In this document: piece by piece, positions 1-34,537 of the stretch
Layout of the letters: every line of letters starts with the position of its first letter
Position numbering within the stretch: position 1 is the first letter of the stretch
Assembly: GCA_017540815.1 (NCBI GenBank)
Contig: JAFYAI010000095.1
Location: 1-34,537 of the forward strand
Source of the DNA: Spirochaetales bacterium
GTDB lineage: Bacteria > Spirochaetota > GWE2-31-10 > MWDO01
Reading direction: 5' to 3'
DNA: 34,537 nt
Made by a program: the position numbers and the translations under genes
The notes under the pieces: model-generated
What the model was told of the DNA's origin: nothing
Databases searched by the model: none
The model's input: the letters and a program-made list of their open reading frames with translations, nothing else

Positions 1-593
1 ACGGCAATCGTTGCACTGGAACTTTGAACGATTACAGTCATCAGTGTGCCGGTCAGAACTCCGAGAATCGGAATGTCGGAAACTTTTTCCATCATCTGAA
101 TGAACACTGTGCTTTTTGCAAGCGGTTTCATTACGCCACCCATCGTTTCAATTCCCAAAAACAAAAGTCCGAAGGCAAAAATCGTAATACCGATGTTTTT
201 CCACTTCTGATTTTTTACGACGAAAGAAATAACAAATCCGATGAAAATAAAAACATAGATATAATTTGAAAGCTTGAATGCAATGATTTGAGCCGTTATG
301 GTCGTCCCAATGTTCGCTCCAAAAATGATTGCGATTGCGACAGGAAGGCTCATCACTCCCGCCGAAACAAAACCGATGACCATAACGGTTGTTGCACTTG
401 AACTTTGCAGTATAGCAGTTGAAAATGCCCCGACCAGAACGCCCAGCAGAGGATTTTTCCCGATTAGGGACATGACAGTTTTGATTCTCGAACCGGCTGC
501 TTTTTTCAGGCTTTCGCTCATTAGGTTCATTCCGAACAAAAAAAGAGCAAGCCCTCCCAAAAGTCCGAAAATAATTTTCAAGTTTGCATTCAT
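1..593 (-). CDS. Na+/phosphate cotransporter (NptA/PF02690 family), 3' end cut by window edge
   Basis: Reading the minus strand from an ATG at 593 gives an uninterrupted, strongly hydrophobic protein of about 197 residues that runs off the window. It starts MNANLKIIFGLLGGLALFLF and carries the family hallmark QSSSA twice (ILQSSSATTVMV and, near the window edge, IVQSSSATIA). It also has FGANIGTTITA between the two copies, typical of the inverted-repeat Na/Pi-cotransporter fold. It should be an inner-membrane protein importing phosphate with sodium. The start is supported by a GAGG about six bases upstream. Codons are strongly GAA/AAA-biased, unlike the oppA-dxs block that follows but like nadE. 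The C-terminal half, including any PhoU-like domain, lies outside the window. Confidence 0.88.
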   Translation of the reverse strand, partial: MNANLKIIFGLLGGLALFLFGMNLMSESLKKAAGSRIKTVMSLIGKNPLLGVLVGAFSTAILQSSSATTVMVIGFVSAGVMSLPVAIAIIFGANIGTTITAQIIAFKLSNYIYVFIFIGFVISFVVKNQKWKNIGITIFAFGLLFLGIETMGGVMKPLAKSTVFIQMMEKVSDIPILGVLTGTLMTVIVQSSSATIA

Positions 594-943
594 AAAATAC
601 CTCGCATAAAATAACTCATTGGAAGAGAGTATAGTCTATGAATGTTAGATGCCTGGGAAGATAGTGTTAAATTTGGGTTAAATTTTACTCCTCCAAGCAC
701 CCCAATGCGGATGTCCGCATAACTTATTTTCGCCGTATCCTTTATAAATATCATATCTCGCAAATGCGTCGGTATAAACTGCCACCCACATTCGGTGTAT
801 AATCTCAATATACCACAATTTACCACAAAAATCAAGCAGTTTATCCCGACCCGTATAAATTGAATGAAAAGTTATAATTTATCAAGCGGTGATGTTACGC
901 CTGCCAACACATTGCACATTCCGACCATGCAAAATTTATAAGA

Positions 944-1200
944 TTACAAACGGATTTGTTCGTGTCTTATCCGACACAATATCGGGTACACAAGCGGCGA
1001 CACGGAAGCATACGCCGCTGTAAACGGTGTTCACCTGCAATATAATCCGTGAAGACGGTTTACAACGGGCACACATCCTTGTGTACTCCAAGGGCATTTT
1101 GAACTGTCCTCTTGCACCGTCTGCATGGCGGCATTGTAACGCCTATGCATCCATGTGGCGATAACCTTGCCACTCAAGGTATGAGCAAATCCGTTTGTAA
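944..1200. repeat. 257-bp segment bounded by perfect 15-bp inverted repeats (MITE-like)
   Basis: TTACAAACGGATTTG at 944-958 is exactly repeated in inverse orientation at 1186-1200. The interior has no coding potential that I trust. Short terminal inverted repeats around a few hundred non-coding bases suit a miniature inverted-repeat element. No target-site duplication is evident next to the arms, so a structured RNA or chance pairing remains possible. Confidence 0.4.
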
Positions 1201-1207
1201 ATTCAAA

Positions 1208-1223
1208 GTTTTTGCACAGTCTG
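1208..1223 (+). repeat. 16-base copy of the 8127-8242 element terminus
   Basis: GTTTTTGCACAGTCTG here is identical to 8223-8238, and its reverse complement appears at 8129-8144 apart from the last base. In both places it sits between genes and beside a strong hairpin, suggesting an interspersed repeat family. Confidence 0.5.
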
Positions 1224-1235
1224 AATGAGGAATGA

Positions 1236-1276
1236 CAAAAAACTGCGGTTTTGCTTTGCAAAACCGCAGTTTTTTG
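1236..1276. terminator. Perfect 19-bp hairpin with A/T-tract flanks
   Basis: The 5' arm 1236-1254 and 3' arm 1258-1276 pair perfectly around a TTT loop. The GC-rich centre CTGCGG/CCGCAG is flanked by six A's and six T's, so it can terminate transcription in either direction. It lies directly in front of the solute-binding-protein gene, and the putative -35 box of that gene is inside it. Confidence 0.75.
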
Positions 1277-1283
1277 CTATAAT
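1256..1283 (+). promoter_or_regulatory. Putative promoter of the solute-binding-protein gene, overlapping the hairpin
   Basis: TTGCAA (1256-1261), a 16-base spacer and a perfect TATAAT (1278-1283) precede the gene. The -35 lies in the loop and 3' arm of the hairpin at 1236-1276. The same TTGCAA-type -35 is seen for ung. Confidence 0.55.
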
Positions 1284-1312
1284 AAGCCATTCTATTATAT
1301 AAGGAAGAAACT

Positions 1313-3052
1313 ATGCGAAAAACAACATTACTAAAGATGATAATCGCCATTCTGACTGTCATGACAATCGTCGGCTGCAAGCAGTCCGAGCCGAAGAGCA
1401 GGATAACTACCGGCAATCAGATAAACTTCGGTGTGCAGGGCATCCCGGCATCGCTGAATATGTATATCGACTATAACACATTCTCGATAACGGTCTGCTC
1501 GATGATGTATGAGTCTCTCTTGGAGCGAGATCCGACGACTCTTGAGATCAAGGGCAAGCTGGCTAACGAATGGTCTGTGGATAATGATAATCTGCTGTAT
1601 ACATTCTATCTTGATCCGAATGCAAAATGGGCTGACGGATCGCCTGTGACAAGTGCCGATGTTGTGTTTACATTCGATACGATAATGAATCCTGCAAATC
1701 TGACGAGCCTCTTCCGAGCCGGTTATGAGGACTGCTTTGAGTATGTGCGTGCGATCGATGAGCGGACTGTCGTATTCAAGGCTCGCAATAAGAGATGGCT
1801 TAACTTCGATGAAGCGATGTCGCTGACAGTTCTGCCGAAATATCTGTTTGACGGCAAGGACTTCAATAAGGACTTCAATATCACTCTGCCGCCGGGAAGT
1901 GGTCCGTATGAGATTAAAGAAATTGTTACAGACCGGTATATCACAATGAAGAAGCGTCATGACTATTGGGATAAGGCTCGTGCCGATGAGCAGCATCTGT
2001 ATAACTTCGAGGAGATCAAATACAAGGTGATTAACGAAGCGGAGATCATGTTCGAGGCTCTCAAAAAAGGCGACATCGACTATATGGGCGGCGGCAGTGC
2101 AGCTCAATGGTACACCCGCACCGAGAAGTCTCCGTCTCCGCAGGTGAAGAATAATTGGATAGTCGCAAAGCAGGTATACAACTATCATCCGACATCCAAG
2201 CAGTTCTTCCATCTCAATCTGCGTCGGCCTATTTTTCAGGATATTCGCATTCGCAAGGCTCTCAATATGCTGCTCAACTTTAACCTCATTCGCGAGAAGA
2301 TTATGTATAACCAATATGACCGGATTACTTCATTCTTCCCCGGCAAGTTTAACGGCGAAGAGCCTGTTGTAGATCTCTCGTATAATCCCGAAGAGGCTCG
2401 TGAACTGCTCGCCGAAGCAGGTTGGTTTGAGACTGACGATAAAGGTATCTTGGTTAAAGACGGTAAGCGGTTCGAGATTGTCTTCACTTATACCGACCAG
2501 TCTCTTGAGAAACACTTGACGATATATAAGGAAGACTGCAAGAATGTGGGTATAGATCTGAAACTTGACCTTATAGCACAGTCGGCATTCCGCAAGAAAT
2601 GTTTTGAGGATCGGGATTATGACATTGTGTGGATAGCGTGGGGCTCGCCGCTCTTCCCCGGCATTGAGGATGGCTGGCGGTCGAAGTTTGCCGATGAGCC
2701 AAACTCAAACAACATCAGCGGCTACAAGAATGCTGACCTTGACAAATTGCTTGACCAATATCTTGTTGAGTTCGACGAAGCAAAGCGTCTTGACCTTATG
2801 CGACAGATCGACATTGTTTTACAGAAGGATGTTCCTGTTGTTATGCTGTGGACTGCTCCATATACCAACTTCTTCTATTGGAATCGTTTCAATCCGACCG
2901 AATCATACTTCGGTAAATACGGTGACTCATCATCGGTTTACTCATTATGGAGTCATGATCCTGACAAGGAAGCGGCTCTCCTGAATGCGATCGAGACCGG
3001 TGCTGCCCTGCCTGCCGTTCCGATACAGTATTGGTATGAAGGGTTGAAGTAA
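1313..3052 (+). CDS. ABC transporter substrate-binding lipoprotein, peptide/oligosaccharide type (SBP_bac_5)
   Basis: This 579-residue protein has a lipoprotein signal peptide ending TIVGC, so Cys22 is probably lipidated. The mature part follows the oligopeptide/nickel-binding (OppA/DppA) pattern: an early 'MMYESLLERDP' stretch, 'WADGSPVTSADVVFTFD', 'GSGPYEIKE' and a late 'FYWNRFNP' region. Length fits the family. It would bind an oligopeptide, opine or sugar outside the inner membrane and hand it to an ABC permease, but no permease or ATPase genes lie nearby, so the partner must be elsewhere. The ATG is preceded by AAGGAAGAAACT, the same 12-base leader as ymdB. The next gene starts two bases after the stop codon, implying co-transcription. 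The substrate cannot be read from the sequence. Confidence 0.85.
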   Translation: MRKTTLLKMIIAILTVMTIVGCKQSEPKSRITTGNQINFGVQGIPASLNMYIDYNTFSITVCSMMYESLLERDPTTLEIKGKLANEWSVDNDNLLYTFYLDPNAKWADGSPVTSADVVFTFDTIMNPANLTSLFRAGYEDCFEYVRAIDERTVVFKARNKRWLNFDEAMSLTVLPKYLFDGKDFNKDFNITLPPGSGPYEIKEIVTDRYITMKKRHDYWDKARADEQHLYNFEEIKYKVINEAEIMFEALKKGDIDYMGGGSAAQWYTRTEKSPSPQVKNNWIVAKQVYNYHPTSKQFFHLNLRRPIFQDIRIRKALNMLLNFNLIREKIMYNQYDRITSFFPGKFNGEEPVVDLSYNPEEARELLAEAGWFETDDKGILVKDGKRFEIVFTYTDQSLEKHLTIYKEDCKNVGIDLKLDLIAQSAFRKKCFEDRDYDIVWIAWGSPLFPGIEDGWRSKFADEPNSNNISGYKNADLDKLLDQYLVEFDEAKRLDLMRQIDIVLQKDVPVVMLWTAPYTNFFYWNRFNPTESYFGKYGDSSSVYSLWSHDPDKEAALLNAIETGAALPAVPIQYWYEGLK

Positions 3053-3053
3053 A

Positions 3054-4418
3054 ATGTCTCATAAAACATCATTTCTTGGCACGGAGCCGATTTTTAAGCT
3101 CTTAATGAAGATGAGTATACCTGCTACAATCGGTATGCTGGTCAATGCTCTGTATAACATTGTTGATACAATTTTTGTCGGACGGGGTGTCGGCAAGGAA
3201 GGCATCGCTGCACTGACGATAGTTTTCCCGATACAGATGATCGTCTCATCGTTTGCACAGGCGATGGGGTTTGGTGCTGCATCGGTGCTGTCACGCAAAT
3301 TAGGCGAGAAGAAATACGAAGATGCGGCGGACATGATCGGCACTGCATACACATTTGTATTTATCTCGACTTGGCTGCTTGTAGGATTGTTGTTTGCATT
3401 CTTAGAACCGATACTGCATTTCTTTGGAACTGACGATGTGATAATGCCATATACTAAAGATTATCTTAGTATAGTCGGGTTTGGGTTTATATTCTTCTCA
3501 ATGTCTATGGCTGCGAACAGTCTCATTCGTGCCGAGGGCAATCCGAAAGCCTCGATGAACAGTATGCTTATCGGTGCTGTAACTAACCTTATACTTGATC
3601 CGATCTTCATATTCGGATTGAAATGGGGCATTAAAGGAGCGGCAGCCGCGACTGTCATAAGTCAGATCGTATCGTGCTGCTACATTCTGTCTCTGTATGT
3701 GTTTAAGCGTAATCATATCACGATTCACAGAACTAATTTTAAGATACGGGTTGACCTGCTCGGAGAGAGTGCTTTGCTCGGCATACCGTCATTTGTGCAG
3801 CAGGCCGGGATGTGCATTCTTGCCATTGTTACCAACAATACGCTCCTGACTTACGGAGGCAATATGGCGATTACAGTATTCGGAATGGTTCATAAGTTCA
3901 ATATGATTATCATTATGCCTGTTATCGGTATTGCTCAGGGATTTCAGCCGATTGCCGGATATAATTACGGAGCGGGCGACTACAGCAGGGTGATTAAGGT
4001 GCTTAAGACGGCGATTATAACGGCATTTACAGTGGCGTGTGTTGGTACTGCCATTGCTATGGTATTCCCGCGGCAGTGTATGAGTATATTTATCACGGAT
4101 AATGAAGTACTTGATATGAGTGTGCATGTTGTGAGAATGATATGCTCACTGATTACCCTTGCTTCGGTGCAGATAGTCGGCGGAACTTACTATCAGGCTG
4201 TAGGCAAGCCGGTGCAGTCGCTTGTTCTCGGTCTTATGAGGTCTTTCATCTGTCTTATCCCGCTGCTGCTTACTCTGCCGAGGATATTCGGGCTGAATGG
4301 TATATGGTACTCATATCCTGCCGCCGACTTCATTGGAACGGTGATTACGGTGAGTTTCCTTATTCCATCGGTGATACATCTGAGGGAGAAGATGGCAGCT
4401 GCAATTCATAATGTATAA
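3054..4418 (+). CDS. MATE family multidrug/cation efflux protein
   Basis: A 454-residue integral membrane protein with about twelve hydrophobic segments arranged as two similar halves. The N-terminus (LLMKMSIPATIGMLVNALYN, then IVDTIFVGRGVG) and the 'QGFQPIAGYNYGAG' motif in the middle are characteristic of MepA-like MATE exporters, which expel drugs or toxic cations using a sodium or proton gradient. Length is normal. It starts one base after the preceding stop codon, so it is very probably translated from the same message as the substrate-binding lipoprotein. Whether the two genes act on the same compound is unknown. A strong hairpin ends the transcript. Confidence 0.93.
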   Translation: MSHKTSFLGTEPIFKLLMKMSIPATIGMLVNALYNIVDTIFVGRGVGKEGIAALTIVFPIQMIVSSFAQAMGFGAASVLSRKLGEKKYEDAADMIGTAYTFVFISTWLLVGLLFAFLEPILHFFGTDDVIMPYTKDYLSIVGFGFIFFSMSMAANSLIRAEGNPKASMNSMLIGAVTNLILDPIFIFGLKWGIKGAAAATVISQIVSCCYILSLYVFKRNHITIHRTNFKIRVDLLGESALLGIPSFVQQAGMCILAIVTNNTLLTYGGNMAITVFGMVHKFNMIIIMPVIGIAQGFQPIAGYNYGAGDYSRVIKVLKTAIITAFTVACVGTAIAMVFPRQCMSIFITDNEVLDMSVHVVRMICSLITLASVQIVGGTYYQAVGKPVQSLVLGLMRSFICLIPLLLTLPRIFGLNGIWYSYPAADFIGTVITVSFLIPSVIHLREKMAAAIHNV

Positions 4419-4421
4419 TTG

Positions 4422-4458
4422 AAAAACAGAAAAAAGTCTTTGACTTTTTTCTGTTTTT
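4422..4458. terminator. Perfect 17-bp hairpin after the MATE gene
   Basis: Arms 4422-4438 and 4442-4458 pair perfectly around a TTT loop and end in a T-run, giving an intrinsic terminator for the upstream operon. The TTGACT of the ymdB promoter begins in the loop and continues into the 3' arm. Confidence 0.8.
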
Positions 4459-4467
4459 TGATATAAT
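4440..4467 (+). promoter_or_regulatory. Promoter of ymdB-dxs, fused to the preceding terminator
   Basis: TTGACT (4440-4445), 16-base spacer, TATAAT (4462-4467). The spacer is mostly the T-tract of the terminator hairpin at 4422-4458. Confidence 0.65.
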
Positions 4468-4488
4468 TATATTACTAAGGAAGAAACT

Positions 4489-5268
4489 ATGAGTGATACG
4501 ATAAATGTTCTAATGCTTGGCGATGTAATCGGCACTCCGGGAATGGAGCAACTGATTATGAAACTGAGTGATCTTAAAAAGAAAGAAAAGATCGATTTCA
4601 CGATCGCTAACGGAGAGAACTCCGATGACGGATTTGGCATTACAGAGCAGCTGATACATAACTTCACAACTTATGGTGTGGATGTGATCACATCAGGCAA
4701 CCATATCTGGGCTAATAAAGATGCTCCTGACCTGCTTAGTCATTATGATATGCTGCTTAGACCTGCCAACTATCCCGACTCAGCCGGCAAAGGATATTGT
4801 ATCCGTGAAGTTAAAGGTGTAAGCATAGGAGTCGTAAATCTCATCGGGAGATTTGGCATGACTCCGGTGGATTGCCCATTCCAGACGCTGGGCAGACTCC
4901 TTCGTAATGAACTAAAGAATTGCAGAATCGTAATAGTTGACTTCCATGCAGAGTCTAATGCCGAGAAACAGGCACTCGGCTTCGACTTCGACGGTAAAAT
5001 ATCGCTGCTGGTCGGGACTCATACTCATGTGCAGACGGCAGATGAGCAGATACTTCCGAAAGGCACAGGTTACATCACTGATCTGGGAATGTGCGGCGGC
5101 TTCGACAGTGTGATCGGCATGAAGAAAGAGATCATCATACAGAAAGCGACTACGCAGATGTCGATCCCATTTGAGCCGTCTTCGGAAAATTGTCATCTGC
5201 AGGGTATCACTGCCGAGATCGATACTGAAACGAAAGTATGCAAAGCGATTAAAAGAATATACTTATGA
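4489..5268 (+). CDS. ymdB: YmdB-type metallophosphoesterase (2',3'-cyclic-nucleotide phosphodiesterase family)
   Basis: A 259-residue protein matching the TIGR00282/YmdB family. The N-terminal metal motif is 'LMLGDVIGTPGM', followed by 'IANGENSDDGFGIT', 'DVITSGNHIW', 'VIVDFHAESNAEK' and 'LLVGTHTHVQTAD', which supply the Asp, Glu, Asn and His metal ligands of the family. B. subtilis YmdB cleaves 2',3'-cAMP and influences biofilm and motility choices. The same activity is a reasonable expectation but is not shown here. The AAGGAAGAAACT leader before the ATG is identical to that of the gene at 1313. The stop codon overlaps the dxs start (ATGA), so the two are translationally coupled. Confidence 0.9.
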   Translation: MSDTINVLMLGDVIGTPGMEQLIMKLSDLKKKEKIDFTIANGENSDDGFGITEQLIHNFTTYGVDVITSGNHIWANKDAPDLLSHYDMLLRPANYPDSAGKGYCIREVKGVSIGVVNLIGRFGMTPVDCPFQTLGRLLRNELKNCRIVIVDFHAESNAEKQALGFDFDGKISLLVGTHTHVQTADEQILPKGTGYITDLGMCGGFDSVIGMKKEIIIQKATTQMSIPFEPSSENCHLQGITAEIDTETKVCKAIKRIYL

Positions 5269-7100
5269 GTGACAGCCGGTTATTGGACAATATTGATTCC
5301 CCTGATGATTTGAAACGCCTTTCTGAAAAGCAGCTGATACCGCTCTCAGCGGAGATTCGTGATATGATTATCGAGACGGTCTCCAATAACGGCGGTCATC
5401 TTGCCGGCAATCTCGGAGTAGTTGATCTGACTCTGGCTCTGCATTATGTATTTGATGCAGGATATGATCGGTTTATCTTCGATGTAGGGCATCAGTCATA
5501 CACGCATAAGATACTGACCGGTCGTAAAGGTGAGTTCCCGACTATACGGCTTGCCGGAGGACTGAGCGGATTCACTCGGCGGGATGAGTCTGAGTTTGAT
5601 CTGACTGACTCAGGGCATGCTTCGACTTCCATATCTCTTGCTGCCGGATTCGTGCAGGCTGACAAGCTCTCTGGCAAGGACGGACACACGATCGTGATTG
5701 TCGGCGACGGCTCTATCAGTGGTGGTGTCGCTCTGGAAGGGCTTAACTTCGTAGGAAGTCAGGATCTGCCGCTGCTGGTTATCCTGAACGACAATGAGAT
5801 GTCGATCAGTAAGAATGTCGGAGCATTGTCTAATCATATCGCAGGGCTGACGACGACTCGATTCTATCAGTGGCTTACCGATAAATACTATCAGGCGATG
5901 AATCGAAAGCGAGGCATTATCAAGGCTCTGTTTTGGTTTGCCAAGAAGTTCGAGAAAGGCTTGAGGATATTCGGCGGCTATGAGAATATCTTCACTAATC
6001 TTGGATTCCAATATATCGGACCAATCGATGGACATGACATCCCTCAGCTGATAAAGATCTTCCGCAAGATACGGCAGAATGTTCGCAGACCTGTGCTGCT
6101 TCATGTCAAGACGATTAAGGGCAAGGGATTCAGTCCTGCTGAGAATAACCCGACATTTTTCCACGGCGTAAGTCCGTGGTCAGACAAGTCCGGCAGTCCG
6201 ACTAAGATCATAGACGGTAAGATAGAATGTCATAATGCAGAGACTACATTTACAGATGTGTTTGCCGATATTATGTGCCGGCAGGCTGAGAAGGACTCAC
6301 GCATTACTGCGATCACTGCAGCGATGTGTGACGGCACAGGACTCAAGCCGTTTTCCGAGAAATATCCTGATCGATTCTTCGATGTCGGGATCGCAGAGGA
6401 ACATGCAGTATCATTTGCAGCCGGGATGGCTTATTCCGGACTGAGACCGGTTTTTGCAGTGTATTCTACATTCTTAGCCAGAGCAGTGGATGAGATGATA
6501 CAGGATGTGTGCATAAGCAAAGCTCCGGTAGTGTTTGCTGTTGACCGCAGCGGTATAGTCGGACAGGATGGGGAGACGCATCAGGGACAGTTCGACATCG
6601 CATTGCTGCGGACTATGCCGGGTATGACTGTGCTTGCTCCTGCCGATGAGATAGAGATGCGTCTTGCATTCGATTACGCATTTGCCCTTAACGCACCTGC
6701 CGCTGTCCGCTATCCCAAAGGTCACTGTCCCGCAGACAGTTTTGCCGGTGCTGAGCATACACCGTTTAGTCCTGAGAATGCTCTTGTGCGGATTAAGCCC
6801 GGCAGCAGATCGGCGTATGTGGTTATAGGACCTTTTGTTGATACAGCACTTCGGTCTGCCCGACAGAACGGAGCAGCCGTCTATATCCTGCGAATGCTTA
6901 AACCGATTGATGACACGATTGTGCGGATGCTGTCTGAGTATGAGCATATCACTTTTATAGAAGACGGCTGTTATAACGGTTCTGCTTCGGAGTATCTTGC
7001 CAGCAGCCTGCCGAATGTTAAAACAGAATGTATCTGTCTGCCTGATCGGTTTATAGAGCATGGCACGAGAGATGATATATTGAAAGGGTTTGGATTTTAG
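5265..7100 (+). CDS. dxs: 1-deoxy-D-xylulose-5-phosphate synthase
   Basis: A 611-residue thiamine-diphosphate enzyme that condenses pyruvate and glyceraldehyde 3-phosphate, the first step of the MEP isoprenoid pathway. Family signatures appear in order: 'DVGHQSYTHKILTGR' near residue 75, the ThDP/Mg motif GDGSISGGVALEGLN near 145, 'GPIDGHDIPQL' near 260, the transketolase pyrimidine-binding segment 'DVGIAEEHAVSFAAGMA' near 375, 'DRSGIVGQDGETHQG', and the C-terminal transketolase domain. Length is slightly below the usual 620-640. It begins inside the ymdB stop (ATGA, four-base overlap). A strong hairpin lies between it and the convergent downstream gene. Confidence 0.96.
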   Translation: MSDSRLLDNIDSPDDLKRLSEKQLIPLSAEIRDMIIETVSNNGGHLAGNLGVVDLTLALHYVFDAGYDRFIFDVGHQSYTHKILTGRKGEFPTIRLAGGLSGFTRRDESEFDLTDSGHASTSISLAAGFVQADKLSGKDGHTIVIVGDGSISGGVALEGLNFVGSQDLPLLVILNDNEMSISKNVGALSNHIAGLTTTRFYQWLTDKYYQAMNRKRGIIKALFWFAKKFEKGLRIFGGYENIFTNLGFQYIGPIDGHDIPQLIKIFRKIRQNVRRPVLLHVKTIKGKGFSPAENNPTFFHGVSPWSDKSGSPTKIIDGKIECHNAETTFTDVFADIMCRQAEKDSRITAITAAMCDGTGLKPFSEKYPDRFFDVGIAEEHAVSFAAGMAYSGLRPVFAVYSTFLARAVDEMIQDVCISKAPVVFAVDRSGIVGQDGETHQGQFDIALLRTMPGMTVLAPADEIEMRLAFDYAFALNAPAAVRYPKGHCPADSFAGAEHTPFSPENALVRIKPGSRSAYVVIGPFVDTALRSARQNGAAVYILRMLKPIDDTIVRMLSEYEHITFIEDGCYNGSASEYLASSLPNVKTECICLPDRFIEHGTRDDILKGFGF

Positions 7101-7106
7101 ATAGAT

Positions 7107-7139
7107 AAAAAAATGACTGCTTACAGCAGTCATTTTTTT
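7107..7139. terminator. Bidirectional terminator between dxs and the convergent lipoprotein gene
   Basis: Arms 7107-7121 and 7125-7139 pair perfectly (15 bp) around a TAC loop, with seven A's on one side and seven T's on the other. It can end transcription from both convergent genes. Confidence 0.85.
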
Positions 7140-7146
7140 ATACATT

Positions 7147-8028
7147 TTATTCGCCTTCGGCGATGCCGCCGGAAGAGCTGCCGGTTGTTACGGTTGCCAT
7201 AGGCATTTCATCCCATTTGGAATAGAGATATTCATCTTCATCACCGGTACCTTCTGTTAATGCCCAGATGTAATAGGTTGTGTTTGCCTGAAGTTTGAAC
7301 GGAGTATTTTCGTCATTAATCCACAGTTCTGTTGATTCTTGTGATATAGTATTATCTCCGACTCTATTGCTGTGACCTTCAAGATTTTCAAAAGAGTTTT
7401 CATTGTAGCTTGGAGCGGCAGGTCTTGTGTTTGTTGTAGTTGCGAAGAAATAATAGCCTTCTGCGTGAGAGTCTGAGACATCTGTCCATGTAAGGACCAC
7501 ACATTCTTTACTGCTGTCCCAGCTTGCACTGAAGTTCGTCAGAGACGGCAGATAGACAGTGTTGTCAATGTCAGCTGTCGGAGTGGCTTCTACTGACTGA
7601 GCTGCCGTGGCATATATTTTGTTTGCTGCTTCATCTACATACCAAAGTCTTATTGAGATGATGTACTTTATTCCGTTTGTCAGATTGTTGAATGTTTTTG
7701 TAGTAAGTTCTGGTCCGTTGTCCAGCAGAGCTGCAGTATTGACACTTGTGTCTGTAAACTGCAGTATGATACCGCCGTTTTCATAGAATGCTTCGGACTG
7801 TGGATTAGTCCATGAGACTCGGATAGAGCCGTTGCCGGGTTCGGCTTTTAGATTGGTGACTTGTGCGTTCCATGTGGCAGTGTTATTGTCTAATGTGCCC
7901 CATGACGAACCACCGCTTTGCCCCCCCCCTGCATTTCCTGTGCCATTGTTGTTTTCTGTTGTTCCCGGGCATCCTGCGAGCATAATCAGTGCAAGCAGGG
8001 CTGTCATAATTAAGTTTGCTTTTTTCAT
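7147..8028 (-). CDS. Lipoprotein with two fibronectin-III-like domains and a G9 tract
   Basis: I prefer the ATG at 8028, because AGGAGG sits nine bases upstream. The ATG at 8037 touches that AGGAGG with no spacing. The 293-residue product begins MKKANLIMTALL and has a lipobox LAGC, so it should be anchored to a membrane. A Gly/Asn/Ser linker encoded partly by nine consecutive G's follows. Then come two domains with fibronectin-III flavour: 'WNAQVTNLKAEPGNGSIRVSW' minus its last residue, then 'FSASWDSSKECVVLTWTDVSD'-like sequence, each with a late 'Y.I....W' strand. No catalytic motif is visible. A surface-exposed adhesin or structural role is an inference. The G9 tract could switch expression by slippage. 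Confidence 0.75.
   Translation of the reverse strand: MKKANLIMTALLALIMLAGCPGTTENNNGTGNAGGGQSGGSSWGTLDNNTATWNAQVTNLKAEPGNGSIRVSWTNPQSEAFYENGGIILQFTDTSVNTAALLDNGPELTTKTFNNLTNGIKYIISIRLWYVDEAANKIYATAAQSVEATPTADIDNTVYLPSLTNFSASWDSSKECVVLTWTDVSDSHAEGYYFFATTTNTRPAAPSYNENSFENLEGHSNRVGDNTISQESTELWINDENTPFKLQANTTYYIWALTEGTGDEDEYLYSKWDEMPMATVTTGSSSGGIAEGE
7921..7929 (-). repeat. Homopolymeric G9 tract in coding strand
   Basis: Nine C's on the plus strand read as GGG-GGG-GGG-type codons just after the lipidation site of the lipoprotein. A change of one base would frameshift the whole mature protein. Confidence 0.85.
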
Positions 8029-8126
8029 TTTCAGCATCCTCCTGTAAGTTTATTTTTGTTCATTATTATTATATAACATAAGTTAAAAAAAAACAATTAT
8101 TTTTTTTATGATTATATAAAAATATG

Positions 8127-8242
8127 AATGCAGACTGTGCAAAACCCTCTATTAATATCATTGTCGGTCTTGAACCGACAATCTTATTTAACAGATTGCC
8201 GTATCAAGTACGGCAATGACAAGTTTTTGCACAGTCTGCATT
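8127..8242. repeat. 116-bp nested inverted-repeat element
   Basis: The ends AATGCAGACTGTGCAAAA (8127-8144) and its exact inverse (8225-8242) pair over 18 bp. Inside are two 9-bp hairpins: 8160-8168/8174-8182 with loop CTTGA, and 8195-8203/8209-8217 with loop TCAAG. The loops are complementary and the hairpins are diverged inverted copies of one another. The right end reaches the ung stop codon. A MITE-like element or a structured 3' UTR are the two readings. Confidence 0.65.
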
Positions 8243-8903
8243 ATGAATTGTTAAACGCTTTTGCCCACTTAATCGGTTCAAGACCTTTCGATGCAAGGAA
8301 CGCATTCGCTTTGGAGAACGGACGCGAACCGAAGAATCCTCGCGAGGCACTAAGCGGAGACGGATGAGCCGATGTCAGGACAAGATGATTGGGGTTGGTC
8401 AGCAGTGACTGTTTGGCTATCGCATTCCTGCCCCAAAGGATGAAGACGATCGGCTGCGGCAGACCGTCAAGCAACCGGATGCAGTTGTCGGTAAAAATGC
8501 TCCAGCCAAAATTGCTGTGAGAGTTGGCCGCATGCTCCCGCACAGTCAGAGAGGTGTTTAGCAGCAGCACCCCCTGCCGTGCAAGATAATCGAGATTGCC
8601 GTCCTGCCGAATGGGGATGCCGAGGTCTGATTCCATTTCTTTGTAGATATTAATGAGTGACGGCGGCAGATCAGGACACAGCACGCTGAATGCCAATCCG
8701 TGAGCCTGATGCGGTTCGTGGTAAGGATCCTGACCGAGGATGACGACTTTGACTTTATCAAGCGGTGTCGCTGAGAATGCGTGATATATGTTTTTATGCG
8801 GTGGATAGCATGTGTGCTGTGCATACTCCGCTTCGACTTTTTGCTTTAACTCTTTATAGTATTGTTTTTCCGATTCTTCCTTTATAAAGTCTTGCCATGT
8901 CAT
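8241..8903 (-). CDS. ung: Uracil-DNA glycosylase, family 1
   Basis: A 220-residue enzyme that removes uracil from DNA by base excision. The water-activating loop 'VVILGQDPYHEP' (catalytic Asp59), the 'GLAFSV' uracil-pocket strand, 'GVLLLNTSLTVR', and the DNA-intercalating 'HPSPLSASRGFFG' segment near residue 185 are all present. Length matches E. coli Ung. It has its own promoter on the minus strand, and AAGGAT about eight bases before the ATG. The stop codon overlaps the edge of the inverted-repeat element at 8127-8242, which may act as its terminator or 3' UTR. Confidence 0.96.
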   Translation of the reverse strand: MTWQDFIKEESEKQYYKELKQKVEAEYAQHTCYPPHKNIYHAFSATPLDKVKVVILGQDPYHEPHQAHGLAFSVLCPDLPPSLINIYKEMESDLGIPIRQDGNLDYLARQGVLLLNTSLTVREHAANSHSNFGWSIFTDNCIRLLDGLPQPIVFILWGRNAIAKQSLLTNPNHLVLTSAHPSPLSASRGFFGSRPFSKANAFLASKGLEPIKWAKAFNNS

Positions 8904-8928
8904 ATTTATTTATCCTTATTTTTAATAT

Positions 8929-8957
8929 ATTATAATAGAAGAAACAGTTTTTTGCAA
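8929..8957 (-). promoter_or_regulatory. Promoter of ung
   Basis: On the minus strand TTGCAA (8957-8952), a 17-base spacer and TATAAT (8934-8929) lie about 25 bases before the ATG. Confidence 0.65.
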
Positions 8958-9078
8958 GTGAAAATATATTGAATAATAAAATTTTGAATTTAAAATTTAC
9001 ATAAAATTGTATTTTTTTTGCTAATAATTTAAAAAATATGAAATAAAGTGACGAAATTTTAATAAAAACTTTTTTCAC

Positions 9079-9107
9079 TTGATTTTTTTGAGTAAAAGAC
9101 GGATAAT
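9079..9107 (+). promoter_or_regulatory. Likely promoter of the large Ig-repeat protein gene
   Basis: TTGATT (9079-9084), 17-base spacer, GATAAT (9102-9107). It lies in very AT-rich DNA, so alternative boxes are possible. The region 8958-9078 between it and the ung promoter shows only AT-rich sequence. Confidence 0.45.
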
Positions 9108-9142
9108 ATAAAATGGTATTTATACTTTGCGTAGGAGGCAAT

Positions 9143-12100
9143 ATGTATATTAAAAATATTTGGAAGAATGTTCTCGTTGCACTGATGATCGTATCAATGC
9201 AGCTGACATTTTCGTGGGCACAGGATGCTGAGCCTGCGGCGAATGAAGAAGTGACAGGTGAGGTGACTGAGGCTGCTCCGGCAGAAGAAGTGACTCAGGA
9301 AGAAGCACCTGCTGCTAAGAAAGGTAAAGCAAAGAAAGTCAAGAAAGGTAAGAAAGAGATAGATCCTGAAGAGCTTGCTCGTATCGAGGAAGAGCAGGAG
9401 AATATGCGTCTGCGAAAGGAAGAGGCGGCAGCTGAGAAGAGACGAATCTCTGAGCGAAATGCCCGCAAGCAGCAGAATGCTCACAATGAGGAGATCCTCA
9501 AGAGGAAAGAGACTGCTGAGAAGGTTAAGCAGACTAAGAATGAGATAGCCAGTCTTAATAAGACGATTGCCGAGATTAACAAAAACATTACTAATCTCAA
9601 TAAGCAGAAAGAATTGATTAATGCCGAGATTGTTCGTGAGAATGAGAAAGAGCGTCTTGTTGAACTTATTGACAAGCGTAATCAGCTGACTCAGAACATC
9701 ATTGAGGAGAAGGAAAAAGTTGTCGATAATAAGACACAGATCTCCAAGTTGAATCGAGTCATGGAAGACCTGCTTGATGTATTTGAGCTGGCTGACGGAA
9801 CGCTCAACTGGAGCAAGGAATATAACATCTCCGATAAGGCGAAGTTTACCAACGGTAAATGGTCTGTCCATGTTAAAGCTCGTGATAATATGAACAATGT
9901 CAGTGATGTCGTTGCTCGAAATGTTATTATCGATCCGAAATCTGATATTCCTACGCTTAATATTATCAACCCGACTCCGCGTATGCGTGTGCCCGGCAAC
10001 CTTAAGATTGTCGGTACTGCATTTGATGATGATGCAGTCGATAAAGTAGAGATCAGCATTGATGCAGAGAAGGAGAGCAGAACTGCCATCGGTACTGACT
10101 TCTGGTATTATGACCTTGATACATCCGATCTGAAAGACGGTATTCATTTTATCCGAGTTAAGTGTTACGACCTCAACGGTACTCCTAGCCGTGAATATGA
10201 AGTATGGTTTAACCTTGACCGAAGAACTCCGTTTATCGATATAACTACTATCCAGTCAGGTGAGATCGTATCAGGTGTTATCAATGTTGGCGGAACATCT
10301 TCGGATGATAACGGTATTGAGAGTATCGAATACTCTTTGGATGACCGTGATACATTTAACCCGATACACAGCACTCGTGCTCTGAATGTAAACAGATCGA
10401 CGATGAGCTGGCATGTCAAGATCAATACTGATATGATGCCGGACGGTGTGCAGAATATCTGGTTCCGATCAACTGACCTTGCAGGCTCAGTTGCGTATTA
10501 CCCGCTGACTGTCGTTTGTGATCATCAGAAGCCGACTATATATTTCCAATATCCTAAGGCTAAAGAGAAAGTCGGTATGAAGTTCAATGTAATGGGCTTT
10601 GCTCAGGATAACTTGGAGCTGCTTAGTCTCAAGTTCGCCATTGACAAAGGTCCGTGGCAGGAAGTCGGCATGAAACCCGGTAATCCGCTGTGGACTCACA
10701 TTGTAGATCTGACAGGAACTAAACCGGGACGACATGTTCTGCGTGCTGTCGTAGAAGATGTATCCGGCAACAAGAATGAAACTTCTGTGGATATTATGAC
10801 TGTAGCAGATAAGAAACCTGTGCTAACTCTGCGCAGTCTCAAGCCGGATCAGCCGGTATCTGATTCTCTGCAGCTCTATGGTGAGGCAGCAGATGAAGAT
10901 GGTATTAAGGAAGTGAAAGTCAGCATCAAGCGTGACGGCGGCAGTGAGCCGATATATGTAGCGTCTATTCCATCGGAGTTCTCATTCTCAACTGAGATAG
11001 ATCTTGCAGATCGAAGCAAGTTCTCTGACGGTAAGTATGTCGTAGAGTGCATCCCGGTCAATATCAATGGTGCAGAAGGTGATGCTCAGAAAGGAACATT
11101 TGTTATAGATCGTGGTGCTCCGAGCATTGATGTAAACAGTATTAAGAATAACATTGCCGGCAAGTATTTTAGAGGCAATATCAGTATAAGCGGCATTAAG
11201 ATTAACAAAGGCGGTGAACTGAAGTATGTTAAGTATTCTATCAGAGATGTCAGCAGCGGACAGGAAGTAGTTGCAGAGAAAGATATAACTTTCCGATCAT
11301 CCAACACTCCGGCTGTGTATGATGTCGATACTATCAGTGAGACTATCGAAGGTGCAAGTCCGATCCTGCAGATTACGATCAAGACTGCCGATGCCAACGA
11401 CAATGCGGCAAGTGTTACAGTGCCGTTCATTGTCGATGATGAAGCACCGTCTATCAATATTAACAACTGGGCCGAGAATGAAGAAGACGGTGTGACCGGA
11501 TCTCCTGTTTATCTTATACAGGATAACTCAGGCTATGCAGATGTGAAGATCAAGATCACATCGCCGTCTGATGCTAAGTTCAGCAAAGAGATCTCACTTA
11601 AGACAGGTGACAGACAGGATGTAACTGTTGATGTCAAAGGTCTTGATGGGGTTTATAAGGATTATGTCATTAATGTTAAAGCAACAGATAAGGCCGGCAA
11701 TGAAAAGAACGATGAAAAAGCCGTAACATTCAAAAAATTGGAAGATGCTGTATTCACGATCCGAGTGGGTGTTGCTCCTAATCAGCAGCCTACACATACA
11801 CTGCGTCCTTTGGCATTGCTGCCCGGTAATAATGTCTCTCTTAATGATGTAAGCTATGTTGTATTTGCTGTATTCCCGCCGCAGTCCGAGAATGTCCACA
11901 TGCAGGCACGCTCGGTAGATGTAACGGGAACTGAGATCAACAAAGAATACGGTATATGGATGCTCAATATCTCCGAGCGTGAGCTGAGCAGATTTATGCC
12001 GGGTGAGAATGTATTCTCACTGATGGGATCTATCCGAGGAACAGCCGGTAATGCCGGTAACTTCACGATTGTATCCGGTTCGTCAGATCCGCGCGGACGC

Positions 12101-15100
12101 ATTTTGTGGCCGCCTTCATCGCTGTATTTCAATAAAGAGTTCTCATTGTTCTTCATCGGAGCAAATGATACAGGCAGCGTAACGGCTGACTATGTAATTG
12201 ATGCTGAGCCGAGTGACTCCGCTAACTGGACGGCAGTATCTGCCGAGAGGATAGATGCTATCCGTAACTATCAGGTGCCGAGTATCAATCCTGTTAAGCG
12301 TGATATACAGGAGCAGCTGATCGGTTATGCCGTGAATAATAATATCCCTATTAATCCGGTAACAGATAAACTGTTCAAAGTTGATCTGCCTGTTACAGAG
12401 ATGTCTCCGGGACTGCATACAGTTCATATCCGTATTAAGGATGATGCGGGCAAGATGGTATCGAAGAGCTTTGAGTTCACTTATCAGAATACAAGCCCGA
12501 CATTGAAGATATGGGCTCCGGATGGCAAGGATAACCTTAACGGTATGATCACTATCCGAGGTGAGGCTGAGAATGCTCAGACAGTTGTAGCTCTTCATAA
12601 TAAAGATGAAATAACAGCAACAGGTCGTGTTAGATGGGATATTGATTACAGTCTTGGTGACTTGGATGAGATAGATCCTAAGAATCCGGGTATTGTTACC
12701 AAAGATATAATGCTGTATGCGATAGATAGAGCCGGCAACAGAACTGAGGCTACTCTGACTATTAATATCGATAACGGAACAGATGCTCCGGAAGTCGTTA
12801 TTAACAGCCCTGCTATCGAAGATCAGAGATTTACTGATATTATCGAGATCGGTGGTGTTGCTCTTGATGATGATGGTATTGACTTCGTTCAGTATCGTAT
12901 CGACTACGGTGATCCGGGCAGCGTCTTGGATAAAGTAAAGAAAGCAGAAGTTCAGTGGACTCGTATCGATGTAGAGAAGGGTAATCCTAACTGGTCGAAG
13001 AAGATACCTAAAGATGCTATCAGTTCAGGTCGTCACAAGTTGGAAGTACAGGCGATCGACTTGTATGGTATCGCTTCCGAGATTAAGGAGATACATTTCC
13101 ATGTAGATAATGAGAACCCGGAGATCACGATCTCAATGCCACAGACTGGTGAGTATCTGCGTGGTGAGACAACGATCACAGGACGGGCACGAGATCCTAA
13201 CGAGATAGATTTCGTTGAGATAAGTACCAACTATGGTTGGACATTCTCACGAGCGGAAGGTAACTCCAGTTGGACATACTATTTCGACTCACGATCTGTT
13301 CCTGACGGACCATTGCGAGTACTTATCCGTGCAAGAGATAAGGCGGGCAGTGAGGCATTCTCATTCGGATTGTATAATATAGATAATACTCCGCCTGAGA
13401 TCGACATTTTGCTGCCGAAGGATGGTATGTCAGTTAATAATGTATATAAAGTCGTAGGTCGTGCTAAGGATAATGTCGGCATTGATACAGTCAAGTTGTA
13501 TGTCGATGGTAACTTGGAGAGTAAGGATCAGATATACGGCACTGAGACAGAAGGTCGAGATAAAGGTTTCTTCGAGTTGGATGGCCGTGAAGCATGGGAG
13601 TTTGACCTTGATACGACTAATCTTGTGAGATTGGATAAGTATCAGTTGGTTGCTCGTGTAACAGACTTGTCTGGTAATATGTCGGAGAAGTCATTGAACT
13701 TTACAGTTAATCTGATGTCTGACTTCCCGAATGTAACGATAGATCAGCCACAGCCTGGACAGCATTTGTCAGGACGAACGCTTGATTTCTTCGGAACGGC
13801 TAGTGATGATGATGCGATCGACAGAGTTCTTGTCAAGATCGATGATGAGGATATGGTTGAAGCACGAGGCAAGGAGATGTGGAACTATTCACTGTCTACT
13901 GTAGGTCTCCAGCCTGGTGTTCACAGATTGTCAGTTGTTGTCTATGAGAAGCCTGTCAATGAGGGTGATCAGCCGAAGATGAGGTCTTTGACACGACAGT
14001 TCTACTATGATAACGGCGGTCCTGTCATCAATGTAGCATCTCATATTAACGGTGCTCCTATGGAACACAGACCGTGGATGTTCGGTACTGCAGAATATTT
14101 CGAGGATAACCTTGAGCTGAAGCTCAAAGAACAGATCCAGCACAAGAAATATCTGGAACTCAAGATGAAGTATCGACGGGATCAGGCTAAAGTAGAGGAG
14201 CTTAAAGCTAATGTAGATAAGATCCCTGTAACTCCTGCCGAAGTTGCTTCGTTAAAGAAGGCATACTTGGCTGAGAATGCAGTATCTGCGATCTATCTGT
14301 CATTGGATAACGGTAATACTTACACTAAGGCGATAGGTACACCTGAGAATTGGAAGATCCGAGTGCAGACACAGTATCTGCAGGATGGAGACCATGTGCT
14401 GCAGATTAAAGCTGTAACTAAGAATGGCAAGGAGTCACTGAGATACTTCCGAGTATGGATTAACAGAAATATCCCGGATGTTATCATTGATACTCCTATG
14501 GATAGTGCACATATTAATGATAGATTGAGTGTGCGTGGTTCTGCCGATGATGACGGTTCGATAGAGAGTGTCAAGATCCTGTTCAGACGGCATGATAAGA
14601 ACTTAGGTAAAGTGCCGCAGTTCGTTCAGGGATTATATCTGTGGTTGCAGGTATTTGGTGGACCGTATGTGTCAGGTGGTATCGGACTTTCATTCTTCGA
14701 TGATATTGTTCGAGTCGAAGCGATGTTCGGTTGGGTTCCGACAGTTGAGAATATGGATGATATTCTGTCGGCATCCGGTGGTTCGCAGGATCAGAGATTC
14801 TTTACTCCGGAATGGGGCTGGAAGAACTATAGGTATGAGCCGCGATTCAGCGGATTTATCGCCGGTGGTAAACTCTTGGCTCGTATTATCGATATACCGT
14901 ATGAGTTCTTCTTCGGTGAGGATGCTAAGAACTTCTCATTCAGTGTAGAACTTGGATGTGCGTTCTATTGGTTCTCAGGATACGGAGCAGGAACTGGCGA
15001 GAAATATAATCTCGTCACGGATAAGTCAGACCCTGATTGGGCATACTCGGCTTACAATAGTAAGAAGTCTAAAGTCTTGGCCGGATTCATGGTTCAGGCA

Positions 15101-15241
15101 GACTTGTTCAAGATTGAACGATGGGCGATATTCAGGAAGTTTGCATTCTACTTTGAGGCGGCATTCTTCTTCAATACATCGGAGCAGGAAGGTGGTTTGT
15201 TCCCGCAGTTCGGTTTCGGTATAAGGAACGCATTGTTCTAA
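9143..15241 (+). CDS. Giant exported Ig-like repeat protein with coiled coil and outer-membrane-like C-terminus
   Basis: The start at 9143 is chosen over 9113 because AGGAGG lies five bases before it and it gives a clean signal peptide (cleavage probably after SWA, residue 26). The 2,032-residue product then has an acidic Ala/Pro/Glu stretch and a Lys-rich patch (KKGKAKKVKKGKK). A long charged coiled coil follows at about residues 65-190. Many beta-sandwich repeats run to about 1650; recurring signatures are 'DDDGID.V', 'G.A.D..GI..V' and 'DNTPPEI'-like junctions, as in Bacterial Ig/Big_9 domains. A second short coiled coil lies near 1655-1710. The last ~200 residues are aromatic and glycine-rich, with alternating strands ending in Phe, as in outer-membrane beta proteins. 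A surface scaffold or adhesin anchored in the outer membrane is the best inference; no enzyme motif is seen. Confidence 0.85.
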   Translation: MYIKNIWKNVLVALMIVSMQLTFSWAQDAEPAANEEVTGEVTEAAPAEEVTQEEAPAAKKGKAKKVKKGKKEIDPEELARIEEEQENMRLRKEEAAAEKRRISERNARKQQNAHNEEILKRKETAEKVKQTKNEIASLNKTIAEINKNITNLNKQKELINAEIVRENEKERLVELIDKRNQLTQNIIEEKEKVVDNKTQISKLNRVMEDLLDVFELADGTLNWSKEYNISDKAKFTNGKWSVHVKARDNMNNVSDVVARNVIIDPKSDIPTLNIINPTPRMRVPGNLKIVGTAFDDDAVDKVEISIDAEKESRTAIGTDFWYYDLDTSDLKDGIHFIRVKCYDLNGTPSREYEVWFNLDRRTPFIDITTIQSGEIVSGVINVGGTSSDDNGIESIEYSLDDRDTFNPIHSTRALNVNRSTMSWHVKINTDMMPDGVQNIWFRSTDLAGSVAYYPLTVVCDHQKPTIYFQYPKAKEKVGMKFNVMGFAQDNLELLSLKFAIDKGPWQEVGMKPGNPLWTHIVDLTGTKPGRHVLRAVVEDVSGNKNETSVDIMTVADKKPVLTLRSLKPDQPVSDSLQLYGEAADEDGIKEVKVSIKRDGGSEPIYVASIPSEFSFSTEIDLADRSKFSDGKYVVECIPVNINGAEGDAQKGTFVIDRGAPSIDVNSIKNNIAGKYFRGNISISGIKINKGGELKYVKYSIRDVSSGQEVVAEKDITFRSSNTPAVYDVDTISETIEGASPILQITIKTADANDNAASVTVPFIVDDEAPSININNWAENEEDGVTGSPVYLIQDNSGYADVKIKITSPSDAKFSKEISLKTGDRQDVTVDVKGLDGVYKDYVINVKATDKAGNEKNDEKAVTFKKLEDAVFTIRVGVAPNQQPTHTLRPLALLPGNNVSLNDVSYVVFAVFPPQSENVHMQARSVDVTGTEINKEYGIWMLNISERELSRFMPGENVFSLMGSIRGTAGNAGNFTIVSGSSDPRGRILWPPSSLYFNKEFSLFFIGANDTGSVTADYVIDAEPSDSANWTAVSAERIDAIRNYQVPSINPVKRDIQEQLIGYAVNNNIPINPVTDKLFKVDLPVTEMSPGLHTVHIRIKDDAGKMVSKSFEFTYQNTSPTLKIWAPDGKDNLNGMITIRGEAENAQTVVALHNKDEITATGRVRWDIDYSLGDLDEIDPKNPGIVTKDIMLYAIDRAGNRTEATLTINIDNGTDAPEVVINSPAIEDQRFTDIIEIGGVALDDDGIDFVQYRIDYGDPGSVLDKVKKAEVQWTRIDVEKGNPNWSKKIPKDAISSGRHKLEVQAIDLYGIASEIKEIHFHVDNENPEITISMPQTGEYLRGETTITGRARDPNEIDFVEISTNYGWTFSRAEGNSSWTYYFDSRSVPDGPLRVLIRARDKAGSEAFSFGLYNIDNTPPEIDILLPKDGMSVNNVYKVVGRAKDNVGIDTVKLYVDGNLESKDQIYGTETEGRDKGFFELDGREAWEFDLDTTNLVRLDKYQLVARVTDLSGNMSEKSLNFTVNLMSDFPNVTIDQPQPGQHLSGRTLDFFGTASDDDAIDRVLVKIDDEDMVEARGKEMWNYSLSTVGLQPGVHRLSVVVYEKPVNEGDQPKMRSLTRQFYYDNGGPVINVASHINGAPMEHRPWMFGTAEYFEDNLELKLKEQIQHKKYLELKMKYRRDQAKVEELKANVDKIPVTPAEVASLKKAYLAENAVSAIYLSLDNGNTYTKAIGTPENWKIRVQTQYLQDGDHVLQIKAVTKNGKESLRYFRVWINRNIPDVIIDTPMDSAHINDRLSVRGSADDDGSIESVKILFRRHDKNLGKVPQFVQGLYLWLQVFGGPYVSGGIGLSFFDDIVRVEAMFGWVPTVENMDDILSASGGSQDQRFFTPEWGWKNYRYEPRFSGFIAGGKLLARIIDIPYEFFFGEDAKNFSFSVELGCAFYWFSGYGAGTGEKYNLVTDKSDPDWAYSAYNSKKSKVLAGFMVQADLFKIERWAIFRKFAFYFEAAFFFNTSEQEGGLFPQFGFGIRNALF

Positions 15242-15255
15242 GCAATTATATGCTT

Positions 15256-15293
15256 AAAAAAGTCAAGAATGATTTGTCATTCTTGACTTTTTT
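15256..15293. terminator. Perfect 17-bp terminator hairpin after the large gene
   Basis: Arms 15256-15272 and 15277-15293 pair perfectly around TTTG, with A6/T6 tracts. The 3' arm contains the TTGACT -35 box of the next gene. Confidence 0.8.
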
Positions 15294-15311
15294 TGTTTAT
15301 TATACTATAAT
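15283..15311 (+). promoter_or_regulatory. Promoter of the ABC-F gene inside the preceding terminator
   Basis: TTGACT (15283-15288), exactly 17 bases, TATAAT (15306-15311). The -35 and the start of the spacer are the 3' arm and T-tract of the hairpin. Confidence 0.7.
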
Positions 15312-15339
15312 TAGTAATATTCCATTTGCGAGGGTTATT

Positions 15340-16956
15340 ATGATTGCTGCTAACGATGTAACGCTGCGGTTCGGCAAGCGGGTTCTCTTTGAGAATGTCA
15401 ATATTAAATTCACAGAAGGCAACTGTTACGGTCTGATCGGAGCTAACGGTGCCGGCAAGTCTACATTTCTGAAAGTGCTGTCCGGAGAGATAGAGGCTGA
15501 TAAAGGAGACATTGTGATGTCGCCAGGTAGTCGCATGGCTGTGTTGAAGCAGGATCATTTCCAATTCGACGAATACAAGGTGCTTGATGTCATTGTGATG
15601 GGGCATGAGCAGCTCTATAAGATAATGAAAGAGCGCGATGAACTGTATGCTAAAGAAGAGATGACTGACGATGACGGTATGCGAATCGCTGAACTTGAGG
15701 CTGAGTTCGCGGAGCTGAACGGTTGGGAAGCTGAGAGCGAAGCAGGCAAACTGCTTAACGGACTTGGACTTGCCGATGAGTATCTTGAGAAGAAGATGAG
15801 CGAGTTGGAAGGCGGTGAGAAGATCCGTGTTTTGCTTGCACAGGCATTGTTCGGCAATCCTGACATTCTCCTTCTTGACGAGCCGACTAACCACTTGGAC
15901 TTGAACAGCATCCAATGGCTTGAGAACTTCCTTATAGACTTCGACAATACCGTTATTGTCGTGTCGCACGATCGACATTTCCTTAACAGAGTCTGCACGC
16001 ATATCGCGGATATTGACTTCGGCAAGATAACGCTGTTCGTCGGCAACTATGACTTCTGGCATGAGTCGAGCCAACTGATCCTCAAACAGATCAAGAATGA
16101 GAATAAAAAGAAAGAAGAGAAGATCAAAGAGCTTAAAGACTTTATCCAGCGATTTGCGTCTAATGCTGCGAAGTCGCGGCAGGCTACAAGCCGCAAAAAA
16201 GTCCTTGACACCATCAAACTTGACGAGATGCGTGCGTCGAGCCGCAAGTTTCCGTATGTTGCATTCAAGGCTGACAGAGAGCCGGGTAATGAGATACTCA
16301 TCGTTGACGGCTTGACTAAGACTATAGACGGTCGCAAAGTGCTCAATAATGTGTCGTTCACCGTGCAGCGTGATGATAAGATCGCATTCGTCGGACCTGA
16401 CGGTGCTGCGAAGACGGCTTTGTTCCGCATCCTTATGGGCGAGGATACAGCTGACAGCGGCGAGTTTAAGTGGGGACAAACTATTACGAAGTCGTATTTT
16501 CCGAAGGATAACGGTGATTACTTTGATGGCTGTGATTTATCACTTGTTGACTGGCTGCGTCAGTACTCCAAGGATCAGGAGGAGACTTTCGTCCGCAGTT
16601 TCTTAGGCAGAATGTTATTCAGCGGCGAAGAGTCACTTAAATCGGCGAAAGTCCTGTCCGGAGGCGAGCGTGTGCGCTGTATGCTGAGCAAGCTGATGCT
16701 TAGCGGAGCGAACTTCCTCATCCTTGATGAGCCGACCAACCATCTTGACTTGGAGTCGATTACTTCACTTAATGAAGGTCTGATTGATTTCAAGGGCAAT
16801 GTGCTGTTTGTGTCGCAGGATCACCAGTTTATGGACTCTATCGCTAATCGAATAATTGAGATTACTCCAAACGGTATTATCGATAAGATGATGAAGTTCG
16901 ACGAATATATGTACAGCGAAGAGATCGCAGCATTGAGAGAGAAGATGTATAAGTAA
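15340..16956 (+). CDS. ABC-F family ATPase (YbiT/YkpA-like), soluble, ribosome-associated type
   Basis: The start at 15340 (MIAANDVTLRFGKRV) is preferred: GAGG lies six bases upstream, and the longer reading frame would translate through the terminator and promoter. The 538-residue protein has two ATP-binding domains and no membrane segment. Domain 1 has Walker A GANGAGKST, signature LEGGEKIRVLLAQ and Walker B ILLLDEPTNHLD. Domain 2 has signature LSGGERVR and ILDEPTNHLD, with an altered Walker A, GPDGAAKT. The linker has the basic 'RFASNAAKSRQATSRKK' motif. ABC-F proteins bind the ribosomal E site and relieve stalled translation. The subfamily call rests on 'WGQTITKSYFPKDN', usual in YbiT/YkpA proteins. 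Confidence 0.92.
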   Translation: MIAANDVTLRFGKRVLFENVNIKFTEGNCYGLIGANGAGKSTFLKVLSGEIEADKGDIVMSPGSRMAVLKQDHFQFDEYKVLDVIVMGHEQLYKIMKERDELYAKEEMTDDDGMRIAELEAEFAELNGWEAESEAGKLLNGLGLADEYLEKKMSELEGGEKIRVLLAQALFGNPDILLLDEPTNHLDLNSIQWLENFLIDFDNTVIVVSHDRHFLNRVCTHIADIDFGKITLFVGNYDFWHESSQLILKQIKNENKKKEEKIKELKDFIQRFASNAAKSRQATSRKKVLDTIKLDEMRASSRKFPYVAFKADREPGNEILIVDGLTKTIDGRKVLNNVSFTVQRDDKIAFVGPDGAAKTALFRILMGEDTADSGEFKWGQTITKSYFPKDNGDYFDGCDLSLVDWLRQYSKDQEETFVRSFLGRMLFSGEESLKSAKVLSGGERVRCMLSKLMLSGANFLILDEPTNHLDLESITSLNEGLIDFKGNVLFVSQDHQFMDSIANRIIEITPNGIIDKMMKFDEYMYSEEIAALREKMYK

Positions 16957-16961
16957 GGAAT

Positions 16962-16997
16962 AAAAAATGAGATTTTCGTTAGAAAATCTCATTTTTT
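16962..16997. terminator. 16-bp terminator hairpin after the ABC-F gene
   Basis: Arms 16962-16977 and 16982-16997 pair perfectly around GTTA and end in seven T's. It sits in the 5' region of nadE; no strong promoter is evident between it and the nadE start. Confidence 0.8.
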
Positions 16998-17017
16998 TAA
17001 ATATTGAGGAATTGAGT

Positions 17018-18955
17018 ATGAATTACGGATTTTTCAGAGTCGCTGCGGCAAGTCCGTCGGTAATAGTTGCAGACTGTGATTATAACATTTGTGAAATAAA
17101 AAAATACATCGAAAATGCAGATAAAAAAGGTACAGAACTTATTGTTTTCCCTGAACTCTGCATTACAGGCTATACCTGTTCCGACCTTTTCTTTCAGACA
17201 CAGCTTATACAATCAGCAAAAGATGCTCTTTGCAATCTTGCAGAAGAAACGAAGGATTTGGATATACTTTACGCAGTCGGGCTTCCGATTCATTACAGAA
17301 ATTCACTATATAACTGTGCGGCTTTTGTCAAAAAAGGCCGAATCCTTGCACTGATACCGAAGACGAACATCCCAAACTATAGTGAATTCTACGAAGTAAG
17401 GAATTTTACATCTGCTGCGTCAATGGGTGAAACAGGCATCGATTTTGTTACGCTCTCAGAAAAACAGAAAGACATTCCTTTCGGAACAGATATAATTATA
17501 TATGATGACAAAGACAGCTCTATCGCTGTCGCTGCAGAAATATGCGAAGACATTTGGGTTCCCTGTCCGCCTTCAACGAGACATGCCATCGCCGGTGCAA
17601 CGATAATTGCCAATCTTTCAGCAAGCAATGAAATCATCGGTAAATCTGATTACAGACGCATGCTGATTCAATCACATTCTGGAAGGCTTTCCTCCGCATA
17701 CATTTATGCTGACGCAGGCAGCGGTGAGTCCACGACTGATTTGGTTTTTGCAGCAGATAATTTTATCGCTGAAAATGGAAGTATTTTGGCACATTCTGAA
17801 AAATTTGGCGATGGGTTTATCATTCACGATGTAGACACAGAGAAACTGATGCAGCAGAGACGGAGACAAAACACATATCCTGATTTTACGAAGGCAGGCT
17901 ACAAACGAATTTTTGTTTCGCTGCAGAAAGAGACAAAAGATTTAATCAGAAATATTGAATGTAGGCCTTTTGTTCCCGACAGCGAAGAAGAACGCAATTC
18001 CCGTTGTAAAGAAATACTCACCCTGCAGGCAGAAGGACTTGCAAAAAGATTACGCCATACAAATGCAAAATCCGCAGTGATAGGGCTTTCAGGCGGTTTG
18101 GATTCTACATTGGCACTTCTCGTAACAGCCGAAGCGTTTCGGCTTGCAAAATTGGAGCTTTCAGGCATTATTGCTGTAACTATGCCGGGCTTCGGTACAA
18201 CGGACAGAACTTATACGAATGCGACTATTCTTGCAAAGGAATCCGGTGCAGCACTGCTTGAAGTGTCCATAAAGGATGCTGTAATTCAGCATTTCAAAGA
18301 TATTAGTCACGATATAAATGTGCACGATGTTACATACGAAAACAGCCAGGCACGGGAACGCACACAAATTTTGATGGATATTGCAAATAAAAATGGCGGT
18401 CTTGTTATCGGAACAGGCGATTTGTCAGAATTGGCACTCGGATGGGCAACCTATAATGGCGACCACATGTCTATGTACGGAGTAAATGCATCCATCCCGA
18501 AAACACTTGTCAGATACCTTGTGAAATGGGCTGCAGATAGAGAAAACAAACTGGGGAATAGCAAACTTGCCGCTGTTCTGGAAGATGTTCTTGATACGCC
18601 GGTAAGCCCGGAGTTGCTGCCGCCTGACAACGGTAATATTTCGCAGAAAACTGAAGAATTGGTCGGTCCTTATGAACTGCATGATTTCTTCCTGTATTAT
18701 ATGCTTAGATGGGGCTTTTCTCCGGCAAAAATATTCTTTCTTGCCGAAAAAGCATTCAATGGCAAATATGCAGAGCAGGAAATATTGAAATGGCTGAAAA
18801 ACTTTTACAGACGCTTTTTTGCACAACAGTTTAAGCGTTCGTGTCTGCCTGACGGAGCGAAAGTCGGAACAGTTTCTCTTTCACCGCGGGGCGACTGGCG
18901 TATGCCGAGCGATGCTTCCTGTGCTGTTTGGATGAAAGAAGTGGATATGTTGTAA
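17018..18955 (+). CDS. nadE: NAD+ synthase, glutamine-hydrolysing
   Basis: The ATG at 17018 follows GAGGAA by seven bases and skips the hairpin that the longer reading frame would include. The 645-residue enzyme makes NAD+ from nicotinate adenine dinucleotide, ATP and glutamine. The N-terminal nitrilase-like glutaminase has the Glu-Lys-Cys triad in 'VFPELCITGYTC' (Glu46), 'ALIPKTNIPNYSEFYE' and 'AAEICEDIWVPC'. The C-terminal synthetase has the pyrophosphate loop SGGLDSTLAL, 'GTGDLSELALGWATYNGDHM' and a long C-terminal tail. Length is right for the two-domain form. Codons are almost all GAA/AAA, unlike the GAG/AAG-rich genes on either side, which suggests a different history. Confidence 0.96.
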   Translation: MNYGFFRVAAASPSVIVADCDYNICEIKKYIENADKKGTELIVFPELCITGYTCSDLFFQTQLIQSAKDALCNLAEETKDLDILYAVGLPIHYRNSLYNCAAFVKKGRILALIPKTNIPNYSEFYEVRNFTSAASMGETGIDFVTLSEKQKDIPFGTDIIIYDDKDSSIAVAAEICEDIWVPCPPSTRHAIAGATIIANLSASNEIIGKSDYRRMLIQSHSGRLSSAYIYADAGSGESTTDLVFAADNFIAENGSILAHSEKFGDGFIIHDVDTEKLMQQRRRQNTYPDFTKAGYKRIFVSLQKETKDLIRNIECRPFVPDSEEERNSRCKEILTLQAEGLAKRLRHTNAKSAVIGLSGGLDSTLALLVTAEAFRLAKLELSGIIAVTMPGFGTTDRTYTNATILAKESGAALLEVSIKDAVIQHFKDISHDINVHDVTYENSQARERTQILMDIANKNGGLVIGTGDLSELALGWATYNGDHMSMYGVNASIPKTLVRYLVKWAADRENKLGNSKLAAVLEDVLDTPVSPELLPPDNGNISQKTEELVGPYELHDFFLYYMLRWGFSPAKIFFLAEKAFNGKYAEQEILKWLKNFYRRFFAQQFKRSCLPDGAKVGTVSLSPRGDWRMPSDASCAVWMKEVDML

Positions 18956-18959
18956 AGAA

Positions 18960-19808
18960 TCATCGTTTTAGATAGTTTCTCATAATCTCCACTAACTCAT
19001 CGGGGATCGGCTTCCCAATGCCGTAGTAGCCGAGGTTGGCTACCGCTCCTTTGTCATAAGCGTGGAAGTCTGAGCCACCGGAGAGCAGCAGTCCGCAATG
19101 ATTGGCGATCTTACGGTATTGCTTGATAGTTTTATTTTTATAGCCGTTGTAGTAGACTTCCATGCCGTCGAGACCTTTGTCTTTGAGATCTGTGACGAAC
19201 ATCATCAGGTCTTTGTATGGATGCATACCGGTCTGACTCGGATGGGCGAGGATCGCAATGCCGCCTGCTTTATGAATCATATCTATTGCCTGCCGATCCG
19301 TGATCTTGACACGCTTGACATCAGTCAGAACGGCGTTGCTTAGATATGTGTCAAATGCAGCGAATATGTTTTTGGCATATCCCTTTTGTGTGATGACTCT
19401 GGCGAAGTTAGGTCTGCCGACTGTCCCGAAATCTTTGCAGCCTTCTGTGACTTCTTCTTCGCTAATATCAATGCCGACATTCTGCAGGTGTGTCAGAAGC
19501 TGCTTGTTGCGGTTGAGCCGATATTTGTGCAGATCATCGTAGAATTGTTTGAGTTCCGGGCAGGATACATCGATAAACAACCCGACAATGTGCAGTTCGC
19601 CGCTACCGAACTCACAGCTGAGTTCTGTGCCTGGTATGATATTCATACCAAACTGAGCTGCAGCTGTCTGAGCCTCGCTGATGCCGGCAATCGAATCATG
19701 ATCTGTCAGTGCTAAATCCGTAATCCCATTCTGATGTGCTAACTCTACAAGTTCTGTCGGAGTAAGCGAACCGTCCGACGCATTGGAGTGACAATGTAAC
19801 TCTATCAT
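18960..19808 (-). CDS. PHP-domain phosphoesterase (RNase AM/YciV-like)
   Basis: A 282-residue PHP-family protein. Metal-binding motifs are 'ELHCHSNASDGSLTP' at the N-terminus, 'ALTDHDSIAGI' near residue 35, 'IIPGTELSC' near 60, 'GIAILAHPSQTG' near 190 and 'GLLLSGGSDFHAYDKG' near 245. These place it with 3',5'-nucleotide bisphosphate phosphatases/5'-3' exoribonucleases such as YciV, but the substrate is not fixed by motif alone. GAGGG lies just before the ATG. It converges on nadE with a four-base gap and no obvious terminator between them. It is transcribed divergently from the small-peptide operon out of a shared palindrome. Confidence 0.88.
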   Translation of the reverse strand: MIELHCHSNASDGSLTPTELVELAHQNGITDLALTDHDSIAGISEAQTAAAQFGMNIIPGTELSCEFGSGELHIVGLFIDVSCPELKQFYDDLHKYRLNRNKQLLTHLQNVGIDISEEEVTEGCKDFGTVGRPNFARVITQKGYAKNIFAAFDTYLSNAVLTDVKRVKITDRQAIDMIHKAGGIAILAHPSQTGMHPYKDLMMFVTDLKDKGLDGMEVYYNGYKNKTIKQYRKIANHCGLLLSGGSDFHAYDKGAVANLGYYGIGKPIPDELVEIMRNYLKR

Positions 19809-19823
19809 AAAACCCTCGCTTAT

Positions 19824-19852
19824 ATTTTACATAACTTTATAAAATCTGTCAA
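19824..19852 (-). promoter_or_regulatory. Minus-strand promoter of the PHP gene in the shared palindrome
   Basis: On the minus strand TTGACA (19852-19847), exactly 17 bases, TAAAAT (19829-19824). The predicted start lies only about ten bases before the ATG, giving a very short leader that still holds GAGGG. Confidence 0.6.
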
Positions 19853-19887
19853 GAATATATTTTAGGAAAATATATTCTTGACAGATT
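19843..19887. promoter_or_regulatory. Perfect 21-bp palindrome between divergent promoters
   Basis: Arms 19843-19863 and 19867-19887 are exact inverse copies around AGG. Each arm contains a TTGACA used as the -35 of the outward-facing promoter. It could be an operator seen by a dimeric regulator or a structural element shared by both promoters. Confidence 0.7.
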
Positions 19888-19906
19888 GATGTTGTGAGAG
19901 TATAAT
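19878..19906 (+). promoter_or_regulatory. Consensus promoter of the small-peptide/radical SAM operon
   Basis: TTGACA (19878-19883), 17-base spacer, TATAAT (19901-19906): a perfect match to the sigma-70 consensus. GGAGGA lies five bases before the first ATG at 19936. Confidence 0.8.
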
Positions 19907-19935
19907 ATAATGGGGGAGTATATTGGAGGAATGAA

Positions 19936-20142
19936 ATGAAAGCGAAGAAAGGCGTAAAGATACTTGGAGCGGTGCTTGGTGCCGCGGCGATTAGTATGAC
20001 GGTTATATGCTGCTATGCACCGAGCGGTGACATTCGTGACATCGGCGAGACTGATAATGGCGATTATATCGAGCAGATTGCAGCAGAGAATTCGCAGTTA
20101 GTGACATTTGATGATGATGAAAAGGGAGAAACAAAAAAATGA
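19936..20142 (+). CDS. Small exported Y-A-P / DYIEQ peptide 1 (candidate radical SAM substrate)
   Basis: A 68-residue peptide with a basic start (MKAKKGVK), a hydrophobic stretch and a Cys pair at 25-26 that may be a relaxed lipobox. The short acidic mature part has CYAPSGDI followed by DYIEQIAAENS. The same Y-(A/G)-P and DYIEQ blocks recur in the next two genes. Excellent ribosome site GGAGGA. Its stop overlaps the next start (ATGA). No known domain is recognised. The role as substrate of the downstream radical SAM enzyme is inferred from operon structure and shared motifs. Confidence 0.75.
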   Translation: MKAKKGVKILGAVLGAAAISMTVICCYAPSGDIRDIGETDNGDYIEQIAAENSQLVTFDDDEKGETKK

Positions 20143-20321
20143 AGCGAAGTACTAAAGCAATTTTTTTGAGTGCGATTACTTTGACAACAGTTTCCTGTTT
20201 TCCTGTATATTATGGTCCGGATGTGGATATAGTATCTGGTGATGATTACATTGAGCAGATCGCACATGAAGAGTCACAAATTGTTACAACAGATAAGAAT
20301 GATATAAAGGAACAAAAATGA
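20139..20321 (+). CDS. Small exported Y-G-P / DYIEQ peptide 2
   Basis: A 60-residue paralogue of its neighbours: basic N-terminus MKRSTK, hydrophobic segment, Cys20 in TTVSC, then PVYYGPDVDI and DDYIEQIAHEES. The mature part is short, acidic and lacks other cysteines. Both ends use four-base ATGA overlaps with the neighbours, so translation should be coupled along the cluster. Confidence 0.75.
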   Translation: MKRSTKAIFLSAITLTTVSCFPVYYGPDVDIVSGDDYIEQIAHEESQIVTTDKNDIKEQK

Positions 20322-20521
20322 AAAAAAGCACAAAATCTATATTTGCGGCGGTTGTTACAGCATCTGTAATATCTTGCGGTGGATATGCAGTGTATGGTCC
20401 AGGACCTGATGTTGATAACTCAGATGACTATATAGAGCAGGTCGCGAAAGAAAATTCCGAGATGAATGTGACATTCGGCGAAGCGGAAGATAATCGAGAG
20501 TCTAAAACAGACTCAGAATGA
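20318..20521 (+). CDS. Small exported Y-G-P / DYIEQ peptide 3
   Basis: A 67-residue paralogue: MKKSTKS start, Cys20 in SVISC, then YAVYGPGPDVD and DDYIEQVAKENSE with an acidic tail. It starts inside the stop of peptide 2 (ATGA). The Tyr-Gly-Pro and DYIEQ blocks are in the same order and spacing as in peptide 2, pointing to tandem duplication. Confidence 0.75.
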   Translation: MKKSTKSIFAAVVTASVISCGGYAVYGPGPDVDNSDDYIEQVAKENSEMNVTFGEAEDNRESKTDSE

Positions 20522-20569
20522 CAAAATAACCGTGAAAGCATGTCGCGGACATTATGAGGAGTAAAAAAA

Positions 20570-20836
20570 ATGAAAAAACCAGGACGAATTTTATTGTCAG
20601 CAATACTTGCTGCAGCTGTAACTGTCGGATGCAACGATAAGAATACTAAGGAAGATAATATGAAACAGCCTAATAATAAACAGGATAATACATTTTACAA
20701 TGAGCCTGTCTGCATTTACGGTCCGCCGGAGATGCTCGGTGCTCTGAACAGAATCGATGACTCACCGGAGATCGATCTGCCTGAGCCGGAAGAAATTGAG
20801 GAGCCTACAACCGATAAGACAAACAATGAGGAATAA
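20570..20836 (+). CDS. Small exported lipoprotein-like peptide 4 with Y-G-P-P motif
   Basis: An 88-residue relative with the clearest lipobox of the set (TVGC, Cys21). A polar Asn/Lys/Asp linker follows, then EPVCIYGPPEML and a strongly acidic Pro/Glu tail. It keeps the Tyr-Gly-Pro motif but lacks DYIEQ, and has an extra Cys two residues before the Tyr. GAGGAG precedes its ATG. The 48-base gap before it includes a small ATGTC-GCG-GACAT hairpin. The radical SAM gene starts two bases after its stop. Confidence 0.75.
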   Translation: MKKPGRILLSAILAAAVTVGCNDKNTKEDNMKQPNNKQDNTFYNEPVCIYGPPEMLGALNRIDDSPEIDLPEPEEIEEPTTDKTNNEE

Positions 20837-20838
20837 CA

Positions 20839-21912
20839 ATGCTTGACATTAAACTGAAGAAAGAGAAAGCCGACATGGTTGCCGACTATCGCAGGCAACT
20901 GCAGAAATCCCCCAAACTCAAATATTTATTCTTAGAACTTACATCACATTGCAACGAGAGCTGCCTGCACTGCGGCAGCCGCTGCGGTGAGTTTGAGTAT
21001 GATGAACTCACATTCGATGATTACAGACATATCCTTGATACCGTTAAAGAAGACTTCGACATTCGCAGGATGATGCTCTGTATTACAGGCGGTGAGCCGC
21101 TGCTCAGACCTGATTTCTTCGAGATAATGAATTATGCGAAGAGTCTCGGCTTCACTTGGGGAATGACGAGTAACGGCACTCTCATCGACGATGAAGTGAC
21201 TCAGCGGCTTTATGATGCCGGTATGGGCACAATCGCCGTGAGCATTGACGGACTGCCTGAGTATCATGACGCATTTCGGAGGACTCCCGGCGGTTTCGAC
21301 GCTGCGATGAAAGGACTGCACTCTCTTGTGGACTTCGGCAAATTCAAAGATGTGATGGTTACAACTGTCATTACCCACCAAAACATTGACCAGCTTGATG
21401 CGTTGTATGACATTTTCCGGGATATAGATATCGACACATGGCGTGTGATCAATATGGAACCTATGGGGCGTGCCAACGACTATCCCGATCTGTTGCTGAC
21501 GAAGGACGACTATATCAGATTGTTCGAGTTTATCCGCAATAAGCGTATCGCCAATGAGAATGTAACTTACGGCTGCGGGCACTTCCTCGGACCTGAGTAT
21601 GAGGGCGAACTGCGTGACTGGTTCTATATGTGTATCGCCGGAACGCAGGTGGCAAGCATTGCATCGAATGGTGACATCCTTGCGTGCCTTGACATTGAAC
21701 GCCGTCCCGAACTGGTGCAGGGCAATATCAAGACTGACAGATTTGGCGATGTGTGGCGGGATAAGTTTGACTTCTATCGGCGAGATCTCGGCTCGGAATG
21801 TGCCGAGTGTCACAATTGTGACTATTACAAATATTGTCTCGGCGACTCGGTGCACAGCTGGGATTTTGAGAAGAATAAACCCGGATTGTGCATGAAAGGG
21901 ATTGTGTTTTGA
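20839..21912 (+). CDS. Radical SAM/SPASM peptide-modifying enzyme
   Basis: A 357-residue radical SAM protein. Cys38, Cys42 and Cys45 (SHCNESCLHC) bind the 4Fe-4S cluster that cleaves S-adenosylmethionine. 'ITGGEPLLRPDF' and 'GMTSNGTLI' are standard core motifs. The C-terminal half has a SPASM-type cysteine set (CGHF, MCIAG, LACLD, then CAECHNC, YCLG and LCMKG) for auxiliary clusters, as in enzymes that crosslink or otherwise modify ribosomal peptides. GAGGAA lies seven bases before the ATG, two bases after the fourth small peptide gene. I recall a described 'rSAM/lipoprotein system' family pairing (TIGR04133/TIGR04134); whether this enzyme belongs there needs an HMM search. The modified residue is unknown. 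Confidence 0.9.
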   Translation: MLDIKLKKEKADMVADYRRQLQKSPKLKYLFLELTSHCNESCLHCGSRCGEFEYDELTFDDYRHILDTVKEDFDIRRMMLCITGGEPLLRPDFFEIMNYAKSLGFTWGMTSNGTLIDDEVTQRLYDAGMGTIAVSIDGLPEYHDAFRRTPGGFDAAMKGLHSLVDFGKFKDVMVTTVITHQNIDQLDALYDIFRDIDIDTWRVINMEPMGRANDYPDLLLTKDDYIRLFEFIRNKRIANENVTYGCGHFLGPEYEGELRDWFYMCIAGTQVASIASNGDILACLDIERRPELVQGNIKTDRFGDVWRDKFDFYRRDLGSECAECHNCDYYKYCLGDSVHSWDFEKNKPGLCMKGIVF

Positions 21913-21913
21913 G

Positions 21914-21939
21914 AAAAAGTCATCAGGTGATGACTTTTT
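21914..21939. terminator. Terminator with TCATCAGGTGATGA core, after the radical SAM gene
   Basis: Arms 21914-21925 and 21928-21939 pair perfectly around GG and run into a T-tract, two bases after the stop codon. First copy of the recurrent 14-base core. Confidence 0.8.
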
Positions 21940-21963
21940 TTTGTTAATAATATTTTTTTTCGG

Positions 21964-22040
21964 AAAATATGCAAATTCAGTACTTGAAACATTCAAAAAA
22001 TATGCAATTATAGTCTTGAAAAGTGTCAAAAAATATGCAA
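21964..22040 (+). repeat. Three 33-bp-period direct repeats in the promoter region of the AAA_14 gene
   Basis: AAAATATGCAA occurs at 21964, 21997 and 22030, exactly 33 bp apart. The first two are followed by TTGAAA (21984, 22016) and CATTCAA/GTGTCAA. The 33-bp spacing (three helical turns) puts all copies on one DNA face, as in operator arrays. The third copy (ATGCAATAATAG) could itself form the -10. Confidence 0.75.
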
Positions 22041-22061
22041 TAATAGCATAAGAGGTTGCTT

Positions 22062-23360
22062 ATGCTAAAACGAAGAATATCACAAATTTTGCTTGATTGG
22101 AAGAAAAGCAAACAAAATGAATGTCTGCTGATTAAGGGAGCGAGACAGATTGGCAAGACTTATATTATCCGAGAATTTGGCAGGCAGCATTATGAGAATT
22201 TTATAGAGATTAATTTTGAGCAAGACAAGAATATGATAGATGTTTTTGATCATAATCTTGATGTTAATGAATTGATTGCTCAGATTTCGCTTCGTCGTTC
22301 CGGCGTGCATTTTATTCCCGGTGAGACATTGATATTTTTTGATGAGATACAATCGTGTCCTAATGCTCGTACTTCATTGAAGTTTTGGGCTTTGGATAAT
22401 CGTTTTGATGTGATTGCATCTGGTTCGCTGCTTGGTATAAATTATAAAGCGGTGTCGTCATTTCCGGTAGGATATGAGCGTCAGATTCAGATGTTCAGTC
22501 TGGATTTTGAAGAGTTTTTGTGGGCGAAAGGTATTGATGAAAATGCAATCAGATCGCTATGGACAACATTTGATCGAGAGCATTTCATTGATCCAAATCT
22601 CAATGATGTAATGATGCAGTATCTGCGAGAATATATGGTTGTTGGCGGAATGCCTGAGGTGGTAAACACATTTCTTGAGACGCATAATTATAATGATGTC
22701 CATTCTGTTCAGATGAAAATCCTTGATGATTATTTGAATGATATTGCAAAATATGCCCCTGCTTCAGATCGGGTTAAGGCTCGCAACTGTTTCTTGTCTC
22801 TGCCGAGTCAGCTTGCTAAAGAAAATACCAAGTTTCAATACGGCGTTGTTGAGCATAAAGGGACATCACGAAAATACGGCAATGCGATCGATTGGCTGCG
22901 TGATGCGAATATTGTTAATTTTTGTTATAATGTTTCTAAACCTGATTTTCCGTTGGTAGCATATCGGCGTATTGAGCAATTTCGTGTGTATGGCAGTGAC
23001 ATTGGTTTGCTTATAGCAATGTTTGGGTATGAGATGAAACAGGCGGTTGTTACGGACAGCCTGCAAGGTCCGGCAAAGGGGGGAATTTATGAAAATCTTG
23101 TCGCCGACATCTTGTCAAAAAAGAATTATTCCCTGTGTTATTATCTTAAAGAAGATTCTTCAGTTGAGATAGAATTTCTTATTGAGAATGATGCAGCTGT
23201 CGTTCCGATCGAGGTCAAAGCCAAAAACAGAGCCACGGCATCGCTTAACTCCATTCTAAAAAAAGAATCGATCAAAAAAGGCATCAAACTTGTCACAACC
23301 TGCGGTGGTATAGAAGACAAAAAAGTAACAATGCCGTTGTATTTGGCAATGTTTTTGTAG
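22062..23360 (+). CDS. AAA_14/DUF4143 ATPase
   Basis: The ATG at 22062 is six bases after AGAGG and is preferred to the upstream TTG. The 432-residue protein has Walker A GARQIGKT (Lys32), Walker B TLIFFDEIQ, a sensor-like 'VIASGSLLG' and the family's 'FLWAKG' and 'GGMPEVVNTF' motifs. The C-terminal DUF4143 domain carries a PD-(D/E)XK-like core, 'SSVEIEFLI...VVPIEVKAKN'. Such genes are widespread, often multicopy in Treponema and Bacteroidetes genomes. Their cellular role is not established; toxin, defence or mobile functions have been suggested by context only. It lies alone between the radical SAM operon and cas12a, behind the 33-bp repeats. Confidence 0.88.
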   Translation: MLKRRISQILLDWKKSKQNECLLIKGARQIGKTYIIREFGRQHYENFIEINFEQDKNMIDVFDHNLDVNELIAQISLRRSGVHFIPGETLIFFDEIQSCPNARTSLKFWALDNRFDVIASGSLLGINYKAVSSFPVGYERQIQMFSLDFEEFLWAKGIDENAIRSLWTTFDREHFIDPNLNDVMMQYLREYMVVGGMPEVVNTFLETHNYNDVHSVQMKILDDYLNDIAKYAPASDRVKARNCFLSLPSQLAKENTKFQYGVVEHKGTSRKYGNAIDWLRDANIVNFCYNVSKPDFPLVAYRRIEQFRVYGSDIGLLIAMFGYEMKQAVVTDSLQGPAKGGIYENLVADILSKKNYSLCYYLKEDSSVEIEFLIENDAAVVPIEVKAKNRATASLNSILKKESIKKGIKLVTTCGGIEDKKVTMPLYLAMFL

Positions 23361-23437
23361 AGATAGGGAGCAAATGTGGAATGAGGAATAAAAAAAACAC
23401 CGCCGAAAGCAGTAATGAGTGATTATTAAAAAAGTGC

Positions 23438-23466
23438 TTGACAATACTTATCTATAGAAATATAAT
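23438..23466 (+). promoter_or_regulatory. Consensus promoter of cas12a
   Basis: TTGACA (23438-23443), 17-base spacer, TATAAT (23461-23466): a perfect sigma-70 consensus about 45 bases before the cas12a ATG. AGGAG lies in the leader, close to the start. Confidence 0.8.
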
Positions 23467-23515
23467 AAACTGTTAAAATATCAATATTTTTATAGACATT
23501 AGGAGAATTAGAAAC

Positions 23516-26500
23516 ATGGAAACGATTGATAGTTTTTGCGGGCAGAAGAATGGGTATTCAATTTCCAAAACATTGAGGTTTGAGCTAAAACCTGTTGGTC
23601 AGACTTTGGAAAGCATAAAGAATGGAAAATTTCTTGAATCAGACAAAAAGAAAGCAGATGATTATCAGGATGTAAAAAAAATAATCGACAACTATCATAA
23701 TTTTTTTATAGATGATGTTCTTAAAAGTGCAAGTTTTGATTGGAGGCAACTTGAGAAATCTATTCATGAATATAATAAAAACAAAACTGATGATTCTGAA
23801 TTCGTAAAAGAACAAGATAAACTAAGAAAAGGAATTGCAGATTTGTTTTCAAAAGATAAGCGTTATAAATCTTTAACCGCATCAACTCCAAGCGACTTGT
23901 TTAATAAAGATAAAGACTTTATTGACTGGCTTGCACAAACTTCTGTAAAAGAAATAAGAAAAGACGCATTAGAAACTTTCAAAAGGTTTTCTTCATATTT
24001 TACAGGCTTTCAGGAAAACAGAAAGAATGTATATAAATCAGATCTGATTCCTACTGCAGTTCCATATCGTATCGTAAATGACAATTTCCCGAAATTTTTG
24101 CAGAACATTTCTATATTCAAGACGATTCAAAAAAAGTGTCCTCAAGTTATAGATGATGTAGAAAATGAGTTGTGCAGATATTTAGGTCAGGAAAAACTTT
24201 CTGATATTTTTAGACTTGAATCTTTCAACAAATTTTTAGGACAGAGTGGAAAAGAAGTTCAGCGTGGAATTGATTTTTACAATCAGATTATCGGAGGAAT
24301 TGCAGAAAAAGAAGGCGGCGTAAATCTTCGGGGAATAAATCAGTTTTTGAATCTCTACTGGCAGCAACACCCGGATTTTGCAAAGGAAAACCGTAGAGTG
24401 AAAATGGTTCCCCTTTACAAACAGATTTTAAGTGACCGTTCAAGCCTTTCGTTCAAAATAGAAAGTATTGCAAATGATGAAGAATTAAAAAATGCGCTCC
24501 TTGAATGTGCAGATAAACTTGAATCACAAAATGAAGAAGGAAAATCAGTTTTTGATGAGACTTGTGATTTGTTTGCTTCATTAAAAAATCAGAATTTGAG
24601 CGGGATTTATATAAATAGAAAAGACATAAATGCAGTTTCCAGAATTCTTACCGGGGACTGGTCTTGGCTTCAATCCCGCATGAATGCTTATGCCAAAGAA
24701 AAGTTTACTACAAAAGCAGAAAAAGCCCGCTGGCAAAAATCTTTGGATGACGAAGGAGAAAATAAATCTAAGGGATTTTATAGCCTTGCAGAATTAAATG
24801 AGCTTCTTGAATATGTAAGTGAAAATGTGGCAGAAACAAATATCCGCATAAGTGATTATTTTGATCACCGATGCAGGTATTATGTTGATAAAGAAACTGA
24901 AAAGTTTGTTCAAGGAAGTGAATTAGTTGCCCTTTCTATAAAAGAAATGTGTGATAGTATTCTTGCAAAAAGAAAGTCCATGAATGGAGTTTTGGAAAAT
25001 CTTTCAGATGAAAAACTCTTGCAGGAAAAGCCGGAGGATGTAGCCGTCATAAAGGATTATCTTGATGCTGTTCAGGAATTGCTTCATAGAATAAAGCCTT
25101 TGAAAGTAAACGGAGTTGGGGATGCTGCTTTCTATTCTGTTTTTGATTCAATTTATTCTGCATTGAGCGAAGTAATTTCCGTATACAATAAGACTAGAAA
25201 TTACATTACAAAAAAGGCTGCGAGCCCTGAAAAATATAAGTTGAATTTTGAGTCTCCAACATGTGCGAACGGATGGGCATTGAATAATGAATTGATGTAT
25301 GGATGTATTCTATTACGAAAGCAGGATAAATATTACTTGGGAATTATGAATAAAGATGAACATAAGTTCTTTAAGAAATACCCTTTAGCAAAACCTAGAG
25401 ATGATTTCTTTGAAAAAATGATATATCTGCAGGCTGCGGATCCAAGTAAAGATGTTCCAAATTTAATGGTTATTAATGGAAAAACTGTTAAGAAAAATGG
25501 GCGTAAGGATTCAGATGGAGTAAATAGACAACTTGAAGAATTGAGAAATACATATTTACCAGAAAATATAAATAAAATAAGAAAATCAAAATCATACTTG
25601 AAATCATCGGAAACTTTTAGTAAAGAGGATTTAACAGAATATATTGAATATTATAAAGAACGCGCTATAGATTATTTTAATTCATACAAGTTCTTTTTTA
25701 AAAATTCAGCAGATTATACATCCTTTGTTGAATTTACAGATGATATAAATGCTCAGGCATATCAAATTCAATTTGTTAAAATAACGACTTCATTTATTAC
25801 TCAAATGGTTAATGGAGGTAAGTTATTTCTGTTCCAAATCTATAATAAAGATTTTTCAGAAAAATCAAATGGAAAGAAAAATCTTCATACTCTTTATTTT
25901 GAAAATTTATTCTCGGAAGAAAATCTGAAAAACACAGTCTTAAAACTGTCTGCGGGTGCTGAACTTTTCTATCGTCCTGCAGGGATAAAAGAGCCAACGG
26001 TTCATGCTAAGGGGTCTTACCTTGTAAACAGGACTACAGAAGATGGGGAAGCAATTCCAGAAAATATATATCTTGAAATTTATAAAAATGCAAACGGAAA
26101 ACTTGAAAGTCTTTCTGATGAGGCAAAGGCTTATAAGGAAAGTCATAAGGTTGTCATAAAAAAAGCTGGTCACGAAATCATAAAAGACCGGCATTACACT
26201 GAACCAAAATTCCTTTTCCATGTTCCACTCACAATCAATTTTAAGGCATCAGGAAATTCTTATTCTATAAACGAAAATGTCCGCAGATTCCTAAAAAATA
26301 ATCCTGATGTAAATATCATAGGTCTTGACCGCGGTGAACGGCATCTTATTTATCTTTCTCTCATAAATCAGAAAGGAGAAATAATTAAGCAGTTTACTTT
26401 TAACGATGTTGAACGAGAGCAAAATGGCCAGATCGTAAAAGTAAACTATCATGAAAAACTTGATCAAAGAGAAAAGGTGCGTGATGCCGCAAGAAAAAGC

Positions 26501-27556
26501 TGGCAGGCAATCGGTAAAATTGCGGAACTCAAGGAAGGATATCTTTCTGCTGTAATTCATCAGCTTACAAAACTCATGGTGGAATACAACGCTATTGTTG
26601 TTATGGAAGATTTGAACTTTGGCTTCAAGCGTGGGCGATTCCATGTGGAAAAGCAGGTTTATCAGAAATTTGAACACATGCTTATTGATAAATTGAATTA
26701 TCTTGTCTTTAAGGACAGAGGCTTGAATGAGCCGGGTGGAGTCTTAAATGGCTATCAGCTTGCGGGGCAATTTGAAAGTTTTCAGAAACTTGGAAAACAG
26801 TCTGGAATGCTCTTTTATGTGCCGGCTGGTTATACTTCAAAAATTGACCCAAAAACGGGATTCGTGAGCATGATGAACTTTAAGGATTTGACCAATGTTC
26901 ACAAAAAGAGGGATTTTTTTGCCAAATTTGATGATATTCATTTTGATAATGCAACCGGCTCTTTTGTGTTCACATTCGATTACAAGAATTTTGACGGCAA
27001 GGCTAAAGAAGAAATGAAGCAGACGAAGTGGTCTGTTTATTCAAGAGACAAGAGAATTGTATATTTTTCTAAAACAAAATCTTATGAAGATATTATGCCA
27101 ACAGAAAAATTGAGAGCCTTGTTTGAGTCCGCTGGAATTGAATATAAATCCAGCAACGATATCCTTGATTCAATAATGGCTGTCGGTGCAGATTTAAAAG
27201 ATGGGGCTAAGCCTTCAAGAGAAATTGCAGATTTCTGGGATGGTCTTCTTTATAATTTCAAACTTATTTTGCAGATGCGTAATTCAAATGCAAAGACTAG
27301 TGAAGATTATATTATTTCGCCGGTTATGGCAAGTGACGGAACTTTCTTTGATTCTCGTGAAGAATTTGACAAAGGTAAAGATGCAAAACTTCCTTTGGAT
27401 GCAGATGCAAACGGTGCATATCACATTGCATTGAAAGGGCTATCATTGATTAAGAAGATAAATCTTTCAAAAGATGCTGAACTTAAAAAGTTTGATATGA
27501 AAATCTCCAACGCCGACTGGTTTAAGTTTGTTCAGCAAAAGGAATATACTAAGTAA
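23516..27556 (+). CDS. cas12a: CRISPR-associated endonuclease Cas12a (Cpf1)
   Basis: An apparently intact 1,346-residue type V-A effector. It begins GYSISKTLRFELKPVGQTL, the usual N-terminal WED strand. All three RuvC motifs are present: GLDRGERH (Asp938), VVMEDLNFGFKRGRF (Glu1031) and DADANGAYHIALKGL (Asp1297). The Nuc-domain Arg1255 is in LQMRNS. The pre-crRNA-processing segment FHVPLTINFK keeps the His and Lys of the family, so it should mature its own guides. The bridge-helix region 'ARKSWQAIGKIAELKEGYLS' is conserved. It would cut DNA matching array spacers next to a T-rich PAM. It is preceded by a consensus promoter and followed by a hairpin, then cas4-cas1-cas2. The gene is AT-rich and GAA/AAA-biased, consistent with mobility. 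Confidence 0.98.
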   Translation: METIDSFCGQKNGYSISKTLRFELKPVGQTLESIKNGKFLESDKKKADDYQDVKKIIDNYHNFFIDDVLKSASFDWRQLEKSIHEYNKNKTDDSEFVKEQDKLRKGIADLFSKDKRYKSLTASTPSDLFNKDKDFIDWLAQTSVKEIRKDALETFKRFSSYFTGFQENRKNVYKSDLIPTAVPYRIVNDNFPKFLQNISIFKTIQKKCPQVIDDVENELCRYLGQEKLSDIFRLESFNKFLGQSGKEVQRGIDFYNQIIGGIAEKEGGVNLRGINQFLNLYWQQHPDFAKENRRVKMVPLYKQILSDRSSLSFKIESIANDEELKNALLECADKLESQNEEGKSVFDETCDLFASLKNQNLSGIYINRKDINAVSRILTGDWSWLQSRMNAYAKEKFTTKAEKARWQKSLDDEGENKSKGFYSLAELNELLEYVSENVAETNIRISDYFDHRCRYYVDKETEKFVQGSELVALSIKEMCDSILAKRKSMNGVLENLSDEKLLQEKPEDVAVIKDYLDAVQELLHRIKPLKVNGVGDAAFYSVFDSIYSALSEVISVYNKTRNYITKKAASPEKYKLNFESPTCANGWALNNELMYGCILLRKQDKYYLGIMNKDEHKFFKKYPLAKPRDDFFEKMIYLQAADPSKDVPNLMVINGKTVKKNGRKDSDGVNRQLEELRNTYLPENINKIRKSKSYLKSSETFSKEDLTEYIEYYKERAIDYFNSYKFFFKNSADYTSFVEFTDDINAQAYQIQFVKITTSFITQMVNGGKLFLFQIYNKDFSEKSNGKKNLHTLYFENLFSEENLKNTVLKLSAGAELFYRPAGIKEPTVHAKGSYLVNRTTEDGEAIPENIYLEIYKNANGKLESLSDEAKAYKESHKVVIKKAGHEIIKDRHYTEPKFLFHVPLTINFKASGNSYSINENVRRFLKNNPDVNIIGLDRGERHLIYLSLINQKGEIIKQFTFNDVEREQNGQIVKVNYHEKLDQREKVRDAARKSWQAIGKIAELKEGYLSAVIHQLTKLMVEYNAIVVMEDLNFGFKRGRFHVEKQVYQKFEHMLIDKLNYLVFKDRGLNEPGGVLNGYQLAGQFESFQKLGKQSGMLFYVPAGYTSKIDPKTGFVSMMNFKDLTNVHKKRDFFAKFDDIHFDNATGSFVFTFDYKNFDGKAKEEMKQTKWSVYSRDKRIVYFSKTKSYEDIMPTEKLRALFESAGIEYKSSNDILDSIMAVGADLKDGAKPSREIADFWDGLLYNFKLILQMRNSNAKTSEDYIISPVMASDGTFFDSREEFDKGKDAKLPLDADANGAYHIALKGLSLIKKINLSKDAELKKFDMKISNADWFKFVQQKEYTK

Positions 27557-27566
27557 AATATAACAA

Positions 27567-27596
27567 AAACAACTGTTGATATTTCAACAGTTGTTT
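27567..27596. terminator. 13-bp hairpin between cas12a and cas4
   Basis: Arms 27567-27579 and 27584-27596 pair perfectly around TATT, with a short A-run before and TTT after. It may terminate or attenuate transcription into the adaptation genes, separating effector and adaptation expression. Confidence 0.6.
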
Positions 27597-27611
27597 CATC
27601 ATTATATATTT

Positions 27612-28169
27612 ATGGAAGCATATCTCAAAATCAGTTATCTGAATGACTTTATATTTTGTCCGCTGTCTATCTATTTCCATCAGTTGTATGGCGAACTGAT
27701 GAATCGAATGTATTATGATGAATGTCAGATAAACGGTAAGGCGGCACATGCAGCAATCGATGAACAGCGATATTCTACGCACAAGAATATTTTACAGGGA
27801 ATCGATGTCTATAGCGATGAATATAAATTATGCGGTAAGATTGATATTTTTGATATGGATAAGGGTATACTGACTGAACGAAAAAAACACATCGAGACGA
27901 TTTATGACGGATATATCTTTCAATTATATGCACAGTACTTTTGTTTGAAGGAAATGGGGTATAATATTAAGCAAATAAGATTTTACTCTTCGGATGACAA
28001 TAAGGTGTATCCGCAAAATGTGCCGGAGAATAATCCGGTTATGATGGAAAAATTTCAGTCAACGATAAAAGCGATACAGTCATTTGATGTTGAAAATTTC
28101 TTGCCGGCCAATAAATCAAAATGTGAAAATTGTATTTACATTGATTTTTGTGACAGAACTTTAGCATGA
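27612..28169 (+). CDS. cas4: CRISPR adaptation nuclease Cas4
   Basis: The start at 27612 (MEAYLKISYLNDF) is chosen because the longer frame would run through the hairpin. The 185-residue RecB-like protein has the four iron-sulfur cysteines of Cas4 (Cys16; Cys171, Cys174 and Cys180 in KCENCIYIDFC). It also has the nuclease core 'CGKIDIFDMDKG', 'LTERKK' and 'YDGYIFQLYAQYFCL'. Cas4 trims prespacers and selects for the PAM during spacer acquisition. No strong ribosome site is visible, so its translation may be weak or start elsewhere. cas1 follows after 16 bases. Confidence 0.93.
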   Translation: MEAYLKISYLNDFIFCPLSIYFHQLYGELMNRMYYDECQINGKAAHAAIDEQRYSTHKNILQGIDVYSDEYKLCGKIDIFDMDKGILTERKKHIETIYDGYIFQLYAQYFCLKEMGYNIKQIRFYSSDDNKVYPQNVPENNPVMMEKFQSTIKAIQSFDVENFLPANKSKCENCIYIDFCDRTLA

Positions 28170-28185
28170 CGGAGATATAACGGGA

Positions 28186-29232
28186 ATGATGAGTACGCTT
28201 GATTTTGAACAGAAACAAATCGCTTTTGTCTTTTTGGAAGAAGGAGAATGCGTCTCATTCAATAATGACAATATAGTCATCAAAGATGCTGACAATAAGA
28301 TTAAACATCAATCGACTTGTTATCGTTTGTTTGCGTTGTTTATTTGCGGACATACATGTATTACCAGCGGTTTGCTGGAGCGGGCTGCTAAATTCGGTTT
28401 TAGCATTATATTAATGACTGTGAATATGCGACCGATTCAGATTATCGCTGCACGAGCGGAGGGGAATGTACTCTTGCGGCGTAAACAGTATGAATACGAT
28501 AAACAGGACATTGGAGCTCATGTCATTGCCAATAAGATACACAATCAGAATTATTTGCTGAAGAAAAAACGCAAAAAGACAGAAAAGGAAAAAGAGGTGA
28601 TAAAAAAGCTGGAGCAGTACGAACAGGATGTCCAAAAAGGCGGCCTGTCTGTTCAGGAAATAATGGGAATAGAAGGAGTCAGTGCAAAACTGTATTTCCA
28701 GACTTTGTTTGGTGAATATAACTGGATTGCTCGCCGACCGCGTGTCAAACATGACATGATAAATTGCTTGATGGATATTGGATATACGATTGTTTTTAAC
28801 ATTGTCAATGCACTGCTTGAAATGTACGGCTTCGATGTGTATGTTGGAATACTTCATACGCAGTTTTTTCATCGGAAGTCACTGTCTTGTGATATGGAAG
28901 AACCTTTTCGGCCGATTATTGATGCGGCTATCTTAAAAATGATGAACCTTGGACAAGTCCACGAAAAAGATTTTTGGATCAGGGACAAGCAGTATATTTT
29001 GGGCGGTAAAAAAGCCGCTCCGTATGTGACATTGCTGATACAATCTGTTATGGAATATAAAAATGAGATTTTTTTGTATTTGCAGAGTTATTACAGAGCA
29101 TTTATGAGAGACAAGCCGTCTTCGTCATTCCCGACATTCTATATGGATAAAGACGAAGCTGAGAAGAAAAAACAACAGGAAAATGGAAAAAATGAAAATA
29201 ATGATGAAAATGATTGTCAAAATATTAAATAA
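28186..29232 (+). CDS. cas1: CRISPR integrase Cas1
   Basis: A 348-residue Cas1. The catalytic metal ligands are visible: Glu163 in 'IMGIEGVSAKLYF', His224 in 'GILHTQFFHRKSLSCD', and Asp236 in 'CDMEEPFRPIID'. With Cas2 it would insert new spacers at the leader end of the array. A Lys-rich linker (LLKKKRKKTEKEKEVIKKLE) lies at 124-143 and an acidic/Asn-rich tail ends the protein. Two ATGs open the frame (28186 and 28189), and the ribosome site is weak. The 3' end contains a promoter-like sequence for cas2. Confidence 0.96.
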   Translation: MMSTLDFEQKQIAFVFLEEGECVSFNNDNIVIKDADNKIKHQSTCYRLFALFICGHTCITSGLLERAAKFGFSIILMTVNMRPIQIIAARAEGNVLLRRKQYEYDKQDIGAHVIANKIHNQNYLLKKKRKKTEKEKEVIKKLEQYEQDVQKGGLSVQEIMGIEGVSAKLYFQTLFGEYNWIARRPRVKHDMINCLMDIGYTIVFNIVNALLEMYGFDVYVGILHTQFFHRKSLSCDMEEPFRPIIDAAILKMMNLGQVHEKDFWIRDKQYILGGKKAAPYVTLLIQSVMEYKNEIFLYLQSYYRAFMRDKPSSSFPTFYMDKDEAEKKKQQENGKNENNDENDCQNIK

Positions 29233-29242
29233 TTGTTATAAT
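29214..29242 (+). promoter_or_regulatory. Putative promoter of cas2 (and perhaps the array), overlapping the cas1 end
   Basis: TTGTCA (29214-29219), 17-base spacer, TATAAT (29237-29242). The expected start is at or next to the cas2 ATG at 29250, so the transcript would be nearly leaderless. Confidence 0.45.
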
Positions 29243-29249
29243 TGAAGAA

Positions 29250-29525
29250 ATGTTATTGGTAAGTTATGATATTAGTAATACAAAAGTAAGAACAAAATTC
29301 TCAAAGTATCTAAGCAAGTTTGGATTTCGCTTGCAGTACTCGGTCTTTGAAATTAAGAACAGTGAAAGGATCCTGCATAACATTGAGACTGAGATACAGA
29401 ATACTTACATGAAGTTGTTTACGCAAACTGACAGTGTGATTATCTTTCATCTTGGAGAGAATTATAAGAGAACTTGTTATGGATACGCAAAAAATGAAGA
29501 AACTGACTTATTTGTCATTACATAA
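29250..29525 (+). CDS. cas2: CRISPR adaptation protein Cas2
   Basis: A 91-residue ferredoxin-like protein beginning MLLVSYDIS, with the usual Asp7. It has 'RTKFSKYLSKFGFRLQYSVFE' minus one residue as the helix and second strand, and 'SVIIFHLGEN' as a later strand. It forms the dimer core of the Cas1-Cas2 integrase. Length and position after cas1 and before the array are standard for type V-A. The ribosome site is poor, fitting a leaderless or coupled start. Confidence 0.95.
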   Translation: MLLVSYDISNTKVRTKFSKYLSKFGFRLQYSVFEIKNSERILHNIETEIQNTYMKLFTQTDSVIIFHLGENYKRTCYGYAKNEETDLFVIT

Positions 29526-29646
29526 TAAAATTGCAAACCTATGGTCTTACTGTCAAAAAACGGCCTTTTTTGCCGGTTTTTTATATATTTTTAGAGCCAT
29601 TTTCGGCTCATCCTTTATTTTAATGCACCGTTGTGCATCGTTAGGG
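29526..29646 (+). promoter_or_regulatory. CRISPR leader with three small hairpins
   Basis: The 121 bases between cas2 and the first repeat contain a bulged terminator-like hairpin (29555-29582, AAAAAACGGC/GCCGGTTTTTT), a GAGCC/GGCTC hairpin near 29594-29610 and ATGCAC/GTGCAT near 29622-29638. It lies at the expected integration end. I see no clear array promoter in it. Confidence 0.6.
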
Positions 29647-29931
29647 GTCTAGACCTTATAAATAATTTCTACTGTTGTAGATTTCTGTAGCAACAGCATA
29701 TTGGAACGGTCTAGACCTTATAAATAATTTCTACTGTTGTAGATAAAAAGTGATCTTATTGCTTTGTGTGGTCTAGACCTTATAAATAATTTCTACTGTT
29801 GTAGATTTGATTTTTTCGATCTGCTCTATTGCGTCTAGACCTTATAAATAATTTCTACTGTTGTAGATGTGGAATAAATTACTCATGAATGGCGTGTCTA
29901 GACCTTATAAATAATTTCTACTGTTGTAGAT
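29647..29931 (+). CRISPR. Type V-A CRISPR array: five 36-nt repeats, four spacers
   Basis: Identical 36-nt repeats start at 29647, 29709, 29771, 29833 and 29896. Spacers are 29683-29708, 29745-29770 and 29807-29832 (26 nt each) and 29869-29895 (27 nt). Each repeat ends TAATTTCTACTGTTGTAGAT, the Cas12a crRNA handle with stem TCTAC/GTAGA, and begins with the palindrome GTCTAGAC. The 3' repeat is not degenerate. Orientation places the array as the last part of the cas12a-cas4-cas1-cas2 locus, with crRNAs on the plus strand. I found no spacer match inside the window. Confidence 0.99.
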
Positions 29932-30082
29932 TTGAATATTTGGCACGGCAACGCTTATAACCACCGCGGCGAAGCAGCAATTGTGCGAGTATCTTGATTA
30001 TTATCATATCGATAAAGGCTGCATGCTAAGTTTTTGCTTTAATCAGAATAATCAAAAATCATCAGCTGATGATTTTTCATAA
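29932..30082 (+). pseudogene. Frameshifted C-terminal remnant of an AAA-ATPase-like/PD-(D/E)XK protein
   Basis: Directly after the last repeat the plus strand reads IWHGNAYNHRGEAAIV, then stops. One frame over it continues as QLCEYLDYYHIDKGCMLSFC and then FNQNNQK before a stop at 30082. Joined with a +1 shift near 29980, this resembles the nuclease-like C-terminus (IW.G..Y...G...L..YLDYYH...GYMLSF.FN) of the AAA-ATPase_like/PDDEXK_9 proteins common in Treponema and Bacteroidetes. The family call is from memory of the motif. The rest of the gene is missing. The tail runs into the TCATCAGCTGATGA palindrome. Confidence 0.6.
30054..30077. terminator. Perfect 24-bp palindrome with TCATCAGCTGATGA core
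   Basis: A-tract, core and T-tract form one uninterrupted 12+12 palindrome at the end of the pseudogene remnant. It is a plausible bidirectional terminator downstream of the CRISPR array. Confidence 0.65.
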
Positions 30083-30128
30083 CGACGGACTACATCAACC
30101 AATATCGACGGTTATCAAAGCAGGTGTT

Positions 30129-30244
30129 GCGGGCGGCGTCTGAGCCCGCAGAGGGGGTAGAGGAAGCTCAGGACACCACAAAAAAATCATCAGCTGATGA
30201 TTTTTTGTGGTGTCCTGAGCTGGAGCGAGGGGGACGCATCCCCC
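30129..30244. repeat. Hairpin-rich, GC-richer stretch before serS
   Basis: Three structures lie in a row: GCGGGC/GCCCGC (30129-30149); a ~28-bp stem from 30165 to 30221 with one bulged A, whose tip is TCATCAGCTGATGA; and GGGGGA/TCCCCC around CGCA (30229-30244). ORFs crossing this region on either strand are artefacts of the repeats. The sequence looks like an inserted repeat unit; its origin is unknown. Confidence 0.6.
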
Positions 30245-30274
30245 ATTGCCGCATACGCAAGACTTACAAAAAAC

Positions 30275-30302
30275 TTGACAAATTCTCAAAAAGTGGTATA
30301 AT
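30275..30302 (+). promoter_or_regulatory. Promoter of serS
   Basis: TTGACA (30275-30280), 16-base spacer, TATAAT (30297-30302), 24 bases before the serS ATG. Confidence 0.75.
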
Positions 30303-30326
30303 TTCAATATATTGAAGGAGCGGAAT

Positions 30327-31598
30327 ATGCTGGATATTAAATTTATTAAAGACAATGTTGAGATGATGAAAGAAAATGCGGCGAAGCGAAATGTTGCCGT
30401 TGATATAGATAAGGTCGTGTCGCTGTATAATCGCAAGACTGAGATCCAGTTTGAGCTGGACTCGCTGCGTCAGAAGCGAAATGAGAATGCGGCGAAGATG
30501 AAAGGCAAGATGGAGCAGGCTGAGCGAAATGCGTTGATTGAAGAAGGCAAGGATATTAAGGCGAAGATCGCCGCTCTGGAAGAGGAGGAGAAGAAGGTTG
30601 CTGCTGATTATCTGGCCGAGGCTATGAATGTGCCTAACCTGACTCACCCGTCGGTACCTGTCGGCAAGACTGATAAGGACAGTCAGGAACTGCGAAAGGT
30701 CGGAACTATTCGCAAGTTTGACTTCGAGCCGAAAAATCATGTGCAGCTGGGCGAAGCTCTTGATCTGATTGACTTCGATACTGCAAGCAGCGTATCGGGT
30801 CAGAAGTTCTACTATCTGAAGAATGAGGCTGCATTGCTTGAGCTGGCTCTTGTGCAGTATGGAATGCAGAAAGTCAGCAAGAAAGGTTTCAAACCGCATC
30901 TGACACCGGATATTGCTAAGGCGTCTATATTGGAAGGAATCGGGTTCAATCCGCGCGGTGAGGAGACTAATATTTACTCGATCGAGAACACTGATCAGTG
31001 TCTTGTCGGAACTGCGGAGATTACACTTGGCGGTATTAATGCCGGCAAGATCCTTAATGAGAGTGATCTGCCGATAAAAATGGTCGGTTTCAGCCATTGT
31101 TTCCGAACTGAGGCCGGTGCTGCCGGTCAGGCAACGAAAGGTCTCTACCGTGTTCACCAATTCTCAAAGGTTGAGATGTTTATAATCTGTAAGCCGGAAG
31201 AGTCAGATGCTATGTTGGAGACACTTCGCGGAATTGAAGAGGAGATCTATCAGGAACTTGGCATTCCTTACCGAGTGCTTAATGTTTCGTCAGGCGATCT
31301 TGGCAATCCTGCATATAAAAAGTATGACCTTGAAGCGTGGATGCCGGGAAGAAATGACTATGGTGAGATTACTTCGACATCGAACTGTACTGACTATCAG
31401 TCACGCCGCTTGAATATCCGCTTTAAGAATGCCGATGGCAAAAATCAGTTCGTTCATATGCTTAACGGAACCGTTATTGCAGTGCCGCGAGTAATTATCT
31501 CAATTATGGAGAACTTCCAAAATGCCGATGGCTCTATAGATATTCCGAAAGTGCTTGTGCCGTGGACTGGATTTGACAAGATATTGCCGAAGAAGTAA
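30327..31598 (+). CDS. serS: Seryl-tRNA synthetase
   Basis: The ATG at 30327 follows AAGGAG by six bases. The 423-residue class II enzyme charges tRNA-Ser and tRNA-Sec with serine. The N-terminal tRNA-binding coiled coil (about residues 30-100, 'LDSLRQKRNENAAKMKGKME') is followed by the catalytic core. That core has motif 2 'GFSHCFRTEAGAAGQATKGL' and 'RVHQFSKVEMF', and motif 3 'HMLNGTVIAVPRVI', together with the TxE-type 'LVGTAEITLGG' serine-binding loop. Length is typical. It is followed by three closely spaced hairpins built on the TCATCAGGTGATGA core. Confidence 0.97.
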   Translation: MLDIKFIKDNVEMMKENAAKRNVAVDIDKVVSLYNRKTEIQFELDSLRQKRNENAAKMKGKMEQAERNALIEEGKDIKAKIAALEEEEKKVAADYLAEAMNVPNLTHPSVPVGKTDKDSQELRKVGTIRKFDFEPKNHVQLGEALDLIDFDTASSVSGQKFYYLKNEAALLELALVQYGMQKVSKKGFKPHLTPDIAKASILEGIGFNPRGEETNIYSIENTDQCLVGTAEITLGGINAGKILNESDLPIKMVGFSHCFRTEAGAAGQATKGLYRVHQFSKVEMFIICKPEESDAMLETLRGIEEEIYQELGIPYRVLNVSSGDLGNPAYKKYDLEAWMPGRNDYGEITSTSNCTDYQSRRLNIRFKNADGKNQFVHMLNGTVIAVPRVIISIMENFQNADGSIDIPKVLVPWTGFDKILPKK

Positions 31599-31607
31599 GT
31601 GAGTTGT

Positions 31608-31637
31608 AAGGAAAATCATCAGGTGATGATTTTCCTT
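31608..31637. terminator. serS terminator, TCATCAGGTGATGA core
   Basis: Arms 31608-31621 and 31624-31637 pair perfectly (14 bp) around GG, ten bases after the serS stop. Confidence 0.8.
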
Positions 31638-31659
31638 GCTTAGATGATAGTGTGTTTTG

Positions 31660-31687
31660 GAAAAAGTCATCAGGTGATGACTTTTTC
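31660..31687. terminator. Second hairpin with TCATCAGGTGATGA core
   Basis: Arms 31660-31672 and 31675-31687 pair perfectly (13 bp) around GG and end in a T-tract. Confidence 0.75.
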
Positions 31688-31750
31688 TTTTATGGAAGTG
31701 CATAGACGAAGGAATGTCGGCGACTGATACTTCCGTGTGTTGCCGATTAA

Positions 31751-31790
31751 CTCGGCATCATTGCCGAGATCATCAGGTGATGACTTTTTT
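31751..31790. terminator. Tandem hairpins ending in a third TCATCAGGTGATGA core
   Basis: CTCGGCA/TGCCGAG (31751-31768) is followed at 31770-31783 by the 14-base core and a six-T run, 22 bases before the permease start. Confidence 0.6.
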
Positions 31791-31811
31791 CTCTGATAAG
31801 GTGGCTGACGA

Positions 31812-32705
31812 ATGAGCCGACAATGGTTGTTTGTTATTTTGGGGATCATTTTACTGGCGGTCTGTGTAATGGCTGTGCAGCTTGGGTCGTATTTTATATC
31901 AATTCATCAGGTGATGATTTCTATCGGCAGCTGGCTTGCTAATCGGCCTTTTTCAGTAACTGATAAGATCGTAATATATATAAGGCTGCCGAGAATCCTG
32001 CTTGCATTGTTTGCCGGTGGAATGCTGGCGGTAAGTGGTGTTGTATATCAGACTATGCTGCGAAACAGCCTTGCCGAGCCGTTTACTCTCGGTGTTTCAT
32101 CCGGGGCGACATTCGGGGTGGCTCTGGCATTGCTGATCTCTGCCGGAGTCGGAATAATTATGCCAAAGATGCCATTTGCATTTCTTGGCGGATTCGTGAC
32201 AATACTGCTGCTGGCAGGGCTAATCTTTTATCGGGATTGCTCGCTTTATACGCTGATATTTATCGGGATTTCAATTTCATATTTTTTTAATGCACTTCTG
32301 ACACTGTTTATGTCCATGCTTGGCGATAAGTCTTATGAGATTATTCTGTGGATGTTCGGGACATTCTCAAATCCGCCGTCTATGCTTTCATTTGTGACTT
32401 ATATTGTCGTCTGCCTTGTTGTGCTGGCAATTATGATGATTAGCTGGCGGCAGCTTGATCTGTTTTATCTGCCGGATGAGACAATTGCGACAAGCGGACT
32501 CAATCCTGCTGTCGGGAGAATTGCCTACCTTAGTATTGTGTCACTCGGAACAATATATACAGTATCTCTATGCGGCGTTATCGGTTTTGTCGGACTGATT
32601 ATTCCGCATCTTGCCGGGATGATCTTTGGCAAGCATCATCGTGTGCTTCTTCCTGAGCTGTTCTTCCGTAAGAATCGATGGCCTCTTTGCAGAGACAGAT
32701 TCTGA
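31812..32705 (+). CDS. FecCD-type ABC permease (iron-siderophore/B12 class), C-terminus replaced at a sequence junction
   Basis: The first ~282 residues are a FecCD/BtuC-like inner-membrane permease. They have 'RLPRILLALFAGGMLAVSG' near residue 60, then 'LAEPFTLGVSSGATFGVALA', and the coupling-helix region 'CGVIGFVGLIIPHLAGMIFG' ending at KHHRVLLP. The family would continue for about 50 more residues with two membrane segments. Instead the frame goes into unrelated 'ELFFRKNRWPLCRDRF' and stops. The break coincides with a change in composition, so a chimeric join or insertion is more likely than a natural truncation. It would import iron chelates, haem or cobalamin with an ATPase and binding protein not in this window. 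The start follows an AAGGTGG site. Confidence 0.85.
   Translation: MSRQWLFVILGIILLAVCVMAVQLGSYFISIHQVMISIGSWLANRPFSVTDKIVIYIRLPRILLALFAGGMLAVSGVVYQTMLRNSLAEPFTLGVSSGATFGVALALLISAGVGIIMPKMPFAFLGGFVTILLLAGLIFYRDCSLYTLIFIGISISYFFNALLTLFMSMLGDKSYEIILWMFGTFSNPPSMLSFVTYIVVCLVVLAIMMISWRQLDLFYLPDETIATSGLNPAVGRIAYLSIVSLGTIYTVSLCGVIGFVGLIIPHLAGMIFGKHHRVLLPELFFRKNRWPLCRDRF
31904..31917. repeat. In-gene copy of the TCATCAGGTGATGA core
   Basis: The exact 14-base core lies inside the permease gene, encoding Ile-His-Gln-Val-Met-Ile (frame ATT-CAT-CAG-GTG-ATG-ATT), without A/T tracts. Confidence 0.7.
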
Positions 32706-33020
32706 CGGTTCGCTGCCGATACGGGATTTTGCCAAATCCGTCGCAAGCGCGTTCGTTGCAGGCTGGTTCTTTCCCCAGGCTGCCAGCAGCGCTTTACATT
32801 CCTTTGCTACGTTTTCCGCTTTGCCAGGGCCCAGAACAATATGGATTTCTCCCTCGTTCATGATCACGCCTTTCACGCCGGCAATCTTTTTCAGTTCTTC
32901 TTTGGTCACGGTCACCGCTTTAACACGTAACCGCAGCCGGGTCATGCAGTTATAGGCCTCGGTTATGTTTTCCGGACCTACCGCAGTAAGAATGGTCCGG
33001 GCAATCTGTTGATTTTCCAT
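32568..33020 (-). CDS. PTS EIIB domain protein (glucose/GlcNAc family)
   Basis: The N-terminal ~85 residues form a PTS EIIB domain. 'NCMTRLRLRV' contains the phosphorylated cysteine, followed by 'VKGVIMNEGEIHIVLGPGKAENV', which exceeds nothing unusual for the family. It would pass phosphate from EIIA to an incoming sugar through an EIIC. GAGG lies eight bases before the ATG at 33020. The C-terminal ~30 residues (after about ESVSAKRPS) come from the antisense of the permease gene across the suspected join, so the true end is unknown. Other PTS domains may have followed in the source genome. Confidence 0.8.
   Translation of the reverse strand: MENQQIARTILTAVGPENITEAYNCMTRLRLRVKAVTVTKEELKKIAGVKGVIMNEGEIHIVLGPGKAENVAKECKALLAAWGKNQPATNALATDLAKSRIGSEPSESVSAKRPSILTEEQLRKKHTMMLAKDHPGKMRNNQSDKTDNAA
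32655..32690. other. Probable join between unrelated sequences
   Basis: The permease similarity ends near 32657. By about 32690 the minus strand is reading a protein that belongs to the following minus-strand block. Left of here the sequence uses codons like the rest of the window; to the right the GC content and codon choice change and all genes face left. The exact base cannot be fixed by eye. Confidence 0.6.
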
Positions 33021-33062
33021 GGTATTAACCTCAGTTCAGGGATATGATTACTATTCACATAA

Positions 33063-33099
33063 AAACGGCTGTACTGCTGATGCTTAAGTGCAGCCGTTT
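33063..33099 (-). terminator. Hairpin between the carboxypeptidase and EIIB genes
   Basis: AAACGGCTG (33063-33071) pairs with CAGCCGTTT (33091-33099) around a 19-base loop. On the minus strand it is followed by a T-run, fitting a terminator for the carboxypeptidase gene. Confidence 0.6.
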
Positions 33100-33135
33100 A
33101 TAAAGGTTATATTAATTGTAACATTCCAACATGCA

Positions 33136-34206
33136 TTACGCTCCCGGTTTCCGCAAAACGGGCATCCGTACACCGGAATTTCTGGGAACCGGTTTATTGG
33201 ATACAACAGGTGTTGCGGACGTTGTCCCGGCATTAGCCGTCCCGGTATTTAAAACAGAGGTTCCGGATGTTGTTTCAGCATTTGTTTTTCCAGCAGGTGT
33301 TGAAGTCACCGCCGTCCCCGGCTTCTTTACATCCGGCATTCGTTTTGAAACCGGTGTCACCGGTTTGTCTTCCACGATTGTTCCTTCCCCGCCTACGGAA
33401 AAACCGTAGTCCAACAGCTTTTTGGCATCTGCAAAACGGGTATCATGATCTTTGGATTTCATGACAATGGCAATCAGTTCCACCTTGCCGCGTTTGGCAG
33501 AAGCGGCCACACAGCCTTTGGCCGCATTGGTCCAGCCGGTTTTGATCCCGTTGGCGCCGTTATATTTGCCCAGCAGCTCATTGGTGGTCTCAGACTTATA
33601 GGTTCTGCCGGAAGGTGACTTCCAGTGTATCACAGACTTCTGATGGTTCACCAGATTTCTGAAATCAGGATTTTTCATGCAATAGGCCGCAATCTTTGCC
33701 ATATCCCTTGCCGTAGAATAATGCCATTTGGCTGTCAGTCCGTGGGGATTGCTGAAATGCGTCCGTCGACAGCCCAGTTCTTTGGCTTTTTCGTTCATCC
33801 GGTCTGCAAATTTCAGGATGCTGCCGGACACATTCTGTGCCACCACAACTGCGGCCCCGTTATCTGACTCCATCATCATTTCCCGCATCAGTTCGCCGGA
33901 CAGTAATCGCTCCCCACCTTTCATCTTCAGGTAGGAATCTTCCGTTGCGGCCGCAGCCTGTGTCACCTTAAACTCTGCATTCATGCCTTTGGATTCCAGA
34001 CAAAGGATACAGGTCATCATCTTGGTCAGGCTGGCCGGGGCGCGCCGCACATCTGCATTTTTTTCAAAAATCACGCCACCGGTCCGGGCGTTAATCAGTA
34101 TGGCAGACTCCGCCAGAATAGAAGGAGCTGCCAGTACCTGGATACTGTGGGAAATCACAAAGGCCGATGTCAGTAATACGAATCGAAATGAAGAAAGCTT
34201 TGACAT
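33136..34206 (-). CDS. D-alanyl-D-alanine carboxypeptidase (penicillin-binding protein 5/DacF type)
   Basis: The start at 34206 (MSKLSSFRFVLLTSAFV) gives a clean signal peptide ending QVLAA; the longer frame adds 35 residues without sense. The 356-residue serine peptidase trims the terminal D-Ala of peptidoglycan stem peptides outside the membrane. The three active-site motifs are SLTK (in APASLTKMM), SDN (in MMESDNGAAVVVA) and KTG (in GIKTGWTNAAKG). The 'HDTRFADAKKLLDYGF' segment is typical of the end of the catalytic domain. A ~90-residue Pro/Thr/Ser-rich tail replaces the usual PBP5 C-domain and membrane helix, so anchoring is uncertain. Codon use differs from the rest of the window. Confidence 0.93.
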   Translation of the reverse strand: MSKLSSFRFVLLTSAFVISHSIQVLAAPSILAESAILINARTGGVIFEKNADVRRAPASLTKMMTCILCLESKGMNAEFKVTQAAAATEDSYLKMKGGERLLSGELMREMMMESDNGAAVVVAQNVSGSILKFADRMNEKAKELGCRRTHFSNPHGLTAKWHYSTARDMAKIAAYCMKNPDFRNLVNHQKSVIHWKSPSGRTYKSETTNELLGKYNGANGIKTGWTNAAKGCVAASAKRGKVELIAIVMKSKDHDTRFADAKKLLDYGFSVGGEGTIVEDKPVTPVSKRMPDVKKPGTAVTSTPAGKTNAETTSGTSVLNTGTANAGTTSATPVVSNKPVPRNSGVRMPVLRKPGA

Positions 34207-34300
34207 TATATCATTCACCGTAACAATTGTGCGGACATTCAGACTCATAGCCCGAACCGGCACAAAATTTTCTTCCCGTCCCTGTGTACGAAACGCTTTA

Positions 34301-34537
34301 TCACGGCACACCCGGGAAGTTATTCACAAACTGGATTTTAATATCCGGGAAACTGGTAACATACTGAATCGTAAAATCGGGGAAATTCTCCACAAATTTC
34401 CATTCGCCAATCTTATTAGGAAAATTCTCCACGGTTTTTACTTTTAAATCCGGGAAGCTGTTGACAACCTGCACTTTAATATTTGCAAAATTCTCAACCA
34501 CTTTCACCTTACCGGCCAGGCGGATGCCCTTAAAATA
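34301..34537 (-). CDS. Short beta-repeat protein, 5' end cut by window edge ('septoil knot'-like)
   Basis: The frame is open to the window edge on the minus strand and reads YFKGIRLAGKVKVVENF, then repeats a 9-11 residue unit about six times: hydrophobic pair, acidic/Asn, SFP or NFP, Asp, hydrophobic-Lys (VVNSFPDLK, TVENFP, FVENFPDFT, YVTSFPDIK, FVNNFPGVP). This resembles small proteins annotated '7(1) septoil knot domain', a name I recall but cannot check. No signal peptide is visible in the fragment. The function is unknown. Confidence 0.6.
   Translation of the reverse strand, partial: YFKGIRLAGKVKVVENFANIKVQVVNSFPDLKVKTVENFPNKIGEWKFVENFPDFTIQYVTSFPDIKIQFVNNFPGVP

Follow-up and report, generated by a model that had tools for sequence, protein, structure and literature searches.

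A probable divergent sigma70-type promoter pair with both -35 boxes in one perfect palindrome, possibly shaped by arm copying, in a Spirochaetales bacterium

The DNA analysed here, referred to throughout as the window, is a 34,537-nt stretch from a Spirochaetales bacterium. In it, a gene for a PHP-domain phosphoesterase and an operon for lipoprotein-like peptides and a radical SAM/SPASM protein point away from a perfect palindrome. The PHP gene starts at 19808 on the minus strand and the first peptide ORF of the operon at 19936 on the plus strand. The genes and the elements between them, in order along the window, are:

18960-19808, minus strand: PHP-domain phosphoesterase, 282 aa (Pfam PF02811, 6.1e-12)
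19824-19829, minus strand: -10 hexamer TAAAAT of the PHP-side promoter, outside the palindrome
19843-19863: left palindrome arm, 21 nt, perfect
19847-19852, minus strand: -35 hexamer TTGACA of the PHP-side promoter
19853-19877: A+T-rich centre between the two -35 boxes, 25 bp, counted as 4 G/C of 25
19864-19866: loop AGG, 3 nt
19867-19887: right palindrome arm, 21 nt, perfect
19878-19883, plus strand: -35 hexamer TTGACA of the peptide/radical SAM-side promoter
19901-19906, plus strand: -10 hexamer TATAAT of the peptide/radical SAM-side promoter, outside the palindrome
19936-20142, plus strand: 68-aa peptide, lipoprotein-like by eye, first ORF of the operon
20139-20321, plus strand: 60-aa peptide, lipoprotein-like by eye
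20318-20521, plus strand: 67-aa peptide, lipoprotein-like by eye
20570-20836, plus strand: 88-aa protein, lipoprotein-like by eye
20839-21912, plus strand: radical SAM/SPASM protein, 357 aa (PF04055 and PF13186)

The best NCBIfam match of the PHP protein was the 3',5'-nucleoside bisphosphate phosphatase family (205.7 bits, under the cut-off of 400). That of the radical SAM/SPASM protein was TIGR04133, rSAM_w_lipo (272.9 bits, under the cut-off of 425). Searches of Pfam and NCBIfam with the 68-aa peptide gave no match. Farther along the window, an AAA/DUF4143 protein (22056-23360) matched TniB marginally, at 22.6 bits with a cut-off of 22.4. It is followed by consecutive genes for Cas12a (23516-27556; TIGR04330, 1165 bits), Cas4 (27576-28169), Cas1 (28186-29232) and Cas2 (29250-29525), and a CRISPR array may include the inverted repeats with GTCTAGACC found near 29700-29790.

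The two arms of the palindrome are 21 nt each, 100% complementary and separated by 3 nt. On the plus strand, TTGACA (19878-19883), a 17-nt spacer and TATAAT (19901-19906) make 12 of 12 consensus matches. On the minus strand, TTGACA (19852-19847), a 17-nt spacer and TAAAAT (19829-19824) make 11 of 12. With hexamers at a spacing of 16-18 nt on both strands before divergent genes, the site qualifies as a sigma70-type divergent pair. Its -35 hexamers lie 31 bp apart from start to start, about three helical turns, and the identity of the arms reaches 4 nt into each -35/-10 spacer. Folded as single-stranded DNA, the 45-mer palindrome gives -18.3 kcal/mol (z -11); its 21-nt arms, 3-nt loop and stable fold mark it as a cruciform-capable inverted repeat, and its two-fold symmetry over promoter elements has the geometry of an operator. 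An earlier note on this DNA had described TTGACA in both arms with 17-nt spacers to TATAAT and TAAAAT, and all its coordinates were reproduced. Its reading of the site as divergent promoters under joint control by one signal held in part. Judged from the letters, the promoter pair, which comes close to consensus on either strand and is suitably positioned ahead of each gene, is very plausible; the joint control was not supported by the comparison with other loci given below.

To place the palindrome in its genomic context, palindrome statistics were drawn from a 531-kb sample of the same genome. Three simulations of 531 kb under a Markov-1 model produced perfect arms of at most 12, 11 and 11 nt. 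Because simulated arms never exceed 12 nt, a palindrome with 21-nt arms is not a product of chance. The sample holds 134 perfect palindromes with arms of at least 12 nt, of which 37 have arms of at least 21 nt. By a home-made gene call, gaps between tandem genes hold 68 of the 134, those between convergent genes 38 and those between divergent genes 13; another 7 are inside genes and 8 at edges. A stem followed by a T-run, as in intrinsic terminators, was found in 85 of them.

We then asked how often a -35 box lies inside such a palindrome. An apparent enrichment relative to the whole sample (6 of 96 sites, with palindromes covering 1%) was rejected, as it was gone when intergenic DNA was taken as the reference. 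Among 68 intergenic promoter-like sites of at least 11/12, the -35 lay within a palindrome in 6, where the intergenic share predicts 4.1; the present site contributes both of its promoters to these 6. At the laxer threshold of at least 10/12, the figures were 17 of 199 compared to 12.0 expected. A -35 box inside a palindrome is unremarkable in this genome. Moreover, the two -35 boxes count as one observation, since anything contained in one arm of a palindrome reappears in the other. For the same reason, a single promoter in a palindrome is enough to produce a second, mirrored -35, and twin -35 boxes under a palindrome do not in themselves indicate an operator. The independent extra fact at this site is the second -10, since a hexamer matching 5/6 at one of three spacings occurs at a frequency of 0.049 at random intergenic anchors. 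Promoters of 12/12 by the scan criterion number 15 in the 531 kb. The site is still unusual in that its palindrome is not terminator-like and yet has good promoters in both directions; of the 13 palindromes that the sample has in divergent gaps, no other scores at least 10/12 both ways.

Twin -35 boxes recur elsewhere in the genome, which has 32 TGTCAA..TTGACA pairs compared to 20 in a reversed control. We checked 31 of the 32 for -10 hexamers (all except C48:13725). Hexamers of at least 4/6 were found on both sides in 4 of the 31, namely in the window and on contigs C46, C156 and C95. The first three have arms of at least 21 nt, whereas the C95 pair has mirrored hexamers only and no palindrome. 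Among the long-armed pairs, -10-like hexamers were present on both sides in 3 of 3, compared to 1 of 28 for the others (hypergeometric 0.0009 over all pairs and 0.07 within the 8 intergenic pairs). This association suggests some tie between symmetry and paired promoters. The C46 palindrome (651-677) has a 25-nt arm and lies between divergent genes, and its plus-side -10 is weak (4/6, spacer 18). The C156 palindrome (44681-44716) has a 22-nt arm and does not lie between divergent genes. The sequences of the three palindromes differ. Divergent promoter pairs with no palindrome were found at C95 and in a family-level relative (G002); therefore, the palindrome is not needed for the divergent arrangement.

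We surveyed 392 phylum genomes, a subset of a larger group; 11 of them had strict divergent pairs, 12 distinct ones in all. The arms measured 21 nt in the window, 33 nt in genome G048, 10 nt in G078 and 6-7 nt in the other nine, two of which (in G025 and G164) look like one homologous pair. Like divergent sigma70 pairs in general, the site has two consensus-like promoters that face opposite ways and whose upstream regions meet between them. It differs in that the meeting region is one perfect palindrome, where nine of the 12 phylum pairs have only 6-7-nt arms. The 33-nt-arm palindrome of G048 (L153:1-75, on contig G048:C299) spans both -35 and both -10 boxes, starts at the first base of its contig and precedes a gene with a helix-turn-helix-like start as judged by eye; it may be an artefact.

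The earlier note had proposed that both genes may answer to one signal, and we compared homologous loci in other genomes. Taxon sampling comprised one genome for the genus, four for the family and nine for the order and class, and the nearest relatives were at the family level. The 39 radical SAM loci of other genomes come, by their titles, mostly from Ruminococcus, Lachnospiraceae and other Clostridia. They were scanned over up to 1800 nt upstream (at least 1500 nt in 34 of the 39; under 250 nt in L025 and L033). Within this distance, none of the 39 had a divergent TTGACA pair upstream of the radical SAM gene, and a separate scan of 13 of them agreed. A palindrome with arms of at least 10 nt was present in 5 of the 39, none containing TTGAC. 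A conserved operator of the radical SAM operon was rejected at the distances available, and so was a functional pairing of the PHP gene with the operon, as no PHP relative (E 1e-3) was found at any of the 39 loci within the available DNA. At six loci orthologous for the PHP gene, up to 400 nt of upstream DNA was compared (330 nt in L142). Neither a divergent TTGACA pair nor an opposite-strand promoter-like site (10/12) was present upstream of any of the six, and upstream palindromes were absent except for a 9-pair match 175-197 nt upstream in L141. One promoter-like site was seen on the PHP strand in L044, 144 nt upstream. A conserved PHP promoter was rejected on the differing upstream DNA of the six orthologues. 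On all three counts (PHP gene beside radical SAM gene, twin pair at radical SAM loci, twin pair at PHP orthologues), the proposal of one signal for both genes found no support. Conservation of the palindrome upstream of homologous operons was poor at the distances available, with no relative closer than family level. The inner 41-bp pattern had no exact match in viral contigs, the segment 19600-20600 had no match in plasmids, and no description of the exact arrangement, divergent -35s within one perfect palindrome, was found in the literature searched.

The explanation that we tentatively favour is a back-to-back sigma70-type promoter pair in which template switching would have copied the mirrored -35/upstream block and preserved its perfect symmetry. 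As regulation, the arrangement is probably an ordinary divergent pair, unusual in how perfect its centre is. The start sites would lie near 19913 on the plus strand and 19817 on the minus strand, about 96 bp apart and ~23 nt and ~9 nt, respectively, before the start codons. RNA polymerase would be able to load on the shared A+T-rich centre facing either way, and the alpha-CTDs of either polymerase could bind its 25 bp. An RNA polymerase footprint reaches from about -55 to +20. The upstream footprints of the two polymerases would overlap, disfavouring full simultaneous occupancy. The pair would act as partly mutually exclusive promoters because of this overlap, with no dedicated regulator. By analogy, the exclusion may be weak in practice, because at the E. 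coli bidirectional promoters of PMC12825309 basal transcription was reported to be too low for polymerase competition (5 of 5 tested).

The bidirectional promoters of Warman, Grainger and colleagues, described in the same paper, have a symmetry that lets polymerase engage in two orientations, one binding event preventing the other. They share a symmetric -10, and their start sites are most often 18 bp apart, with 10 and 23 bp also common (PMC12825309). The present site resembles what is described there in its DNA symmetry and in a polymerase that would bind in two orientations. It differs in having separate -10s and predicted start sites about 96 bp apart. We rejected its membership of the shared -10 class of that paper, as the -10s at 19824-19829 and 19901-19906 do not overlap.

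As for the perfect symmetry itself, template switching at a quasi-palindrome would have created it or would maintain it. One promoter's -35 and upstream block would have been copied into the other arm, and the second promoter would then have needed only a -10 for use. Sigma70 function constrains the hexamers and favours A+T-rich DNA upstream, and it places little constraint on the bases between -35 and -10. Because of this, promoter function alone fails to explain the identity of the arms on the spacer side. Either a protein reads the 4 mirrored spacer-side bases at each -35, or the arms are copies. On the sequence evidence, the perfect centre is most likely the product of arm copying, with an operator as the serious rival. 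Template switching that homogenises the arms of inverted repeats is described in PMC8604942. The resemblance to the quasi-palindromes treated there lies in arms that are perfect beyond evident need and that change together. There, homogenisation is deduced from a comparison of strains, whereas here it would be read from one genome.

Arm homogenisation may be widespread in this genome. Among the 85 terminator-like palindromes of the sample, perfect symmetry continues for at least 4 nt past the T-run in 23 and for at least 8 nt in 10, with a maximum of 16 nt; termination has no obvious need of this extra length. Terminator-like palindromes at the 39 loci from other genomes number 7, a small set, and none shows such an extension. 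Nine of the 23 over-extended palindromes run 1-18 nt into the 3' end of a called gene. The extra symmetry of some terminators may serve a function, as at L118:889-947 with its second T-run. Over-extended palindromes include those at L056:2924-2982, L116:3885-3941, L054:19753-19805 and L060:3125-3184.

A second set of data came from a dispersed element of two palindromic helices, of which 11 copies were aligned (two tandem copies on C93 were left out). In helix 2, 5 of 10 pairs vary, with 20 two-sided and no one-sided changes over the 11 copies. Over the whole structure, there are 22 two-sided and no one-sided changes, and both helices are 100% paired in the 11 copies. This suggests that the arms of the dispersed element behave as if changing together, and selection for structure could equally give this pattern. 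The recurrence of palindromic twin -35s at C46, at C156 and in the window, with different sequences, suggests a process rather than the site of one protein. Extended symmetry, gene 3'-end overlaps and two-sided changes would all favour copying, and none of them is decisive. On the other side, the tie between palindromes and -10s would fit a selected function better than a by-product, although C156 is no divergent gap and the plus-side -10 of C46 is weak, and selection for an operator would also yield symmetry.

Arm copying also allows a bolder claim, which we consider rather unlikely. Inverted copying of the -35/upstream block of the operon promoter would have given the PHP gene its promoter at a stroke, through an active process that perfects palindromes by copying across short axes of symmetry. 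If copying is correct, it is a one-step route to new promoters. If promoters are indeed born by inverted copying, this would be a general route to divergent gene pairs, still visible here because the arms are perfect. The site is a clear example of the extent that symmetry can reach in a genome with many perfect palindromes.

The main alternative, a genuine possibility, is that the palindrome is an operator, bound by a trans-acting regulator in dimeric or tetrameric form that blocks or activates the two promoters jointly. A perfect two-fold site that covers both -35 boxes between divergent genes is in a classical operator position, the symmetry extends 4 nt beyond the -35 boxes, and the coincidence of long palindromes over twin TTGACA with paired -10s (the 3 of 3 compared to 1 of 28 above) is in keeping with such a function. 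However, a genome-wide search with the 25-bp core found no second copy at up to 2 mismatches (one at 3), and the half-site has no other copy in the genome at up to 1 mismatch (two others at 2). A Pfam scan of 28 window ORFs revealed no family of transcription regulators, and no such pair was present at the 39 radical SAM loci or the six PHP orthologues. Dimer operators are usually shorter than a perfect site of 45 bp. In the TetR-type arrangement, a symmetric operator lies between a divergent regulator gene and its target genes. The present site is similar in being a two-fold site between divergent genes that overlaps promoter elements; it differs in that no regulator gene was found alongside, no second site was found and the perfect palindrome is longer. 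On this evidence, the missing regulator gene and second site would argue against a dedicated dimer, and a distant regulator with a single site is possible.

A control by cruciform extrusion is possible but unsupported on these data, and we regard it as improbable. Divergent transcription would generate negative supercoiling, extrusion would hide the -35 boxes near the base of the hairpins, and both promoters would be limited. The perfect arms, short loop, A+T-rich centre and fold of -18.3 kcal/mol are suited to extrusion, and there is a repressing precedent in E. coli, Horwitz and Loeb 1988, as cited in PMC6060812. The promoter of that precedent is alike in having a promoter-region palindrome that could extrude; extrusion and repression at the present site would be hypothetical. 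However, any perfect palindrome would fold in this way, including the 37 of the sample with arms of at least 21 nt, and of the 13 palindromes in divergent gaps only this one scores at least 10/12 both ways.

It is very unlikely that the palindrome is an intrinsic terminator, or the remnant of one, that carries -35 boxes by chance. Many palindromes of the sample do resemble terminators (85 with stem and T-run; 38 in convergent, 68 in tandem and 13 in divergent gaps), and two other palindromes of the window, at 4422-4458 and 15256-15293, also hold the -35 of the next gene. Here, however, no T-run follows either arm, the bases that follow being GATG on the plus strand and TTAT on the minus strand. 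Only 4 of the 21 stem pairs are G-C, the flanking genes point away and the RNA fold is stable but has no T-tract. The palindrome is also absent among the 10 terminator-like sites listed in 15000-25000.

Least likely of all is an artefact of assembly or amplification: the genome is fragmented into 160 contigs and the palindromic promoter pair of G048, at the first base of its contig, is possibly artefactual, but the present palindrome is internal to a contig of 34.5 kb, and the genes on either side of it are intact and have well-placed promoters.

Three further candidates were considered. A dispersed palindromic repeat of the REP or MITE kind was set aside as only the site itself was found at up to 1 mismatch genome-wide. 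The circle junction of an IS was a candidate because such junctions hold a -35 in an end repeat; at this site the -10s lie outside both arms, and no transposase family was found among the 28 window ORFs scanned. Membership of the dispersed TTCTTGACAGA element was considered on account of an 11-mer that both arms have in common with this repeat, but the GTGGTATACCAC half and the second palindrome are absent. The shared 11-mer is treated as a coincidence of the -35 consensus.

The dispersed element of this genome (G000) consists of AAATGTGGTATACCACATTTA and, after it, a second palindrome centred on TTCTTGACAGAA. Its 20-mer was found at 13 sites at up to 2 mismatches compared to 0 in a reversed control. 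The copies are L159:1494-1600, L160:51-157, L161, L162, L163, L164, L169, L170, L171, L181 and L183, and 7 of the 11 stand before genes that are lipoprotein-like by eye. No Rfam match at the gathering score was obtained in five source loci. The element could be a structured leader RNA or a repeat at the DNA level.

Other palindromes of this genome also have features in common. Terminator-like hairpins with a -35 TTGACT in the 3' arm and TATAAT 16-17 nt farther on were observed in the window at 4422-4458 and 15256-15293 and also at L048:214-254 and L050:8555-8593; in these hairpins a terminator merges with the promoter that follows. Hairpins closely resembling one another occur at 4422 of the window and in L048, L050 and L058. 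Five window palindromes (21914-21939, 30054-30077, 30181-30206, 31608-31637 and 31660-31687) have the common core TCATCAG(G/C)TGATGA, which is also present in three further palindromes of the sample.

Follow-up and report, generated by a model that had tools for sequence, protein, structure and literature searches.

Four small Tyr-Gly-Pro peptides encoded with a radical SAM/SPASM enzyme in a spirochaete: a predicted peptide-modifying operon related to the PlpX class

The operon and its surroundings

The window analysed here is a stretch of 34,537 nucleotides from a Spirochaetales bacterium (GenBank assembly GCA_017540815.1, contig JAFYAI010000095.1, positions 1 to 34,537 of the forward strand). 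On its + strand, at 19878-21942, lies one compact operon in which four genes for small peptides with predicted export are followed by the gene for a radical SAM/SPASM enzyme. Its features are listed below.

19878..19906, + strand: putative promoter TTGACA-17-TATAAT, a 12/12 match to the sigma-70 consensus
19936..20142, + strand: peptide gene 1 (ORF), 68 aa; signal, CC, then YAP
20014..20022, + strand: Tyr-Ala-Pro core of peptide 1 (CYAP), residue 27, from the shuffle test
20062..20094, + strand: DYIEQIAAENS box of peptide 1, from sequence comparison
20139..20321, + strand: peptide gene 2 (ORF), 60 aa; overlaps gene 1 by ATGA
20211..20219, + strand: Tyr-Gly-Pro core of peptide 2 (YYGP), residue 25, from the shuffle test
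20244..20276, + strand: DYIEQIAHEES box of peptide 2, from sequence comparison
20318..20521, + strand: peptide gene 3, 67 aa; lipobox VISC, canonical by eye; overlaps gene 2 by ATGA
20393..20401, + strand: Tyr-Gly-Pro core of peptide 3 (VYGP), residue 26, from the shuffle test
20426..20458, + strand: DYIEQVAKENS box of peptide 3, from sequence comparison
20570..20836, + strand: peptide gene 4, 88 aa; a typical YGPP-family precursor with NEPVCI-YGPPEML
20717..20728, + strand: Tyr-Gly-Pro-Pro core of peptide 4 (IYGPP), residue 50, from the shuffle test
20839..21912, + strand: enzyme of 357 aa with radical SAM and SPASM domains, in a lineage sister to TIGR04133, from profile, tree and model
20950..20979, + strand: cluster motif CNESCLHCGS of the enzyme; HCGS is common to PlpX/GDL and TIGR04133 enzymes
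21911..21942, + strand: Rho-independent terminator hairpin with U-run, 3' of the enzyme gene (-15.3 kcal/mol, z = -5.8)

The initial annotation, made from the letters of the DNA, described four consecutive genes of 60-88 codons that form one operon with the enzyme, and the ORFs, of 68, 60, 67 and 88 aa, bear this out. A purine-rich Shine-Dalgarno sequence stands ahead of each of the five start codons, the consensus promoter sits 29 bases 5' of the start codon of peptide gene 1 and the terminator closes the unit. The ORF coordinates also agree with the ATGA overlaps described earlier, which join peptide genes 1/2 and 2/3, and with the gap of 2 nt between gene 4 and the enzyme; genes 3 and 4 are 48 nt apart. 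The ORF list holds no further genes in the operon beyond these five, and scanning the window for Rfam families and tRNAs gave no lead.

Three other observations concern the window at large. The palindrome TCATCAG[GC]TGATGA is found at seven sites (21920, 30059, 30187, 31616, 31667, 31770 and 31904) against an expectation of 0.02; two of the seven lie inside longer inverted repeats and one is the operon's terminator. A type V-A CRISPR-Cas locus at 23516-29934, 1.6 kb downstream of the operon, comprises Cas12a (1165 bits), cas4, cas1, a cas2-like ORF recognized by eye and five repeats ending AATTTCTACTGTTGTAGAT. An ORF of 2042 aa at 9113-15241 has matches to OmpL47-type and Ca2+-repeat adhesin sequences.

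The four peptides

All four peptides have hydrophobic N-termini, and Y-[GA]-P is present once in each. Shuffle tests for Y[GA]xP gave p values of 0.017, 0.017, 0.034 and 0.029 for peptides 1-4, or jointly ~3e-7 if these are independent. The motif had been placed just after the signal in every peptide; it does occur in all four, but in peptide 4 it lies ~27 residues past the Cys. Judged by eye, the lipobox and its Cys are canonical in peptide 3 (VISC), near-canonical in peptides 2 and 4 (TVSC and TVGC) and non-canonical in peptide 1 (VICC). The Ala of the peptide 1 core recurs in the Y[GA] cores of loci L055 and L181 and of the GDL peptides of L186, and NEPVCI-YGPPEML of peptide 4 resembles NEPVEV-YGPPEMF of the L071 precursor.

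Peptides 1-3 share DYIEQ[IV]AxExS, as had been described for three of the four. Across the DYIEQ regions and N-termini these peptides differ at 19/11/37 sites in codon positions 1/2/3; since the differences fall mostly at the third position, the three genes appear to be translated and under selection. None of the four peptides matches a Pfam or NCBIfam family or has a second occurrence in this genome. A search for the DYIEQ motif gave no convincing match in 393 spirochaete genomes, and other matches were weak and mostly in long ORFs. The same 393 genomes gave no convincing match in a check, set beforehand, for such peptides standing without a radical SAM gene. Because DYIEQ is seen in this window alone, the idea that it is the core on which a wider family is built was rejected; of the motifs first taken as conserved, it is the Tyr-Gly-Pro site that extends across relatives.

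The enzyme

The enzyme matches PF04055 (6.3e-21) and PF13186 (1.7e-7) and carries both CxxxCxxC and the SPASM cysteines, in agreement with its first reading as a radical SAM/SPASM enzyme. The suggested profile search found TIGR04133 to be by far the best named family, but the score of 272.9 bits lies under the cut-off of 425; relatives in the window clade score 247-317 bits and true members 502-543 bits. TIGR04134, the partner lipoprotein family (cut-off 39.8 bits), has no match among the four peptides or elsewhere in the genome, and genomes of the same family do match it. Plain membership of the window system in TIGR04133/TIGR04134 is ruled out by the enzyme score and by this missing partner. 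The score against TIGR04103, the PlpX family, is 114.2 bits for a cut-off of 725. An AlphaFold model (pLDDT 82.9) has SPASM enzymes as its best fold matches, SkfB, SuiB and CteB among them, and only ~28 residues precede the barrel, so no RRE domain is seen.

Relatives and their substrates

The closest enzymes, 51-56% identical, come from Lachnospiraceae, Coriobacteriales, Erysipelotrichaceae and other Clostridia; a scan of the whole collection gave 51-55% identity in uncultured Clostridiales, Lachnospiraceae, Erysipelotrichaceae and Coriobacteriaceae. A survey of genomes had the enzyme in 19/397 from Lachnospiraceae and in 35/399 from the order to which the Coriobacteriaceae genome belongs. 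These enzymes adjoin exported peptides with 1-7 copies of [V/L]YGPP. Acidic spacers surround the repeated VYGPP cores, of which L076 has five, L074 three and L071 two, and up to seven YGPP per precursor occur in L170, L204, L211 and L213. In 26 Coriobacteriales precursors there are 103 YGPP cores, preceded at -1 by Val (83%) or Leu (17%) and most often spaced 17 residues apart; [FY]-[DE]-P-x2-N lies upstream at -11 to -6, with Asn at -6 in 81% and Phe/Tyr at -11 in 81%. Twin-arginine-like signals, present on 18 of the 26, fit export after cytoplasmic modification. Searches of the relatives' precursors against Pfam and NCBIfam found nothing beyond weak chance matches and a DUF805 membrane domain at L169, where a DUF805 membrane protein (2604-3329) ends in a C-terminal tail with four YGPP cores and one YGVP.

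A sister sub-clade of enzymes stands beside a different kind of protein: all seven of its loci (L072, L073, L158, L159, L171, L173 and L179) have zinc-ribbon proteins with one central IYGPxP site. In the enzyme trees, which are midpoint-rooted and of limited sampling, the clade splits by substrate type, and the window enzyme falls inside the exported-peptide sub-clade (SH-aLRT 97). Spirochaete genomes of the same order encode true TIGR04133 enzymes (502-543 bits) adjoining TIGR04134 lipoproteins of 149-157 aa; Treponema saccharophilum (L162) and a second locus of the phylum (L063) have the same lipoprotein. Throughout the TIGR04133 set, spirochaetes included, Tyr-Gly-x-Pro directly follows the lipobox (CYGMP, CYGTP, MYGVP), often with a CarboxypepD_reg-like domain behind it. 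Short partners that lack this domain stand beside TIGR04133-clade enzymes at L048 (60 aa), L055 (61 aa, CYAPGG), L082, L087 and several Bacteroidota loci. On these comparisons, the Tyr-Gly-Pro site is the part that is kept when the rest of the partner lipoprotein is lost.

A few loci depart from the common pattern. The substrates of L043 and L044 have YIGPP, YMGPP and YAGP, off the XYG rule. At L180 two tiny lipopeptides (1288-1491 and 3059-3250) ending YYGCPNS[RK][RK]VKKLNL... flank a distant member of the enzyme clade. At L178 a pseudo-enzyme without CxxxCxxC (1074-1481 and 1495-2532 for the pair of genes) adjoins a membrane peptide with RSGPPEM at the core, in place of the VYGPPE of other peptides. 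At this one locus enzyme and substrate may have decayed together, with Val and Tyr lost and GPPE kept.

Whether homologues of the enzyme neighbour such peptides was a check set in advance. By hand count, a protein with YG/YA-P is adjacent to or near the enzyme in 29/29 Coriobacteriales loci and in 28/30 other loci of the clade, the exceptions being L167, where none was seen, and the decayed L178. Under one automatic rule, such a neighbour was counted at 18/28 clade loci, at 55/75 TIGR04133 loci and at 1/51 loci with other SPASM enzymes; this rule overlooks zinc-ribbon and mis-started genes, and the hand count is therefore reported alongside. Small genes beside a dedicated maturase, with a conserved and often repeated core, are what is found here, as for RiPP precursors. 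The enzyme-peptide pairing and the role of Tyr-Gly-Pro as the probable target site are well supported. In line with the earlier proposal, the predicted exported lipopeptides are most likely modified by the enzyme in their Tyr-Gly-Pro region. It is very unlikely that the enzyme has its target elsewhere and that these are small lipoproteins or scaffold peptides of an ordinary kind: short lipoproteins are common and YGP by itself is a short motif, but such neighbours occur at just 1/51 other SPASM loci, the cores are tandemly repeated and the enzyme sub-clades track substrate type.

Origin of the locus

The contig also encodes a seryl-tRNA synthetase, which shares 69-72% identity with those of same-family genomes and 36-40% with those of Firmicutes/Coriobacteriia genomes. 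The contig is thus spirochaetal, and the possibility that a Firmicutes contig had contaminated the bin was rejected. No closer spirochaete copy of the enzyme was found in 393 spirochaete genomes, and the enzyme is nested among Firmicutes/Coriobacteriia sequences, so horizontal transfer is the simplest reading; the window enzyme was probably acquired in this way. The peptides had been taken for a new family in a spirochaete-like host. The host is indeed spirochaetal, but the clade is otherwise one of Lachnospiraceae, other Clostridia, Erysipelotrichaceae and Coriobacteriales.

Proposed reaction and its alternatives

TIGR04133 and the window clade together join the PlpX/GDL class in the trees, with SH-aLRT of 98 in the smaller set and only 88 in the wider set; these trees are midpoint-rooted with limited sampling, and SkfB/CteB-like enzymes are absent from the wider one. 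Gly46 and Ser47 of HCGS, Trp201, Ala212 and Arg259 are common to PlpX/GDL, the window clade and TIGR04133, and uncommon in other sampled SPASM enzymes. In Nostoc sp. C057, the TIGR04103 enzyme (853 bits) is accompanied by a Nif11 precursor with GSIALYGLPPELF at its end. At Xaa-Tyr-Gly, PlpXY takes out a tyramine equivalent (C8H9NO, ~135 Da), leaving an alpha-keto-beta-amino residue, and tags such as PIRPLYGLPI are its substrates (PMC10533398; PMC11002830). Xaa-Tyr-Gly is present in window peptides 2, 3 and 4, and peptide 1 has CYA.

Given the tree grouping, the shared residues, the Nostoc LYGLPP precursor and the PlpXY chemistry, we favour, with moderate confidence, tyramine excision at the Tyr-Gly-Pro site as the most likely reaction of the enzyme. 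Confidence is kept moderate by the absence of a PlpY-like partner, by the YxGPP and YAP substrates and by our finding in the literature no described product of any enzyme in the window clade. The operon would supply four small precursors and one dedicated radical SAM/SPASM maturase, which would act in the cytoplasm at Xaa-Tyr-Gly(Ala)-Pro in every one of the peptides. A tyramine equivalent would leave from the Tyr and the backbone would be re-joined, giving an alpha-keto-beta-amino residue at Xaa. The modified peptides would then be exported by means of their N-terminal signals, and at least some would probably be lipidated at Cys and stay on the envelope, where the displayed electrophilic ketoamide might trap serine or cysteine proteases in a covalent but reversible manner.

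The initial annotation was silent on excision and gave a crosslink or an epimerisation as example chemistry, both of which fit less well. A crosslink of the core, either a cyclophane or ether between the Tyr and a neighbouring residue or a Tyr-Pro link, formed with no tyramine excision, would be in keeping with the C-C, C-O or C-S links made by many SPASM maturases, with SkfB, CteB and SuiB being among the solved structures closest in fold and sequence, and with the invariance of Tyr in recognized cores. No single partner residue is conserved with that Tyr besides Gly-Pro-Pro and a small hydrophobic residue, however, and a nearby Cys is absent from most cores; the decayed L178 locus lost Val and Tyr and kept GPPE, and the enzyme groups with PlpX among the sampled families, in a tree that lacks SkfB/CteB-like enzymes. 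We regard a crosslink as unlikely, if the strongest of the alternatives. A thioether between Cys and Tyr was rejected as the general reaction, because most YGPP cores have no nearby Cys.

Slightly less probable again is an epimerisation or other alteration of Xaa, Tyr or Pro without splicing (a D-residue, desaturation, hydroxylation or methylation). Radical SAM epimerases such as PlpD do act on RiPP precursors (PMC11002830), the idea was put forward in the first reading of the locus, and it would accommodate the loose second position (YAP, YxGP). It is disfavoured by the strict Tyr and Gly preceded by Val/Leu, which match the known splicing site, and by the kinship of the enzyme with PlpX.

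Significance

If tyramine excision is the reaction, many gut bacteria would display ketoamide peptides. Ketoamide chemistry is used in protease-inhibitor drugs. We put forward, tentatively and with rather less confidence than the reaction itself, that TIGR04133 enzymes and those of the YGPP sister clade may all be spliceases, widespread in gut Firmicutes, Coriobacteriia, Bacteroidota and spirochaetes; that their ketoamides, single or in arrays of up to seven in envelope-anchored peptides and in zinc-ribbon proteins, may act as surface covalent protease traps or reactive sites; and that the window records lateral transfer of such a system into a spirochaete. The comparisons tie the so far unexplained TIGR04133/TIGR04134 pair to an enzyme class of known, rare chemistry, with substrates that include tandem-core precursors of common gut bacteria belonging to no Pfam or NCBIfam family. 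With one precursor and one enzyme the idea is directly testable, as each core is predicted to become 135 Da lighter. Spliceases were reportedly surveyed widely in a 2022 Chem paper, which may already include some TIGR04133-like enzymes.

Comparison with known systems

The sactipeptide, ranthipeptide and streptide maturases SkfB, CteB and SuiB share the radical SAM and SPASM fold with the window enzyme. The bonds made by maturases of this type involve Cys or Lys-Trp partners, and the enzymes have an RRE domain; neither such partners nor the domain is seen in the window system.

The PlpX/TIGR04103 system is alike in its X-Y-G-(x)-P core (the Nostoc precursor ends in ALYGLPPELF) and in the enzymes, which form sister classes with HCGS and Trp201. 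It differs in that full-length enzyme identity is ~27%, and the substrates here are predicted exported lipopeptides or zinc-ribbon proteins. PlpX precursors have a leader of Nif11 or nitrile-hydratase type, whereas Pfam finds none on the four window peptides, and PlpX acts with a partner, PlpY, whereas the window operon encodes no PlpY/RRE partner. To our knowledge, a Pro directly after the Gly of the core has not been shown for known spliceases. A PlpX-class enzyme with an HCGSSC motif was also seen in a Treponema MAG (L143, 4001-4963).

In the GDL system (TIGR03913 with DUF1843 peptides) the enzyme is 48% identical to the Nostoc PlpX-family enzyme, and the peptides of the GDL-like locus L186 start LYAA, MYAA or PYGA, with Y[GA] as in the window peptides. 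Unlike the window system, it has short, soluble-looking peptides without a signal and a longer enzyme, which belongs with PlpX by sequence.

The nearest named family remains TIGR04133/TIGR04134, whose enzyme lies directly downstream of an exported lipoprotein in which C-Y-G-x-P or a similar site follows the signal. A Tyr-Gly-x-Pro-type site behind a putative lipoprotein signal is likewise found in the neighbour genes of the window enzyme, as YAP in peptide 1 and displaced in peptide 4. The difference lies in the architecture of the substrate: there a single lipoprotein of 125-160 aa with a CarboxypepD_reg-like C-terminal domain, here four tandem small peptides and, in the relatives, multi-core precursors.
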